NCBI GenBank assembly: GCA_029261355.1
Contig: JAJDBM010000035.1
Span: 1 to 64,000, forward strand
DNA length: 64,000 bases
DNA from: Nitrospirales bacterium
GTDB taxonomy: Bacteria > Nitrospirota > Nitrospiria > Nitrospirales > UBA8639
Direction: 5' to 3'
A program made the translations under genes and the position numbers. Every line of letters begins with the position of its first letter. Position 1 is the first letter of the stretch. Under the pieces are notes generated by a model, which worked only from the letters and a program-made list of their open reading frames with translations, ran no database searches and was not told where the DNA came from. This document shows, piece by piece, positions 1 to 64,000 of this stretch.

Positions 1-74
1 AGCACTTTCAAGATGAGTGCCGCTCGTCGCTTGGCCGTCCATCGTTCAATGGGGGCATCCGAGGGTCGTGCCAT
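1..74 (-). CDS. Transposase OrfA-like N-terminus (partial)
   Basis: The minus strand opens with an ATG at 74 and reads MARPSDAPIERWTAKRRAAL before leaving the window. This matches the start of a widespread helix-turn-helix transposase subunit whose members begin with a PSDAPIERWTAKRR block. A strong ribosome binding site (AAAGGAGG) lies just upstream of the ATG. Only about 25 codons are visible, so whether the element is intact cannot be judged. The family assignment is from memory of the motif. Confidence 0.7.
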   Translation of the reverse strand, partial: MARPSDAPIERWTAKRRAALILKV

Positions 75-160
75 TTTGTATCCTCCTTTAAGATATTCGT
101 TATGTCTTAAAGGTGGTCTCACTTTCAAGGGGAGCAGTATAGGTTTGCAGACTTAAAATA

Positions 161-195
161 TAAGTATAAATATGTAAATGGCGCGCCCGGAAGGA
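161..195. repeat. att-like copy of tRNA-Arg 3' end
   Basis: These 35 bases match 2611-2645, the 3' end and downstream flank of tRNA-Arg, with four mismatches and in the same orientation. The shared core includes TATGTAAATGG and GCGCCCGG. A detached tRNA 3' end about 2.45 kb from the full tRNA is the usual scar of site-specific integration. The rest of the tRNA T-arm is not present here. Confidence 0.6.
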
Positions 196-375
196 CTAAG
201 TTCGAACTCTTTGTTCGAAATTCTAGAAGAATGGAACAAAATTCATTCGAGGAATTCAGTTATGCATAGCCTATCTCTTTAGTCTCGCAAAAGTTCTCGA
301 TTTCATTTGCCACTTCAGTGGGACGTTTACAGTTCCTTAACTTATCAGTATCGCCGGGAAATAGGATGATTCGAT

Positions 376-645
376 TTGCGAGGAATCTATAGCACGCTCC
401 CAGCGGCTGCCGCACGGCTTCAAAGTATTTGGTGTCAGATCACCGGTAAATACAAAAAAATTAGAACAGAAAATGAACTCGAAACCAAAATATGCCAAAT
501 CCGCAACCATGGTAAGAAACAGCCCCTTACTGTAAAGGAATTGCCTGATAGGAAGAAATTACAGGAAGAATTCAAGACTTTCAGTCAAGGCTAAAACTGT
601 CCAATGCAGAAACTAAAACAAGATATCACTCACCATTCGGAAATG
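376..645 (+). pseudogene. Relaxase C-terminal remnant (tentative)
   Basis: The frame contains a stretch like the C-terminal part of MobA-type relaxases: W-x2-ITGKYKKIRTENE, then a Lys/Arg-rich helix (LPDRKKLQEEF). A TAA at 592-594 interrupts it and the same frame continues with a charged segment after the stop. No catalytic tyrosine or HxH motif of a relaxase is present, so this could only be a tail fragment. The assignment rests on helix pattern and a few residues and is weak. Confidence 0.3.
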
Positions 646-929
646 AGCAAAGAGACACAGAATGCTATCTTATCAGATAAAGACATACAATCCTTAAGGC
701 CCCTCGTACGTGTACACACAATAAAACGCACGTCCCGGAGATGTAAGATAATCATCTTCCAGGCCATGCGGGACCGGCTCAGGTAAGCCGATCCCGTTTT
801 ACATGAGCTTTGAACAAAACCTGCTTGCGCAGATTGCTGAACCACATACAGGCAAATCCTTTGAGTTCCCGCTTTAATATAATGTACCTCATGAGTGGAA
901 AAGATACTCTTTGAAAGGCATACTTCTAC

Positions 930-1463
930 CTAATTACCGGCATGTCCAATCAATCCTTGCCCGCCACGGACACACCAATAGTAGTGCTGCTCGGTCTTGA
1001 AAGCTGAATCAACAATGTCCGGACCTGTGGCGCCACCGGAAAAGTCTGCGACAAGTCCTCGATCTGCAAAATCAGGTCTTGTTGTGGTTGACCAGTATTT
1101 TGCAGATTGAATTGTGGTAAACGGATGTCCCTGCGGCAAAGCAGGTGAACTCTTATTCGGATCAATTAAACTCGTAAGTTCCTCAATAGTAGGGGAGCGC
1201 CATCCCATACGCCCGCCAGCGAGCCGCCAGGAGCAATTCACCGGAGAACTGCGAAAATTACTTGAAGCTGTTGGCGATTTTTCCCAAACTAACCCCGTTT
1301 CTTTATCTAGCACGGCCTCATTATTAAATTGGCTCAGAACAAGAAATCGAGATGAATCATTGATCTGCGTGTCCCAGCTCTGCAGACCACCGGCCCAAAG
1401 AACGGATGAGGATAGTATCGAACTCAAAGCCACAACAATAATGATTGACGGTTTATGTATCAT
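930..1463 (-). CDS. Exported DUF1566 (Lcl-type) protein
   Basis: A 177-residue protein with a signal peptide (hydrophobic core at about residues 8-22, ending near WAGG). The body has the DUF1566/Lcl C-terminal pattern: VLDKETGLVWEK near residue 55, C..A...GRMGWRSPTIEEL at about 80-95, a SAKYWSTTT block and a final YYWCVRGG. These domains are found in exported, often surface-associated proteins of unknown function. The gene stands alone and is opposite to the LuxR gene at 1809. The start is preceded by an AAGGAGA ribosome binding site. Confidence 0.75.
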   Translation of the reverse strand: MIHKPSIIIVVALSSILSSSVLWAGGLQSWDTQINDSSRFLVLSQFNNEAVLDKETGLVWEKSPTASSNFRSSPVNCSWRLAGGRMGWRSPTIEELTSLIDPNKSSPALPQGHPFTTIQSAKYWSTTTRPDFADRGLVADFSGGATGPDIVDSAFKTEQHYYWCVRGGQGLIGHAGN

Positions 1464-1808
1464 ATAAACATCTCCTTACTATTTAAATTATTCGTGATTC
1501 AGAATTGATGGAATACTGGAACTTCTGACAGATTAGTAGAAACGGCGGTGCACGAGCATGACACTTTATGTTCGGATAATTATACAACTCATAACCTCAG
1601 CTAATAGTGCGCAAGTTTAATCAAACCTCATAAATGAAGCGATACTCTGAAATCAGATATGATTGCATAAAAAGAAGAACAGTCTCTGCCAACTGAATCC
1701 CTAAGCATCCGAATGAGAACATTTCTCTTTACTTTCTAAAATATTTTTGCTTTTGTTATGGAAAGGAAATAATAGTTAGGAACAACCTACACACTTTGGA
1801 GGGTTCAA
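1464..1808. other. Divergent intergenic region, nothing recognised
   Basis: This AT-rich gap separates the DUF1566 gene from the luxR gene. It presumably holds both promoters, but I saw no convincing inverted repeat of lux-box type and no RNA gene. Confidence 0.5.
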
Positions 1809-2510
1809 GTGAGCATCCAGGAGATAGCCCGTGGAGTCGAGAAGTGCCGGGAGCCACAAAAGTTCAAGGCGATATTGAGGAAGTTATATAGCTGCGTCCC
1901 ATATAAGTGTCTGGCATATGGGTGGGGCTATTATCAGGATTATCAAATTGCATTTTGGGGAGACGTAGATTACCCCAAACAGTACCTGAATTTTTACATG
2001 GAGGAAGGGGCTTTACGAGTCGACCCTCTGTTTCGTAACTGGTTAGAAACAGGAAAGTGCCAGATGTTGGACGAATTGGTGAAAAACAAAGACTGCCGAA
2101 AAATTAATATCCGCTATTTAAAGAAAACCCGAGAGGCTGGTCTGCTACATACAATAGCCGCTGGCACTAAAGAGGATACAGGGACAACATTCTTCGCTGC
2201 CACCTTTGAATCAGAAATGGAATGCAGAAACTACATTGAAATATTTACTACTTGCGTTCCTCTACTTTCTCTTGCTCTGAGAAAAGCCTATTCATCCAAA
2301 CTCACAAAAAAACAACACCAAGCTCTCGATCTTCTCAGTCGCGGCAAGAGGCCCAGAACGATAGCCAACCAGCTTAAATCTACCGAGATACGCGTCCAGG
2401 CATATCTCAAAGAGGCCAGAAAAAAATTACAAGCGGACACCAATGAACATGCCATTAGAATAGCCACAGCTACAGGCCTGTTCTCGATCCCCCTGACTTA
2501 CAGTGATTGA
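1809..2510 (+). CDS. Solo LuxR-family transcriptional regulator
   Basis: A 233-residue regulator. Residues 1-150 have the autoinducer-binding-domain layout, including a WG-Y patch and ALRVDPLF near residue 75, matching the conserved Asp-Pro of LuxR sensors. Residues 165-225 form a LuxR helix-turn-helix (LDLLSRGKRPRTIANQL). The start is GTG at 1809 with GGAGGG seven bases upstream. No luxI synthase gene is in the window, so it is a solo receptor; its ligand is unknown. A close paralog lies at 27197. It sits inside the putative tRNA-Arg element. Confidence 0.85.
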   Translation: MSIQEIARGVEKCREPQKFKAILRKLYSCVPYKCLAYGWGYYQDYQIAFWGDVDYPKQYLNFYMEEGALRVDPLFRNWLETGKCQMLDELVKNKDCRKINIRYLKKTREAGLLHTIAAGTKEDTGTTFFAATFESEMECRNYIEIFTTCVPLLSLALRKAYSSKLTKKQHQALDLLSRGKRPRTIANQLKSTEIRVQAYLKEARKKLQADTNEHAIRIATATGLFSIPLTYSD

Positions 2511-2628
2511 TAATAAATATAGAGGTGGCCCTGCAAGCTTCCCCAAATGAAGTGCAGAGAAAATGTAGAGCTTTTGTGTACTTGACGAAGAAGCTTACAC
2601 AGTCAAATTCTAAGTAAAATTATGTAAA

Positions 2629-2705
2629 TGGTGCGCCCGGCAGGAATCGAACCTGCGACCCTCGGCTTAGAAGGCCGATGCTCTATCCGACTGAGCTACG
2701 GGCGC
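2629..2705 (-). tRNA. tRNA-Arg (TCT)
   Basis: The complement folds as a full cloverleaf: acceptor GCGCCCG paired with CGGGCGC, D-arm with AGCTCAGTCGGATAGAGC, anticodon loop CTTCTAA (anticodon TCT), and T-arm with GGTTCGATTCC. The CCA end is encoded (2629-2631). Its 3' end serves as the repeat found at 161-195, which marks it as an integration target. Confidence 0.95.
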
Positions 2706-3200
2706 ATGTCTTATTTATCAATGAGTTAGGTGAGTCGGCATCTTCGCCAGAATGGGCTCTTGTTAAATAGGTGTTAAAAGTAGAAGCAGCAGCCTTCAAA
2801 ACTTTCATTTGAAAGCTATTATAGCGCTTAAAGACCGCCATTGTCTTGTGTCCACTAATTTTCATAATAGTTAGATGGTCTTTGCCGGCTCGTCTCATGT
2901 TCGTAATGGTGGTATGACGAAAGTCATGAAATTGAAAGTCACTGATTTGTACTCTACGACATGAACCATTGAAAGCCGTCTTGATCGAACCGACCGACAC
3001 CCCTTGGCAAGAAGACCTGCGCCTCACCAATATAACGCACCTTATACAGGCGTTTTAATAATTCCGTCAATTCGCTAGTCCTTGGAACGACCCGCTCATC
3101 ATCAGTCTTCGTATCTTGTGCCTTTAATTTAATGACGTCCTCTTTTTAATCCACACAGTCTCGGGTTAACCCAAGAATCTCACCTAACCGCATCCCAGAT
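2706..3200 (-). pseudogene. Tyrosine integrase, decayed C-terminal half
   Basis: The minus strand encodes the catalytic end of a phage-type integrase: HDFRHTTITNMRRAG, then ISGHKTMAVFKRYNS, with HxxR, His and Tyr of the active site visible. Upstream, related sequence (MRLGEILGL, a TKTDDERVVP block) continues to about 3200 but in different frames with stops, so the gene is broken by frameshifts. The N-terminal half was not found. The coding frame runs on into the 5' part of tRNA-Arg (stop near 2683). It resembles the intact integrase at 5816-7012, which has the same position relative to tRNA-Pro. Confidence 0.75.
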
Positions 3201-3595
3201 TGCTAGACACTCAAGTTAATCGCTTAGAGGTGGTAGGCAGAATGCGATTGCAAGCGATCAAACTCTCATGAACTCTGAAATGATGTGAATAAATGCGACT
3301 GTGGAGAAAGCGAGGTACTGATTCTAAGTAGGTGTTTGACCTGAGTGCGCTTACAAAGGAATCACCCTTAGCTGTTTGAATCGTGCTTTTGGTCTCTTCT
3401 TTCACTGATGTGGCGAGACAAGTTACCTATCCGTACATGTAGGTGTGAGCTGCCTGGGATGAGGTGACGAGAAGGTGGTTGGAAAGTGAGCCGATTGGCT
3501 AGGTTGATGGGTTTCCAGATCTGATGTTCTCTTAGAACATGCGTGATGGCATTAACAATTCGAGTCACTATTTTTACATCAAACACAAGAATCCA
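3201..3595. other. Gap without recognisable gene
   Basis: Several short open frames exist on the minus strand, but none has recognisable motifs or a good ribosome binding site. It could hold the unrecognisable N-terminal part of the broken integrase. Confidence 0.4.
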
Positions 3596-3865
3596 TTACC
3601 GAAAAATCGTTTCATTCGGGTCAATCTCTACTGGCACACATTGGTAACGATGTCCCTCATCTCTGTACTTATCCTTACCTTCCCTGCATTCCTGTTTTGT
3701 GGTGAATGCATCCACGTATATCCATGCAGCATGCAGACCCAACTCAGAATTAATGATCTGATTTTTCTTCGCACCCCATAACACCCATGTGGATTCAGCA
3801 AAGGTTGCCAGAACCATTGACAAAGTCAGTAGTAGCATACTGACAAGTAGTAGATATCGTGCCAT
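3596..3865 (-). CDS. Small exported hypothetical protein
   Basis: An 89-residue protein with a clear signal peptide (MARYLLLVSMLLLTLS, cleavage near AFAES/ATFAES). The mature part contains STWVLWG, a W-I-Y motif, TKQECREG and YQCVPVEIDP, giving two cysteines likely to pair in the periplasm. Small proteins with this WVLW ... F.TK.EC ... C.P pattern recur in Nitrospira-like genomes (recollection, not checked). No operon partner is evident. Confidence 0.6.
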   Translation of the reverse strand: MARYLLLVSMLLLTLSMVLATFAESTWVLWGAKKNQIINSELGLHAAWIYVDAFTTKQECREGKDKYRDEGHRYQCVPVEIDPNETIFR

Positions 3866-3959
3866 GTAGTCTTTTTCGATTGTGTCCGTGTTGCCAGAAT
3901 GATACGCAGATAATTTCTAAAAAAACTAGTATGGGGGTTGATAGATATAAAACTGACTG

Positions 3960-4042
3960 TTACGGAAGACTCCACATGCCGCCAGTAAACCATCATAAGA
4001 GTACGGAGCTTATGGAATTCATGGAGGAATGTCGTATTTTTA
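3960..4042. repeat. Duplicated flank of small ORF (copy A)
   Basis: The stretch beginning GGAAGACTCCACA matches 24484 onward (GGAAGACCCCACA), with further shared blocks AAACC-TCATA and GGAGG-A. Together with the following 28-codon gene it forms a diverged segmental duplication. In copy B the flank is bounded by TGACGG and CCGTCA, an inverted repeat; here that repeat is degraded. Confidence 0.5.
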
Positions 4043-4129
4043 TTAGTCTGGATGCTGAACTGTTGTCTTCCAGATCCAAGCAAACACGAGACAGGCGGCC
4101 AGAGTAAATGTCAGGTCAAACGTTTCCAT
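4043..4129 (-). CDS. 28-residue membrane peptide (copy A)
   Basis: A short frame encoding METFDLTFTLAACLVFAWIW followed by KTTVQHPD. One hydrophobic helix (about residues 5-20) is followed by a Lys and an acidic end, the usual look of a single-pass membrane peptide. It is the same length as the frame at 24561-24647, and most differences are conservative (ETFDLTF against ESFDLMF). Conservation of length and protein sequence while flanks drift is evidence for selection. The ribosome binding site here (AAAGGAAA) is rather distant. Function unknown. Confidence 0.6.
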   Translation of the reverse strand: METFDLTFTLAACLVFAWIWKTTVQHPD

Positions 4130-4324
4130 GAGGAGCACATTTCCTTTACATAGCATTGAACTCAGTACTTATTCATGGTGGTCAGAATATGACCGAAACA
4201 GATATTCCTCAAAAGAACTAGAAGCAAAGATCGAGAAGAGTCATTCTTCGTTAACATCCAACAACGAACACATCTAATTATTTTGTAATACGTGTCCTGA
4301 ATACCTCGACCGGGACACATCAGA

Positions 4325-4999
4325 ATGCTTCGTGAAAGAATATACTCACGGCTTCGTATCTATTTCGATACAGGGTATATCGCGACCGATACCTACCCTG
4401 CCCCGTCCTTCCTTTCTAAACAAGAAAAATCAGAGGAATACTTCTTGCTCAATCTCAATATTACGGAAGAAAGGCTGTCCAAGGTATTACACCTATTCTT
4501 TCTGGAAACAAAAGGGGAAACCGTGCCTGACGATAATTATCTAAAAGGATTAGGTGGCTGGCTCATCCTTATTGGTCTTGTCATCATTCTTGCACCTGTC
4601 AGAAATATTTTTATAGTGTTTCCTGTTTATACAGAATTATTCTCTAATGGATCGTGGGCTCAGATAACCACACCAAGCACCGAATCGTATCACCTCCTCT
4701 GGGCTCCTGTTATTATTGGCGAAATAGCTATCAATAGTGGGATCATTCTTGCTTGGCTACTTATCGGATTCCTCTTCTTCTCAAAAAACCGAATCTTCCC
4801 TCTTTGCTTCATTAGCTTGTTGATCTTTTCTGCGGTATTTATCCTTGTAGATGCACTTGCAATTAATTTGATCCTTCCTAATGAGGCAATATTCGACTCC
4901 AATACTAAAAATGAATTTCTACAATTTTTATTTTCAATCACGATTTGGGGACTTTATTTTCGAAAATCCAAGCGTGTCGCTGCGACATTTGTACAGTAA
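4325..4999 (+). CDS. DUF2569-like membrane protein
   Basis: A 224-residue protein. The N-terminal 75 residues are soluble; from LGGWLILIGLVIIL (about residue 77) on there are four hydrophobic segments, the layout of DUF2569 (YdgK-like) proteins, which start their membrane part with a GGWL motif. The loop between the first two helices is long. The role of this family is not established. It lies between the small membrane peptide gene and the molybdenum-carrier pseudogene. No strong ribosome binding site precedes the ATG. Confidence 0.65.
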   Translation: MLRERIYSRLRIYFDTGYIATDTYPAPSFLSKQEKSEEYFLLNLNITEERLSKVLHLFFLETKGETVPDDNYLKGLGGWLILIGLVIILAPVRNIFIVFPVYTELFSNGSWAQITTPSTESYHLLWAPVIIGEIAINSGIILAWLLIGFLFFSKNRIFPLCFISLLIFSAVFILVDALAINLILPNEAIFDSNTKNEFLQFLFSITIWGLYFRKSKRVAATFVQ

Positions 5000-5123
5000 T
5001 CTTACGAAAGAAGACGATCTAGCCAGGGGTTCAACTTGAGCCCACAAAATATGATATTTTGCCGACCTCAGCTTTGGCATCTAAACCCTATCTAACAAGA
5101 TGCCTACATTTCTAAATATAGGT

Positions 5124-5336
5124 ATGACCACTAGAAAAAAGCATTGCCAGTTGATTTCGAAGATTGTTTCAGGCCCGAAAACAGGGGTTGATTGAGGTGG
5201 GTTGGATGCGGCTATTCAGTGCAAACTTGCTCACGGTGAATGATCTCCCAAAGGCCGTAAGGCAGAAGAAGACATCATCCCTGTTGTCCGAGGAACGTAT
5301 GACTGTGACCATTGGGAAGAGTTAGAAAATCTATAA
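5124..5336 (+). pseudogene. Putative molybdenum carrier (SLOG-like) pseudogene
   Basis: From ATG 5124 the frame reads LISKIVSGPKTGVD, a TGA (5193-5195), GGLDAAIQCKLAHGE, a second TGA (5241-5243), then SPKGRKAEEDIIP, and ends at 5336. This is the N-terminal part of the family whose intact member is at 24861 (IISGGQTGADRGGLDAAI). The TGAs replace the Arg and Trp codons of the intact copy, and the C-terminal two thirds are missing. One glycine of the nucleotide-binding loop has also become Pro. A dead relic. Confidence 0.8.
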
Positions 5337-5727
5337 AATCTCGCCCATGGGCGCTTGGCACAGAGACGAGGATACCATTCTTTCTTGGTTCAGAAGGAGG
5401 AATCGAGTCAATCCTTGCAATCTTCTTTGAGCCTCGTTGCACTTCCAAGACAAAGATTTCTTCAGTATTGCGCAACAGATGATACACCCAATCGAAAATT
5501 TCTAATAATCCCTCGTTTACGACGAGAAGTTTGGCCGGCTGATTTGTGAAGGCTAAGAAAGGGTTTAAAAAGGTGTGGCAGATTTTGGAAAAACAAAGAC
5601 AGAACAGACTCAGGTCAGATGACGAAGAGATCACTAAAAATGATCGAAATGGAAGTCCAGCCGTAACACTAAGCGGAACGGAAAAGAAAGAGAAGGTGGG
5701 TGAGTCGGCGTAACCTATAGAAATTGT
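5337..5727. other. Gap without recognisable gene
   Basis: The long minus-strand open frame that covers this gap runs through the tRNA-Pro gene and is an artefact of tRNA sequence. The plus strand is full of stops. No gene or repeat was recognised. Confidence 0.5.
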
Positions 5728-5804
<77 letters not shown>

Positions 5805-5815
5805 ATCCTGTGTTT

Positions 5816-7012
5816 TCAACGACTTATAGATTTGTCCGATGTGGGTTTTTCATCAGGTGTTATTAGGGTGTTACCGGCATACGTCTCAAGCATCAATGCG
5901 GCTTTGTGCAGATCCGCTGGCTCAATGGAATTATAGCGGCGATGCATTTGTTCAGATTTGTGCCCTACAATCTTCATCGCTGTCATGGTGTCCACCCCTG
6001 CTCTCCTCAAATTCGTCGTGGCCGTGTGGCGAAAGTCATGGAGACGCAGATTGCGAATCCCTGCTCGTCGACAGGCCGCCGTAAACGCTGTCCGCGGATT
6101 TTTCCACGGTTTCCCTTTATACAGGAAAACCCGATGGGTGTCTAGGCTTCGCTCCTCCCATAATTCCGAAAACACGGCATAGACAGCTTGCGTCATGGGG
6201 ACAACTCGCGTTTCCCCATTTTTGGTCTGCCGAAGAGTAAACTCTCGCCGTCTCAAGTCCACATCCGGCCATTCGAGCTTGAGTAATTCCCCTCTCCGAG
6301 GGCCCAGGTTCTGCGCAATGATCAAGAGGCGCAGCAGATGGGGGGCGGCGTACGTTTTTAACTGTTCCCACTCTTCGAGGCTCGCGATCCGGTCCCGCTC
6401 ATTCTTAGGGTTGGGCTTCTCGACATGAGTCGCGGGGTTATCGTGAATCAGCTGAAACCGGGTTGATCGAGCCACATTGAACATATGCGTTAAAGCGGTA
6501 TGATCGTGATTGATCGTCTGCATCGAGGCTGCCTGCGGGCGATCGGTGCGCTTCCATCCGCATGTCGGACAGGTCGCTCGCCCAAAAGAGTGTCCACAGC
6601 TTGGGCAATTCATGCGCGTATACCGTACTCGCTGATTGCGGTAGGCCGCGATATCGTCTGGCCTTATGGAGACAAGCTGCAGATCTCCAAAGAAATCCAC
6701 CAAATGACTGACTTTCAGTTTTCGGTCCTCATAAGTCGTCAATTTTCGCACTTCTTCTAAACTCAAGTAGGTGTCAGCCCACTCCCGAAATGTCAGGGCT
6801 TGCGCTCGTTCGAATGCGGGACTCACGATCTGTCCTGCCAGGAGTTTCGTCTTAATGATGGCTTCCTGATCTTTCGCGTACCCTCGATGACGGGAACCCA
6901 CTTTCCATCGTTTCAGTTTTCCGATCCCCTTTGGAGCCAGTCGAAGATATTTCCCATCATCCAGGACAACAAACTCGACATAATAGCTGTCGCGTCGCTT
7001 GGTCAATCCCAT
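5816..7012 (-). CDS. Tyrosine site-specific integrase
   Basis: A 398-residue integrase that appears intact. An N-terminal DNA-binding part (about 1-60) precedes a core-binding domain (75-190). The latter contains an inserted zinc-ribbon-like pair, NCPSCGHSF and TCPTCGWKR, at about residues 135-160. The catalytic domain shows [11 protein letters not shown] (first Arg), HDFRHTATT (His-x-x-Arg), IVGHKS (His) and RRYNS (nucleophile Tyr). The enzyme would cut and join DNA at the element's att site, probably tRNA-Pro next door. Its 3' end abuts the tRNA 5' end rather than the 3' end. The ATG is preceded by AAGGAGG. Confidence 0.93.
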
Positions 7013-7462
7013 GACTACCTCCTTATCTCCATTATTCTCTCTTATTATCTATAATACGGTTTAAGCTTCTCCTTTGCGCGTGCGCCGTTCTCTTGTAAGA
7101 TTCTTTTTATAATATAAACTATTACATGAACATTTTATTTTCAGAGACTCGCGATCAGCAGGGTCGGCAAGGCCTTCAGCTCGTTGGTTGTCATCGGGAA
7201 AATTTTCAAGTTTTCCAATAGTACCTTTCAACCATGTTGAGGAATCTTTTGACCGCCGAGGGTATCCGCTCCCTTTAGATTGTCTGAGAGTCCAATTTTT
7301 TCAAGGAGGCATGAAGAGCGTAGCCAAATCTGAAGAGTAAACAATGCCATCGTGGCACCTGATTGCTCTCTTAGTATTCACAGAAAACTCATGTGTAACA
7401 TGAAGATTATTGAAGTGCTGAGACGACCTGAACGGTCTAAGATGAACGTAAAGGAAAAGTAT
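7013..7462. other. Intergenic region upstream of the integrase
   Basis: AT-rich DNA near 7040-7140 probably holds the integrase promoter. No other gene, tRNA or convincing repeat was seen; the open frames here are short and lack motifs. Confidence 0.5.
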
Positions 7463-8257
7463 GGTTGTGTCGCAAACAGGAATGGGAGACGAACAAAAAC
7501 CCAGCAACCGATTGGACTACGCCGCCAGCGAATAGAACATTTGGGCGAACGTCTGCTTCTAGCTCACGTGGATTTTCATCTGCCCTTTCTTGATCATGGC
7601 CATGACTTCGATGCCAGCTAAGGTACGCTGCGCCGCGTCAAAGGTTTTGAAGCCCAGCATGGAGCGTGTCAGTCGTTTAATGCGTCGATGATCTTGCTCA
7701 ATGATGTTGTTCAGATATTTGCACTGTCGGATCTTGATGCGCGTGTTGTGGTCTCGATTCACCAATTTGAGGCCCGCGGTATTAGCGCCGCTCTGATCAA
7801 TATTCACCAGGCTGGGTTTGCCATTTTGCTTGATGGCTTTCTTGAAAAAGCGCCGCGCGGCTTGACGATCACGGGTGGCAGTTAAGAGAAAGTCGATGGT
7901 GTGGCCTTGCTTATCCACGGCGCGATAATAGTATGTCCATTGGCCTTTCACCTTGATATACGTCTCGTCCATTCGCCAGCGCGTGCCTACCCGTTTCTTC
8001 TTGTGTCGAAAGGTGGCGTCCAGTTGTGGGGAGTAATGAATCACCCAGCGATTGATGGTGGAGTGGTCGACGGAAAATCCCCGTTCGACCATCATCTCTT
8101 CAATATCCTGATAACTGAGCGCATATGCGAGATACCAGCGCAGGCTTTGGAGGATCATGCCGCGTTGAAAGTGGCGTTCTTTGAAGGATATGGTGTCCAT
8201 CAGATTTTCCTCTGAAAAGGGCGTATGCTACCATAGCTCGCTATTTGCGACACAACC
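7463..8257 (-). mobile_element. IS6-family insertion sequence
   Basis: Perfect 14-bp terminal inverted repeats, GGTTGTGTCGCAAA at 7463-7476 and its complement at 8244-8257, enclose a single transposase gene. The total length of 795 bp fits IS6/IS26 relatives. The 8-bp flanks (AAAAGTAT and AAACCCAC) do not match, so no target duplication is visible; the copy may have recombined after insertion. Confidence 0.92.
7559..8200 (-). CDS. IS6-family DDE transposase
   Basis: A 213-residue transposase, slightly shorter than the usual 230-240. It has the N-terminal HTH region (ILQSLRWYLAYALSYQDIEE, SVDHSTINRW) and a DDE catalytic core: WRMDETYIKVKG with the first Asp, VNIDQSGAN with the second, and NNIIEQDHRRIKR with the Glu. 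These are the standard IS6 motifs. It moves the element by cointegrate formation in this family. No frameshift is visible, so it may be active. Confidence 0.93.
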   Translation of the reverse strand: MDTISFKERHFQRGMILQSLRWYLAYALSYQDIEEMMVERGFSVDHSTINRWVIHYSPQLDATFRHKKKRVGTRWRMDETYIKVKGQWTYYYRAVDKQGHTIDFLLTATRDRQAARRFFKKAIKQNGKPSLVNIDQSGANTAGLKLVNRDHNTRIKIRQCKYLNNIIEQDHRRIKRLTRSMLGFKTFDAAQRTLAGIEVMAMIKKGQMKIHVS

Positions 8258-8392
8258 AAACCCACCCTGTATGCTTACATTAGGACTGCCGGTGGGTGAG
8301 TGCACAGACTTACAAAGACCAATAATTCGGAACTGGATCGGACCATTGATTTACCGTGTTTCTGTCTCTTGCTTTCACAAAATCTGGAATGG

Positions 8393-8530
8393 AATCACAT
8401 CGGCTCTAAGGCCATTTACACGATGTACTATAATTTTGATCGGATGCATTCGACGCTAAGAGTCACATCCGCTATGGCGTTTTCGTATAAGACGTGCCAA
8501 GAGAGGATGTTAAAGGCTTACATTAAATAG
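8393..8530 (+). pseudogene. Transposase C-terminal relic
   Basis: The frame encodes NHIGSKAIYTMYYNFDRMHS followed by TLRVTSAM. This is the last part of a common integrase-core transposase, whose members have HYMYYNF.R.H.TLRVTPAM. Nothing upstream continues the protein and the IS6 end at 8257 is close, so it is a short remnant cut by rearrangement. Confidence 0.55.
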
Positions 8531-8547
8531 TCGCTGGTGCTTTCTTA

Positions 8548-9939
8548 TTGTCCTACTCCCGCTGGTATTTCGAAACTCGTTTATCGACAGGTCTTGAATT
8601 ATTTGAGGTCGCCATCTTGAGACATTCAGTTTCTCTCGATCTAGCCCACATTCTAAAAACGGATAAGAAGGTATGGAAGTCCCCACCATCCGAATATGAC
8701 CCTTCTTACCGTTTTGAAGAGTCATCACTCACAACTACATTTACGCCATTCTCTCAAAGAATCTATGCAAACGAGGCCACATTAGGTGGGAACTTCAATC
8801 AAACGATTGTGTGTAGCGTGTGTAAAGAATCCATTAAATTGGTCGTCAACCAGCAGCGAATGTTGGTCATCGCTGCATCAGACTTGAAAAAGAACCCGGC
8901 GTTTACCGAGAAACTTATTAAGTCGCTGCGCCGTAGTGGTAGAGGAGGCCTCCTCCTCGCGATCACCTTGTTTGTGATCGGTCTCTATTCTTCATATTAC
9001 ACTGATCTCAGCTTCATACACGCAGCAACTGCAGTACTAGGATTTGCCTTCGTTTCATTCCTTATCTTTGCCAGTGACGACATACAACGAGGTATTTTAA
9101 GTGAATTGCGCTCACCCAGGCGAGATCTTCTTGTGTCCCCAAAAGAACTGCAGCGTCTAAAGCTGACTACACCAAAATTTGCGCAAGAAGCCTCCTTCGT
9201 TCGATCCATTACCTTGTCATTACTAGACAATGATGGTGACCATACATTTCGCCATGATCCTGTCGGTAGAACTGAATACGAAAGCGGGAACACAACCTAC
9301 AGGACTGAAAATACCGGTGCCGACCTAACACAACTCACTGCACGCTTTTTCCATGAGACTGATAAGGAGTTTCTTCAATTGGGTGGCAGAGATGGCGTTT
9401 CTAGACCGTCCTGGGGCTCTGATGAAATTCCGAACCTGGAAAACTATGAGAAACAGGATGTTATTAACTTCACCGAAAAAGGCATTAGACCTGTTGGCTA
9501 TTCCATCACCTTAGTGTTTAATTCCGCGTTATGGGCATTTCTAATATCGCTCCCGCTGACCATACTTGGAGCTTTTTTCCCAACAGCGGGACACGACTAT
9601 AGAGTACATCGCACCGGGCTCGTTTCCGCATTTGTAGTCGAGTACATCAACGACGACTTTTTTCAATTATGGGTAGTCCTATTCATCGGTGCGTGCATCC
9701 CTGCCTTTTTCTGGAAGCTATCCAAATACTGGTCGTCATTGAACAAAGGGGTCGCTTATCCTATTCTGTGGCTCGGTATAGCGGTAAGTTGCGTTTATTG
9801 GTGGTTTGACGTACCTTTCATAAATGTTACCAACTTGGACGACGCATTATGGGCCACCTTCTACGCTCTTGTCTGGCCTGCGCTAAATATTGTAGTTGGG
9901 AGTACAATCAGGCTACTTCTAGAAGGTAATTCCCGATAA
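8548..9939 (+). CDS. Unrecognised multi-pass membrane protein
   Basis: A frame of 463 codons counted from a TTG at 8548; no ATG start with a good ribosome binding site is visible, and the true N-terminus may have been lost when the neighbouring transposase relic arrived. A short CSVC pair lies near residue 90. Two hydrophobic helices are at about 135-175, a soluble middle with FLQLGGRDG and PSWGSDE follows, and at least four more helices occupy 325-455. I do not recognise the family. The two-block membrane layout with a cytosolic or periplasmic middle is the only functional hint. Confidence 0.6.
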   Translation: MSYSRWYFETRLSTGLELFEVAILRHSVSLDLAHILKTDKKVWKSPPSEYDPSYRFEESSLTTTFTPFSQRIYANEATLGGNFNQTIVCSVCKESIKLVVNQQRMLVIAASDLKKNPAFTEKLIKSLRRSGRGGLLLAITLFVIGLYSSYYTDLSFIHAATAVLGFAFVSFLIFASDDIQRGILSELRSPRRDLLVSPKELQRLKLTTPKFAQEASFVRSITLSLLDNDGDHTFRHDPVGRTEYESGNTTYRTENTGADLTQLTARFFHETDKEFLQLGGRDGVSRPSWGSDEIPNLENYEKQDVINFTEKGIRPVGYSITLVFNSALWAFLISLPLTILGAFFPTAGHDYRVHRTGLVSAFVVEYINDDFFQLWVVLFIGACIPAFFWKLSKYWSSLNKGVAYPILWLGIAVSCVYWWFDVPFINVTNLDDALWATFYALVWPALNIVVGSTIRLLLEGNSR

Positions 9940-10027
9940 AATTCACCTCATTGCAATTCGCTGAAATTTTGAGCTAATGGCATTTGTGCCACACTTTTGT
10001 AAGAGAGCCATTGAAGGGAGATTGCTG

Positions 10028-10702
10028 ATGAAGGATTCAGTAATTCGAGTCGCTTGCCTGATGTTGATGGCGATGCTGTTGCAGGCCTGCATTTCGCCGC
10101 GCGCGTTCATCGAGACCACTGAAGAGGAACAAGTCATGATGGCAGAGAGTCTCAAGCCGGGCATGCGAGTAGCGGTGGTTGCTATTGACGAATGGGGCCA
10201 TTGCAAGTTTTCGTCGTCGTGGGCGGGATATGGCTTCGAGGAAATCCTCCTTCCTGGCGTAGCTGCGGCAACGTCTGAGATGCTGAATCTTGATGCCGAG
10301 GTGTTGGACTATCATCCGGGAAGCGACTGGCAGATGGAAAGGGAGCGGGCGGAGGGAATTGTCTTAGGATGTGACATTACCCCTGAGTTTTTTAAATCGA
10401 AAGGGTTTGGTGCGTATCTGCTGATTCTCCTGCATCAGCAATATCGCGGCACCGACGTATTTAACACGGAGGGAAGGGTCACATACAGACCTAGTTTTCA
10501 GCTCTACTCAGTTCCCAAAACAGGTGAAGGGCGATACATAATGCGCACCACTTCCGATGCGGTTTCCTGTGCGGTGACGTATGAGACGTCAATGGTGTAT
10601 ATAACGACGGATGTTGAATTAAAGGAGCCGGATCGGTGTGCATTTGAATTCGAGGAGACTTATCGTGCACAGCTTGCGAAGCGCGGCTATGGCGGTGGGT
10701 AG
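10028..10702 (+). CDS. Predicted lipoprotein
   Basis: A protein of 224 residues when started at ATG 10028, which gives a proper lipoprotein signal (LMLMAMLLQAC, lipobox LLQAC). An in-frame upstream start exists but would bury the signal. GAAGGGAGA lies upstream. The mature part contains LKPGMRVAVVAIDEWGHC, with two further cysteines in VLGCDI and VSCAV, and no domain I recognise. It begins a run of three lipoprotein genes in the same direction. Confidence 0.7.
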   Translation: MKDSVIRVACLMLMAMLLQACISPRAFIETTEEEQVMMAESLKPGMRVAVVAIDEWGHCKFSSSWAGYGFEEILLPGVAAATSEMLNLDAEVLDYHPGSDWQMERERAEGIVLGCDITPEFFKSKGFGAYLLILLHQQYRGTDVFNTEGRVTYRPSFQLYSVPKTGEGRYIMRTTSDAVSCAVTYETSMVYITTDVELKEPDRCAFEFEETYRAQLAKRGYGGG

Positions 10703-10884
10703 GCGTAAGAGTTCTCTCTTATAGGATTTCTCGTAACCGACAATCCTAGACTGAATGACCATTCAACCGAGAGCCGCGAAGACATACTCTAGGCATCTGG
10801 CGCCATCGTCAGTCAACGATGGGCGCGCATCCATTCCTCCGAATCGATCAGCGAATTTGGCTGCTAGTCTGGGTCGGTGTTGAA

Positions 10885-11520
10885 ATGCGCATGTTCCCCA
10901 GTATGGCGATTGTGATTCTGTTCTTCACGGGATGTGGGCTTGTGGAGAGGTTTGGAGTTGTGGATAAGATGACAAAGCCACAAAATGGCGAGGTCGTCAA
11001 ATGTCATTTCGACACAGACGGATGCTCGCAGTCGCTGAATCCCAACAGGTATGCCTACGTAACATTGCGTGACAACAGAAAACACTATGTTTCAATATCG
11101 CCAATAGGTGCACAAAGAAAGGAATCACTGAACGACACGTCCTTTGATGAGGTGCCCCCGGTGGAATATACCGTGACCGCCAAGACTAGGAGACGCTACC
11201 ATTCTGTCGAGACGAAGCGCAGGGCCGAGGATGTTGCCGGAACTACCCGATTCTTCGATACCCGAGAAGGAAGTGATCGACCTATAAAGACTACAGTCTC
11301 AGTGAAATTGGAGGCAGGCAGCGCTTACGAGATTTCAACAGCTAACGGGTCCCACAACGTGCCGAAAATTACCATTAGAAAAATTGATTCCAGTCGGCTT
11401 AATTTTTCGGCGGCTCAGTGGGGCTGGCTGACCTATCGAAGGCCGGACCTAGGCAGTCACGAAAATACCTATGCCGTGGTGCCTTCGACGATCATTTGCT
11501 CCCCCTGCCAAGACTATTAA
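10885..11520 (+). CDS. Predicted lipoprotein with C-terminal CxPC
   Basis: Started at ATG 10885 (or 10891), the 211-residue product has the signal MRMFPSMAIVILFFTGCG with lipobox FTGC. The mature protein looks beta-rich, with Tyr and Thr repeats such as VEYTVTAKT. It ends in ICSPCQDY, a thioredoxin-like CxxC spacing at the very C-terminus. The next gene starts two bases after its stop and ends in a similar motif, so the two form a pair. Family not recognised. Confidence 0.65.
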   Translation: MRMFPSMAIVILFFTGCGLVERFGVVDKMTKPQNGEVVKCHFDTDGCSQSLNPNRYAYVTLRDNRKHYVSISPIGAQRKESLNDTSFDEVPPVEYTVTAKTRRRYHSVETKRRAEDVAGTTRFFDTREGSDRPIKTTVSVKLEAGSAYEISTANGSHNVPKITIRKIDSSRLNFSAAQWGWLTYRRPDLGSHENTYAVVPSTIICSPCQDY

Positions 11521-11521
11521 C

Positions 11522-12085
11522 GTGAAGATACTGAAAAACAGTCTCTATTTGCTCGTAATTATTTTGCTATTGACATCATGCAATCGTTGGAACTGGGAAT
11601 TGATGGAGCAGTCTCGGACCTCCCCTCTCATGCCAAAAGGTGCCACCTACATTAAAATGGCTGGTCAGCACAACGTCAATCAGCCCTTCACGGTAAAATA
11701 CCGAAATGTTTCATCTGGTCGCACAGGTTGGATTGGCACCTATCCCGTCTCGTTTCTTCAATTGCCCGCTGGAGAGTATGAACTCACCGTGACCCACAAC
11801 GAACTCGTTACAGCAAAGACCGTATCAGACACGAGGCAGGGAACTCGACACGACTATACGTTTGGAGACGATTCGGTGGCAGTGCTCTCTGTAACTCTAA
11901 AGGCCGAACAGGTCTATGATATCGATGTCGTTGAAAAAGAGTCTAAAGCCTTTGTTGTCGTCAGTCGATTAGCAAAGACCCCAGAAGTCCAATCGGACGG
12001 CGAAATTCGCATCTACAAAGATAACAGAGAAAACGTCCCCTTTTTTAGGGCGACTCTCTGTGACCCCTGCCTTGAGAATGAGTGA
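11522..12085 (+). CDS. Predicted lipoprotein, paralog-like with CxPC tail
   Basis: A GTG at 11522, two bases after the stop of the previous gene, gives a 187-residue product with signal MKILKNSLYLLVIILLLTSC (lipobox LTSC). The body has short beta-type strands (LPAGEYELTVTHNEL) as in small PEGA-like or carbohydrate-binding-like modules, though I cannot assign one. It ends in LCDPCLENE, matching the CSPCQDY end of its neighbour. Tight spacing suggests cotranscription and translational coupling. Confidence 0.65.
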   Translation: MKILKNSLYLLVIILLLTSCNRWNWELMEQSRTSPLMPKGATYIKMAGQHNVNQPFTVKYRNVSSGRTGWIGTYPVSFLQLPAGEYELTVTHNELVTAKTVSDTRQGTRHDYTFGDDSVAVLSVTLKAEQVYDIDVVEKESKAFVVVSRLAKTPEVQSDGEIRIYKDNRENVPFFRATLCDPCLENE

Positions 12086-12270
12086 TGAGAGCTTTGTTAT
12101 TTCCGGACGCTTCCGAGAAAGCAAGGGCTCACTGTCGCATTGAGTATCGGACAATCACACTCATCTAATACCACAGGCTATTCTTAGTATTTGCCAAAGG
12201 AAAAACTGCCCCTCCAAGGCCCATCCTGTTTGGGTATCTTGAGCGCACAACCGTAAGTTTCTGTTCATAG

Positions 12271-12295
12271 GCTCCCGCTGGTCCAATCTGGGAGC
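12271..12295 (+). terminator. Hairpin, possible terminator
   Basis: GCTCCC at 12271-12276 pairs with GGGAGC at 12290-12295 across a 13-base loop, followed by TTTCCTCTCC, a weak pyrimidine run. It lies about 190 bp after the lipoprotein genes in an otherwise gene-free gap (12086-12458) and may end their transcript. Confidence 0.35.
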
Positions 12296-12458
12296 TTTCC
12301 TCTCCTGCTGCAACTCAGTCCTTTACGATAGCTGAGCTTAATTGAAAAAGGATTCGTTTCCAGTCGCGTGGTCCATCACCGATGGCGAAGAATCGTACGC
12401 GCTCGTCTCCCATTCCTGCCCTATTTCATATGTCAATGACTCTCGTTAGAATACTCCT

Positions 12459-13127
12459 ATGTGTGGCCGCTATACATTGAGAAAATCCGACATAGACCTA
12501 GCGGCTCAAAAAACGATCGTTCATTCACGAATGAACCCGCGCTATAACATTGCGCCTAGTCAGCACGTTCCGGTGTTTCGAGTGAATGCCGAAGGTCAGC
12601 TTGAAGACCGCACGATCCACTGGGGACTGATTCCCTTTTGGGCCAAAGAATCCAAGCCCAGCTACAGTATGATCAATGCGCGAGCTGAGACCGTACGAAC
12701 GAACCCCGCCTATCGTGGACCATTTAAAAAGAGACGGTGTGTGATTCCAGTCGATAGATGGTACGAATGGCAGCAACAGAAGACTGGCCCGAAACGGCCA
12801 CACTTCTTTCATCTTCCGAATGACGAACTCTTTTTTTTTGCCAGCCTGTGGGATCACTGGGAAAGCGACAACAACAAGACATCTCTTGAGTCATGTACAA
12901 TCATCACCACTGATGCGAATCCGATAGTGCAACCGATCCATCATCGCAGGTTTGTCATCCTTGCCCCTCATGACTATGACGCCTGGCTTGATACGACTAA
13001 TGAGAACAGCACGCAACTTGAACACCTTCTGACGTCTCCATCGATCGGGGACCTTCAATCCTTCCCTGTCGGTCTCGTCGTCAATAATGCGCGATCGGAG
13101 GGGCCACAGTGCGTGCCCCCCCCATGA
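12459..13127 (+). CDS. SOS response-associated peptidase (SRAP/HMCES-like)
   Basis: A 222-residue SRAP protein. Such proteins crosslink through Cys2 to abasic sites in single-stranded DNA and shield them. The catalytic Cys follows the initiator Met (MCGRYTL), with NIAPSQ near residue 30, GLIPFWA, SMINARAET (active Asn and Glu) and CVIPVDRWYEW. The later His motif reads IHHRRFVIL where most members have IHDRMPVIL; the His and Arg are kept but Met-Pro is lost. The C-terminus (VVNNARSEGPQC) is conserved. It opens the C-rich plus-strand block. Confidence 0.9.
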   Translation: MCGRYTLRKSDIDLAAQKTIVHSRMNPRYNIAPSQHVPVFRVNAEGQLEDRTIHWGLIPFWAKESKPSYSMINARAETVRTNPAYRGPFKKRRCVIPVDRWYEWQQQKTGPKRPHFFHLPNDELFFFASLWDHWESDNNKTSLESCTIITTDANPIVQPIHHRRFVILAPHDYDAWLDTTNENSTQLEHLLTSPSIGDLQSFPVGLVVNNARSEGPQCVPPP

Positions 13128-13203
13128 ATAGGCATCACCCATTGATCCTAGGGAGTCATCTCTTTGCCGCAAAATGGTCTCTATCTCTCGAGGATGCTCG
13201 ACC

Positions 13204-13695
13204 ATGAACAAACAGCCATGCCCCATCTGCGGACGCAAGCTTCCCAGGGGTGAGCAAATCGGTCACATCTCAATGGAGGATGCCCCACATGTGCATATGT
13301 GGAAAACGCACTGTCTGTATTGCGCTGTCACCTTGAACCGAATTACCCAACATGACGAGGAGCATGTGCCCTGGTCAAGTAGTCGTGTCACGCTTGCCAA
13401 TCTGATACGACAGCTTGGGGATGACGAATTCGCTGGGATGCAGGACCGAGTCAAGCAATATCCAAGTATCCTGAACGTATGGCGGGAATTTCTCAAACCA
13501 CGTCGTCCGAATGATGAGATCTGGCGATATGCGATCAGTACGACAGATGACCCGTATGATCACGGCCTCACCGTCCGACGAGCGCATCATTTAATTGGGA
13601 GTTTTTGCGAAGCCTCTGTGTTTTGGGAAGAAATAGACCAGAGCATCGAAGACTGTCGGGCGATGGTTGATTACATTTTCAATGACGCGCTTTGA
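13204..13695 (+). CDS. Hypothetical protein with zinc-finger-like N-terminus
   Basis: Started at ATG 13204 the product has 163 residues. The N-terminus has CPICGRKLPRG, then HVHMWKTHCLYCAVTL, giving two CxxC pairs that could bind one zinc ion. The rest is acidic and helical with many Trp and Tyr. I do not recognise the family. It follows the SRAP gene by 76 bases in the same direction and may be part of the same element operon. Confidence 0.6.
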   Translation: MNKQPCPICGRKLPRGEQIGHISMEDAPHVHMWKTHCLYCAVTLNRITQHDEEHVPWSSSRVTLANLIRQLGDDEFAGMQDRVKQYPSILNVWREFLKPRRPNDEIWRYAISTTDDPYDHGLTVRRAHHLIGSFCEASVFWEEIDQSIEDCRAMVDYIFNDAL

Positions 13696-13730
13696 CGACC
13701 TCTTCTCTCTTTCGAAGACCGAACACCGCA

Positions 13731-14109
13731 TCACCTTCCTTCAAACAGTCTTTTCCCGCACATCTTGCCCCCCATCACGACTTGCAGCATGGCAGAGTGG
13801 AACAGCTCGGCGGTCAAATCGGCTAGCGGATGCTCACACACCACAATCAATTGCCCCTCATGCGTCATCGCATACCGCTCATCGAGCAGAGAACAATCAT
13901 TCCCTGCACATCATATCACAATCGATATTCTTGCTCGTGACGACATGCGCCTCAATGCGCAGGCGATTCTTATCCGACCATGTTTGTACGCTCCCCTGAA
14001 TCCACTCCGCTTGAAATCGCCATTGCATACGTTGCGGTTTGGGGAACGGCGTAATCATCCACTCTGACAATTCCCGCTCAAAGACAGTCTGTATATCAGC
14101 CATCGTCAT
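13731..14109 (-). pseudogene. Frameshifted hypothetical gene
   Basis: The minus strand from 14109 reads MTMADIQTVFERELSEWMIT and continues sensibly to CDMMCRE, where a TGA ends it at 13897. In another frame the sense then resumes immediately with DCSLLDERYAMTHEGQLIVV and ends at 13731. A single-base change near 13896-13900 would join them into a protein of about 125 residues. It is either a recent frameshift or a sequencing error. Family not recognised. The only minus-strand gene in a plus-strand block. Confidence 0.55.
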
Positions 14110-14366
14110 CCTTGCATTCCCTCTTACCGGGTAATACGAGACACCATACTGACCTCATCGTCGACTGTTTGTCTGCCGAAACTCGATCCTCCTCAGCACA
14201 GGATCCACGTTATCCACAGCGAGTGACGGGTTGAATCAAGTGATGCAAGTGGTAACTTTTTGTAGGCAGTTGAATCAGGCGGTAGCCATTGCCACAAATC
14301 ATTTAACGAAAGGGACAAGTTCTATCTCAGCTTCAACGCTTCACCATTCCGTATTATCAAAGAGAC

Positions 14367-15008
14367 ATGAAGCAACTGTCTCATCAGCTCATCATCACCA
14401 TCATCGGGCTTTCGCTGAATTTGATCTCAGCGGCTTGGGGAAATCCTAACCCACCTAACATTCCACCTCCACCCGATCTTCCAGCCCTCACGCGGTGTAT
14501 TGCGGCTCGAGCCAATTTTCCCATCGGACGGCACTACTACAAGCATTTCTTTGCACTCGCCGAAACGACGACAGATGGGTTCGCTGAATTCTGTCTGAGT
14601 TTTGTTCAAGATCCCCGTGGCAGTGAACATGCCCCAACCTGGCTCAAGCATTCATCCCATAAAGGATTCCCTGAAGCGCAATTGCTCTTAGGCAGTGGCT
14701 ATGAAAGCGGCACGCGGGTGGAACACGACCCCTCTCTCGCTCGGTATTGGTACGAACAAGCCGCGTATCAAAACTTCCCCCACGCCCTCTATGAACTCGC
14801 TACCATTTACTACAGCGGACAACGCTTAGACATTCCCCAAAACTATTCCTACGCCTACTTCTGGAATCGCTTAGCGTGGCAGTTTCAATTTGCCCCAGCC
14901 GTTGAACTCAATACCATTCTCGAAAAACTCATTACGCCTGGAAGACAACAACAGATCCACAAGCAGATTCACGAGTGGAATCGTACCCATGCTTTTTCAC
15001 AACCCTAA
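14367..15008 (+). CDS. Exported SEL1-repeat protein
   Basis: A 213-residue protein with a signal peptide (hydrophobic core LIITIIGLSLNLISAAWG). The mature part has SEL1-type helical repeats: GFPEAQLLLGSGYESG, DPSLARYWYEQAAYQNFPHA and LYELATIYYSGQ, at about residues 100-165. SEL1 proteins act as periplasmic scaffolds for protein contacts. Codon use is C-rich like the rest of this block. The next gene starts very close downstream. Confidence 0.75.
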   Translation: MKQLSHQLIITIIGLSLNLISAAWGNPNPPNIPPPPDLPALTRCIAARANFPIGRHYYKHFFALAETTTDGFAEFCLSFVQDPRGSEHAPTWLKHSSHKGFPEAQLLLGSGYESGTRVEHDPSLARYWYEQAAYQNFPHALYELATIYYSGQRLDIPQNYSYAYFWNRLAWQFQFAPAVELNTILEKLITPGRQQQIHKQIHEWNRTHAFSQP

Positions 15009-15102
15009 CATGTCAACCAGGAAACGCATCGACCACCTCTCGGGTTCGTCTCATTTTCCTTCTTTTCTTCACACCCATCATTGGTTTTCGCGAGGTCATC
15101 TC

Positions 15103-15546
15103 ATGCCCACCCTTCATCCTTCACACATTCTCGCCTTTCTCATTCATCTCAGTGCATGGCTGTATCGAGACACTCCATCTTGCCATCACCATATGCTGAC
15201 CACGCTCCAAATTTACCCGACTCCCCTGCTCAAAGCCATTGTCCATGCACAACACCTCATTCGGGACACACATATGACGGTTGACCTGTTCAACACGTTG
15301 GGTGTGCCCTCGATTATCCTCGAAACACTCGAGCAATACGCCACCCAGGCTGATGAAAATCCCCTAGAACGGCGTCAGCGTTTAGCCACACACCCACTCA
15401 TTGTCGAAATCACCATCCGACAACTGACGCAGGCCATCGACACCACCGACCTCAATCCTTCAGAGCAGTGCATGCTGGAACATGAACGAATCTTTTGGCT
15501 TGAGCATCGTCAATCTCTTAACGAAGAAGAATTGTGTCATCCGTAA
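15103..15546 (+). CDS. Hypothetical protein of the element block
   Basis: The frame is open much further upstream, overlapping the SEL1 gene. ATG 15103 is chosen because GAGGT sits six bases before it; ATG 15010 is an alternative. The 147-residue product starts with a moderately hydrophobic helix (ILAFLIHLSAWL) and is otherwise helical and acidic, with EQYATQADENPLERRQRLA. No family recognised. Same strand and composition as its neighbours. Confidence 0.5.
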   Translation: MPTLHPSHILAFLIHLSAWLYRDTPSCHHHMLTTLQIYPTPLLKAIVHAQHLIRDTHMTVDLFNTLGVPSIILETLEQYATQADENPLERRQRLATHPLIVEITIRQLTQAIDTTDLNPSEQCMLEHERIFWLEHRQSLNEEELCHP

Positions 15547-15571
15547 TCTGGTGACACAGAAGGAGGCTCCC

Positions 15572-15754
15572 GTGTGTGACCCACGATTTCTGAGTCTGAT
15601 TGCTCTCATCTTGCTGAGTGACTGTGCGAATCATTTCACCATGACGCAAAAGCATGACCTCACCTCAAGTCAGTCCATTTTCCTTGAACCAACTTTGGAG
15701 AAAACGGTCTATCTCGAAGGACGGAATTCTTCTCATAACAAGGCCTTTCACTGA
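15572..15754 (+). CDS. Small lipoprotein
   Basis: A GTG at 15572 behind AGGAGG gives a 60-residue product with a lipoprotein signal (FLSLIALILLSDC, lipobox LSDC). The mature part has SIFLEPTLEKTVYLEGRNSS, a pattern seen in small lipoproteins of conjugative elements (S.FL.P...TVYL..RN.S). That link is from memory, and no other transfer gene is present. It may sit in the outer membrane. Confidence 0.55.
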   Translation: MCDPRFLSLIALILLSDCANHFTMTQKHDLTSSQSIFLEPTLEKTVYLEGRNSSHNKAFH

Positions 15755-15767
15755 AAGGAGGGTGTCG

Positions 15768-15947
15768 ATGAATGACTCAGCACAAAAAAAGAGCCGAGAG
15801 GTCATGCCAACGTCCCACTCCCCTACCAACCTTGCTGACATCTACCAACGCCTGGCACTCATTGAACATCTGGCTCTGACGCCCGACCAGGGCTTCCTCT
15901 ATTGGTATCAACACGATCTTCGATTCTTGCTCACCCTCATCCCTTAA
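15768..15947 (+). CDS. Small hypothetical protein (59 aa)
   Basis: ATG 15768 is preceded by a perfect AAAGGAGGG ribosome binding site, the best in the block. The 59-residue product ends in LTPDQGFLYWYQHDLRFLLT, an aromatic amphipathic segment. Unrecognised, but the start signal and position between two genes of the same strand support it. Confidence 0.55.
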   Translation: MNDSAQKKSREVMPTSHSPTNLADIYQRLALIEHLALTPDQGFLYWYQHDLRFLLTLIP

Positions 15948-16035
15948 GCTGAATCCGAAGACCTCACCCAGTCCAGAGCCTGAGATTCACTCTCTTCTCA
16001 CGCTTTCCTATTCTTCATTGAGTCAAGGAGATCAT

Positions 16036-16524
16036 ATGCCTCAAACACGTCCACGCACGTCTGTGCCCATTATTCGCCTGATGCTCATTCGTGAAAAACC
16101 CGGGTGTTATCAGACAGCGATTTCTTCGAGTCGCGATATTGCGCAACATGCCAAAGACATGAAGCGTGGGGATCGTGAAGAGTTTCGTATCTACCTACTC
16201 AATGCGAAACATCGACTGATTGGGGTCCATACCGTAGCACTGGGAAGTCTGACGGTTGCGATTGTCCATCCCCGTGAAGTCTATAAAGCGGCGGTGTTAG
16301 CCAATGCCTGTGCCATCATTGGTGTCAACAATCACCCATCAGGAGACCCGGAGCCCAGCCCAGAAGATCATGCGCTGACCACACGCCTAGTCGAGGCCGG
16401 AGTCGTACTGGGAATCCCCTTCTTAGATCACATTATCATCGGCCATCACCGTCATTTCAGCTTCGCTGATCAAGGCCAGCTTCGACGTTCTTCTCAATCT
16501 ACCCCACTCACCGAACAGGTCTAA
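16036..16524 (+). CDS. RadC-like JAB/MPN domain protein
   Basis: Started at ATG 16036 behind AAGGAGA, the product has 162 residues, the short RadC form typical of mobile elements (no N-terminal HhH domain). EEFRIYLLNAKHRLIG, GSLTVAIVHPREVYKAA and DHIIIGHHRHFSF are conserved. The metal-binding motif reads NNHPSGDPEPSPED, whereas the family has HNHPSGDP...S.ED; the first zinc His is replaced by Asn. The biochemical activity of RadC is unsettled; this copy may not bind metal in the usual way. Confidence 0.88.
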   Translation: MPQTRPRTSVPIIRLMLIREKPGCYQTAISSSRDIAQHAKDMKRGDREEFRIYLLNAKHRLIGVHTVALGSLTVAIVHPREVYKAAVLANACAIIGVNNHPSGDPEPSPEDHALTTRLVEAGVVLGIPFLDHIIIGHHRHFSFADQGQLRRSSQSTPLTEQV

Positions 16525-16527
16525 CGC

Positions 16528-16737
16528 ATGAATGTCTTTTGGTCTGAACTCATTCGATGGTGGACGTGTGCCTGGCAGACGGTTCACTTTGTGCTCGGTG
16601 TATTTGTCGCACTCATCGTCATCGTCAGTCTACTCTTCGTCAGTCTTCGTATCATCATCACGTTGACGCACGTCAAAAATCCGTGGACACCCTCCCCTGC
16701 TCACTCGCCACGTCTGAATATCAAACGTATGCAATGA
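16528..16737 (+). CDS. Small single-pass membrane protein
   Basis: A 69-residue product starting three bases after the radC-like stop. A strong hydrophobic helix (HFVLGVFVALIVIVSLLFVS) occupies residues 20-45, preceded by a Trp-rich N-terminus and followed by a basic tail. The ribosome binding site is weak, consistent with coupling to the upstream gene. Function unknown. Confidence 0.5.
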   Translation: MNVFWSELIRWWTCAWQTVHFVLGVFVALIVIVSLLFVSLRIIITLTHVKNPWTPSPAHSPRLNIKRMQ

Positions 16738-16760
16738 CCTATCACAAAAGGTGAGGTGTG

Positions 16761-16844
16761 ATGAATAGTCGTCCTCACCTCCACAGTGAGCCCACTCACT
16801 CACATCTCAACAGACTGATGGCTCATGATTGTCATTCCTGCTGA
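16761..16844 (+). CDS. 27-residue His/Cys peptide (tentative)
   Basis: A short frame at ATG 16761 directly after AAGGTGAGGTGTG, a good ribosome binding site. The product is rich in His and ends in HDCHSC. It follows the small membrane gene in the same direction. Support is the start signal and position only. The rest of the gap to 17096 shows nothing else. Confidence 0.3.
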   Translation: MNSRPHLHSEPTHSHLNRLMAHDCHSC

Positions 16845-17096
16845 AAGTATCGAATCCGATACAAAGACATGCTAGAGAGATACTCCTCACAACTCCCTAC
16901 CCGCTCAGAGTCATGCATGTGAAGACCGTTCACTTCACACCTTTTGTATAAGTTCTTGAACCATAAGGTAAAAGGACTCGTCCCATCTCTTGGTATCACT
17001 TTTGCTCGATTTTTCATTGAAGCCCATGCTTCTTACCCATCAATCACACTCAGTGATTAGGGACAAGAATTTCATTAAATGACGAAGGGAGCTGCC

Positions 17097-20000
17097 ATGA
17101 TTCAACATTCCTCCAACAAATTTTCATTCTCGACATATTTGACTTTCTTCCTCGCCAGTTCGTTTTGGATTATCTGGATGAGTTCCTCGTACGCGCAGAT
17201 GACGCCCACCTCCTTGGCCAAAGAGCCGATTGCCTTCATCGGTCATGGAGCCATGTATGACCAAGACGGATCGATCATCAAACCGACGATGCAGTTCGTG
17301 CAACAGTCCCAAGAGTTTTATATAGACTATTTGTCGAGACGAGCGTCTGACCAACAACGTCAAGACTATCAGAAGCTTCGCCGCAAGCTCCTTGAAGGAA
17401 AACAGTGGAACGCTCAGACGCAGGCCCTCGCGAACTCCGCCTTGATCCAATGGCTCATCGACACAGTCCGACCCGAAATGGGAAACCGCATGATGGGGAA
17501 AATTCATCTGCTTAACGCGTTGTTACATTTTAAGTTTGATCACAAAGGAGAAATTCCGCATGGTCGTGACCTCGAACGCTTCGAGGTGTCTGCGTCTTTG
17601 CAGAACGAAATGGATGCCATAGGATTGAACACCACAGCAATGTTTTCTACAACGTTGAGTGGTGATCAATATGTCAATGAATGTCGTGAAAATGATGTAC
17701 CTACTCCACCGAATTGGGGATCCAGTAAGTGGATAGATAAAGGCACACTCACCACGGACTTCCTCTCAATATCCGATGAAACAAGAGTGTATGCCTACGA
17801 AAGTGCACTCCCACCTGGAATGTGTATCGCGTTACCACGCTCAACGGGTAACACGATCACTGCGCTTGGCATTATCTGTCTGGGGCAAGTCAGTAGCAAG
17901 GCTTGTTTTTGGGACAATCAAAATAATGATCAACCGTTTAACATTACCAAAGGCGACCCCCTGGACTTAAGCGAGTTTGCGGGAGGTGCAGAATTAAAGA
18001 ACGGTGGTGGTGGTGTGTGTACGGATTGCCATGCTGGTGAAAATCCCTATGTCATTCATCCGAACACAGCGCTAGGCAACCCAAATCTTGCGAGCTTTCC
18101 GCTGTTTGCCAATGAGTGGTACGATCCCTTGGTCCATCCCGATTGGCCACAAAATGCTGGCCCACTCGTCACCACTGGAGCTTGCTCCGCTTGCCATACC
18201 AAGGACGGTATGGGGGGACGTTTTCCTATACTGTCAACAGCGTTGGCACAAGACGGTGGCTTTCAAGGGTATTGTCAACAAGTGCTCAACAATGCCATCA
18301 CCCAGACGATGCCTCCCGGCAACCCAGGAGATCCCAACTACTCCGCTCATGCCAGTGCCCTTCAGGGACTTTGCAACTCAAGTCCCAGTCCGCAAATTCG
18401 CATTGAAGAAGAGGTCATTAATTTTGGAGACGTTGAGCTTGGATTTTCTTTCCGAAAAGCTCTCGTGGTGCATAATGATGGAGATGCGGCTTTGACGTTC
18501 TCTGTGTCAAGCAGCTCGCCCATCAATAATACCATTTGGCCAGAAATCACGATGGGGACCAACCTGACAGTCAATCCCGGGGATGCACCAATCGTGTTGT
18601 CGCAAATCTTCGAACCACAGTCCCTCGGCACAGAAACCCTTCAGTTGCAATTAACGAGTAGCGCCATTCCCGCTCCACAGACCGTCACGTTGACCGGACG
18701 CGGGATCAGCCCAATTCCTCTTGATTCCGTGTTAGTTATGGATCGTAGTGGGAGTATGAATGATCAGGTTGGCGATCGACGAAAAATCGATGCAATGCAA
18801 ATTGCCGCCAACCTCTACTCGGATCTCTTACGAGAGAACATCAATAACTCCGGTACCGGGGATAAACTGGGTTTTGTGAAATACAATGCCACAAGCAGTA
18901 CCTACATGACGCTCGATTTCATCAATCCGGCTAAACGTCTCGAAGTACAAGACAAACTGTCCGATTCCGCTCTTAATGCTCTCAGTGGTCTCAAGCCGGA
19001 TGGGGGGACAGGAATTGGGGGCGCGATGGAAAAGGCAGCTGACTTGCTCCTTGGCATCCCTGCAGAGCGCAAACAAGCGATGGTAGTGCTCACAGACGGA
19101 AAGGAGAATGAATCGCCCTACATTAATGATGTGAAAGATGGCATTCAAGATGACAATCCCAATGTCAATATGTATGCGATTGGGCTTGGCACCAATATCG
19201 AGCCAACCAAACTTCAGAACATTACGAATGTGGGAAATGGATATCACCAAGTTTCCGATAATCTGGCAGGAGTGAGCTTATTCGATCTAGAAACGTTTTA
19301 TTTTAAGATTTTTGCCAATGCCACCGGCATGGATCTGGTCGTGGACCCAACACATGTCGTCAATCTGCTCACGCCAGATACGATCGCAATCGATAGGGCG
19401 CGCATTGTGTCCTCCGATCGAACGGCAACGTTTCTTGTTCTGGATGATCCTGTCTTACGAGAATTTTATGACCTTGAATTTATCAGTCCCAAAGGACAAG
19501 TGATTAAACCGGGCGTTACCATTGGGGGTATACCGATTCAAGAAAGTCAGCGCCATACGTATCGACTCTTTCGCATTATCTTTCCAGATGTCGCACTTGC
19601 CAGTACCTATGTGGGAAACTGGGTACTTCAACTGACGCCAAACGGCAAATGGAGCAGAGCGAATGTGAAACGCGCGCTGCTCGAATCGGATATTGATTAT
19701 TCCACGTACCTGAATCCTTTTGAAGGATTGATTCCGATCGGCTTTGCCGCAGCCGTACGTTCTGACTACAAGCTGCAGGCGACGGTCTCGTCCGATCGTT
19801 ATTTACCTGGTGCAACAGTCCGTATGACCGCATCTCTTTCTGATCGTGGATGGCCAGCACTCGATGGGCTAGTAAACGTGACCGTCTCCTCTCCTGGCGG
19901 ACTCACTTACCAAGTCCCACTTTATGAAGACGGCACTCATGGGGATCTCGCGAGTGGGGATGGGACATGGACCAATCACTTTCTTAAAACGACTAAACCT

Positions 20001-20195
20001 AATGTCTATAAATTCCTGTTTCGTTCAAAGGGAAAAAACGATCGAGGAGAATTTGCCCCGAGAGAGGCATCACGCTATGTGACGCTCAAACAACCTGAGT
20101 CCACACCAACAGATGATCGGCGTTGTCCTATTACCTGTCTCAAGAAATGCATACCCTGTCTCAAGAAATGTCTTAAAGACATGAAATGTTCGTAA
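17097..20195 (+). CDS. Exported dihaem cytochrome / vWA fusion protein
   Basis: A 1032-residue protein started at ATG 17097 (AAGGGAG upstream; ATG 17079 is an alternative). After a signal peptide ending near SSSYAQ comes an N-terminal region with two c-type haem motifs, CTDCH (about residue 307) and CSACH (about 361), then TMPPGNP as a possible Met ligand. Residues 440-540 look like an Ig-like anchor-D module (INFGDVELGFSFRKALVVHN). A von Willebrand A domain begins at about 545 with an intact MIDAS, MDRSGSMND, and VVLTDGKEN. A beta-rich domain follows, and the chain ends in a Cys-rich tail (CLKKCIPCLKKC). It probably acts outside the cytoplasmic membrane; function unknown. Confidence 0.85.
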   Translation: MIQHSSNKFSFSTYLTFFLASSFWIIWMSSSYAQMTPTSLAKEPIAFIGHGAMYDQDGSIIKPTMQFVQQSQEFYIDYLSRRASDQQRQDYQKLRRKLLEGKQWNAQTQALANSALIQWLIDTVRPEMGNRMMGKIHLLNALLHFKFDHKGEIPHGRDLERFEVSASLQNEMDAIGLNTTAMFSTTLSGDQYVNECRENDVPTPPNWGSSKWIDKGTLTTDFLSISDETRVYAYESALPPGMCIALPRSTGNTITALGIICLGQVSSKACFWDNQNNDQPFNITKGDPLDLSEFAGGAELKNGGGGVCTDCHAGENPYVIHPNTALGNPNLASFPLFANEWYDPLVHPDWPQNAGPLVTTGACSACHTKDGMGGRFPILSTALAQDGGFQGYCQQVLNNAITQTMPPGNPGDPNYSAHASALQGLCNSSPSPQIRIEEEVINFGDVELGFSFRKALVVHNDGDAALTFSVSSSSPINNTIWPEITMGTNLTVNPGDAPIVLSQIFEPQSLGTETLQLQLTSSAIPAPQTVTLTGRGISPIPLDSVLVMDRSGSMNDQVGDRRKIDAMQIAANLYSDLLRENINNSGTGDKLGFVKYNATSSTYMTLDFINPAKRLEVQDKLSDSALNALSGLKPDGGTGIGGAMEKAADLLLGIPAERKQAMVVLTDGKENESPYINDVKDGIQDDNPNVNMYAIGLGTNIEPTKLQNITNVGNGYHQVSDNLAGVSLFDLETFYFKIFANATGMDLVVDPTHVVNLLTPDTIAIDRARIVSSDRTATFLVLDDPVLREFYDLEFISPKGQVIKPGVTIGGIPIQESQRHTYRLFRIIFPDVALASTYVGNWVLQLTPNGKWSRANVKRALLESDIDYSTYLNPFEGLIPIGFAAAVRSDYKLQATVSSDRYLPGATVRMTASLSDRGWPALDGLVNVTVSSPGGLTYQVPLYEDGTHGDLASGDGTWTNHFLKTTKPNVYKFLFRSKGKNDRGEFAPREASRYVTLKQPESTPTDDRRCPITCLKKCIPCLKKCLKDMKCS

Positions 20196-20209
20196 TCTCA
20201 ATACACACA

Positions 20210-20237
20210 GGCCAGGTAACGATATCGTTACCTGGCC
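20210..20237. terminator. Perfect 28-bp palindrome after the cytochrome-vWA gene
   Basis: A perfect 14+14 base inverted repeat with no loop (half-site GGCCAGGTAACGAT), 15 bases after the stop codon. It would form a very stable stem in RNA, but no U-run follows, so it may be a Rho-assisted stop, an mRNA 3' stabiliser or a protein-binding site. Confidence 0.6.
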
Positions 20238-20250
20238 CACTGACACGTCG

Positions 20251-20853
20251 GTGGCTATTACTCACGAGTCCTCAGACGCGTTCCCCCTCTTTCATGCAAT
20301 AGCGCATGCTCAGCCGTCGACCGCTTCGTGCGACATCGCCCAAGAAAGACACGTCAGAGCCGAAGAACTCCTCCGTCAACGTCAGGAGACTCTGCTCCAA
20401 GCCCGCCGCCAGATTCGACTGGCCGACAGCCACCTAGTTAAATTCTCTCCCGGTGCGATCTTCTCCACGGGGCGAGCCCATCGTTGCGCCCAGGAGCAAT
20501 CCACTGTCTCACTTCAAGAGACAACAGAACTGAATACTGAAGATCAGTGTGGACAGACATTCACTACCGAACGCGAAACACGACAATTCCTAGAGCTTCA
20601 GAGAATCCCGAACGACACACCCAACCCTTCAACGATCGATAGAATAAGAAATTTGGTTAATTTCGAGAAGAGCATGGTGATCGTGTCTTGTGGACCTCCA
20701 CTACAGAGGTTCGCTCATTTTCCTTCCCCACCGTTGACGAATAAGCCAAATCCTGTATGCTCTCAGTTCATAGCTCATTTAGGTAATCCGAAATACATGA
20801 TGATACTCAACAAGCTTCTCATTGCAACAGATTTAAGCGTGCCACGCGGCTAG
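20251..20853 (+). CDS. Doubtful hypothetical protein
   Basis: An open frame of 200 codons from a GTG, without a clear ribosome binding site. The first third has a charged helix (RAEELLRQRQETLLQARRQI), which looks protein-like, but the rest has low-complexity features and no motif. It might be a decayed or spurious gene. The stretch from 20854 to 21100 holds nothing recognisable. Confidence 0.3.
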   Translation: MAITHESSDAFPLFHAIAHAQPSTASCDIAQERHVRAEELLRQRQETLLQARRQIRLADSHLVKFSPGAIFSTGRAHRCAQEQSTVSLQETTELNTEDQCGQTFTTERETRQFLELQRIPNDTPNPSTIDRIRNLVNFEKSMVIVSCGPPLQRFAHFPSPPLTNKPNPVCSQFIAHLGNPKYMMILNKLLIATDLSVPRG

Positions 20854-21100
20854 AAGTATGAGAGAAAGAGGGGCTGGTCTCTCATTGACTAATCGCGAAT
20901 TGAACGAAGGAGCTATAACTGAACATACTCAACGAAGTTGTCCATACGCTTCTCAAATTCTTGTCGTGCATTCTCACACTGTTTTTGTTTTTTGGTCTGA
21001 CACGAGAATATGGCTGATCACAGATACGATGAGAAGGCTTCGCGAAGGCCTTTGAAGAAGTACTCTCAATCTAAGGATAAGGAGATACACGAACAGTCCA

Positions 21101-22774
21101 ATGAGCATCCTGAATTGGCTTCACCAAGACTCCCAGACTCAAACTGCAATCACGACTGCTTTGACTGAGGTATTATTTGCGCCATTGCCTGATACTGAAA
21201 TTGACTATTCGGTCATCGAAGAACGCATTGACCGTGTCTTCCCCAAACTTCTCACAATCGGGCATCAAGATCCGCATGCCATACGATGGGCTCTGAGACA
21301 TGCTGATTGGGGAGCTCTCACTCATGGGTTGAATGGAGCTGCTCATCAAACATTGATGAAGGTCTTAAATGCGGTTGATCACACCGGCGAGACCGTGTTG
21401 TCTGTGGCGCTCGACAGAAAGGCCCATTGGCATGACCGAAAAGAAGCCATCGAGTATTTAGGGACCAGAAATCAGCAACATCTCGTCGAGCCACTGCGTG
21501 ACTTATTAGTGAATCCTTATCCAGGTGAGATTCGTGCCGCAGCCTTAGATGCTTTCGTAAAGTGTGGAATTCACGATATCTTGCCAATCGTACAGGAATT
21601 CTCTCGTTATCGAACGATTGAAGAAGATCCAACCTCTCTTAGCAATCTCACCGAGATTTCGTTGTGTCGATCCCTGTGGCAAGACATCAGATACTGGCTG
21701 CGTGAAGGATTTACCTTACCCGAGGATTGGCTATATCCCTGGGGGAAGTTGCTCAGTGCTCGGGGGCAATTTGGCGATATCACCGCCCTACGCGATCTGA
21801 TCATTCTTGAGGGTGCGAACAACCATTTGTCCGACAGGGGCGAAGGTCTAGATGCCTTGATCAATCACATGGGTGGCCTGGAACATGCGGCGGCGGCTCT
21901 GTGCAACGACTCCTCAACTGAAACACTTGAAGGTCACCTTTTGGAAGTGGCCAGTCATGACACGGAAGAGGCCGTAAAGCAGTGGGCTGACTACCAATTG
22001 GCGGTCATGGCTCCAGATAAATATGCTGAACGGAGTAAACCCTTTCTCAATCAACGGGCCAATGCATGGATGCACCAGGCGTTTCACGGCTGGATTGCAA
22101 GCCTGAATGAGCATTTCTCCGAAGTGCGAGAGGCATTTTTTCACTCAGATCAATCAGTGTTCGGCCTGACGACCGATAAGGCTGTCGGTCTCTTTCGGCG
22201 GAACAGTTGGACTCCCTACTATGACTGGTCACTTCCAGAAGATAGCTCTGTCACATATCTGGATTTTCATACTTCCAAGCCTCTCATTCTGGTCGCCACG
22301 GGAATTCAATGTAACTATGAGACAGAGGGCCAGGTTTATTTGATAGATTATGCACAGAACCATGTTCAGCCGCTGCTTGAAGCATCGTGGAGGGTTGAGG
22401 CCTGTTGGTTTTTACAAGATGGTCACTGCCACATCATTTTCGGCGATCAATATGAGGAAGACCATAACATTTACCAGGCCGACATACAGATGAAGTCTGA
22501 CCCTCAACATATACAACATATTAGCCCAAGACACACCATGAGCTATCGGGAGTGGGAAACCAAACTATACCAACAATGTGAAACCAAACTATACCAACAA
22601 TGTGAAACCAAACAATCATTCAAGGAATGGCAAGATGTCTACTATAATACTAAAACCCAACGAGTCGCCATCGCTCTCCAAGCTTGGGCAAATAACGACC
22701 AATCTGTCCTCAACGACTATCTCAAAGCCCAAATACGAAGAGTCAAGGCATACTCGTCTGTGCCTTCTACTTAG
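21101..22774 (+). CDS. HEAT-like repeat protein
   Basis: A 557-residue soluble protein preceded by AAGGAG. Residues 90-300 have alpha-helical repeats of HEAT type, such as WHDRKEAIEYLGTRN, VEPLRDLLVNPYPGEIRAAA and LDAFVKCG. The second half contains beta-type segments (KPLILVATGIQCNYETEGQV) that read like a propeller or WD-like part. Near residue 490 a short tandem duplication repeats KLYQQCET. No family with known role was recognised; such repeats usually mediate protein contacts. Confidence 0.65.
   Translation: MSILNWLHQDSQTQTAITTALTEVLFAPLPDTEIDYSVIEERIDRVFPKLLTIGHQDPHAIRWALRHADWGALTHGLNGAAHQTLMKVLNAVDHTGETVLSVALDRKAHWHDRKEAIEYLGTRNQQHLVEPLRDLLVNPYPGEIRAAALDAFVKCGIHDILPIVQEFSRYRTIEEDPTSLSNLTEISLCRSLWQDIRYWLREGFTLPEDWLYPWGKLLSARGQFGDITALRDLIILEGANNHLSDRGEGLDALINHMGGLEHAAAALCNDSSTETLEGHLLEVASHDTEEAVKQWADYQLAVMAPDKYAERSKPFLNQRANAWMHQAFHGWIASLNEHFSEVREAFFHSDQSVFGLTTDKAVGLFRRNSWTPYYDWSLPEDSSVTYLDFHTSKPLILVATGIQCNYETEGQVYLIDYAQNHVQPLLEASWRVEACWFLQDGHCHIIFGDQYEEDHNIYQADIQMKSDPQHIQHISPRHTMSYREWETKLYQQCETKLYQQCETKQSFKEWQDVYYNTKTQRVAIALQAWANNDQSVLNDYLKAQIRRVKAYSSVPST
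22556..22611 (+). repeat. 24-bp in-frame tandem repeat
   Basis: Two near-identical 24-base units beginning GAAACCAAACTATACCAACA, followed by a partial third, lie inside the HEAT-like gene. Because 24 is a multiple of three, gain or loss of a unit keeps the frame and changes the count of ETKLYQQC. Confidence 0.8.
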
Positions 22775-22944
22775 GACGTAGTTTCTCTATTCTGAGAAGT
22801 TCCCGATGCCATACCCCGTCCCTCGTGGCTTCGTGTGCAGAAAGACGGAATGCCATCGTCCGCAGCAAGATGACATGATCTCGAACATTCTCTCAAACGG
22901 ACAAACAGGTACGGGCCGCATTATCTTGTCGAGAGACGTCATGC

Positions 22945-24187
22945 ATGAATCTTCTTAGGCGCCTACTCTCATGGATCACGATCCCAACCCTTTTACACGG
23001 TGTTGTGATCGGGGTTTTTCTGGCACTTCTCACGGCCCTGACCTGGCAACTCGCGCTAGCGCGTTACGTGGCCGTGGCGCTTCTTGTCGCCGGCTTTCTT
23101 CTTTGTACTGGAGCGCTGCTCGGAAGTTTGACCTTACAGCGGAGTCTATCCAAGGAAACCGACGAAGTGGGGGAACCGATGACGCGAACTCTTGCGCGAG
23201 TCATATCGGATCTAGGAACCACTGATGAATCCATCAGACGTTCCGCGTTAAGGAAATCCCTCACCGAGCTGGCTGCCAACTCCGATCAACTCATCAAGTC
23301 TGGGTGCTCAGCAGCGTTGCGTTTTTTGTATCGGTCGACTTTTTGCGCTCGTCGGGGTAATCGTTAGCTTTGGTGTTTTTCTCGCCACCTACATGCAGGT
23401 TGAGCGGCTCTCTGAGCAGAACAATCTCATGAAACTCCAATCCCTTTCTGCTCACCAGCAAATCGCGCTCCACATGCGTTCGGAAATCGTTGGCGTCGAG
23501 ACATTAGGAACTCTCGCACAAGAACTTCATACCTTATATGCTCAGGATGAGACCACCCTCAAGGGAGTGACCGCACGTTGTGGGCAAACTGAAGCCGATT
23601 GGCAGAGTCCATTAAACAGCTGGTTAAAACACGCAGTAAAAATCAGTCATCTGAAAATCATTGTCTTCAAACTATTACTGAGTTTTTTGGCCAAACGGTC
23701 GAAAAACCTTGAAAGTAATCGACTGCTCAATCAACAGATTACTGGATCGGCGTTGCGACTCTCGGTCTTCTCACGAGATTTGACCGAACAATTTATTTCC
23801 CAATTTTCCACTATGTGCAACACCGATCCGAACCACACCGCTACTATTGGACGAATCTGGGCGGCCATGGAGGCATTGGAGACAGGTATGAGTCAATTTA
23901 TGGAAGAATTCGATCGAGAAGAGGACATCGAAACGTTCTATCTCTCAGGTACTCCAGATAGTCAGATCATTCATAGCATCGAAGAGTATTTGAGACATGC
24001 ATGACAGTCTATCGTATCCCTCGAGGATTTGGGGATTACTGTCGTAAAGTCTACTCACGATATCCAGCAATATCTCACCCAACAAAAAGATGCCTGTTTT
24101 TCACGTTCCCAGCTTCTCCGCGAGAATCTCGATCAGCTCGATGTCGAGTATAGTAAATTACTCGACGACCTCCAGCCTCAAGACTAA
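22945..24187 (+). pseudogene. Broken membrane/coiled-coil gene
   Basis: From ATG 22945 the frame encodes two hydrophobic helices (TLLHGVVIGVFLALLTALTW; VAVALLVAGFLLCTGALLG) and a soluble stretch, then goes out of frame near 23290-23320. Another frame resumes with a membrane helix (LFALVGVIVSFGVFLATYMQ) and a helical region to a TGA at 24002-24004. The same frame continues past this TGA with SIVSLEDLGITVVKSTHD and LDQLDVEYSKLLDDLQ to a TAA at 24185. One frameshift and one nonsense codon thus interrupt one gene of about 413 codons. The third membrane segment followed by QNNLM resembles the N-termini of some membrane-anchored pentapeptide proteins, but the family is not certain. Confidence 0.6.
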
Positions 24188-24334
24188 GCGTCCTTCGGGC
24201 TTAGGATAGAGAGATCCATCAGTCCGACCGATGGATGAATCTATGGACAGAGTGTATTGAGCCCTCACATTGAATAGATTATTTGTTCCTGTCTCACATT
24301 GACGAGTACGCCAATTCGTGTAGACTCTGTGTTT

Positions 24335-24484
24335 ATGGCTCAATCAAGTGATCCCAAAGACGTCGTCACGCTCGAAGAGCTCGCCGTCTCGAACATGTAT
24401 GAGATCGGGGCAGTAATTGAATTGTTAGAGAAGAAGGGACTCGTGTCTAAGCGGGAGATCTTGGAGATGATTCAGGAGTTATGA
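24335..24484 (+). CDS. Small conserved-type hypothetical protein (49 aa)
   Basis: ATG 24335 gives a 49-residue acidic protein, with VTLEELAVSNMYEIGAVIEL and a C-terminal KREILEMIQEL. The pattern VTLEELA.SN..E..A...LL..KG..T..E. recurs in small hypothetical proteins I associate with Nitrospira (memory, unchecked). It is likely helical and may dimerise. It stops next to the duplicated hairpin flank. Confidence 0.6.
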   Translation: MAQSSDPKDVVTLEELAVSNMYEIGAVIELLEKKGLVSKREILEMIQEL

Positions 24485-24517
24485 CGGAAGACCCCACAGG
24501 CTGAGGGCAAACCGTCA
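24482..24517. repeat. Hairpin in duplicated flank (copy B)
   Basis: TGACGG at 24482-24487 pairs with CCGTCA at 24512-24517. The stem overlaps the stop of the 49-residue gene, so it may end that transcript. The loop sequence (GAAGACCCCACAGG) is shared with 3963-3978. It starts the duplicated segment that includes the 28-codon gene. Confidence 0.5.
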
Positions 24518-24560
24518 TAGAGTATAGGCAGTGTCGGTGGAGGTATTGGCAAATGCGTGC

Positions 24561-24647
24561 TTAGTCTGGACGCTCGACAGTCGTCTTCCAAATCCAACCA
24601 AACACCAGACAGGCGGCAAGCGTAAACATCAGATCGAATGATTCCAT
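24561..24647 (-). CDS. 28-residue membrane peptide (copy B)
   Basis: The frame encodes MESFDLMFTLAACLVFGWIW followed by KTTVERPD, the same length and pattern as the frame at 4043-4129. A good ribosome binding site (AGGAG) lies about 11 bases upstream. The hydrophobic helix spans residues 5-20. It could be a regulator of a membrane protein, a leader or a small toxin; nothing in the sequence decides. It is divergent from the molybdenum-carrier-like gene. Confidence 0.65.
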   Translation of the reverse strand: MESFDLMFTLAACLVFGWIWKTTVERPD

Positions 24648-24765
24648 CGTGAGTGCACTCCTGGTATAGGGTGAATGACCATGTGCTCACTCATGATGCC
24701 CACAGTTGGACATTGTCTGACTTTCCACAAAAGAACTATCTGATCGTGAAGGACAGAAGACATTC

Positions 24766-24864
24766 ATGACTCATGTCTACAAACGAAAGAGAAACAACCA
24801 TTGGCGTTCTAGTTCTGAAACACCCCATCAGCATCAACACCATATGACGCACTCCTTCTCATGA
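24766..24864 (+). CDS. 32-residue leader-like ORF upstream of the carrier gene
   Basis: A short frame from ATG 24766 (GAAGGA upstream) to a TGA that overlaps the next start as ATGA at 24861-24864. The peptide is basic then His-rich (HQHQHHMTHSFS). The exact stop-start overlap suggests translational coupling, perhaps a leader peptide, but chance is possible. Confidence 0.35.
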   Translation: MTHVYKRKRNNHWRSSSETPHQHQHHMTHSFS

Positions 24865-25421
24865 TCACCAAAATTATCTCAGGCGGACAAACAGGTGCCG
24901 ATCGTGGCGGGTTAGATGCCGCGATTCACTGTGATGTTCTTCATGGCGGATGGTGTCCCAAAAGACGCAAGGCTGAAGACGGCATTATTCCCGCAGACTA
25001 TCATCTCACCGAAATGCAGTCTGACGAATACTTTCCCAGAACCCAAGCCAATGTCATTGACTCTGATGCGACAGTGATCTTTACAAATGGGCCAATATCA
25101 GGCGGATCGTTAAAGACTGTCGAATATGCGCACTCTCTAGAAAAGCCCTACCAGGTGATCGACCTCTTTCGTATGCGCCGGAGTCGTGCCGTCAAGAAGA
25201 TCGTACGGTGGCTAGCCGGTGAACCGGAATTGATCAATCATGATGAATACAAAGCCAGTCCGCCATTCGTCTGTGTCCTGAATGTCGCCGGATCACGAGA
25301 AAGTCAGGCTCCAGGACTGCAGGAGGCGATATTTTTTCTCATGGTGAATGTCCTGATTGAAGTCAATCCGGCCTGCAAGAATTTTTATGGATTTAGGGAA
25401 GCGAAAATGAAAGGAAGTTGA
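24861..25421 (+). CDS. Putative molybdenum carrier / SLOG-type nucleotide-binding protein
   Basis: A 186-residue protein. The N-terminus, IISGGQTGADRGGLDAAI, is the glycine-rich nucleotide-binding loop of the putative molybdenum carrier family (Rossmann-like, SLOG superfamily relatives). It is followed by GGWCPKRRKAEDG and, near residue 80, TNGPISGGSLKTVEYA, all usual for the family. The C-terminal third (LNVAGSRESQAPGLQ) completes the fold. Family members are thought to bind nucleotides or Mo-cofactor; the true ligand is unproven. Only the relic at 5124-5336 is related in this window. Confidence 0.85.
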   Translation: MITKIISGGQTGADRGGLDAAIHCDVLHGGWCPKRRKAEDGIIPADYHLTEMQSDEYFPRTQANVIDSDATVIFTNGPISGGSLKTVEYAHSLEKPYQVIDLFRMRRSRAVKKIVRWLAGEPELINHDEYKASPPFVCVLNVAGSRESQAPGLQEAIFFLMVNVLIEVNPACKNFYGFREAKMKGS

Positions 25422-25529
25422 TGTGACGGTTTCGATCGTTTGTACTGAAGACAGTGTTTATCCTATATACGGGACGGATGACAGAACGTCTCCCCCTCCT
25501 ACTTCTAGTCACGGCACCGCCGACTTACA

Positions 25530-25644
25530 CATTCTTGTGAAACCCCAAATCAGTTGCGACTAACTTGATCGACAGTTTTGACCCCGCCGTCAGCTGGGCC
25601 GCCTCGCGCTTAAACTTCTTCGAGAACCTCCTCCGCTGTTCCAT
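25530..25644 (-). pseudogene. IS3-type OrfA fragment
   Basis: From ATG 25644 (strong AGGAGGTGA upstream) the minus strand reads MEQRRRFSKKFKREAAQLTA and then an SIKLVATDLG stretch, the N-terminal HTH of an IS3-family transposase subunit. It stops matching near 25530. The upstream 7-bp inverted repeat GGTTCAT/ATGAACC at 25658-25672 may be a leftover of the element's promoter or end. The remaining gap to 25850 holds nothing recognised. Confidence 0.65.
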
Positions 25645-25850
25645 GACTCACCTCCTGGTTCATTATGAACCTTTTTGAATGTGTGCACAAAGTGTGGGAA
25701 AGATCACTTCCTCACTGTGTCAGCAAGCACTTTCAAAACTGCTTAGCGGGTGGCAAAACAGCTTAATTACTAGATAGTCAACTCCATGCTTCACCGACCC
25801 GCCAACAGCATTATCAGACGTACAATAGGAAAGCGAAACCTATTGCTAAC

Positions 25851-26738
25851 TTATACTTCTTGCAAAAAGGTGATAGGATTAAATTCCACAATGACTCCTG
25901 TTCGACTGCCAGCTTCATTGCCTCGAGTATCACCAGTAACAATAAACTGCCTGACCAGCTCCCTACTGGACATAGTACGTGGATCATTTTGATGATTGTT
26001 ATCTCTATACGAATGCGAGGAATGAGTATCTGACAAAATCTGGATGATTTTTTTATCCTGTCTGTAGATTAGATACCTAGTTGATCCTCGTGCTACCGTA
26101 TAATCACTTCGAGTTTCACGCGCATCCATAGACACGCGAGCCCAAATTTCTGTGTCGTTCTCCACAGAAATTGACGCAGAAACATTAATGTCAGGTCCAT
26201 TGCCATGGAAATCTCGATCTCCGCTTACATGGGGTGGAACAAATTTTGGGGTTGGTTCAAGGTCAGAGATCGTTTTTCTCGGGTCACCGTCCGCAAATTC
26301 TTCATATTCTATTTCTACTGGATTAAAGTGCACAATAACACCAGTTCGAATGCCAGCTTCATTTCCATGCGTGTCACCCGAAACCACGAATTTCCCAACA
26401 AGTTCATAGCCAGGCAAATTACGATGGTCATCGGCGTGATTTAAGTCCTCGTATCTATCAAATGAAAACGGGTCAGAAATGATTCGAGTGATACTTACAA
26501 CATTTTCATTATCACCGTTCCAAAGGTGATAATCAGCTGATCCGCTAACTGTTGTCCAATCCCTTCTTGTTTCCTTGGCAAACATATAAACTCTAGCCCA
26601 AAGCTGATTACGATTTACAATTCGCAACCAAGCACTAACGTAAACTCGGGGTCCATTGCCCTGGAAATCTCTATCACCTCTTGTATGGGATGGAATAAAT
26701 TTGGGAGTAGCTTCGAATTCAATTGTTTTGCTTGGCAT
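25851..26738 (-). CDS. Protein of two tandem repeated domains
   Basis: Started at the second ATG (26738), because AAGGAG lies seven bases before it, the product has 295 residues. It consists of two copies of a domain of about 140 residues. Each begins TPKF(I/V)P.H..GDRDF.GNGP, continues with (L/I)WARV.M.A.ETR.D(W/Y)T and ends VSGDT.GNEAG.RTGVIV.FNP. No signal peptide is visible. I do not recognise the domain; the Asp/Gly-rich conserved blocks could bind ligand or calcium. The internal duplication is evident by eye. Confidence 0.7.
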   Translation of the reverse strand: MPSKTIEFEATPKFIPSHTRGDRDFQGNGPRVYVSAWLRIVNRNQLWARVYMFAKETRRDWTTVSGSADYHLWNGDNENVVSITRIISDPFSFDRYEDLNHADDHRNLPGYELVGKFVVSGDTHGNEAGIRTGVIVHFNPVEIEYEEFADGDPRKTISDLEPTPKFVPPHVSGDRDFHGNGPDINVSASISVENDTEIWARVSMDARETRSDYTVARGSTRYLIYRQDKKIIQILSDTHSSHSYRDNNHQNDPRTMSSRELVRQFIVTGDTRGNEAGSRTGVIVEFNPITFLQEV

Positions 26739-27196
26739 GATCATGCTCCTTATGAATAATAATGTTCACGAACGTCGTTTTTGAATGAGAAGGAAACTGC
26801 TATTCCCGCCAAAAGGAAATGACATTTCACTCGTCTTTCTACCTCCTTGTAGAAAATATAATACGTAACGATCATCTAGGAAAAATAAAAGAATAAGTGG
26901 ACTGTGTGAAATTGTGGGTGGTGGGCGAGGATGGTTATATGGATACTGCTCTGGGCACATAGGGGAACTTCCCTGTTCGTTCAACATGTGATTAAAGTAC
27001 TCTGCCCCCATAAACATTGCTATTCTCTGGAATCAGAGATAGTGGCTTTTAGAATCGGAAAGTTATGGAAAGCTTGACATGTACAACAATTGGGTTGGTA
27101 CCTTACTCTTTACTTTATAGATCAAAATTATGTTCTTTATGAAAGAAAATACATAAATAGAAATAGTTCATTTTCTTTTCCCCCGATTACCTCATA
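26739..27196. other. Gap without recognisable gene
   Basis: A divergent intergenic region between the tandem-domain gene and the second luxR gene. One minus-strand open frame (26766-27017) lacks motifs and a ribosome binding site and is rejected. Confidence 0.5.
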
Positions 27197-27910
27197 ATGC
27201 TGGCCATGAAAGGAAACTTTCAAGAATTCGAAAAAGAAGCTGACAAGTGCCATACGCCACAACAGTTCAATAATTTATTGCGGTCAATGCATCGCCAAGT
27301 TCCGTATCAATGCTTGGTTTATGGCTGGGGATATCACCGAGATTTCCGCATTGCTTTCTGGGGTGATATCGATTATCCCAAACACTTTCTGGACTACTAT
27401 ATGGAAGAGGGGGCATTACGGGTTGATCCGCTATTTTGCGAAGTAGTGAAAACTGAAGAGAGTCAAATATTAGATGAACTAATAAAAGGGAATGAAAAGA
27501 TAGATGCCAGATTTTTAGAGAAAGTTAGGTTTGCTGGGCTAGAACACACAATTGCTGGAGGCACAATAGAGAACGAATGGACAGCATTTTTTGCTACAGC
27601 GTTCAAGTCAGAAGAGTTGGGAAAAAATTCCTTTAAACTATTTAATGATTGTGTGCCACTCCTTTCTACGGCACTTCGCAAAGCGTATCCTCATCCCAGA
27701 CTAACGAAATTACAGTGGAGAGTTCTCGACCTTCTCAGCCGCGGAGCACGTCCTAAGGCTATTGCAGAGCAATTAAGTATTAGCGAGATACATGTCCAGT
27801 CTCATCTAAAAGAGGCTCGACGAAAATTACATGCGAAGACCAATGAACATGCTATAAGAAAAGCTGTGGCTACGGGCCTCTTCTCTATTCCGATTAATCC
27901 CAATGGTTGA
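27197..27910 (+). CDS. Solo LuxR-family regulator (paralog)
   Basis: A 237-residue regulator closely related to that at 1809. The shared blocks include YGWGY, IAFWGD(I/V)DYPK, YMEEGALRVDPLF and, at the end, TNEHAIR.A.ATGLFSIP. N-terminal sensor residues 1-155 and C-terminal HTH 170-230 (VLDLLSRGARPKAIAEQL) are complete. No acyl-homoserine-lactone synthase is nearby. The start may be ATG 27197 or 27206; neither has a clear ribosome binding site. Confidence 0.85.
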   Translation: MLAMKGNFQEFEKEADKCHTPQQFNNLLRSMHRQVPYQCLVYGWGYHRDFRIAFWGDIDYPKHFLDYYMEEGALRVDPLFCEVVKTEESQILDELIKGNEKIDARFLEKVRFAGLEHTIAGGTIENEWTAFFATAFKSEELGKNSFKLFNDCVPLLSTALRKAYPHPRLTKLQWRVLDLLSRGARPKAIAEQLSISEIHVQSHLKEARRKLHAKTNEHAIRKAVATGLFSIPINPNG

Positions 27911-28650
27911 TCTGACTTCTTCATGTCAATACGCGTCTGAAAACCGAATCAAATTTACTATCCTGAACTTGCTTCCCCTTTGAGAGCGTTGGACTTTCTC
28001 TTATTTTAGGCCAACCGGCAACCTCTCCTTTAAAATATATTTGCCGGGGTCCCTGATCGACCCATTCATTCGTCAGGGATATTTGTTGAATCTTGATAGC
28101 TTCTTCACCTTTGAAACTGGCTCCGAGTGCTTCCCTTCGTATTTTTTTGCCTGTATATACCATCTTCTCTTGTTCACTTTTTTTGTCCCCGTCCTTTCAC
28201 TCATGGGCGAAAATGATACTACAACGCGGCAAGCCGTCAAGAAGATATTCATTTTTCAGGGTTTGGAATGACTTAGAAGGAAGTGTAAGCTTCCCCGTCA
28301 TGCGGACAGGTTAAAAGTGGAGCTTGAGGTGCTTAAAAAGATCGGCTAGATTCTAACGATGTCCCCCTGAAGAACACGGTTCTATTCTGCCAAGATTTCG
28401 AACCGAGAGTTCCAACTTACTCCTTCCGAGCACAGCTTGTCATAGACGAGCAGCTCAAAACTGCCATGGATCAGCATCGATAACGCCAGTTGTATGAATT
28501 ACAAAAGAACGCATTCAAATAGTGGTTGATTGATGAGTAGCAGAAATACAAAGAAAACTATTTCATGGTTTGCGTTCACACTGAACGCTTAGTCCTGCCT
28601 AACTCGCTGATTATGTGTCGTCGTCTGAACGATCAATGATCGCACCTCTC
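27911..28650. other. Gap, probably decayed DNA
   Basis: A minus-strand frame of 80 codons (27921-28163) has charged, protein-like sequence but no family. The rest has frequent stops on both strands. It is likely degraded sequence next to the Tn3 insertion. Confidence 0.35.
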
Positions 28651-29129
28651 TCAAGGCTTGGTAGAGATAGATAATCCCCAGCGACCAAGACCTTGCGAGA
28701 TACCATCTGAAAACTTTCCCTGAATATGATGGCCAAGAACAATTTTAGTCTCCCGTGCCATCACCGCACTTCCTTTCTGCTGCCATGCCCACACTGTCTT
28801 ACCGTCCACCAACTTCTCGTGATGGTAGACCATTATCCCTCGCGAGCCAGATCATGTATCTTTGTCCTGGTTTCGACCTTTAACTCCTTGTGACCTGACA
28901 ACAGAGTCAACATTGAAACCCACCGCTCCTCCTTGCGATCTTCCGGGAGATTCTTGGGAGTATACTCCTTCATTTGCTCCAGACGGTTTGTTACGGACTC
29001 GTGAATCACTGAGCCCGACTGAATGGTCCGTCGCTTGCCGAGATTTAAATGAGGTTTTGGGCGATACCCATCATCTGGGTCACGACGCAGTTTGGGCCAT
29101 ACCTCAGCTGGCCACCAGTACCACTTCAA
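28651..29129 (-). pseudogene. Unknown gene truncated at the Tn3 left end
   Basis: Two minus-strand frames read like one broken protein: 29129-28833 (WWPAEVWPKLRRDPDDGY ... LPEDRKEERWVSML) and, in another frame, 28833-28651 (MVYHHEKLVDGKTVWAWQQK). The first begins exactly at the base next to the Tn3 terminal repeat, so its start is probably lost. Family not recognised. Confidence 0.3.
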
Positions 29130-29167
29130 GGGGTTTGAAGTCCACTGGAACGAAAACGTACGCTAAG
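29130..29167 (+). repeat. Tn3 left terminal inverted repeat
   Basis: 38 bases beginning GGGGTTTGAAGTCCACTGG, an exact complement of 34793-34830. Its inner end ACGCTAAG matches the conserved transposase-binding part of Tn3-family ends. Confidence 0.95.
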
Positions 29168-29232
29168 ATTTAGGCTTCAGTTTGGGTAATGACCTACTTA
29201 ATGCAACTTGTGGTCTGCTGGCGACATCATTT

Positions 29233-31026
29233 TTAACGCAACCGGAAATAGTTACGCAAAGCCAACACGACAAGAAAAAGCATGATTGTTTGCACCAGCG
29301 TTTGACCGATCGTCATCGCTAAAACTTCTGGCGGCATTCCATTTGGGAAAAGTAGGTCACTGAAAACATCGAAGCTACCCCTAGCTAGAGGACTTATCGG
29401 AAATGAATGACCAAAGGAGAATGCAAGCAGATCAGCATTCCAAAAATCTCGACGCGGTTCAGAGGTATATTGAGAATACCAACGGGCAAAGGTAAACATG
29501 AACACCACAAACCACATCGCCGGAAGCGTAATACTCCGACCGAAATCGGACGAATATCGATACAGAAAAACCAAAACAGTATGAAGCAGCGGTCCCCAGA
29601 AACCTCTGATTGCAACAGATAGCGACCTAGCCAATTTTCGTAGGTGTGACCCACGCAGTGATTGGAAGTCCTCATGTCCAGCCTTTAATCGGGATTTTAT
29701 CAGGTGATAGATACCCCATCCGTGTAAAACGTCGTCCCACCAGACATGCCATGCAACGCCTCGCTCTGCCATCTTTTGAAGAATGAAGAGATCTCTCTCA
29801 ACATCATTCTCATCGATATCCTTCGCGATTTTTCTTAAACGTCGCAAGCGTGTGAGTGTGTTAGTACGAGTCGTCCAATATCGGAAGTAGGGCCAAGACG
29901 TTGCCTGAAAACTGAATCGACTTTTGGCAAAATCCAACGCCGAAGCAGGCTCGACGCTCTGAAAATCAGGTGGCTGCTCGAAGCGCACACGACTGAAATC
30001 AGCGAGATTTTTAATCGAGCGGCCCGTGAAGTTGGCACCAGTCGGCCCAGCGTCTTTGAAACCATCATTTGAATAGAACAAAACCCGAATGCACCGAAGG
30101 ATCTCTTTTAATCCCTCCAAGATCTTGGCTCTGGTATTAGAGGCAATACTCCACATTGTCGCGTATCGATGCTGATCACTTGAAAAAACCGCCCCTGCAA
30201 AGGAAGCCCGTTCGAAAACTGATGGATCGGATAGTTGCGCCCGTTCCAGTACAATCGATGCAAATTCCGGCGGCAACATTTTTGCGCGGTCATTGGCTAT
30301 ATCAATCAGCGTTTGCCGCTCGACACCTTCAAATGATGTATGGTCACCGAAAGTGGCGTTCTCGAAGCCTGCGCGGGTACAGAATGCTGTGCCACGGAAA
30401 CAAGTGCCTGCACCAAACTCAGTGTTATTGAATTGCGCCAGTGCAGCGAATATCGACAACTCAAAACTAGTATCGTCTCCAAAAAGACTTGATTGAAAGT
30501 GGGCGCGCTCAAAAACCGCTTTGTTGAAACTAGCTCGTTCGCCAAAAATTGATTCCTCGAATGAGCAGTCTTCTACGAAAAAAGTCTCATCAAACCTAGC
30601 GCCACGACCAAATGTGCAATGGCCAAAAGAGCCCACCCCGATCACTGCACGAGCGAAATTCACGTTTTCTCCAAATTCGGCTCCGCCGAAAACAGCATCG
30701 GCTTTGAAAATTACATCATCAAACCGAGCACCACTTCCAAACCGAGCATCAGCAAATATTGCACCCTTGTGAAAGACACACTTGCTGAATAATGGGCCCT
30801 TTAGCAGTCTAAACCCTGGCTTTGGCCAGGTAACGAGAGAGTCTCCAAAGATAGCCTTTCTGAAATTTATCTTAGAAAGAAATTCGAAACCTGAGAAATC
30901 TATGTGGGCATTTTGCGGGTCGCGAAAATCAATACCCTCGAAATCTAGTTCATCGTCTGGATTAGTTTTTTGATATGCTTCGAGCGCTGACATGCCGCTT
31001 CGCGCGGCTTCGAGTGCTTTCGACAT
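29233..31026 (-). CDS. Pentapeptide-repeat membrane protein (Tn3 cargo)
   Basis: A 597-residue protein. Residues 28-290 are built of pentapeptide repeats with Phe at the centre (for example ARFDDVIFKADAVFGGAEF), forming a right-handed quadrilateral helix. A second short repeat patch lies at about 330-375. The C-terminal 130 residues hold hydrophobic helices (LLHTVLVFLYRY, LPAMWFVVFMFTFARW, TIGQTLVQTIMLFLVVLAL), so it is membrane-anchored. Proteins of this layout exist widely but their role is not settled. It sits 44 bases downstream of tnpR on the same strand and moves with the transposon. Confidence 0.88.
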   Translation of the reverse strand: MSKALEAARSGMSALEAYQKTNPDDELDFEGIDFRDPQNAHIDFSGFEFLSKINFRKAIFGDSLVTWPKPGFRLLKGPLFSKCVFHKGAIFADARFGSGARFDDVIFKADAVFGGAEFGENVNFARAVIGVGSFGHCTFGRGARFDETFFVEDCSFEESIFGERASFNKAVFERAHFQSSLFGDDTSFELSIFAALAQFNNTEFGAGTCFRGTAFCTRAGFENATFGDHTSFEGVERQTLIDIANDRAKMLPPEFASIVLERAQLSDPSVFERASFAGAVFSSDQHRYATMWSIASNTRAKILEGLKEILRCIRVLFYSNDGFKDAGPTGANFTGRSIKNLADFSRVRFEQPPDFQSVEPASALDFAKSRFSFQATSWPYFRYWTTRTNTLTRLRRLRKIAKDIDENDVERDLFILQKMAERGVAWHVWWDDVLHGWGIYHLIKSRLKAGHEDFQSLRGSHLRKLARSLSVAIRGFWGPLLHTVLVFLYRYSSDFGRSITLPAMWFVVFMFTFARWYSQYTSEPRRDFWNADLLAFSFGHSFPISPLARGSFDVFSDLLFPNGMPPEVLAMTIGQTLVQTIMLFLVVLALRNYFRLR

Positions 31027-31070
31027 TAGATATCCACCTTGTTTATTATTCTCTGTCTTTTGTTAAACCT

Positions 31071-31735
<665 letters not shown>

Positions 31736-31788
31736 TTAAGAGACACTCCTGATCGTGCGACTTATCAACGATGAGAACTGAGGGATGA

Positions 31789-34700
31789 ATGCCCGTCGAA
31801 TTTTTAACCGCAGAACAGAAGGCTCGTTATGGTCAGTTCGATGGCGAACCCAATGACGTACAACTGACTCGCTACTTCCATCTCGATGAAGCTGACCTGG
31901 CTTTTGTCTCCACCCGACGTGGTGAGCACAATTGTTTCGGTGTGGCACTGCAATTAACCACTGTTCGATTTCTTGGCACGTTCCTTGGCGATCTCTCGTG
32001 TATCCCCCGAAACGTCCAAGTATTCGTGGCCCGTCAATTATCGATTGCAAACGTTGGTATCCTGGGAGACTATGCACAACGAGAAGTCACCAAGCGTGAA
32101 CATATCGCGTTGATCCGTGAGCAGTATGGCTATCGGGAATTCAATCATCCGCCTTGGTCATTTCGGTTAGGTCGATTACTTTATGCTCGTGCTTGGATTA
32201 GCAATGAGCGACCGAGCCTACTCTTCGACTTCGCGACAGCGTGGCTTATCCAGAATAAGGTTCTGTTACCAGGGGCTTCTACGTTAACGCGCCTGATTGC
32301 TGAAGTACGCGCGCGCGCCACGAATCGATTGTGGCAAAAATTATCCTCTCTGCCATCGCGTGCACAGAAAGCGAAATTAAACACGCTTCTTCAAGTGCCT
32401 GATGGCCAACGAAACTCGCGATTTGACCATTTCCGAAAAGGACCTGTGACAATCAGTGGGCGAGCGTTTAATGAAGCCGTCGATCGTTATCAAGCATTGA
32501 TGGACTTCGGGATGCAATCTTTCGATTTTTCTCATATCCCACCTGTACGTTTGAAGAATCTGGCCCGTCATGCAGGCATGATTTCCATGCACAAAATTGG
32601 GCGAATGCCTGAGGACCAACGTATCGCCCTTCTTGTGGCCTTCGCGAAGGCCTTTGGCATCATCGCTCTGGATGAGGCCCTTGATGTCTTGGATTTACTC
32701 CTTACCGATATTGCGGGAAAGGCCAAGATAGCTGGGCAGAAAAAGCGGTTGCGAACATTGAAGGATCTGGATAAGTCAGCCATGGCATTGGCTGACGTGT
32801 GTACCTTAATCCTGAATGAAGAAACACAAGACGCGCAGTTGAGAGAGATAATTTTCTCCCAAATATCCAAGGAGAAACTGACTGAATCGATTGCAACCGT
32901 CAAGGACCTGGCACAGCCCTACAACCATAATTTTTATGATGAAATGGTGGAGCAATATGGACGTGTGCGAAGATTTTTACCGAAGTTGCTCAAAGATATC
33001 GATTTGAGAGCGGCTCCTGCTGGCAAGGAGATTTTAGAAGCCTTCCACTATCTTGGCTCTGTGGGTTTTTCCCGCAAAAAACAATTTGACGATGCTCCTC
33101 TTGCTATCGTGACTACCCCTTGGAAGAAGATGGTTTTTGATCATGAAGGAAGAGTGACGAAACGAGGGTACACGCTGTGCTTCCTCGACAAACTGCAAGA
33201 CGCCCTTCGGCGGCGGGATGTGTACGTTGAAAATAGTGATCGCTGGGGTGATTCACGAGCCAAGCTCTTAGCCGGTGCCGATTGGCAAGCAAACCGGATA
33301 CAAGTTTGCCGTTCTCTTGGCCATCCATTGAACCCAAAAGAAGCGATAACCAGTTTGGTGCATCAACTGGATATGACGTACCACCAAGTCGCAGCAAACT
33401 TTGCAGATAATCAATCTGTATGTCTCAATCTATCCAGTATGCATCCCTCGTTAACGATTACCAACCTCGATAAATTGAATGAGCCACCCAGTTTAGCGAA
33501 GCTGAGGAAGCACGTGGATGATTTGTTACCTACGGTGGATCTTACCGAGCTACTGTTAGAAATCCACGCCCACACGGGCTTCGCCGATGAATTTACCCAT
33601 GTCAGTGAATTTAATGCTCGCGCAAACGATCTACCTATCAGCATTTGTGCGGTGTTGTTGGCCGAAGCCTGCAATATCGGATTAGAACCGTTTATGAAGC
33701 ATCAGGTGCCTGCCTTAACCCGCCATCGCTTGAATTGGGTGAAACACAACTACTTGCGTGCGGAAACACTGGTTCGAGCCAATTCCAGACTCGTTGACTA
33801 TCAAGCCACGTTACCTTTAGCCAAAACATGGGGTGGAGGTGAGGTGGCCTCTGCTGATGGCATGCGCTTTATCACTCCGATTCGGACCATTAATGCTGGT
33901 CCCAACCGCAAATATTTTGGTTCACGTCGAGGGATTACCTGGTATAACTTTGTCTCAGATCAATACTCTGGATTCCACGGCATCGTCATTCCCGGAACGC
34001 TCAGAGATTCGATTTTTGTTTTAGAAGGTTTGCTGGAACAGCAAACAGGGCTTACCCCCATGGAAATTATGACTGACAGCTCTGGTACCAGTGACATGGT
34101 GTTTGGCCTATTCTGGCTTCTGGGGTATCAATTTTCACCGCGGCTGGCTGACGCCGGAGAAGCGGTATTTTGGAGAGTGAACAAAGAGGCAGATTACGGT
34201 GTTCTGAATGCTGTGGCACGTGGGTATGTGAATACCCATCGTATCGAACAGCACTGGGATGACATGCTACGAATTGCTGGATCACTCAAACTCGGCACCA
34301 TTCAGGCCTCAGAGTTGATACGCACTTTGCTCAAGAGTGAACGACCATCCAGTCTTGGGCAGGCCATTATCGAAGCAGGACGCATCAATAAAACGTTGTA
34401 TCTACTCAATTATATCGATGACGAAGATTATCGTCGTCGAATTTTGACGCAGCTCAATCGTGGTGAGGGAAGGCATGGGGTCGCTCGTGCTATTTGCCAT
34501 GGTCAACGAGGCGAAATCCGTAAGCGGTATCGTGAAGGCCAGGAGGATCAGCTTGGCACATTGGGTTTAATCACGAATGCCCTTATCTTGTGGAATACCA
34601 TCTATATGCAGGCGGCTTTGGATCATCTACAGTCCCTACTTGTGGAGATCAGGGAAGAAGATAAAGCCAGGTTATCTCCCTTGGAATATAAGCATGTGAA

Positions 34701-34797
34701 TATGCTGGGGCACTACTCATTTACATTGGCAGAAAATGTGATGAAGGGAGAACTTAGACCGCTGAAGCAGCAATCTGAGATGGAAGAACGGCCTTAG
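31789..34797 (+). CDS. tnpA: Tn3-family transposase
   Basis: A 1002-residue transposase, normal size for Tn3. N-terminal recognition region: PVEFLTAEQKARYGQF and TRYFHLDEADLAF. The DDE core is visible as EVASADGMRFITPIRTINA (first Asp), IMTDSSGTSDMVFGLFWLLG (second Asp) and RIEQHWDDMLRIAGSLKLG and following residues for the Glu region. The C-terminus has LLGHYSF-type LGHYSFTLAEN. GAGGGATGA precedes ATG 31789. The stop codon lies inside the right terminal repeat. No frameshift seen, so it is probably functional. Confidence 0.97.
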   Translation: MPVEFLTAEQKARYGQFDGEPNDVQLTRYFHLDEADLAFVSTRRGEHNCFGVALQLTTVRFLGTFLGDLSCIPRNVQVFVARQLSIANVGILGDYAQREVTKREHIALIREQYGYREFNHPPWSFRLGRLLYARAWISNERPSLLFDFATAWLIQNKVLLPGASTLTRLIAEVRARATNRLWQKLSSLPSRAQKAKLNTLLQVPDGQRNSRFDHFRKGPVTISGRAFNEAVDRYQALMDFGMQSFDFSHIPPVRLKNLARHAGMISMHKIGRMPEDQRIALLVAFAKAFGIIALDEALDVLDLLLTDIAGKAKIAGQKKRLRTLKDLDKSAMALADVCTLILNEETQDAQLREIIFSQISKEKLTESIATVKDLAQPYNHNFYDEMVEQYGRVRRFLPKLLKDIDLRAAPAGKEILEAFHYLGSVGFSRKKQFDDAPLAIVTTPWKKMVFDHEGRVTKRGYTLCFLDKLQDALRRRDVYVENSDRWGDSRAKLLAGADWQANRIQVCRSLGHPLNPKEAITSLVHQLDMTYHQVAANFADNQSVCLNLSSMHPSLTITNLDKLNEPPSLAKLRKHVDDLLPTVDLTELLLEIHAHTGFADEFTHVSEFNARANDLPISICAVLLAEACNIGLEPFMKHQVPALTRHRLNWVKHNYLRAETLVRANSRLVDYQATLPLAKTWGGGEVASADGMRFITPIRTINAGPNRKYFGSRRGITWYNFVSDQYSGFHGIVIPGTLRDSIFVLEGLLEQQTGLTPMEIMTDSSGTSDMVFGLFWLLGYQFSPRLADAGEAVFWRVNKEADYGVLNAVARGYVNTHRIEQHWDDMLRIAGSLKLGTIQASELIRTLLKSERPSSLGQAIIEAGRINKTLYLLNYIDDEDYRRRILTQLNRGEGRHGVARAICHGQRGEIRKRYREGQEDQLGTLGLITNALILWNTIYMQAALDHLQSLLVEIREEDKARLSPLEYKHVNMLGHYSFTLAENVMKGELRPLKQQSEMEERP

Positions 34798-34830
34798 CGT
34801 ACGTTTTCGTTCCAGTGGACTTCAAACCCC
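34793..34830 (-). repeat. Tn3 right terminal inverted repeat
   Basis: Exact inverted copy of 29130-29167. It overlaps the last codons of tnpA (stop at 34795-34797). Confidence 0.95.
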
Positions 34831-35151
34831 GTTTCCCCCATTCTGATGGAAGAAGTGACCCGATCACTCAACAATCCACGTTTGAAAAAACCCTACAGGC
34901 ACACCGATGAAGACGTCCGCCGATGGTGGAAGGCAATCATCGGAGAGAGTGGCGTTCTCTGGACCAAACCCTTACCTAAAATCGGACAGGTATGTCGTGA
35001 TCCTGACGACGATCATGTGCTTGCGACCGCCGTGGCCGTGAAAGCGAAATGGATTGTCACTGGAGATTTGGATTTACTTGATCTTGTCGAATATAAAAGC
35101 ATTCAGATCGTGAATGCACGAACCTTTGTCGATGAAATGCTTGCAGACTAA
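34831..35151 (+). pseudogene. PIN-domain toxin, 5' truncated
   Basis: The frame after the Tn3 end reads PILMEEVTRSLNNPRLKK and continues to a normal stop, ending NARTFVDEML. It has the C-terminal half of a PIN-family ribonuclease: DPDDDHVLATAVAVKAKWIV and TGDLDLLDL, with the later acidic metal ligands. The N-terminal DTN motif with the first catalytic Asp is missing, cut off at the transposon boundary. The left flank of the transposon does not contain the missing half, so DNA was also lost. No antitoxin gene was recognised. Confidence 0.8.
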
Positions 35152-35724
35152 AGCTGTAACCGAATATAGCCATCGGCTCATTCAAAACATTTAACCACGC
35201 GACTTTTCCGTCGTTTGAGACTTTCACCATCGTGGACTTGAAGGGACTGGAGCACATCCTGGAATGGAGAGTGGGATGAGGATCTTCAGGACCCGATCAC
35301 GTCGTATCTGAAGTTGGTTTGATCGAAGCCTGTTTATGACCTGAACTAGACGTTGAATTGTAGAGAAATCTCCTCACGTCCTCCACAAGCAGTAGCATGC
35401 CCAATTTCATTCGGGATACCTCACCGTAATTCGTGTCGGGTGTATACATCCAGCTGAATGATCCCCTTGTACACAAGAAAGAAGCTGAGTCCCACACACC
35501 AACCGCAGTTTATTGCAGGCATTGTCATATGACAATGAGTCTTTAGATCCGAGTCATTTATCGTAGTCAGTACCCCAAGGGAATATCCCACAGTTTGACT
35601 ATGTCGCCGATCCCAAGAATCGAGGTGGCAATTCTCTTTTCTGGTACAGACGCCCTCTAGGCAGTTTTCTCAATCATGGCTGTCTCGTACTATCCTCACA
35701 GACACTTTTTCTTAGGAGGATCGT
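35152..35724. other. Gap without recognisable gene
   Basis: No convincing open frame, tRNA or repeat was seen. The last 40 bases contain the AGGAGG ribosome binding site of the OmpA-like gene. Confidence 0.5.
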
Positions 35725-36315
35725 ATGCAATACCGTTCAGCATCAGGATGCTTCACCCTTCTCTGTTCTCTACTCGTCATCGGAGGCTGTTCAACAGTCG
35801 ATTCCTCATCGCCAAGCGCATGGCTTGACGACGACTTTCCCCAAAGTCCTCAACCACTCTCTGAAGTCGTCACTCAAGATCCCATTTTGCCACTGAATCT
35901 TCCACCCAAAGTCACACTCGTCGCGAACCCTCTCGCCCCGAAAGACCCCGATCATCCCCTCTCGCCCTATCGCACGGTCTACTTTCCCTATGATAGTTGG
36001 TACTTAACTCCACCCAACCAAGACTTCCTCGTCGAAACCGCTGACGTTGTCAAAAATAAACCGCAACCCATTGACATCCTCATTGAAGGCCACACTGACA
36101 CACAGGGAACGAGCAGCTACAACATGATCCTCAGTAAACGCAGAGCCGCGGCCATTAAAGAATATCTCTCTGACCTCGGAATACAGAAACGACAGTTACA
36201 CATTGTCTCGTTTGGCGAAACACACCCCTCATGTACTGACCTACGGGAACACTGTCATAAATTTAATCGCCGTGCCTTCCTCGTCTTCAGCCCACACACA
36301 TCTGCACACCCATAG
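35725..36315 (+). CDS. OmpA-family lipoprotein
   Basis: A 196-residue protein with a lipoprotein signal (FTLLCSLLVIGGC, lipobox IGGC) and a Pro-rich linker to about residue 85. It ends in an OmpA-C peptidoglycan-binding domain: RTVYFPYDSWYL, ILIEGHTDTQGTSSYNM, LSKRRAAAIKEYL and SFGETHP. It would tether the outer membrane to the cell wall. AGGAGG precedes the ATG. The C-rich codon use matches the blocks on either side of region 4; it restarts the plus-strand element. Confidence 0.9.
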   Translation: MQYRSASGCFTLLCSLLVIGGCSTVDSSSPSAWLDDDFPQSPQPLSEVVTQDPILPLNLPPKVTLVANPLAPKDPDHPLSPYRTVYFPYDSWYLTPPNQDFLVETADVVKNKPQPIDILIEGHTDTQGTSSYNMILSKRRAAAIKEYLSDLGIQKRQLHIVSFGETHPSCTDLREHCHKFNRRAFLVFSPHTSAHP

Positions 36316-36323
36316 GAGCCCCG

Positions 36324-36557
36324 ATGCCTTCACCACACCCTGACTGGCTCACTCGTTGGCAACAGATCAGTATCATCGTGACACCAGACCCATTTCCACC
36401 AGATAGCGACAACTATAACAAGGTCAAAGGATTGTTGAACGCACTCGATTTCCACTTCAGGAAAAGCAACATGAAGAACTTTGATCTCACCCTCAATTCC
36501 CTGAAAGACCTCTGCTCTTCTGTCCCAAATGTTTCCGCCCAATCACATGTCACATAG
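36324..36557 (+). CDS. Small hypothetical protein (77 aa)
   Basis: Starts eight bases after the OmpA-like gene with AGGAGCCCCG before the ATG. The 77-residue product is soluble, with LTRWQQISIIVTPDPF and a basic C-terminal half. Position and ribosome binding site support it; no family recognised. Confidence 0.55.
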   Translation: MPSPHPDWLTRWQQISIIVTPDPFPPDSDNYNKVKGLLNALDFHFRKSNMKNFDLTLNSLKDLCSSVPNVSAQSHVT

Positions 36558-36609
36558 CCAACTCTCATGCACCATCCAAAAATCACGTGTGCACAAAGGA
36601 ACGACTCGT

Positions 36610-37551
36610 ATGCCTGCCACATCTCAAGCACTCTCCCCTAAACATGCCCTGTTCGACCGTGCGGTGTTTTTATTACTCAAAATTCGGCGCTTTGGTATTA
36701 TCAAAAAAGTTCCCACGGCCCATTGGAAGGATAGTGACAGCTCTCTGTTTCACAACACGGATTCCCAATACCTCAATGTCCAAAAACGTATTCTCGACTG
36801 CACACAATATTCAGCGATCACGAAACTTGATCGGAATGCACAAAAAGATATACGAGAACATGCGATCCCGACGTCTTATTTGCCAGGGCTCTATATCGTC
36901 CCACTGCTTTCTCTGAATTCCATAGAAAACATCCTCCAATCCTACCAAGTGCAGCGCCATCTCCTGGTAGAAGCCTTCCTCGAAGTCTACCCCTTTATTA
37001 AGACACAGGCGACTCTGTCACTCAATACACTTTATGACCCGAATAACTATCCTTCCTCAGAAACGGTCACGCAAGCATTCCACGTCGACACCTCCTACCT
37101 CCACTTCGATCTGCCTCAACTCTTACACACCATCAATCCCACACTCTACGCAGAAGAACGAGACAAAACCCAAAGCCGCCTTCATCATATGATGGCTGAA
37201 TCTCAACTCTACCTTCGAACATCCTTTCTCAAGCTCATCAAGGCACTTATCACTCGCCTATCGCTCAATCTCACCTCACCAACCAAACCCATTCGCATGA
37301 ATCACATCACCAAACTTCGTGATTTCGTCCAAGCGTTTCCACAACGCACCGTCACCACTGATACTCAGATGACAGCCCTCGTACAACAGACACAAGGACT
37401 GCTTCACGGCATGACATTAGCCGAAATCAAGGCTCACCCGCATGTGATGCATGCATTATCAGAACACTTAGCACCCATTCTATCTGCTCTTGAACATCTC
37501 ATAGAAGACCACCATGTCGCACCCCAAAACCACAAGCAACCCGTCTCATAA
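36610..37551 (+). CDS. DUF3150-like protein
   Basis: ATG 36610 (AAAGGA upstream) gives 313 residues. The N-terminus, LFDRAVFLLLKIRRFGIIKK, followed by KRILDCTQYSAI, YLPGLYIVPLLSL and LLVEAFLEVYPFI, fits the DUF3150 pattern known from phages and plasmids, where it often accompanies AAA and vWA proteins. Those partners are not visible here. The gene overlaps the next by 38 bases, which points to one transcript with the primase. Confidence 0.6.
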   Translation: MPATSQALSPKHALFDRAVFLLLKIRRFGIIKKVPTAHWKDSDSSLFHNTDSQYLNVQKRILDCTQYSAITKLDRNAQKDIREHAIPTSYLPGLYIVPLLSLNSIENILQSYQVQRHLLVEAFLEVYPFIKTQATLSLNTLYDPNNYPSSETVTQAFHVDTSYLHFDLPQLLHTINPTLYAEERDKTQSRLHHMMAESQLYLRTSFLKLIKALITRLSLNLTSPTKPIRMNHITKLRDFVQAFPQRTVTTDTQMTALVQQTQGLLHGMTLAEIKAHPHVMHALSEHLAPILSALEHLIEDHHVAPQNHKQPVS

Positions 37552-38608
37552 ACAACAAATTACGATGGTACAACATATTTCACAGGAAGACATCAACGCT
37601 GCCGACCGCGTCAACTTCATTGAGTATCTCAAAAATATCGGGTATACCCCTGTGTCAATAAAACCTGACAGTGCATTGTTTCACTCCCCACTCCGTGAAG
37701 ATCGAAACCCCTCATTCTCTGTTGGTCTCAACAATGGCCGTTGGGTTTGGCATGATTTTGCGACAAGGGACAGTGGGGACTTCATCACATTTATTCGGCA
37801 TTTTCTTCACCTAAGTTTTCCCGACGCTGTCAGGCACCTGCTCACCCACGCGTCATTCACGTACACACCCAAACCTCTCCACACTCATCGTCAGAGCCGT
37901 AAGAATACGATTGAGAAAATTAAGCACTGGTATGGGTCACTGAAAGACAGTCAAAGTCCGTCCCATCAACAACAAATACGAGACTATTTCACAACGCTTC
38001 ATCTTCCCTGGCATCCTGAGATGGGGAGTATCCTCCTCACCCTCAACCCTGATAAACAGAAACCTCATATACGAGTTCCCTACGTCACCACGCCAATTCC
38101 CACGGCGAATCTCAATGATATGCAAGCCCTCGAATGCCGAGCATTGCATACAGTACATCCTGACTACCGCCGGCGATGTGTAGGACCAAAAGCGTTATGG
38201 CGGCTACATCGTCCAGGACAACCACTGATCATCACTGAAAGTATTATTGACTGCCTGGCCGCCGATCAACTCTTCGATCAATCCTTTGATCTCATCGCGC
38301 TCAACTCCACTCGTAATATTGCTCTCGTTCGACCATATCTTGAGATTTCATCTCCATCACAGATCATACTCGCCCTTGATAACGATCAGAAAAAAGATCG
38401 TGGCCAACTCGCTCAGGAAGATCTTCTTAGAACAATTAACTCGCTGAATATCCCCATTTCCACCCTCACCCTCCATCATCAGACCGGCCATAAGGATTTA
38501 CACAAAGTACTCATGGATCATCCACAGCGACAATTTCGACTGAACCATTACCTCACGAACTCGCATTCATCACATTCTTCTCACTCTCCTTCATTCATCG
38601 TAATCTGA
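37514..38608 (+). CDS. CHC2/Toprim primase-like protein
   Basis: A 364-residue protein. The N-terminal 100 residues follow a DnaG-type CHC2 fold (LFHSPLREDRNPSFSVGLNN and WHDFATRDSGDFITFI) but the zinc cysteines are absent. The Toprim half has LIITESIIDCLAADQL (catalytic Glu) and IILALDNDQKKDRGQLAQ (acidic D-x-D). This layout is common in primases of mobile elements, which lay RNA primers for replication or transfer. The start overlaps the DUF3150-like gene. ATG 37565 is an alternative start. Confidence 0.85.
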   Translation: MSHPKTTSNPSHKQQITMVQHISQEDINAADRVNFIEYLKNIGYTPVSIKPDSALFHSPLREDRNPSFSVGLNNGRWVWHDFATRDSGDFITFIRHFLHLSFPDAVRHLLTHASFTYTPKPLHTHRQSRKNTIEKIKHWYGSLKDSQSPSHQQQIRDYFTTLHLPWHPEMGSILLTLNPDKQKPHIRVPYVTTPIPTANLNDMQALECRALHTVHPDYRRRCVGPKALWRLHRPGQPLIITESIIDCLAADQLFDQSFDLIALNSTRNIALVRPYLEISSPSQIILALDNDQKKDRGQLAQEDLLRTINSLNIPISTLTLHHQTGHKDLHKVLMDHPQRQFRLNHYLTNSHSSHSSHSPSFIVI

Positions 38609-38622
38609 CCAAGGAGGAACAG

Positions 38623-39765
38623 ATGCATATCACAGCTGAAAGCACGACATGGGCTCATGCCCTCAAACCATTTCTCACCTTCTTGGGAACGCTCGAGGAT
38701 TCATCAAAGGATCCTGGCGCCATCACATTCCAGGGAGAAAGGGACTCCGTCACGATTACCGCCATTTCACATACTCTCCATTTACAACAAACGCTTCCAG
38801 CTAAAATAAACAAGCCAGGATCAAGCATCATCCCATTTATCCCGTTTTATCAATTCTTAAAAACCCTCAGCGCAGGAGCCTTTACGCTCACCACGAAAGG
38901 AGCCAACTGCACCATCACATCCAAAGAACAAACCAACTGTGAGCTGAAACTCAAGATGATCTCATCTGAGAACATTCCACCATTCTCCCCTTCCCGCACC
39001 CCAGAGGTCACCTGGACCATTCCCAGTGCTCCTCTAATCGATTCACTCCCCTCGCTGCTCCCGTACGTCGAGAAACATCACACGAGGCCCGCTCTTCAAG
39101 GCTTCCTCTTTCACCTAACCGCTTCTTCAAAGCCGCTGTTATCCATTATTGGGACAGATGGACATCGACTCGCGAAATATGACCTTCCACTTGAGACGCT
39201 CGAAAATCCACACGATTCTCCCATGAAATACATTATCTCCAAACACACCATTCATATTCTGATCGACATGGGCAGACACCTTCCAGCATCAGAATCCTGG
39301 CTCATGACCGCGACCAAGAACCAGGTCACCTTCACCTTCGGATGCGCTTCACTGACAAACACCCTCATCGAAGGACAATACGTGAATTATCGAGCCATCA
39401 TCCCCTCAACATCCACCTTCACCGTCCGTCGTTCCTCTACATCCTTTCATGAAGCCGTCCGACGCATGAACACCGTGAATAACACCGTTGATCACCCCAT
39501 TAGGATTACCGCTGATGATCGCCGCATGACACTAACCACCAAAGACCACATGATCGGTGATGGCCTGGATAGTATTGATGTCCACTCATCGTCTTTAAAC
39601 AACAGTATCGAATTTAATACCAAATTTCTCTTAGATCTTCTCAAGGCCTTTGATCAAGAAATGATTACCTGGAAGAGAAACTCTTCAGACAGCCCCAGTT
39701 GCTTTACGGGCGATAACCATCCCGACTTGCTGTTCATAGTGATGCCCACAGTTACCAAAACCTAG
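38623..39765 (+). CDS. dnaN: DNA polymerase III beta clamp, element-borne
   Basis: A 380-residue sliding clamp. Three clamp domains can be traced: residues 1-120, 130-250 with IIGTDGHRLAKYDLPLE (the family's TDGHRL motif), and 260-380 with TLIEGQYVNYRAIIP. The C-terminus reads LLFIVMPTVTKT where housekeeping clamps end in VVMP.RL; this is the edge of the partner-binding cleft. AGGAGGAA precedes the ATG, 15 bases after the primase gene. It encircles DNA and holds polymerase and repair enzymes. The housekeeping copy should be elsewhere in the genome. Confidence 0.92.
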   Translation: MHITAESTTWAHALKPFLTFLGTLEDSSKDPGAITFQGERDSVTITAISHTLHLQQTLPAKINKPGSSIIPFIPFYQFLKTLSAGAFTLTTKGANCTITSKEQTNCELKLKMISSENIPPFSPSRTPEVTWTIPSAPLIDSLPSLLPYVEKHHTRPALQGFLFHLTASSKPLLSIIGTDGHRLAKYDLPLETLENPHDSPMKYIISKHTIHILIDMGRHLPASESWLMTATKNQVTFTFGCASLTNTLIEGQYVNYRAIIPSTSTFTVRRSSTSFHEAVRRMNTVNNTVDHPIRITADDRRMTLTTKDHMIGDGLDSIDVHSSSLNNSIEFNTKFLLDLLKAFDQEMITWKRNSSDSPSCFTGDNHPDLLFIVMPTVTKT

Positions 39766-39922
39766 CTATCAGCAAATACGTGCCCACATCGGTATAATAG
39801 GATACAGATGGCTCGAGCGAACAGGACTTCAGGAGTGAGAAACATGGATGTTCTCTTAATCTGAAATCACCTCCCACTTACGCACACCCTAATCCAAGGA
39901 CGGATACACATGGAAAACAGGC

Positions 39923-40657
39923 GTGCATTTTTCGTCGCATTCCTCACAATCACTCCTGCGCGCGTGCTGGGATTTTCATCCTGACAAAATCTTTGTGTTG
40001 AATGAACATGGGATTTATACCAACTACCAAAAACTTAACCCCGAATCCTCCACGATCATTCCACCTCAAACATTTCTGGACCACCATATTCTTGATGTCA
40101 TCCCACCTCCCTATAACAAAACCGCCTATATCACGTTTCGCGAAACCATCCGCTCACAAAGTCCTCAATTTACGATCATTGATCTTCGGGTAGAAAACCA
40201 CAATTCCTACTCAGTTTTTATTTCGATGATCCCGTTAACCCCTGGGGTCCTCGTTCTCGCGAAGGATTTTCCTCATCACAAGCTCCACGCATCTCAAATC
40301 CTCCTCACCATTCAAGATTTACAGAAACAAGACCCGATCTTCACACGACCTGAGGCATCCCTCGAATTCTTAAAGGATTCTCACTACACCTTTACCTTTC
40401 AATACGAACAAATTGACAAGCACGATCAATTAAACCCGATACTCTGGCTCTCTCTGACGACGAACATGATTCACAAGCTGAATCTCACACTTGTACATAC
40501 AACTAATTCTCCAGCCAGTGTCACATTTAAAGGAAAAATTCACCACGCCCATGAACTCACCACTCTCCTGAATCTCTTGTCTCCGACGTCACATATCGAC
40601 GACGATCAGAAAGGGAAACACGAGCAAAAGACACAGCCCGATCAAGATACCACGTAA
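39923..40657 (+). CDS. PAS-domain protein without output domain
   Basis: A GTG start gives 244 residues. Residues 10-115 read as a PAS domain (DKIFVLNEHGIYTNYQ, FLDHHILDVIPPPYN, SVFISMIPLTPGVLVLAKD). The rest has an alpha/beta region of about 100 residues without kinase, GGDEF or HTH motifs. The adjacent stand-alone receiver could be its partner, but no histidine kinase is present. Start uncertain. Confidence 0.65.
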   Translation: MHFSSHSSQSLLRACWDFHPDKIFVLNEHGIYTNYQKLNPESSTIIPPQTFLDHHILDVIPPPYNKTAYITFRETIRSQSPQFTIIDLRVENHNSYSVFISMIPLTPGVLVLAKDFPHHKLHASQILLTIQDLQKQDPIFTRPEASLEFLKDSHYTFTFQYEQIDKHDQLNPILWLSLTTNMIHKLNLTLVHTTNSPASVTFKGKIHHAHELTTLLNLLSPTSHIDDDQKGKHEQKTQPDQDTT

Positions 40658-40723
40658 AATTCGAGGTAACCCATATCACAGTTGACCACTCTTTTAACTT
40701 CAATTACGCTCTTCTTACTATTT

Positions 40724-41116
40724 ATGCCTTCTATTCTCATTGCCGACGATACGGAAGCCGTCCTCACCGTCCTGCATGACGCGTTTACAGCTCTCGGGTT
40801 CACTACGGTCCTTGCCAGAAATGGTCAGGAGGCCCTCACACTCTTTTGCCTACATCAACCTGATCTCATCATTCTGGATATGCTCATGCCCCATACTGAG
40901 GGGCTTGAAACCATTATTTCTATTCGAGAGGTCAATACGACTGTTCCTATTGTGGCCATTTCTGGCGCGTATATTGGAACCTACACCGACCTGCTCCAAC
41001 TGGCCATCGCCGTTGGCGCCAACCGAGCCATACGCAAACCCTTCATCGTGACCGAACTACGCGAATCCATTGTCAAAGAATATTTTCCAAAACATACCAT
41101 TCCTCCCAGACCTTAA
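40724..41116 (+). CDS. Stand-alone response-regulator receiver
   Basis: ATG 40724 gives 130 residues that begin immediately at the fold (MPSILIADDTEAVL); a TTG at 40682 would add 14 hydrophobic residues. All receiver residues are present: paired Asp in ADD, phospho-Asp in LIILDMLMPH, the Ser of VAISGAYI and the Lys of AIRKPF. No output domain. Its stop overlaps the stop of a short minus-strand frame. Confidence 0.88.
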   Translation: MPSILIADDTEAVLTVLHDAFTALGFTTVLARNGQEALTLFCLHQPDLIILDMLMPHTEGLETIISIREVNTTVPIVAISGAYIGTYTDLLQLAIAVGANRAIRKPFIVTELRESIVKEYFPKHTIPPRP

Positions 41117-41238
41117 CCCTCCTGCTCCATATCATCGAACGGCTCAGGTCTGATATCCTCCAGCACCATCAATCGTTCTTCACGCATTCTCGTCTCAAAA
41201 CGTGCTCTCCATAAACGGTGCATCTGCGAACATTCCAT
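41113..41238 (-). CDS. 41-residue hypothetical (coupled)
   Basis: A minus-strand frame with a protein-like charged sequence (MHRLWRARFETRMREERLMV). Its ATG overlaps the TGA of the frame upstream (TGATG at 41236-41240), as in coupled genes. Unrecognised; support is the overlap and composition only. Confidence 0.3.
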   Translation of the reverse strand: MECSQMHRLWRARFETRMREERLMVLEDIRPEPFDDMEQEG

Positions 41239-41414
41239 CACATGTTCATAAGCACACCACACGCACAACACTCGTTCGCATCAACACAGCACGGCAGTAA
41301 CGACTTCAAACTTCCTTCCACTTTTCTCACAAGACAAAATTCACCCTTTATCATCTCTTCATAATTACCTGCAAAAGGAGGCCGCCTTTCCAGAAAAGAA
41401 AAATTCTCCAACAT
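41238..41414 (-). CDS. Cys-rich small protein (tentative)
   Basis: The 58-residue product ends in CCVDANECCACG, a possible zinc knuckle. Its ATG lies in the palindrome CATG shared with the start of the plus-strand gene at 41413, so the two starts face away from each other on the same four bases. It could instead be fused by a frameshift to the 41-residue frame. Low support. Confidence 0.25.
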   Translation of the reverse strand: MLENFSFLERRPPFAGNYEEMIKGEFCLVRKVEGSLKSLLPCCVDANECCACGVLMNM

Positions 41415-41727
41415 GCCCACCACGACCCATCCCGTATTACTCATCGAAAGACCGTCACAACAACATCGTTGTTCTTGCACAATTATGACGCGCAAAAGTC
41501 GAGATCAATTGGATCTAAATGGGTATATCTGGAACGGCTACGACTATCTGCTACAGGTTTGGGTACAAGAAGGAAATGTCCTTCCCTGTGCTCACCCTCT
41601 TAAGATGCGAGCGAATCCATCATGTTGTGAAGCCAATCGCTTGGCTGGCCTTCCCGTGAAAGACATTCCCGGTGCTGAACGAATACACCTCTCTCATCGT
41701 CAGCATCGTCGTTTTATTTTGTCATAA
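41413..41727 (+). CDS. Hypothetical protein (104 aa)
   Basis: A plus-strand gene in line with its neighbours, with DLNGYIWNGYDYLLQVWVQE and NPSCCEANRLAGLPV. Several cysteines and aromatic residues; no family recognised. No clear ribosome binding site before ATG 41413; a later start at the internal MTRKSRDQ is possible. Confidence 0.45.
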   Translation: MPTTTHPVLLIERPSQQHRCSCTIMTRKSRDQLDLNGYIWNGYDYLLQVWVQEGNVLPCAHPLKMRANPSCCEANRLAGLPVKDIPGAERIHLSHRQHRRFILS

Positions 41728-41831
41728 CAACACTCCCCACCAACTCATCGTATTCTCAATGCTGTTCTGATGTTTCTTTCTATCACTCTCTGACAAGCAG
41801 CCGTTCGTATCATTCACCGAGGAATCACGCC

Positions 41832-42164
41832 ATGCCTTCCACTCAAACACCAGACTCCCTCGCCACCATCAATGATCAATTTCGCCGTCAACTGTCAATT
41901 TCCAGTGACTCACCTCTCGGCCTCTATAGAATGACTGGAGCAGTTGCCTCTTTCACATTTCGAGATAAACAGGAAATTCTACGAGTCATTGCTGAGTTCA
42001 GTGATTTCAATAAAGAGAATGATCCCTGGCAGGAACATGATTTTGGCTCCTTCATGTATCAAGAAGAAACCATATTTTGGAAAATTGATTACTACGATAA
42101 GAACATCGAGTATGGCAGTGCAGATCCTCTAGACCCCGAGAAAACCATTCGTGTTCTCGCATGA
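41832..42164 (+). CDS. DUF3768 protein
   Basis: A 110-residue protein with the full DUF3768 signature: TINDQFRRQL, MTGAVASF, FSDFNKENDPWQEHDFGSF, IFWKIDYYDKNIEYGS and DPEKTIRVL. This family is common on plasmids and integrative elements, and its function is unknown. GAGGAA precedes the ATG. It lies between the receiver and RusA genes of the element. Confidence 0.85.
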   Translation: MPSTQTPDSLATINDQFRRQLSISSDSPLGLYRMTGAVASFTFRDKQEILRVIAEFSDFNKENDPWQEHDFGSFMYQEETIFWKIDYYDKNIEYGSADPLDPEKTIRVLA

Positions 42165-42209
42165 ATACTAACGAACGATAATCATCTAATCACTCACGTC
42201 AGGAATCGT

Positions 42210-42584
42210 ATGACTCTCGTCATTTCGCTACCCCTTCCCCCCTCGATCAATCACCAATATGCGACGATTCGTGGCAGGCGAGTCTTAAGTAAAACCAGTC
42301 GAGACTACAAAGTCATGATCAGCACACACATCATGCTGCATATTCGAAATACTCTCCCTATACCTGATGACCGCCAAAATCTCACTATCGTGCTCACGTT
42401 ACATTTTTACTTCACAACGTTATTGAAACGAGATCTCGATGGAGGATTGAAGATTCTTCAGGATGGAATGTGCGAGGCGTTGGGAATCAATGACAATCGA
42501 GTGACAGAAATTCACCTCTATAAACACGTAGACCGACACCATCCACGGGTCGATTGTGAACTGTGGATGTTAAAAAACAAATAA
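42210..42584 (+). CDS. RusA-type Holliday junction resolvase
   Basis: A 124-residue endonuclease that cleaves four-way junctions. PLPPSINHQYATIRGRRVLS at the N-terminus, KRDLDGGLKILQDGMCEALG with the catalytic acidic residues, and NDNRVTEIHLYK are the family's motifs. The usual DxxN reads DLDGGLKIL here, where most RusA have D.DN..K...D. AGGAA precedes the ATG. It would process recombination intermediates of the element. Confidence 0.88.
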   Translation: MTLVISLPLPPSINHQYATIRGRRVLSKTSRDYKVMISTHIMLHIRNTLPIPDDRQNLTIVLTLHFYFTTLLKRDLDGGLKILQDGMCEALGINDNRVTEIHLYKHVDRHHPRVDCELWMLKNK

Positions 42585-42614
42585 AGTGGGGGTGAGGTGT
42601 CGAGGAACAACCAA

Positions 42615-42658
42615 GAATGAGGCGAGCACCTGGGTCGCCAGGACTCGCCTGTTCATTC
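42615..42658. terminator. Bidirectional hairpin between rusA and hup
   Basis: GAATGAGGCGAG at 42615-42626 pairs with CTCGCC and TTCATTC at 42644-42658 around a central loop. It sits between two convergent genes and is symmetrical enough to stop both transcripts. Confidence 0.65.
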
Positions 42659-42669
42659 TCGATTCGCTA

Positions 42670-42960
42670 CTACTTCTTCTTTGCTAAAATCGCATCTTTC
42701 GCGGCTTTGGCCACACGAAACTTGAGAACCTTCTTTGCGGCAATTTTGATGGTTGCTCCCGTTTGCGGATTGCGTCCCGTTCGAGCTTTCCGATGTTGCA
42801 CCACCAACTTACCAATCCCTGGGAACGTGAACCCGTCTTTCGCACCTTTGTACGCCAGCTCCGTTAATTCTTTGAGAATCTCATCCATCGCTTTCTTCGT
42901 CAGATCATGCTTATCAGCAAGCTTCCCAATCAACTGCGATTTCGTTAACGCTTTACCCAT
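42670..42960 (-). CDS. HU-family DNA-binding protein
   Basis: A 96-residue HU/IHF-like protein. ATG 42960 (AAAGGGAA upstream) gives MGKALTKSQLIGKLADKHDL, then FPGIGKLVVQHRKARTGRNP with the DNA-intercalating loop and its Pro, and a basic C-terminus (AAKAAKDAILAKKK). It bends DNA and would help compaction or recombination. Convergent with the rusA gene. Confidence 0.92.
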   Translation of the reverse strand: MGKALTKSQLIGKLADKHDLTKKAMDEILKELTELAYKGAKDGFTFPGIGKLVVQHRKARTGRNPQTGATIKIAAKKVLKFRVAKAAKDAILAKKK

Positions 42961-43344
42961 CCGTGATTCCCTTTCGTTAAAGTGCGTACGCCCCATTCAT
43001 CTGCCAGGATGTTTTACAGGGAATTGTCAAAGATTACAAGAAGATATTGGCTGAATTCTAGACCACTAACGTGCCTTGAGATGTCCAGTAATTCTCTCTT
43101 TTTATGAACCAGCGCCAATTGATGTTTAGACGCCGGCGCGCTCTTACCGACGGTCTTGGTAAAGATTCACTCATCCCTGCTTCACTTCACCTCGACTCCT
43201 CTCAAGCAACCTCTAAGAACGTACTATAGAGATTAGAGATAGCATTCACTTTCACGTTACGGACTTATGAATGTTGCTCTTTTAAAAGAGACTCGTGATG
43301 AGCATCTCGCTCATGACACATTCTAAACATACAGAAAGGACATT
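42961..43344. other. Divergent promoter region, nothing else recognised
   Basis: A gap between the HU gene and the excisionase-like gene, likely holding both promoters. No hairpin or RNA gene was recognised. Confidence 0.5.
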
Positions 43345-43605
43345 ATGACCAATCGTCACATCAAACCCCAGTCAAACAGCATGCCGCGCCTGTCACCTGT
43401 GCGTGAACATCACCTCCTCAACATTAAGGAAGCGGCAGCCTATACTGGGTTATCCGTTCACACCATTTACACGATGGTCTCTCAACGACGAATTCCCTAC
43501 GTCAAAGTCGGGCGATTGACAAAATTCGATCGAACGCTTCTGGATAAGTGGCTTCGTGACCATACGGTGCTTCCCGTGCCCCGTATGGAGGTCCGAACGT
43601 CGTGA
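43345..43605 (+). CDS. Excisionase-like HTH protein
   Basis: An 86-residue protein. Residues 22-72 form the MerR-like winged HTH of excisionases (LLNIKEAAAYTGLSVHTIYT, VSQRRIPYVKVGRLTKF). Such proteins direct integrase toward excision or act as small regulators. AAGGA precedes the ATG. It ends the plus-strand element block, near an integrase-tail-like trace at 43605-43700. Confidence 0.85.
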   Translation: MTNRHIKPQSNSMPRLSPVREHHLLNIKEAAAYTGLSVHTIYTMVSQRRIPYVKVGRLTKFDRTLLDKWLRDHTVLPVPRMEVRTS

Positions 43606-43700
43606 ACAGAGTCGAGCATGGGGGTCTCACCCGAGCGTCAGAAACTAGTGTTACATAGGTGTTAGAAAAAGAGCTAAATGAGGATAAAACAAGGTAGGAA
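43605..43700 (-). pseudogene. Integrase 3'-end trace (weak)
   Basis: On the minus strand, FSNTYVTLVSDARVRPPC resembles the tail of the integrase remnant at 2755 (FNTYLTRAHSG). The DNA GTTACATAGGTGTTAGAAAA matches GTTAAATAGGTGTTAAAAGT with few changes. It may be the third integrase end in the window and mark an element border. Confidence 0.3.
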
Positions 43701-43793
43701 ACGGCTAACAGAAACAAGTAGTGAAACGATGATTCATCAATAATAACAAGGGGTTTGTGAGTCTTATCACTAACTTACGCACCCCCCTCTCAG

Positions 43794-44334
43794 GTGCTCC
43801 TTGAGCAATGGGATGAGATCCTCCGCTTTGTGGGCACCATGAAGGTGAAAGAAACGACGGCCTCGGATTTGTTCCGTTGCCTCAACTCCTATTCGAAACA
43901 ACACACGCTCTACCGTGCCCTGAAAACGTTTGGCCACATTTATAAGTCCTTGTTTATTTTGCTATATCTCGATGATGTGGCCTTGCGGCAGGCCATTGAA
44001 AAACAGCTCAATAAAAGTAAAAGCGCGCATAAGTTTACGCGCGCGATCTCCGTGGGCAATCCGCGAGAATTATTAGAAGCCGACAAACAGGAATAAGACA
44101 TGGAGGAGGGCTGCAAACGCCTCATCAAAAATGCGATTATTTGCTGGTTTTTTTTATTTATCGCAGAAACTTGAAGAGGCAGGAGACGGCCCGTTGCGAG
44201 AGACCTTACTCCATGCGATTCGCCATGGATCCGTCGTGTGTTGGCAGCATATTAACTTGTTGGGGGAGTATGATTTCTCGGAAGAACGGCTCGAAGATTC
44301 GGTTAGCATTAAGCCCCCGAAACTCATCGCTTAA
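43794..44334 (+). pseudogene. Tn3-family transposase C-terminal fragment
   Basis: The frame begins VLLEQWDEILRFVGTMKVKE and follows TnpA to KQE, where a TAA (44094-44096) replaces a likely Gln codon. It continues as DMEEGCKRLIKNAIICW, shifts frame at the T8 run near 44148, and ends as YLSQKLEEA ... SVVCWQHINLLGEYDFS. It is not a copy of the transposon at 29130; the sequences differ. The N-terminal three quarters are absent. Confidence 0.85.
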
Positions 44335-44468
44335 TCTGGGCACAAAAACGGGGGGACCAAAACCGACGTTTCGTCAATAGTTTCAACAGGTTCAGCGAAA
44401 TCCTAGGCAACTTATCATCCCTTTGTTGGCTTAGACCCGGAATAGACCCAGTATTGTTGCTGCAACGA

Positions 44469-45203
44469 TCAATACTCAAAATATTTCAACTCAAAACCAT
44501 TCCCTTCGCTCACCAAGCACGCTTTAAATCTGCTATGGACCTCTAAGTCAAAGAATGTCCATTGCAAATTTGGCGACAAAGGACCACTCGCAAGAAACCG
44601 CTTTCTCGATAGCCCCCAAGTTCCTAGCACATCGATCTGAGATAGTGGTTTCTCCAAGCCGACTCCTAGAGCCTTGAGATATGCCTCTTTTCGCGTCCAA
44701 CAAGTAAAGAACGCTTCGCGACGCAACGCCTCTGGAATCTGAGACAGTTCAGTAATTTCATGGGGACAAAAAACCGAACTTGTCATTTTGTCAAATTCGA
44801 TTTTATCACAGATAAACTCAACATCAATTCCGACTTCTCGACCTGACGCAACAGCAAGCAAGGCATAATCCTTACTATGCGACAAGTTAAAACGTAGATC
44901 TTGGGCGCATCCCGGCATCGCAAGCATAGGCTTTCCGGAACACCCATACGAATAGCAGACGTCCTCCATGTCACAACTAAGGTATTTCGCTAAGATAAAT
45001 CGAACTGCTCTATGGGCTATAAGGAAACAAGTCCGGTGAAGTGGTGCAACAAAACTTCGAGCTCGCGAAAGTTCATTGATATCTAGGACACTCTCAAAAT
45101 CCTGAGTTAACAACACGCGTTCTGTTTGGAGTGAAATCTGCCAAACGTGAACCTCTTTAGTTAAGGAATAGATGTGCCTATGATATTGATCCCAGGCATC
45201 CAT
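44469..45203 (-). CDS. 4'-phosphopantetheinyl transferase (Sfp type)
   Basis: A 244-residue enzyme that loads the phosphopantetheine arm from CoA onto carrier proteins. The key motifs are present: FNLSHSKDYALLAVA, VGIDVEFI with the Mg-binding Asp, and FFTCWTRKEAYLKALGVGL with the catalytic Glu-Lys. N-terminal IAHRAVRFILAKYL is also typical. It is usually linked to polyketide or peptide synthetases, none of which is in the window; a synthetase cluster may lie beyond it, or it serves elsewhere. Confidence 0.9.
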   Translation of the reverse strand: MDAWDQYHRHIYSLTKEVHVWQISLQTERVLLTQDFESVLDINELSRARSFVAPLHRTCFLIAHRAVRFILAKYLSCDMEDVCYSYGCSGKPMLAMPGCAQDLRFNLSHSKDYALLAVASGREVGIDVEFICDKIEFDKMTSSVFCPHEITELSQIPEALRREAFFTCWTRKEAYLKALGVGLEKPLSQIDVLGTWGLSRKRFLASGPLSPNLQWTFFDLEVHSRFKACLVSEGNGFELKYFEY

Positions 45204-45403
45204 ATTTTAAAAATTTCAGGAAATCGTTTCAGGACAATACGAATGAAATCATTTCGCCGAATTGGTTCAGGGAAATAAACGAATCTTTGACAGTATGCCT
45301 ATTCGTCAATAATCTGAGATCGGGAAAACTCATGCGATTTCGAAGAATGCAAGCTATAGAATATGCCCCGCAAAATCCCTATGTTCTTACGAAAGAATGA
45401 CTG

Positions 45404-47032
45404 TCAGCTGCCATCTTCAAGTTGAATCTGATAACGGTCCAAGCTTGTACCAGTGGCCAAATATAAATTGGCAAGAGACTGGTTGTAATCGACAATAGCG
45501 CGTAATTCATTCCCTCGAGCCTCAGCCAAATCACTTTGAAAATCAAGGACAATTTTTGTGGTGCTCAGTCCTAGGTTCAGTCGCTTTTGTTCTGTCACCA
45601 ATTGTTTCTTCGCCAGTTTTCTCGCGACTTTTGTGGATTCAATGCGCTTATAATCTGTCTTGAGACGACGAACGGCTGCTTTGGCCTGAAGAACGACTTG
45701 TTGACGTACACCATGAATAAAAGTTTGCGCCTTTCTCACCTCCAATTCTCGACGACGGACTTGACTAATCCCCGACCGATTGCCTAACGGATAGCTTAAA
45801 ACAAGTCCCAACCCAAGATTATAGAAATCCCGACTTACCGTACGATCACTAGTATCACCCAGCCCATTCCCTAATCCACTTAATCCAACGGTCCCCTGTA
45901 GCTCCAGGTTCGGAAGTAACTGATTTTTCGCAAACTTGCGATCGAGGGTTCGTGATTCAAGGGTTTTTTGAGCTTGTTTCACTTCAGGCTTACGCAGCAA
46001 TGCAAGTTTGATCGCTTCTTGAAAGGTGATGGGATATAACGTTTGAAGTGGATGATCGATGGGTATGACGCTTACTTGCTCATGCAGTTCATCATCAGAA
46101 TTCAACAGCAAACGACGAAGTTGATCTTCCTGATCCCCAATCGTTCGTTCAGCAACGAGTATGTCCTCAACACGTGAGGCCACAGAGGCTTGAGCTTGTA
46201 AGACTTCAACTTCTGCTATGACTCCACTCTTCAATTTCGCCCGATTACGGACAAGAAGTTGTTGAGCCGAACGGTGCTTGGCTTGAGCTACATCAAGCGA
46301 TGTTCGCGCGAATATTAATTCCCAATAGGCTTGCTCGACTTGTGTGACAACCTTCAGTACCTGATCTAAAAAAACAAAACTTTCAACTTGTGCAGCATTT
46401 CTTGCGACATGTATCTGCGTGTGATTGACATCCGCACCGAAATTCCGCAAGAGGGAATGCGTAAGGTCAAGACGTATATTCCCCAAATACTCTGGGTTAA
46501 ATAAAAACCCGGACGTATCGCCAGCAACTGATGTTCGGAGAGAGCTAAGACTCAATGTAATATTTCCACCACTTTGTAGGGGATGAGCAAAGTCTATACC
46601 GAAAGACGTTTTATTCTGATCAAGACTACTCGGCTCCGAATTTTCTTCAAATTCACCGAGTCCTAAGATTGGTCGATTCAGTGGGTCCACCGAGCGATCA
46701 TAGCGACTAGAGAGCGTAACGCTCGGGTCAAACTTAGCTTTCTCAAATAGGATATCAGTCATCCGCACATCCCGTGCATAGCGACTTACTGAAATATCTG
46801 TGTTACTTTCTAATGCTTCAAGAATGGCCTCTTTGAGTGAAAATCTCATAACACGCTCGGAATCCAAATCTCCTAAGGCTGAACTGCTGGTGACTGCCAA
46901 AACTTGAGAGGGGGGGAATAGAAAGAATCCCAACCAGAACCCAAGCAGCAGCATCGTCACCCGACAAAAGAACCACAATGATTGACTGATAGCTATATTA
47001 GTCAAGGTGTTGGACTTCATTTGTTGTTTCAT
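45404..47032 (-). CDS. TolC-family outer membrane efflux protein
   Basis: Started at ATG 47032 the product has 542 residues. After an N-terminal hydrophobic signal (FFCRVTMLLLGFWLGFFLF) come the two outer-membrane-factor repeats: LKEAILEALESNTDISV near residue 70 and FQEAIKLALLRKPEVKQ near 340, with long coiled coils (AQAKHRSAQQLLVRNRAKL). It forms the outer channel of a tripartite pump. It lies about 120 bases downstream of the MacB-type ATPase on the same strand. Confidence 0.9.
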   Translation of the reverse strand: MKQQMKSNTLTNIAISQSLWFFCRVTMLLLGFWLGFFLFPPSQVLAVTSSSALGDLDSERVMRFSLKEAILEALESNTDISVSRYARDVRMTDILFEKAKFDPSVTLSSRYDRSVDPLNRPILGLGEFEENSEPSSLDQNKTSFGIDFAHPLQSGGNITLSLSSLRTSVAGDTSGFLFNPEYLGNIRLDLTHSLLRNFGADVNHTQIHVARNAAQVESFVFLDQVLKVVTQVEQAYWELIFARTSLDVAQAKHRSAQQLLVRNRAKLKSGVIAEVEVLQAQASVASRVEDILVAERTIGDQEDQLRRLLLNSDDELHEQVSVIPIDHPLQTLYPITFQEAIKLALLRKPEVKQAQKTLESRTLDRKFAKNQLLPNLELQGTVGLSGLGNGLGDTSDRTVSRDFYNLGLGLVLSYPLGNRSGISQVRRRELEVRKAQTFIHGVRQQVVLQAKAAVRRLKTDYKRIESTKVARKLAKKQLVTEQKRLNLGLSTTKIVLDFQSDLAEARGNELRAIVDYNQSLANLYLATGTSLDRYQIQLEDGS

Positions 47033-47153
47033 AATGTGACGAATGCATATGTACATAGGTCATTCATAAATCGACAAGACTATTTTGCTTCACTGAAAAA
47101 TCTTGTTTGACCTTTAAATTCTGCTTAAACATGAATTGAAGATAAGTAGATTA

Positions 47154-47822
47154 TTATGATGAAGTTTCAATAACACCATCTTTGACTTTTATGAGGCGTT
47201 CAGTGTAACCCGCAACTTCTTGTTCATGAGTCACAAGCACAATCGTGGCGCCAGATTGATGCACTTGAGTAAATAATTCCATGATCTCAACCGATGTCTT
47301 TGTATCAAGATTGCCTGTTGGCTCATCAGCCAAGATCACCTTCGGGGCAGTAATTAAGGCACGTGCAATAGCGACACGCTGACGTTCACCACCTGACATA
47401 TCATTGGGGAAATGTTCAAGGCGATGCCCCAGGCCAACACGTTCTAAATATTCTTTCGCCCGATCTTGACAGATGGCGCGCGAGATATTTTGGTAAGAGA
47501 GAGGAAGGGCCACATTTTCAAGCGCAGTTTTCATAGGTAGAAGGTGAAATGATTGAAAGACAAAACCTAATAATTGATTTCGGTGAACGGCCGCTTCAGT
47601 TTGCGTTAGATTTTGAATGAGTGTTCCAGCTAAGGTATACGACCCCGAATCATAGTCATCAAGTATGCCCAATACATTAAGCAATGTTGATTTCCCAGAC
47701 CCTGAGGGTCCCATAATAGAAACAAACTCTCCTTGTTCAATGCTCAGGTCAATTCCACACAAAACAGGAACGACCGTTGAGTTAATTCTATAAGATTTAT
47801 TGACTTGCTTAAGTTGAATAAT
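47154..47822 (-). CDS. MacB/LolD-type ABC ATPase with ATT start
   Basis: A 222-residue ATPase. GPSGSGKSTLLNVLG (Walker A), LLGFVFQSFHLLPM (Q-loop), DMSGGERQRVAIARAL (signature) and KVILADEPTGNLD (Walker B) are all present. The nearest standard start (TTG 47762) would cut off the first strand. The sense continues upstream as IQLKQVNKSYRINSTVVPVL to an ATT at 47820-47822, with GGGAGG about eight bases before it; an upstream TGA closes the frame. Family members start MIQLK, so the ATT most likely stands for the start codon. A mutated start is the alternative. Confidence 0.85.
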   Translation of the reverse strand: MIQLKQVNKSYRINSTVVPVLCGIDLSIEQGEFVSIMGPSGSGKSTLLNVLGILDDYDSGSYTLAGTLIQNLTQTEAAVHRNQLLGFVFQSFHLLPMKTALENVALPLSYQNISRAICQDRAKEYLERVGLGHRLEHFPNDMSGGERQRVAIARALITAPKVILADEPTGNLDTKTSVEIMELFTQVHQSGATIVLVTHEQEVAGYTERLIKVKDGVIETSS

Positions 47823-48194
47823 ATGCTCGCCCTCCCAGCCTCAATGAACTCAAAGGATTATGACAAATCGCTAGGTATCAACTCTGCAGGAGCTCATCCC
47901 AACGAAAAATTCGATCAGAACAGTCCTGGTAAAAATGAAAGTACGGAACGGTATGCGGGACATATCGGGGAAATCTTAAAACGGCTATTGTCTGTGGGTG
48001 TATGGGATGTTCGAAATATTCATAAACTCATCGGTGCTCCAGGTATAGTCAATAAACATTCGTTTTGCCATGAAAACGCTTAAGGGACAAGGCTAAAGGA
48101 AACGATATAACTAGGTCACTCACGTTAACTTAATAGATGAGCCTTCCCTACCACGCGAATTCATCGATGATGGTTTCGATCTTCACAACGCTCT
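47823..48194. other. Gap without firm gene
   Basis: A plus-strand open frame here (47805-48083, 92 codons) overlaps the ATPase start and has no ribosome binding site. No RNA or hairpin was recognised. The strand switch is atypical for this minus-strand run. Confidence 0.4.
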
Positions 48195-48644
48195 TTATTT
48201 TTTAAGGGTAATGGTTTTGATGTCAGATGGTTGAAAGTCCGTTTCCCCAAAATCAGAATCTCCCCGAAACTTTCCATCAATGCTTAACGGGAATTTCCCT
48301 GTTTTCCCATTCGTTAAATGAATAGTGAGTTCAGGATTCTTGCCGTTCAAGCTAATCTGAATTTCTTTTATAGAGGAAAATTTGACATTAATAGTTGATG
48401 CACCTTTTTTCACAGGGACATGGTGCAATTCATGAGGCACAAAGGATGTGTCGTTAAGTCGTTCTTCCCAATAAAATCGAAAATTGTCAATCTGGGTTTC
48501 GACTCCCTCTGCATCAATGATTGTGGCATGAAACTGTTGCGCACCGATCGCAAAGCTTGGGAGACTAAATAAGGCACAGACAACAACAATCAGTCCTAGG
48601 GCATTCTTGCTACGTAAAAACATAAATTGTGTAAAGCTCTTCAT
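48195..48644 (-). CDS. Exported hypothetical protein
   Basis: A 149-residue protein with a signal peptide (ALGLIVVVCALFSLPSFAIG). The mature part is beta-rich, with VETQIDNFRFYWEERL and LTIHLTNGKTGKFPL, without known motifs. AAGGAGAAG lies before the ATG. It is downstream of tonB and may be in its transcript; a periplasmic role is likely. Confidence 0.65.
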   Translation of the reverse strand: MKSFTQFMFLRSKNALGLIVVVCALFSLPSFAIGAQQFHATIIDAEGVETQIDNFRFYWEERLNDTSFVPHELHHVPVKKGASTINVKFSSIKEIQISLNGKNPELTIHLTNGKTGKFPLSIDGKFRGDSDFGETDFQPSDIKTITLKK

Positions 48645-48832
48645 AACTTCTCCTTCATATCCAGCCTAGATAAGAGTTGATTGTAAATATACGATAGTCA
48701 TTCGCTTTTATGATCAAGGGGTCAGATTATGGGTAAGACATTTCGCTTTCCTGAATGGAAACTTTTTAACACGGTGGTGTGATCATATCCCCTGAGCCCC
48801 CTAACAATGAGGATAGCAACGGTGGAAGGCGC

Positions 48833-49981
48833 TCAAGTTAATTTATAGGTAAATGGGAGATTAACCGGCACAATAGATCGACCGACTATTGGATATTTTA
48901 AGGTAAGGGGAGAAGCCATTTTTACGGTGTTGACAGCCTCTTGATCCAACGTAGCATGGCCAGAGCTTTCGAGGACGTGAACATCCTGAATCTCACCATT
49001 GGACCGAATATACACTCTTAACATCACGGTTCCTTCCCATTTTTTCCTCTTCGCTCTCGATGGGTAACGCTTCAACTGTTTGACTTTTTCCATAAGAGAA
49101 GTGGCCACCCACTGATAATCAGTTGTAGCAGCTGGATCTTGCTTCACATCACGTGTCACGACAGACGGCTGAACTTTCGTGACGACCGCTTGTTGGATCA
49201 CACGCCGTGGTGATGATTGAATTGAATGGGGCCTTGCCAGCACAGAGGAAACAACCTGCGACGGAGTAACCTTTGGAGTCGCTACCTTCTGAGGACTAGG
49301 CGCAGACCGACTGATTGATCCAGTCACAATAGCTGGAATGTGTTTCAATTTCGGAGATTCTGTCTCCACATATTCAGTTGACTGTGTCGCAGTGTGTGTG
49401 ACCACATCAACCTGTTGAACCGATACCTGTTTTGTCACTTGACGATCAGTCACCATAGTCGGTTGGGGAAGAGCGGATACATCGCGTTGGAGTACTTTCG
49501 GTTGAGCCTGCGCTATCACCCGATGCGTCACTGGAGTCGTGGGGGCTTTCTTTTGGACGGGCTGTGTCACCGAAGTGGCGGAAGTCATCTGTTGAACAGG
49601 TCGAGTAACCGGCTGATGTTGTGTGACTGGGGTTTCGAAAGATTTTGTTGTTTGCACAACCTGTTGTTCGATTGGTTTTCTCTCTAATCGTTGGGGCTTG
49701 ACCCTTTCATGGCTGACTGGAGTCTGGACAACGGTCTGGCGTGTAAGTTTTTGTTGCGTTTTCTGCGTTTTCTGAATAGGCTGCGGTTGTTGGGTTGGTT
49801 GAGGTGCAGGCTTCAGAATCGACATGTTTAATCGAAAAGGCTCTGGCTTTTGGATCTCCAACACATTCGTCATCATAGACAATGCTACCGTTCCGAGTAC
49901 CCCGTGAACCACAAAAGAAAGAGACCACCCATGAATGGACTCACGTCGTTTCGCCCAAAAAGCACGGAAGTCAGTCGTCAT
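48833..49981 (-). CDS. tonB: TonB energy transducer
   Basis: A 382-residue TonB. One membrane helix near the N-terminus (SLSFVVHGVLGTVALSMM) precedes a very long Gln/Pro/Thr/Val-rich linker (about residues 55-290). The C-terminal domain has YPSRAKRKKWEGTVMLRVYI, ESSGHATLDQEAVNTV and VNLPFTYKL. It passes proton-motive energy to outer membrane receptors such as the one at the right end. The start overlaps the exbD stop (ATGA, 49978-49981). The linker is longer than in most TonBs. Confidence 0.9.
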   Translation of the reverse strand: MTTDFRAFWAKRRESIHGWSLSFVVHGVLGTVALSMMTNVLEIQKPEPFRLNMSILKPAPQPTQQPQPIQKTQKTQQKLTRQTVVQTPVSHERVKPQRLERKPIEQQVVQTTKSFETPVTQHQPVTRPVQQMTSATSVTQPVQKKAPTTPVTHRVIAQAQPKVLQRDVSALPQPTMVTDRQVTKQVSVQQVDVVTHTATQSTEYVETESPKLKHIPAIVTGSISRSAPSPQKVATPKVTPSQVVSSVLARPHSIQSSPRRVIQQAVVTKVQPSVVTRDVKQDPAATTDYQWVATSLMEKVKQLKRYPSRAKRKKWEGTVMLRVYIRSNGEIQDVHVLESSGHATLDQEAVNTVKMASPLTLKYPIVGRSIVPVNLPFTYKLT

Positions 49982-50352
49982 AACCTCACGACCTCGAGAC
50001 TGACTTGATCATATCCTTCCCCACGTACTTCATCGACCACTTCAACAAATTGTTCCAAAATAGTCATGCGATCTGCCCGGACAACAACTAATGACTCTCG
50101 AGGAAATTCCAGTAACAAAGGAAGGAGTTGTTCCTTTGTACAGAGTTGACCATTGATATATAACGTACCCTCTTGCTTTAGCGTAATGACTACAGGAGTT
50201 TCCTGACGATCACTCGCCTCCTCTGCCTTTGCTAAATTGACAGGAATCTGCCCAGTGGTGATAAACGTGGCTGTCGTGAGCACAATCACCAAGAGCACAA
50301 GCATCACATCTACCAAGGGAATAACGTTTATTTCATTAAGTTCGCGTTCCAA
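49978..50352 (-). CDS. exbD: ExbD/TolR-type proton channel subunit
   Basis: A 124-residue protein with the single N-terminal helix carrying the proton-accepting Asp (NVIPLVDVMLVLLVIVLTT) and a periplasmic domain with VVVRADRMTILEQFVEVVD. It overlaps the exbB-like gene by 17 bases and the tonB gene by four, so the three are translated together. Confidence 0.92.
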   Translation of the reverse strand: MERELNEINVIPLVDVMLVLLVIVLTTATFITTGQIPVNLAKAEEASDRQETPVVITLKQEGTLYINGQLCTKEQLLPLLLEFPRESLVVVRADRMTILEQFVEVVDEVRGEGYDQVSLEVVRL

Positions 50353-50767
50353 ATTGATCTTCCCATTGATGTGTTAATTCCGTGACGCGACGTCTCAACC
50401 CATTATTGAGTACGACACACGGAATTGCCACGAGTAACCCCATCGCCGTGGCTTTGAGCGCCAAACTCAGTCCAACCATAATGACACTTACGGCAATCGT
50501 TTTTGATGTACCCATAGTTTGAAACGTCAGCATAATGCCAAGCACCGTACCCAATAACCCAATGTACGGAGCATTGGCGGCCACCGTTCCAATCACAACC
50601 AAGCGTTCCGTTAAGGCGATTTCAAGTTTTTTCAGAGAAGCAAATTGCGCAAGATCAATGCGGCGGTAAAACATCCACCGTTCAATGGCAATGGCAAATG
50701 CCCACAGACTCAGAAGACCCAATAAGCCGATCACACCATAGTCAATCAATTCTTTCAGATTATCCAC
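50336..50767 (-). CDS. exbB: ExbB/TolQ/MotA-type channel subunit
   Basis: A 143-residue protein, short for ExbB. The three membrane helices are seen at 10-30, about 65-90 and 95-120, with GTVAANAPYIGLLGTVLGIM and AVSVIMVGLSLALKATAMGLLVAIP. It forms the pentameric motor core around ExbD. First gene of the exbB-exbD-tonB unit; upstream lies a duplicated 121-bp segment. Confidence 0.92.
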   Translation of the reverse strand: MDNLKELIDYGVIGLLGLLSLWAFAIAIERWMFYRRIDLAQFASLKKLEIALTERLVVIGTVAANAPYIGLLGTVLGIMLTFQTMGTSKTIAVSVIMVGLSLALKATAMGLLVAIPCVVLNNGLRRRVTELTHQWEDQFGTRT

Positions 50768-50830
50768 AACGACAAGTCCTTTTATGAAAGTCTAAGCAGC
50801 CATCATCACTGACGATCACACAGAATAAAA

Positions 50831-51080
50831 ATTATCAGTCGTATGAGGTGTCTGGAAGTAGATTCTTCAATAAAGACACACACCACCCCACGCCCAGTCT
50901 CTCATAAGACGAACGAGAAACAGCTTTCCCCACCTTTAGGTAAGAAATTTATTAATCAGCTGTATATGGAGTCTGGATGTGGATACTTGGATATGGACAC
51001 ACACCACCCCTACGCCCCGTCTCTCATAAGACGAACGGAAAACAATTTCCCCCACCTCGACGAAAATATTTTTTAATCAG
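50831..51080. repeat. Two tandem copies of a ~121-bp segment
   Basis: 50831-50959 and 50951-51080 are imperfect direct copies, 121-122 bases apart. The best-kept core runs GACACACACCACCCC through GTCTCTCATAAGACGAACG and a CCCCACCT block, and each copy ends in TTAATCAG. The core contains CGTCT/AGACG on the complement, a small hairpin. The copies lie directly upstream of exbB, so duplicated regulatory sites are possible. From 51081 to 51635 nothing was recognised. Confidence 0.75.
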
Positions 51081-51635
51081 TGTGACGGAAATAAGAACTG
51101 GCAACTAATCAGTCACATTCCCTAAATTCCTGTAATAATTGGGAGAAATGGATTGATGGGTGGCTTCTGAATAAAGCAAAATCAATAGTTGCAGACATGA
51201 GAAGTTTTGTCATATTGCGGGGTGGCATTGCCCACTGGAAACCATTCTGGGGGGTTACAGAATTGAAGGCAACTTCTGTGAGACAGGGGGTAAATGTAAG
51301 GGTTAAGGCCGGAGAATGAGTTGTTCTGAATACACACATCCCTCTTCTACGAATTCCTCACATTTCATTGAGTTTTGAGTCTCATTTTTATTCCTTTCTT
51401 CAGGAAATTCAAAGATAATCTAGGTTGTTTATTCCTGTGTTGAGGGGAAAACTATTGAATACCCATTTTTTTATGAATCGAGAACCCTACCTGAATGAGA
51501 AGGGTGAGAGAAATGGAAGTCTCGATCGAAACACGGGCCTATCAATTGATCTGGTCTCTATCACAAGATCGGCATGAGAATGAGGAAGATACTTGCCGAA
51601 GGTTTGCCACTTGGCGAATAAGTCAAAGTGGGTAA

Positions 51636-52661
51636 CTACGGCGTAGATCGATTTTTGCGAAAGGCCAGCACGAGCTCAAGTAAGTCTTGAATAATCTGCT
51701 TGGCTTCGTCATTGCCAAGCGGCCGAGTTTGGTAATCATCACCTTTGGTCACATCTTCACGACGAAGTCTGCCGTAAAGGAGACTGCTTTTGGAGAGATA
51801 ATTCTTGACCTCTTCTAAGAGCTCTTCAGGTGTCAAGCCGAATGCGGACATCAACGCAACATCATAACTTGATCCGTTATTCAACAGATCGAGGTACCTT
51901 TCAAGTTTAACGAAGTTTTGTGTATTATCACCATAAAAAAAGTAATGCATCAAAGCCCATGCTTGGGAATGGGCGTGAGTGTCCCTGTCCTTATGATCAT
52001 AATCTGTCTGATCCGAAATGAACGTGTCCATTGGAATCCACTTAGCCTGTTGCTCCATGTACCGCCACCTGCCCCGTTCGGGTTCTCCAAACTTAATATC
52101 CCCATCAACGAATTGGAAGGTTTCAGCCATGGTGGCTAAACCTTCGTTGTACCAACGCGGAATATTATGAGGACTTTTAGAGATCAAATAATGGATATAT
52201 TCATGGTAAATTGTCGAAAATTGAGAAACGCCACGGCCATCGGCCGGCAATGCAATAAAATTCATTTCCGGAATAAAATATCCAGCCATGTTTTTTGATG
52301 GTTGAAAAGGAGCATAAGACCTGCGATTCTTGAAAAGGTAGACCCTAACTGGCCTTTTCTCCACAAACGGAGGAATTGTTGTGATTGTTAACGCTACCGC
52401 ACGGAAGACTTCAAGCTTAGTGGCAATATCTAGGGCTTCTTGCTCCTCAGCATTTGTATAAAAAGTAAAGTTTGTTGTTTGAATCTCCTGCCATTCTTCT
52501 AGATTGGCAAAAGGATGGAGGGGAGCACATCCTGTTACTAACAGGAGGCAACACAACAGGCTCAGACTCAAAGCCAAGTCTTTACCCCAGCGCCCTCGCG
52601 CAGCGATTGCGAAGATATATCCGATGTAACAGGTCGACCGAGAATTTTGAAAATATGTCAC
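51636..52661 (-). CDS. Metallopeptidase-like lipoprotein (MA family) A
   Basis: A 341-residue protein with a lipoprotein signal (LSLLCCLLLVTGC). The zinc site is visible as IYHEYIHYLI (HExxH, near residue 170) with IPRWYNEGLATMAE about 18 residues later supplying the third ligand. AHSQAWALMHYFFYG is conserved with the paralog. These are the marks of peptidase-MA-like gluzincins. The true start may be further in, near the hydrophobic stretch. It lies 202 bases downstream of its paralog. Confidence 0.8.
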   Translation of the reverse strand: MTYFQNSRSTCYIGYIFAIAARGRWGKDLALSLSLLCCLLLVTGCAPLHPFANLEEWQEIQTTNFTFYTNAEEQEALDIATKLEVFRAVALTITTIPPFVEKRPVRVYLFKNRRSYAPFQPSKNMAGYFIPEMNFIALPADGRGVSQFSTIYHEYIHYLISKSPHNIPRWYNEGLATMAETFQFVDGDIKFGEPERGRWRYMEQQAKWIPMDTFISDQTDYDHKDRDTHAHSQAWALMHYFFYGDNTQNFVKLERYLDLLNNGSSYDVALMSAFGLTPEELLEEVKNYLSKSSLLYGRLRREDVTKGDDYQTRPLGNDEAKQIIQDLLELVLAFRKNRSTP

Positions 52662-52863
52662 TGCAGTCTCCTAAAAAAAACAGCTGCCAGAGATATGTCT
52701 TATATTCAGGAATATCATTTTCTTTTCAGCCTTTAGATGATAATACATAAATAGACGTTGCAAGACCTCCTCGCTCACAGACCTCTGAACTGTTACATTT
52801 CTTCCTGGATTACAAGGCCCCATCTCTCCGATTCGTCCAGGTTCCATTCAATCCACCGGAGGT

Positions 52864-53850
52864 CTACCAGATGGAACCTCTGTAGCGAGCGGGTTCAATC
52901 CGGTCGAGTAAGTCTTGGAGAATCTGTTTGGCTTGATCTATTTTAAGGGGCCGGCTTTGATAATGATCGTCTATGGAGATGTCTTTCAACCACATCAGGG
53001 AGTACTGTAGCTGTTTCTGAGCCAGATACCGTTTCACCTCTTGTAACAACTCTCCGGGGGTGAGCCCGAATGCGGAAAGCAAGGCCCCTTTAAAATGCAT
53101 ACCATTATTCACATGATAGAGGTACTGCCCTAGCTTATCGAAATTCTGGTCACCACCATAGAAAAAATAATGCATGAGAGCCCAGGCTTGCGAATGCGCA
53201 TCGGTATATCCGATTTGATGATGATAACTCATCCGATCTGAGAGGAAGAGATCCATCGGAATCCAGTCGGCTCGACCGCCCATCATCCACCATCTAACCC
53301 GATCGGCTTCTCCGAAAAACAACGCGCCATCCGCGAATTTGAAGGTTTCAAACATAGTGGCTAATCCTTCGTTATACCAACCCGGAATGATGTGAGAATT
53401 TTTTGAGAGCAAATAATGGATATATTCATGATAAATAATCGAAAACTGGGAGATGGGATTGAAGGTATCCACGTATAACGCGATATCATTGTGTTCCCTC
53501 AGAAAATACCCTGCAACCTTTTCTGTCGGTCGAAACGGAGAAAACGCATCTTCGTCCTTGAAGAGATAGACCCGAATAGGGTTCTTCTCTACAAACGGCG
53601 GAATCGTGAGGATTTTTCGGGCGACAGCACGAAATACTTCAAACTTTTTGGCGAGGGGCAGTGCGTCCTCCTCCTCAGCATTCGTGAAAAATATAAAGTT
53701 TTCAGTCTGGATTTCCTGCCACTCAACCAGGTTCTGAAAAGGATCGACCGTTGCACAGCCACTCAGGAAAAGAAGACAGCAGATCATATGTATTTGGAGC
53801 AAAGACAATATGTCACGTTGACGTGTTGGGATACGTGCATTCATTCTCAT
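52864..53850 (-). CDS. Metallopeptidase-like lipoprotein (MA family) B
   Basis: A 328-residue paralog of the previous protein with the same order of motifs: lipobox in CCLLFLSGC, IYHEYIHYLLSK, IPGWYNEGLATMFE, DAHSQAWALMHYFFYGG and AFGLTPGELLQEVK. The two proteins share most of their length, so they arose by tandem duplication. Both would be anchored in the envelope and face the periplasm or surface. Substrate unknown. Confidence 0.8.
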   Translation of the reverse strand: MRMNARIPTRQRDILSLLQIHMICCLLFLSGCATVDPFQNLVEWQEIQTENFIFFTNAEEEDALPLAKKFEVFRAVARKILTIPPFVEKNPIRVYLFKDEDAFSPFRPTEKVAGYFLREHNDIALYVDTFNPISQFSIIYHEYIHYLLSKNSHIIPGWYNEGLATMFETFKFADGALFFGEADRVRWWMMGGRADWIPMDLFLSDRMSYHHQIGYTDAHSQAWALMHYFFYGGDQNFDKLGQYLYHVNNGMHFKGALLSAFGLTPGELLQEVKRYLAQKQLQYSLMWLKDISIDDHYQSRPLKIDQAKQILQDLLDRIEPARYRGSIW

Positions 53851-54087
53851 AAGACTTCCTCACCCTCGGGTCATCACTCCTCCTCCCCCAGAACATTCGG
53901 TAACATGCACAGGCTATTCGAGCATTTGAGGTTCTCTTCTCGTTGTTGGAGGCGTTGAGGGGAATGTAGGATTTTCGGAGAAAGTAGCGTGCAGATTACG
54001 AAATACTCGAAGGATAAGAATCGTTGGCGATCATTAAGTGCCCATGATTGCGTTGACGCCGTCCATCATTTCCAAATATTCCTTATA

Positions 54088-55164
54088 TTATTCTTTTGCG
54101 GCAATTCGAAATATATCTCCTTCGCCTATTCCGTCTTTGATTTCAACAACGAGACCATTTGAAAGACCAAGACTCAGCGGGCGATCTTCGAACACACCCG
54201 CCCCCACTTCAACGCGGACAAATGGCTCACTATCCTCAAACGTGAGATAGCGCTCAGGAATGGCTAAAACCTGCTCTCGACGGTCGACCACAATTTCTGC
54301 CACAGCGCTATAGCCCGCCCGGACAAAAATATCTGCACTCAGACTCAAACTACTTCGGACTTCGAAGGTAATTCGTCCATCTTTCACGGTCGCCTTTGGC
54401 GAAATGAATTCAATCGCTCCCGTGAAGACAGAATCCGGAAAAGCCCCCACCGTTAGCGTCGTCGGGATACCAAGCGACAGCATTCCCGCATCGGGTTCGT
54501 CAACTTGTCCTTTAAAAACCAAATCAGCCATATCGGCAATTGTCACAATCGTTGTGCCCTCATTAAACGTGTTGGATTCGATCACAAAGGTCCCCAATTC
54601 GACCGTGCGCTCAAGTACCAGCCCACTGACAGTGGCCCGGACCTCTGAAGCGCTGCGTGATAATTCAGTGGAAGCACCAGACTTCACAATTTCCAAGTTT
54701 CGTTGAGCCGTGGCAAGACTTTGCCGGGAAAGCTTCAGCGCCATTTGAGACTGCTCAAATTCAACTTGAGGTAAAAACCCTTCCTTAAATAATTGGTTGG
54801 TACGGGTGTAATCTCGTTGCTGATATTGATAACGAATCCGTGCATCCCGGAGCGTACCTTCTGCAGCACTCACATCAATCGGGTCTGGATAGGGTTGTAT
54901 AAGGGCAATTGGATCATTTTTTTTAATCGCATCACCCGGCTTCACGTAAATAGCATGGATAACTCCAGAAATTTGAGGCTTGATCAAGACTTGCTTTCGA
55001 GGTGTGATCGTTCCATTGGCAATAATTGTTTTATCAATATCGGTGCGAAACGGTGTGGCCGTCTGGTAGTCGTCAGCAGTCCTTGCAGATCGCGTATAAA
55101 GAAAGTAGCCCGACACAGAAGTGAAAATGAGAACTAGCACGATAGGAAATACGATTCTTAACAC
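54088..55164 (-). CDS. MacA-like periplasmic adaptor
   Basis: A GTG start (AAGGA upstream) gives 358 residues. An N-terminal anchor helix (IVFPIVLVLIFTSVSGYFLY) is followed by a lipoyl-type domain (KQVLIKPQISGVIHAIYVKPG), a coiled-coil hairpin (about 95-165: YQQRDYTRTNQLFKEGF) and beta-barrel segments (VKDGRITFEVRS). This is the membrane fusion protein that joins an ABC permease to TolC. It starts 60 bases after the permease gene. Confidence 0.9.
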   Translation of the reverse strand: MLRIVFPIVLVLIFTSVSGYFLYTRSARTADDYQTATPFRTDIDKTIIANGTITPRKQVLIKPQISGVIHAIYVKPGDAIKKNDPIALIQPYPDPIDVSAAEGTLRDARIRYQYQQRDYTRTNQLFKEGFLPQVEFEQSQMALKLSRQSLATAQRNLEIVKSGASTELSRSASEVRATVSGLVLERTVELGTFVIESNTFNEGTTIVTIADMADLVFKGQVDEPDAGMLSLGIPTTLTVGAFPDSVFTGAIEFISPKATVKDGRITFEVRSSLSLSADIFVRAGYSAVAEIVVDRREQVLAIPERYLTFEDSEPFVRVEVGAGVFEDRPLSLGLSNGLVVEIKDGIGEGDIFRIAAKE

Positions 55165-55224
55165 ATCCGTCCTTTTGGATTTCTCTGTAGTCGAATGTAC
55201 AACCTTGCCTCCATGTTCATTTAC

Positions 55225-56463
55225 TTACTCATTCCGTAGAGCCCCAATGATATTGATACTTGCAGCTTGTTGTGCGGGAATATACCCAGCTCCAACGCCA
55301 CCGAGCACAAGAGCCATGAGCGCCCCCAGCGCCACTTCAAGATCAACTTCAGGATCTCGGAAGTAGGCTAACTCGACTCCAAACGAACGAATAAATTCAA
55401 CAATGATAACTCCGACAACCAATCCCAGGTACCCAGAGGAGAGCGTCAGAAGTAAAGATTCGGACAAAATCATGGTCAAAATTTTACGAGGTGTTGCACC
55501 AACGGCCTTACGTATTCCAATTTCTCGCGTTCGCTCCTTCACCGTGATGAACATCACATTCGTCACCCCAATGAGGCCAGCACAGAGTGTACCCATACCG
55601 ACGATTCCCACAAATAGATGAATCCCATAAAAAAGGGCTTGAAATTTCTGAAAATGCTCGAGAACATTCTCGACATACACCGCCGAATAATCAGTCACGG
55701 CAAAACGGTGTCGTGCGGCTAATATTGTTCGAATCCGCTGATCAAAATCGTATCCATGGAAACCATCTTTGACAGTAAAAATTATATACGTAACAACTGG
55801 ATTCGGATGAAACGAATGCAGATACGCTGTATACGGGATATAGATCCGACGTAGTTCGCCTTCTCCACCAACATCGGTAAAGGTTCCAACGACGAGAAAA
55901 TTGGTGCCGTGAATGTCTATGCGCTGCCCAATCGGATTGCTATGCTCGCCAAAGAGAAGCTGAGCCACACGGGAGCCAATGACGGCAACTCGCCTCGACT
56001 CAGATATATCCAGTTGATTCATAAGACGACCGTCAAGCAACTGCGTTCGTTCAACCATCTGGTTCCCAGGTGCAATGCCCCAAATGGGAAAGGCTCCACT
56101 CTGACGTTGAAAGGTCACAGGCTCTGTCGTGTCGAGTCGGATCCGAGGCGTAAGATTTTCAATACCAGGGAGACCGGAACGGAGAAGCTCAAGGTCCCTA
56201 ATGGTTAAGCGTATTCGTCGACCTGGCGTCAACCCTTCGAATGGCACTGATGTCTTCCCGCCCTCGACCCACACACTATTGAATGCATCATCCTTAAAAA
56301 TTTGTGTCACACCACGCTCCAAACCCTTGCCGACACCGAGAAGCAGCACAACCATAAAAATGCCCCAGAAAACCCCAAAGGCTGTCAGAAAGGTTCGGAG
56401 TTTGTGTCGACGCAAACTCTGGAAGATATCGTCCCAGTGATCAGTAAATCCCACCACGGACAC
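55225..56463 (-). CDS. MacB-like ABC permease (FtsX type)
   Basis: A 412-residue permease without fused ATPase. The N-terminal helix (TFLTAFGVFWGIFMVVLLLG) and large periplasmic domain (about 45-285) precede three C-terminal helices with VKERTREIGIRKAVGATPRK, the FtsX coupling motif. The ATPase that should drive it is coded separately (47154-47822), with tonB and peptidase genes between. A GTG start is used. It is first in the run toward MacA. Confidence 0.9.
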   Translation of the reverse strand: MSVVGFTDHWDDIFQSLRRHKLRTFLTAFGVFWGIFMVVLLLGVGKGLERGVTQIFKDDAFNSVWVEGGKTSVPFEGLTPGRRIRLTIRDLELLRSGLPGIENLTPRIRLDTTEPVTFQRQSGAFPIWGIAPGNQMVERTQLLDGRLMNQLDISESRRVAVIGSRVAQLLFGEHSNPIGQRIDIHGTNFLVVGTFTDVGGEGELRRIYIPYTAYLHSFHPNPVVTYIIFTVKDGFHGYDFDQRIRTILAARHRFAVTDYSAVYVENVLEHFQKFQALFYGIHLFVGIVGMGTLCAGLIGVTNVMFITVKERTREIGIRKAVGATPRKILTMILSESLLLTLSSGYLGLVVGVIIVEFIRSFGVELAYFRDPEVDLEVALGALMALVLGGVGAGYIPAQQAASINIIGALRNE

Positions 56464-57299
56464 AGGTCGTGTATTTCCCTTGACTAAGGATTAAAAGTTT
56501 CCCAAAAAGTGAAATTCCAAATACTTTTAAAAATCTAGAACGCACGGTGCTACAAACTCAATATGTCTTCTCACCATATTGCAGATGTGTGAATCACGGA
56601 GTATTGAAATAGAGTCTCAATTTTTGGACTTCGAAATGGTGTATCTTAACCTTCAATAGTTTCACTAGGAATATTGAGACAACAAACGTACCCATAAAAT
56701 AAGACGAATGAAACAAAGAAACCCTACCCTGTCCAAAGAAAAAAAATTTGTGATGAGAGGAATCATTCTGGATCTTATCAGAGAATTTCTGTACTATTTG
56801 GTCACGGGAAACCCTACAAACAATAACGTTTGACATAACCATGAACTACTTCAATCTACCCTAGGGACTATCAAGCTCGTGGTGCACCCGATATTTGAAA
56901 GGGAGAACAGGCCTTTAGGTAAAAATGGGTAACAAATGACCTGCGATGTCTGAGATTCAAGAAGTGATGAAAATTGTTGTTGATTTGACGCGTTTTCTAG
57001 CAGGGAAAGTAAACCACAAAGAAAGAATGCCACGATCACATTGACACTCAGCACAATGGCCTCAAGCTAGCCAGGCAATCGTCGATCGAACCGGGAAGGT
57101 CGACTTTCTGAGTTGCAGGTTACCCTGTACGGCTACGACAAATACACTATCGCTCATTAACCCGGCCTTACTGACGGGATGCAAAAATCATCTCTACGCA
57201 AGAAAATAAACGCTTTTTAATAGCTATTGATCGAAACAAAGTCTAAAAGCTATAAGCCGCAGACTCATTTACTTTCCAATAACGTCTTTTTCTTTTCAA
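56464..57299. other. Gap without recognisable gene
   Basis: About 830 bases, AT-rich and with only short frames lacking motifs on either strand. It includes the promoter area of the permease gene. No repeat or RNA gene was recognised. Confidence 0.5.
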
Positions 57300-57857
57300 C
57301 TACCACCGTGAAAGTTGGGGTAGCAAATAGTTGGAGTGTAAATGACCGACAATTTTTTCCAGGCTTTGTTGAGGAAAATCCTGGTTGGTATCGACAATAA
57401 CTTCAGGCTTTCGAGGGTCTTCATATGGATCTGACACGCCCGTGAAATGCATAATTTCTCCTCGGTGTGCTTTGGCATACAGTCCTTTAGGATCTCGTTC
57501 CGCGCAGACTGATAAGGGACACCGAACAAACACCTCTACAAAGTTCCCAATTTCGTCACGCGCAGCCTGTCTCGAATTCGCATACGGAGAAATCGCCGCC
57601 ACAATCGCCACACCTCCCAGTCGGGTCACGATCCCGGCCACATACGCAATGCGACGAACATTTTCTTCTCGATCCTCACGGGTAAACCCCAGCCCCTTCG
57701 TGAGATGTCGCCGCATCTCATCTCCATCAAACAACTCCACTGGGAACCCTTGTTGCTTGATTTCTCTTTCTAAGGACTTCGCAAGGGTTGTTTTCCCTGC
57801 CCCAGGAAGACCTGTGAACCAAACGGTGAATCCACTATTGTTTAGCAATCCCCTCAT
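57300..57857 (-). CDS. cysC: Adenylylsulfate (APS) kinase
   Basis: A 185-residue kinase that phosphorylates APS to PAPS, the sulfate donor. WFTGLPGAGKTTLAK holds the P-loop; LFDGDEMRRHLTKGLGFTREDREENVRRI is the substrate part (positions 43-72). FVEVFVRCPLSVCAERDPKGLY and FTGVSDPYEDP are also conserved. It lies 134 bases downstream of the TPR-sulfotransferase gene on the same strand, which would use the PAPS. Confidence 0.93.
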   Translation of the reverse strand: MRGLLNNSGFTVWFTGLPGAGKTTLAKSLEREIKQQGFPVELFDGDEMRRHLTKGLGFTREDREENVRRIAYVAGIVTRLGGVAIVAAISPYANSRQAARDEIGNFVEVFVRCPLSVCAERDPKGLYAKAHRGEIMHFTGVSDPYEDPRKPEVIVDTNQDFPQQSLEKIVGHLHSNYLLPQLSRW

Positions 57858-57991
57858 CTCCTCCTAGACTTTAGTCCAAAAAAGTGATCTGGAGAAAACG
57901 TATACGGTGACAAACGCGCATATTTTATCGAGGCTTAAGTATCTTTCTTGGAATAGTCCACGAAAGGCTTAGATTGAGGATTCTCAAGATA

Positions 57992-59827
57992 CTACTGCGA
58001 TGAGGGAGTCTCGTCCGTTTCATGATCACACTGTCCAGCAAACGCTGATTCCAATTCCGGCAAATATTCTCGATACTTCTTCCATCGTTCCACTGACTTT
58101 GTATAGATGGGTTGGCGTACTTGCCAACGACTCGGAGTTTGTACTGCACGTTCCACCTGGTGAAAGTCTAAACATCGGTCATCCCAGGGTACACCAAGAA
58201 ATTCGATGAGACATCGGGCTCGGCCTTCCAAATTATTGACAGTATCTTCATACCTAAAGTCCAGAACGGGAATCGGCAATACAGCGTGCCAATGTCGCAT
58301 GAGTCGACGCGACTCCGAGATAAAAAAAGCCAAATCATCAAAGTCTGTGGCATAGCGCTGGTCGGCATTAAAGTTCTCCATCCAGATAGACAGAGCATTG
58401 TCCCGTTCATCACGCTGACAGTAGACAACCCGCGCCTGCGGAAAAAGAACTGCAACAAAAGCCAATTGAAAAAAATTCAAAGGCTGTTTATCACTAATGC
58501 GCCGTCGCCCAACAGGAGCTCCCACACGCAGTGCCCGTAAATACTCGTACGCGTATTGGCGGCTCGTCATTTCCTGAAGTAATGACGCGGCTTGCCAGGG
58601 GACATCATCGTCCGTCGGTAAGGATCGCTTAACCAGACGGGAAAGATCAGGCAATTCCCCTGCTCCGTGCAACAACGGATGAGCTGATAAGATCTGCTCG
58701 GTGAGGGTCGTGCCTGAGCGTGGCATTCCAACAATGAACACCGGCTGATCGGTACCAACACCGTAATGCCGTCGCTCCATGAAGAACGACTTGGTATAGG
58801 TACTGATCATATCGTCTATTCGCCTCGTCAAGACCTCACGATTCAAAGACCCAGCCTTCCGGCGGCGTGCCGCATTAGCCAATTTCCCCGCCCGAGCCGA
58901 CTGAGAATACGTACTACGTCGAGAGTAATACTTAGCTAGTCCATAGCCCAGCAAGGCTTTCGCTTCATCGGGTGTCTCGTCTTGTTCGAGTGCCACCTGA
59001 GCATGACTCATCCATTTATCTTCCTCAGGATCATCTTTGACCAACGCGAGGTATTGGCCCAACGCCATGCCATTGCCTGGTTGCCGACGCAGAACATTGC
59101 GATAACAACCCAAGGCGGCCTCCGCTTGTCCTAAGTCTTCCATTGTCCGTCCCAGGCCAAACCAACTGGCCACATCATCCTTATCCAATCCAAGGGATTG
59201 CCGAAACAACGTTTCGGCTCGCTTAACCTGCCCCTGTTGCGACAACTCTTGGGCCAATCGACTGCGAGCACGGGCCAGCGTGGGATCATGTCTGGCCGCC
59301 CACTGGAAACATTCAATGGCATCTTCTAATTGTTCCGCATCCACTAACAGATTTCCAAGCGTTAGATACGTTTCCGCGCGAGTCGGATCGATTTGGAGCG
59401 CTCGTTTGAGCGCCGTAAAGGCCTTTGCCTCATCACCAGCCTGTTTGAGTACGGTTCCCAAGTTATGCCAGCCATCTGCATGATTCGGGTCCAGATCCAC
59501 AGCACGGGCAAAGCACTGAATGGCTTTGGCCCTTTCACGCACTCGCACATGCACTCGCCCCAAATCTGACCAAGTACGTGGGTCTTGTGGTGCCAACTCG
59601 GTTGACCGAGTTGCTGCCTGTAGAGCTGCTTCGCGCACGCCCTTTAAAGAATGTATCTGTCCTAAAAACCTGAAGGCATCAGGATCATCAGGATCCACCT
59701 GAAGACGCTCGTTACAGACCTCTGTTGCAGTAGACCAATCCTTCGCTTCCAAGGCGGTCATCACGGATTTCAACAACGATGGTTCAGAGTCTTTGGGCTT
59801 GGGCTCACAGCTTGTTGGTAGACTCAT
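57992..59827 (-). CDS. TPR-containing sulfotransferase
   Basis: A 611-residue protein. Residues 15-300 consist of TPR repeats (for example AIQCFARAVDLDPNHADGWH). The C-terminal sulfotransferase domain has FIVGMPRSGTTLTEQILSAH, the 5'-phosphosulfate-binding loop, at about 365-385, and VVYCQRDERDNALSIWMENF for 3'-phosphate binding. It transfers sulfate from PAPS to an unknown acceptor. The start overlaps the stop of the zinc-protein gene (ATGA, 59824-59827). The acceptor may be a peptide or a small product. Confidence 0.92.
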   Translation of the reverse strand: MSLPTSCEPKPKDSEPSLLKSVMTALEAKDWSTATEVCNERLQVDPDDPDAFRFLGQIHSLKGVREAALQAATRSTELAPQDPRTWSDLGRVHVRVRERAKAIQCFARAVDLDPNHADGWHNLGTVLKQAGDEAKAFTALKRALQIDPTRAETYLTLGNLLVDAEQLEDAIECFQWAARHDPTLARARSRLAQELSQQGQVKRAETLFRQSLGLDKDDVASWFGLGRTMEDLGQAEAALGCYRNVLRRQPGNGMALGQYLALVKDDPEEDKWMSHAQVALEQDETPDEAKALLGYGLAKYYSRRSTYSQSARAGKLANAARRRKAGSLNREVLTRRIDDMISTYTKSFFMERRHYGVGTDQPVFIVGMPRSGTTLTEQILSAHPLLHGAGELPDLSRLVKRSLPTDDDVPWQAASLLQEMTSRQYAYEYLRALRVGAPVGRRRISDKQPLNFFQLAFVAVLFPQARVVYCQRDERDNALSIWMENFNADQRYATDFDDLAFFISESRRLMRHWHAVLPIPVLDFRYEDTVNNLEGRARCLIEFLGVPWDDRCLDFHQVERAVQTPSRWQVRQPIYTKSVERWKKYREYLPELESAFAGQCDHETDETPSSQ

Positions 59828-60159
59828 AAACTAAACTTTTGAGAGGAAGGGTCAATGTTGCTTATGCCTTCCTTATGAGGGGTCATCATACATTCAGGAA
59901 CGGATTTCATTGAGTCACTAGAGCATAGTTCACGAGAGGATTCTTCTGGTTTTCCATTTATTTCCGAATAGAACTCGTAACTCAATCCTTCAATTTGCTG
60001 ATAAGAAATCGACACCAAACGCTGACATCTCACACACTTGATCGAAAGACCATTCGCTTCCCACCGAGCGACTAGTTTTCCGCAGTGGCAGCGAATATCC
60101 TTTTCAACTTGATCAAGATCCCGACGTCGGACTGATCGAGAATTTTGTGTGTCTTGCAT
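59824..60159 (-). CDS. Com-like zinc-ribbon protein
   Basis: ATG 60159 gives 111 residues; a TTG two codons upstream is an alternative start. DIRCHCGKLVARW and LSIKCVRCQRLVSI give two CxC/CxxC pairs of a zinc ribbon like phage Mu Com, a translational activator. The C-terminal half is disordered and acidic. It is translationally coupled to the sulfotransferase gene and may regulate it, but that is inference. Confidence 0.7.
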   Translation of the reverse strand: MQDTQNSRSVRRRDLDQVEKDIRCHCGKLVARWEANGLSIKCVRCQRLVSISYQQIEGLSYEFYSEINGKPEESSRELCSSDSMKSVPECMMTPHKEGISNIDPSSQKFSL

Positions 60160-60554
60160 GCTCAAATAAATCCCTTCCTACTCATCCTTGCCTGTATTCG
60201 CACATGCCTCTGTAGATAAGACGATTGAGAAAGCCAAACCCCCACCCTGGAAAACGACTTTTATTTACTTCTCGTAAATCAGCCCTTCAAGTTGTTGATC
60301 TAACAAACGAAAAATACGCTTAGAGCATCTAAACGAAGAATTTTCCAGCATGTCGAGCACGAGATTTTAACGGGAAAGGGCCCTTGCAACTCAGTGTCAC
60401 CCTATCTAGTATCCGCATTGTAAGTAGAGTGACGAAGGCAACTCCCAAGCGATGATCTTCCTTTTTTTGCTAATCAAAAATAACTCTGAATTTATTCGAT
60501 TTACATCAAGAAATCGAATGATATGTCTCTAATCTTTCTTTTTTATGAGATTTA
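60160..60554. other. Gap without recognisable gene
   Basis: AT-rich, probably the promoter region for the Com-like gene. No hairpin or RNA gene recognised. Confidence 0.5.
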
Positions 60555-62286
60555 TCAAATGTGAGTTCTTTCGATTCGACGGTCAATCCAGATCCAGACA
60601 GTGCCTACGCTCAGGGTAACAGCCCAGAAACACGCCAACACGGAAACAAAGGTGAGCGAGAATGGCGTCGAGTCGGGAATACGATGTTGCTCGAGGGTCG
60701 CTGGCACCCCGTTATCAGAATTGCGTGGGGCCTCGTTCCATGTGTCGGGAAACTCAGTGAGATACCGATTGCCGTCCCAGGTTTCGATTTCAAGGACAAT
60801 GAGTACCTCCTTCCCCAAGTGCTGTGGCGTGGGCACCCAGGCGCTCATCGCATGGACTTGACCAAAGGCCACAATAGGTTCCGGCGTTGGCCATGAGTCG
60901 GTAAATCGTAAGGTGGCCTGCTTAAAGTTAGCGGTCTTGCCTGCTCCTGCCTCAACACGGAGAGAGTAATTGGTAGTCCCACCAAGATTCACCACGGCAG
61001 CGCGCGACAACGAGGCCGTCCATGGTCCGATCGGACTAGATCCCAGTGTGTGATGATGAGATGCCGCGATGTGTCGTTTCTCTTCACAGGAATAGGTGGT
61101 GGTCACCACGATGGCACAGAAGAACACAACTGAAATAACATAACGCAACGGAATCCGTTTCCATAGCGGGCGACGTTCTGAGTGTGCCGCTTTCCGATTT
61201 CCGCTAATGAGCCCGGAGCGTCGAAAGGACAAATACGCGCCACTGAGTATCAACACCGGAAGGCAGAGACCAAATACGCACCACACCAATTTCCCGACTC
61301 CCCCCCCCCCAATAGCCAAAATGTAATGAGTCAACACTGTTGATCCACCAGGTCAATAGACCGCTGTCGTGGTGCTTCCACACAGCAATTACGTCACCGG
61401 AGTAGGGGGCTAGAAACACCGCATTGGCGCGATCCCTGGTGAGCCATGCCCCAGTCCGCCCGGAGACGACCACGGTTTCTTCGGAACTATACGGCAACCC
61501 GATGCCAGTCGGTTCCAGTTCAGAAAACGCCATTCTTGCGGTGGAGATATACTGCTCTAACGACAGCTTTTGGGGAGTTGGGCCATAAGCCGCCAGTCGT
61601 TCGGCAGAGAGTGTTGGTCGTTCTGTAAAAATAATGGGTTCCGACAGAAATGCTTCGGTGAGATACCACATTCCAGTGACGGCAATGATAATCGCGAATA
61701 ATAATGACCATACTCCAATGAAGGAATGCGCACTCGACCAGAAAACACGCCATCCTTGACCAGTCCGTAATCTAAAAAAACTGCGCCACCAATTTTTGTA
61801 GAATAGCAACCCACTGATCGCAGACAAGAGTAGGGGAAGAGCGAGAAAGCCAATCAGATAGAATCCGAGGTCCGAATGGGCATTGTAATGCAGCTGCCGG
61901 ATAAAACGCGCGAGCGACAGGAGTTGGCGTGGACGGACAATGGTAGCCTGATACGGATCGACTCGGGCGCGACCAAATCGTCCGTCCGAATAGGAGACCG
62001 GCGACTCCCACGCCAGCGAATCCAACACGGCTGATTCTCCCGCACGAAATCCGTCTACTTCAGCGTCCGGATACGCCCGAGTCAAGGTTTCGTAGGTCTG
62101 TTGCCATTGGATCGGGCCCAGAGGTTGAATCCGTAATGCCGGATCCGTGAGCCATTCGATCTCGTCCGTCAGTCAGGCGATCGCACCGGTAAAACAGACC
62201 ACGCATAACCAAAGACCGACATGCAGCCCCAACCAGCCATGCAGGGCAAACAATCGTTTTCTATAGGAGGGTAAAACACGAACCAT
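60555..62286 (-). pseudogene. PepSY-TM (iron-uptake reductase-like) gene, two lesions
   Basis: From ATG 62286 the protein starts MVRVLPSYRKRLFALHGWLG, with LHVGLWLCVVCFTGAIA; a TGA at 62173-62175 follows and the sense goes on as LTDEIEWLTDPALR. The PepSY layout continues with LLSAISGLLFYKNWW, SSAHSFIGVWSLLFAIIIAV and DSLHFGYWGGG. At an 11-base G run (61300-61310 as C on the plus strand) the frame is lost; with ten or thirteen Gs it would read on as VGKLVWCVFGLCLPVLILSG to the stop at 60555. Intact, it would be about 577 residues with four or more membrane segments. Such genes accompany siderophore receptors. Confidence 0.85.
61300..61310 (-). repeat. Poly-G (11) tract in PepSY gene
   Basis: Eleven C on the plus strand, so eleven G in the coding sense. 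It is exactly where the two halves of the gene change frame. Such tracts vary in length by slippage, or may be miscounted in sequencing. Confidence 0.9.
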
Positions 62287-63092
62287 TCTTGCTCAAGTCG
62301 CGATATTGATTCCAAGACACAGCAATTTTCAGCCAAGTCCTGACATTCCCATGTTCACGGGAGACACCCAAGTCATTCTTCATGATATTGAGAATACATC
62401 GAAGTAGATTGATCTCGATCGATTCTTACATTGAACGATTTCTCTGGCACTAAATCCTTGATCACATCCATGTCGAAATGTTGGGAAAAATGGGAACTGC
62501 TCGAATAGTAACGGGAACGCAATGGAGCATGTCGCCTTGCCCCCAAAAATCTACAGGTAAATCTTTAGTTGGTGGGCTCCGGAGTATACTCACCGTTTAA
62601 AACTTCCTGTTGTTGTTATCTCGTCCGTGAGGGATTTCTTTCAAAAAAACTTGTACTCTTTTCCAAACCGCTCAGGCAAATTGATGTCTCGACCTCCCTG
62701 TCCCCTCCTTACAAAAGCGGGGAAGTTTGATTCATGTGGTCTACTTCAGTATCCACGAGGAATTTGTTAGAGCCTCAAAATCAGAATATTGAAACGCAAT
62801 ACCACCTTGCTCCACGCTTGCCCTTCGAAACATTTTCAGCCTTGGTAGACTGCTGGACACGTTCGCCGTTTGCGCGTCAGAGTTGACTACTGCGGCAAGC
62901 GCGGAGTAGGCGCGGTGGAGCCAAGTCCAAAATTCAAACACAGTCCAAGGACTCGCGAGAAATGTTATTCTCACTCGGATGTGCTGTTTGAGGCCTTGAA
63001 AGTTGATTGGAAATTTGTGTTTAGCATGAAAAATGTTCTTCTAAAGAGCATGTCCCAAACTTCCAGATCAGATCTCCTGCTTCATATTCTCT
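62287..63092. other. Gap without recognisable gene
   Basis: About 800 bases between the receptor stop and the PepSY start. Short frames on both strands have no motifs; a minus-strand frame at 62741-62974 might be a transposase remnant but cannot be supported. Confidence 0.45.
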
Positions 63093-64000
63093 CTACCACA
63101 GCGACCAATCTAGATTCGGATCAAACTTTACACGCAAAGTCCCGAACACACTCACCGGCGCACCGAACCCATTGAAACTGTTTTCGAATCCGGCGCTTTC
63201 GATATAAGTTGCATCCAACAGATTGCGGACGTTGATCGTCAAGTCATAGGCTTTTTGTGGAGGACGGTAGAAGACAATGGCATCGACCCGCTGATAGGCA
63301 TCCGTCTTGTTAACCTGCATTGACCTGGAATCAATGTCATACCCGCTCTGAAAATAGACGCCCCCTCCAAAACCGACTCCTTGCAAGGGGCCTGATTGCA
63401 ATGCATAGGTTCCAAAGACTTTCCCAACATACGACCGCGGAATTCCAGTCGGAGTGGTTCCTTTCAACCCAGTATTGTCTTTGGTGATATCAGCATCGAT
63501 CCACGAAAAATTCCCCGTTAGATTCAGCCCCGGCCACGGTTGTCCATTGATGTCGAATTCAACGCCTTGATGGCGCTGCTCACCCACAGGAATTGAAAAA
63601 TTGATATTCGCGAGATCCGTGGTTGCGACGTTCTGACGATAGGATCGGAACAAGGCGGTGGTGAGACGTAACCGTCCATCAAGCAGGTCGAGCTTCGCCC
63701 CTACCTCATAACTTTCCCCCGTCTCAGGGGGGATGAGTAATCCGTCAACAGTCACACTGGAGGTATTCACCTGGAATGACTGGGCATACCCTGCATACAC
63801 ACGTAGACCGGGAATCAGCTCGTAAGTAGCTCCAGCACGACCGGTAAACTTGGACTCATCCCCCTTGATTCGGACACCTGTGCGTTTATTCTTGTTTCTT
63901 GTCTCCGCCCAATCTTGCCGGAATGCCCCAACCAGCGTCAGCCGCGGAATGGGACGAGCGATAACCTGACCAAAGACACCAGTTTGCTTGAGCTCTGTGA
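63093..64000 (-). CDS. TonB-dependent siderophore receptor, C-terminal part
   Basis: The frame is open from the window edge to a stop at 63093 (about 302 codons). It shows receptor barrel strands: RAGATYELIPGLRVYAGYAQ, GESYEVGAKLDLLDGRL, LNLTGNFSWIDADITKD and, near the end, VDAIVFYRPPQKAYDLTINV and NLLDATYIESAG. The last strand ends in FDPNLDWSLW with a terminal aromatic, as needed for barrel insertion. It imports ferric siderophores with TonB energy; the plug domain lies outside the window. Confidence 0.93.
   Translation of the reverse strand, partial: TELKQTGVFGQVIARPIPRLTLVGAFRQDWAETRNKNKRTGVRIKGDESKFTGRAGATYELIPGLRVYAGYAQSFQVNTSSVTVDGLLIPPETGESYEVGAKLDLLDGRLRLTTALFRSYRQNVATTDLANINFSIPVGEQRHQGVEFDINGQPWPGLNLTGNFSWIDADITKDNTGLKGTTPTGIPRSYVGKVFGTYALQSGPLQGVGFGGGVYFQSGYDIDSRSMQVNKTDAYQRVDAIVFYRPPQKAYDLTINVRNLLDATYIESAGFENSFNGFGAPVSVFGTLRVKFDPNLDWSLW

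Follow-up and report, generated by a model that had tools for sequence, protein, structure and literature searches.

A run of genes at 35.7-43.6 kb of a 64,000-nucleotide stretch of Nitrospirales DNA (hereafter the window; contig C35 of a 4.63-Mb genome) encodes a beta sliding clamp beside a primase and other DNA-processing proteins, which raises the question of what kind of DNA carries such a set and how it replicates or moves. An earlier note, made from the sequence alone, had read the run as a mobile module, a claim borne out here by an integrase, attachment sites and tRNA insertion sites that differ among hosts. We conclude that the module is very probably the DNA-metabolism segment of a putative family of Nitrospirales ICEs, and that the window holds a conjugation-defective copy of about 38 kb (Table 1).

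The element (hereafter element A) extends from window position 5763 to about 43800, beginning at a PF00589 tyrosine integrase gene that lies just upstream of the 5' end of tRNA-Pro and abuts the tRNA gene. The 42-bp core, nucleotides 1-42 of tRNA-Pro, recurs in 100% identical copies on another contig of the same genome (C44:1225-1266) and in G002 and G004, two genomes of the same genus. Empty tRNA-Pro sites, flanked by rdgB and rph, were found in G001 and G003, the former with the order rph - rdgB - tRNA-Pro - tRNA-Arg. This order is split in the source genome, where rph - rdgB run up to the 42-bp copy on C44 and a rebuilt tRNA-Pro is followed by tRNA-Arg in the window, which indicates that the DNA to the right of window position 5763 was inserted, with its far end at C44:1225. 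The 195 bp that precede the C44 core can be aligned to window 43606-43800 as well as to the right ends of G004 and G002, and the two right ends of the source genome (window 43119-43800 and C44:549-1230) are 95.5% identical over 683 bp. We infer from this arrangement two tandem elements at tRNA-Pro, namely element A, which holds the module, and element B, which would lie beyond 43.8 kb and end on C44; at the junction of the two, a Tn3 transposase fragment beginning at about 43794 accounts for the loss of the core. A comparable tandem junction, consisting of an integrase end, a core and a Xis end, is present in G002. Judged from the att structure, integration at tRNA-Pro by the integrase is well supported, with terminal direct repeats and an empty site both found and the right core located on C44 beside the second, near-identical right end. 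The window itself lacks a right attachment core, which counts against our preferred explanation.

Window 44469-64000, continuing on C35 to position 85541 (L031, L108), is a large siderophore-like region with NRPS, TonB/ExbBD, FecR/sigma factor, and ABC and TolC-type export genes; lying between the two right ends, it appears to be cargo of the second tRNA-Pro element, with the C35-C44 contig gap intervening. A paralogous, adjacent pair of peptidase-like lipoproteins with repeated DNA is also located here (51636-52661 and 52864-53850). At the tandem tRNA-Pro junction of G002 (L106, C139:4990-8885), the integrase is truncated, and a fragment of a Tn3 transposase is found there that is related to its counterpart at window 43794 (61% over 66 aa). 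On the left side, a C-terminal integrase fragment (2629-3030) overlaps tRNA-Arg, which lies 3.0 kb from tRNA-Pro in the window and 0.57 kb from it in G001; this points to the remnant of a further element. A full tRNA-Pro in G012 is followed 1.9 kb on by a repeat of its nucleotides 29-77 (L116, C7:1561320-1563288), a signature of a small element that uses the opposite half of this tRNA gene.

Table 1. Features of element A, with window coordinates and supporting matches
Feature	Position	Strand	Evidence
attL core = tRNA-Pro(TGG) nt 1-42, within reconstituted tRNA gene 5728-5804	5763-5804	-	exact 42-bp copies
Tyrosine recombinase (integrase) of the element	5816-7012	-	PF00589 6e-26; 87% identical to the G002 integrase at tRNA-Pro
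IS240/IS26-like insertion sequence within element A	7437-8283		PF13610 1e-41; inverted repeats 7437-7479/8241-8283
SRAP (SOS response associated peptidase)	12459-13127	+	PF02586 5e-67
Sel1-repeat protein of the element family	14367-15008	+	PF08238; G008 homologue between module and integrase
RadC-like JAB protein	16018-16524	+	PF04002 6e-38; G088 homologues on clamp contig and primase-bearing contig
Circularly permuted YpsA/SLOG protein, likely cargo	24861-25421	+	PF12694 1e-45; G045 homologue downstream of RusA-HU
Tn3-family transposon, inserted into element A	29130-34830		perfect 38-bp inverted repeats; PF01526 6e-149; PF00239 3e-37
OmpA-domain lipoprotein, first gene of the module	35725-36315	+	PF00691 7e-19; same place in G003, G004, G008
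Small protein	36324-36557	+	position conserved in G008
DUF3150-like protein	36529-37551	+	family profile aligns with an annotated DUF3150; present in 14/18 clustered loci
Small DnaG-type primase, CHC2 zinc ribbon and Toprim, without helicase domain	37514-38608	+	profile matches
Element-encoded beta sliding clamp (three-domain DnaN)	38623-39765	+	TIGR00663 3.7e-40; PHROG 947 9.5e-36
PAS-like module protein	39923-40657	+	kept beside clamp or primase in G003, G004, G045, G008
Receiver-domain protein	40682-41116	+	PF00072 5.6e-21
DUF3768 protein	41832-42164	+	PF12599 7e-30
RusA-family Holliday junction endonuclease	42210-42584	+	PF05866 3.4e-7; 68-78% identical in G002, G004, G045
HU-family protein, right end	42670-42996	-	PF00216 5e-23; 80% identical in G045; near attR in G004 too
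HTH_17 excisionase-like protein, last gene before right attachment site	43345-43605	+	PF12728 1.4e-13; Tn916-Xis 5e-4
Right end of element A; expected attR core replaced by Tn3 tnpA fragment from about 43794	43606-43800		aligned with C44, G002, G004 right ends

All module ORFs that had been listed before are present at their coordinates, open and of full length, and the assignments of the primase, DnaN, receiver, DUF3768, RusA, HU and excisionase-like HTH proteins were upheld by these ORFs and by family profiles; the OmpA gene, which is conserved with the module, was missing from that list. The two remaining labels were less straightforward. The DUF3150 label is probably right, and only at the level of the family, as read from profiles: the window protein has no Pfam match, PF11348 (DUF3150) is weakly matched by 4 of the 13 family members (best 3.6e-5), and the family profile aligns with annotated DUF3150 at an hhalign probability of 98%. 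Its true start may lie downstream of the ORF start, and its predicted fold, of modest quality (pLDDT 72, pTM 0.48), has no significant match in the PDB. The PAS-like protein has no convincing domain match in Pfam or PHROGs, yet it is conserved in relatives, and it forms one fused protein with the receiver domain in G008 (L028:7602-8660). Both G004 and C44 have the HTH_17 gene at the corresponding place ahead of attR. The 8.5-31 kb cargo and two module proteins were also considered as parts of a defence system, a reading dropped because PADLOC returned no match among them.

The composition of the DNA links the module to a block at 12.4-16.8 kb, as the earlier note had noticed, and the link is real by GC skew: -0.17 in that block and -0.30 in the module run, compared with values between about 0 and -0.06 for most of the other measured blocks; the stretch at 42.7-43.8 kb gave -0.13. 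The accompanying proposal of one element split by a 17-35 kb insert holds for its first half, given that in G008 the Sel1 homologue and those of the primase and clamp genes are contiguous and run into an integrase and tRNA-Pro. Its second half does not hold, because the element ends at 5763 and about 43800, and only the Tn3-family transposon within the 17-35 kb region was shown to be a discrete insertion (tnpA, 31789-34797; resolvase, 31071-31622; and a passenger at 29233-31026 encoding a 597-aa pentapeptide-repeat protein). Identity to relatives is uneven, at about 25-41% for the clamp and primase versus 68-78% for RusA and 80% for HU in relatives from the genus and family; element A is thus a mosaic, which also counts against our preferred explanation. 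A paralogous pair of LuxR-type regulators is encoded at 1809-2510 and 27197-27910.

We then compared the window clamp with housekeeping DnaN. Among the DnaN domains, PF00712 and PF02768 scored above their cut-offs and PF02767 just below (26.8 vs 27), and the TIGR00663 score was 138.0 against a cut-off of 137.65. An alignment to solved clamps showed that the TDGHRL motif and the C-terminal VMP (partner-binding) motif are both kept, which speaks for a working clamp, with a predicted role on element DNA. The clamp is only 25% identical to the housekeeping DnaN of its own genome, versus 85-90% identity among housekeeping DnaNs within the genus. Element and housekeeping clamps fell on two sides of a branch with support of 100/99 in the final tree, from which the very divergent G008, G088 and G142 clamps were left out (a first tree with them was unstable, with long branches) and in which long branches remain and the order among element clamps is unsure. 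Forcing the window clamp into the DnaN group of its genus was rejected (p-AU = 0.0185). The phylogeny that had been proposed as a check on the clamp thus separates two lineages, and both the tree and the low identity speak against a grouping with the host's only DnaN, the outcome named beforehand as contrary to a mobile module; a recent duplication of host dnaN is ruled out by the tree. The divergent clamp was matched by 164 of 72,556 plasmid records, and so the earlier remark that a clamp is rare on integrative elements stands insofar as such clamps are uncommon on mobile DNA, but they are not unique to this one.

A search of 395 genomes of the phylum with the primase gave strong matches (E < 1e-28) in 18 genomes, nearly all of them Nitrospirales, and G002 and G004, outside this sample, also carry the module. 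Altogether, the core genes (DUF3150-like, Toprim primase and mostly also the divergent DnaN) were found in about 20 Nitrospirota genomes, in most of which clamp, primase and DUF3150 occur together, the co-occurrence that had been suggested as a test. Clustering of neighbouring genes revealed a conserved order of class II ribonucleotide reductase (RNR), AAA ATPase, DUF3150-like protein, primase, clamp and often integrase. The Nitrospira loci, including those of N. moscoviensis, additionally have an SF2 helicase and a DUF6094 methyltransferase between primase and clamp, giving the order TraD-RNR-AAA-DUF3150-primase-(helicase-DUF6094-)clamp-integrase. N. moscoviensis NSP M-1 (NZ_CP011801) holds two module copies, one of them beside tRNA-Met. 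Insertion sites differ by host (tRNA-Pro, tRNA-Lys in G003, and tRNA-Met) and the module genes are absent from G001, the closest complete relative, so the gene set is not fixed at one place in all relatives, the second outcome named beforehand as contrary to a mobile module. For the G003 element at tRNA-Lys, neither a right-end repeat nor the other end was found within about 82 kb, a further point against our preferred explanation.

Most carriers among the relatives have conjugation genes beside the module. On the reductase side, the module adjoins a divergent gene with a match to TraD of the SXT/TOL type (8e-46, short of the family cut-off). F-type TraC was found in 16 of the 20 genomes tested; when TraC and TraD share a contig, they are typically about 20-30 kb apart. 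TraC lies on the contig of the module itself in G003, G293, G387, G329, G317, G357, G300 and G302, and the G003 cluster also encodes TraU, TraF, TraG_N, ParB-like and recombination-directionality-factor-like proteins. The only carriers without TraC are the source genome, G045 and G211. We found no T4SS TraC in the window or in the whole source genome, no TraD coupling protein in the window (a weak, unrelated-looking match lies on contig C21), and no AAA partner in the source genome, whose ribonucleotide reductase is of the housekeeping type only, the module-linked one being missing. These absences of TraC, the AAA partner and the module-type RNR point to element A as a defective or mobilizable derivative. 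The earlier statement that no conjugation gene was recognised and that movement was open is correct for the window copy, but the relatives carry an F-type conjugation system beside the module. Searches for four relaxase families (PF07514, PF08751, PF03432 and PF03389) gave no match in the source genome or on the module/T4SS contigs of the relatives; one standard criterion of a conjugative element is thereby lacking, and we call the relatives putative ICEs for this reason.

Three other readings were weighed against a defective member of this family. Rather than decayed, the element could be a streamlined integrative mobilizable element that has kept integrase, Xis, primase and clamp in order to replicate itself and relies on a co-resident ICE for transfer. 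This reading agrees with the module genes being all open and of full length, with the retention of ends and integrase, and with the tandem occupation of one tRNA-Pro by two right ends in both the source genome and G002. A similarly compact contig in G008, without AAA and helicase between OmpA and integrase, would also fit, but TraC and TraD of G008 are on other contigs and the compact contig may belong to a complete ICE. Moreover, neither a relaxase nor an oriT was identified, the right attachment core is destroyed, and the absence of TraC from the whole source genome means that no helper is resident now; we consider this reading rather unlikely.

The other two concern origins outside conjugation and are far less credible. 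PHROG relatives of the primase, clamp and RusA, and the existence of DnaN-bearing phages, might suggest a degenerate prophage or phage satellite with surviving replication genes. However, no capsid, portal or terminase family was found among the window proteins tested, matches to the primase were weak and partial in 50,697 phage records and partial (25-44%) in viral contigs, and relatives adjoin conjugation genes rather than virion genes, which makes such an origin highly improbable. Phage or plasmid origin of the primase itself was rejected on matches that were only weak or partial. SRAP, RadC, RusA and HU are also known as chromosomal genes, as an ordinary DNA-repair cluster with a duplicated host dnaN would have them, but the set is missing from the closest complete relative, has att sites and a different tRNA site per host, and contains a clamp whose low identity to its own DnaN and rejected grouping have been described above; this reading we regard as the least plausible of all.

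For the putative ICE family, protein families suggest the following course. The integrase would recombine the 42-bp core and keep the tRNA gene whole at the integrase end, and the HTH_17 protein at the opposite end is a likely directionality factor that may act with Int in excision. Complete relatives would deliver single-stranded DNA to a recipient by means of their TraD-type ATPase and F-type secretion channel. Synthesis of the complementary strand would be primed by the element primase, with a host polymerase tethered to it by the clamp, which would confer processivity, and with dNTPs supplied by the B12-dependent ribonucleotide reductase. RusA, HU and RadC may handle junctions and ends. 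Having lost the transfer genes, AAA and reductase, the window element could do no more than excise itself, or travel with outside help. Excision and transfer are predictions, as is the function given here to each protein on element DNA. Standard models leave completion of the second strand to the host once transfer has taken place (PMC3158045), and autonomous replication is known for some ICEs (PMC3542172); a clamp and primase encoded by the element itself would suit both second-strand completion and autonomous replication. More tentatively, and as a possibility we hold with limited confidence, the relatives may form a previously undescribed family of ICEs in Nitrospira of the nitrite-oxidising and comammox types, with an F-type channel, an unrecognised relaxase and its own partial replisome (clamp, primase and reductase) for replication or double-strand conversion independent of the host clamp.

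Among known systems, the closest are the putative ICEs of N. moscoviensis NSP M-1, NPIRA01/02/04, Nitrospira sp. CR1.3, BO4 and others, which have the same DUF3150-like and primase neighbours and mostly also clamp, TraD and TraC; they keep TraD, TraC, AAA and RNR (in Nitrospira also the SF2 helicase and DUF6094 methyltransferase), whereas the window element has none of these. With F-type (MPF_F) systems and SXT/TOL-type TraD, the relatives share the TraC, TraU, TraF and TraG families and a TraD-like ATPase, but their TraD scores stay under the NCBIfam cut-offs, searches for MOBH and MOBF relaxases gave no match, and the window copy has no T4SS gene. The Candidatus Manganitrophus plasmid CP114554 combines AAA ATPase, DUF3150, CHC2 zinc-finger, JAB and ParB genes in one block as the family does, although it is a large plasmid with no clamp annotated in the block. 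Its AAA ATPase and DUF3150 genes lie close together (L215), with CHC2, JAB and PRTRC genes on this large Nitrospirota plasmid, and the pair may be a wider mobile-element signature. Plasmid-borne DnaN of Pseudomonas megaplasmids and cyanobacterial plasmids is likewise a second, divergent beta clamp on mobile DNA, but is only about 20-27% identical to the window clamp; the window primase had only weak matches in three Prevotella plasmid records, which argues against a module shared with these plasmids. ICEBs1 encodes a replication aid, the helicase processivity factor HelP, but uses host polymerase and helicase, and the main text of its description mentions no sliding clamp (PMC3542172).

Plasmid clamps and ICEs are already known; what sets this family apart is the way they are combined, the group of hosts and the lack of a recognised relaxase. 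Our search of open papers on Nitrospira ICEs, on clamps of ICEs or plasmids and on DUF3150, with most subscription journals outside it, found no description of this family; a mobile VirB/D region in Ca. Nitrospira nitrosa has been reported in passing (PMC5596200). The question of T4SS clusters without a known relaxase has been raised before (PMC3158045), and the module/T4SS contigs without the four common relaxase families are an example of such clusters. In many ecosystems and wastewater plants nitrite is oxidised mainly by Nitrospira, whose gene exchange is poorly described. The cultured N. moscoviensis, with its two copies, would allow excision, transfer and the role of a clamp encoded by the element itself to be tested.
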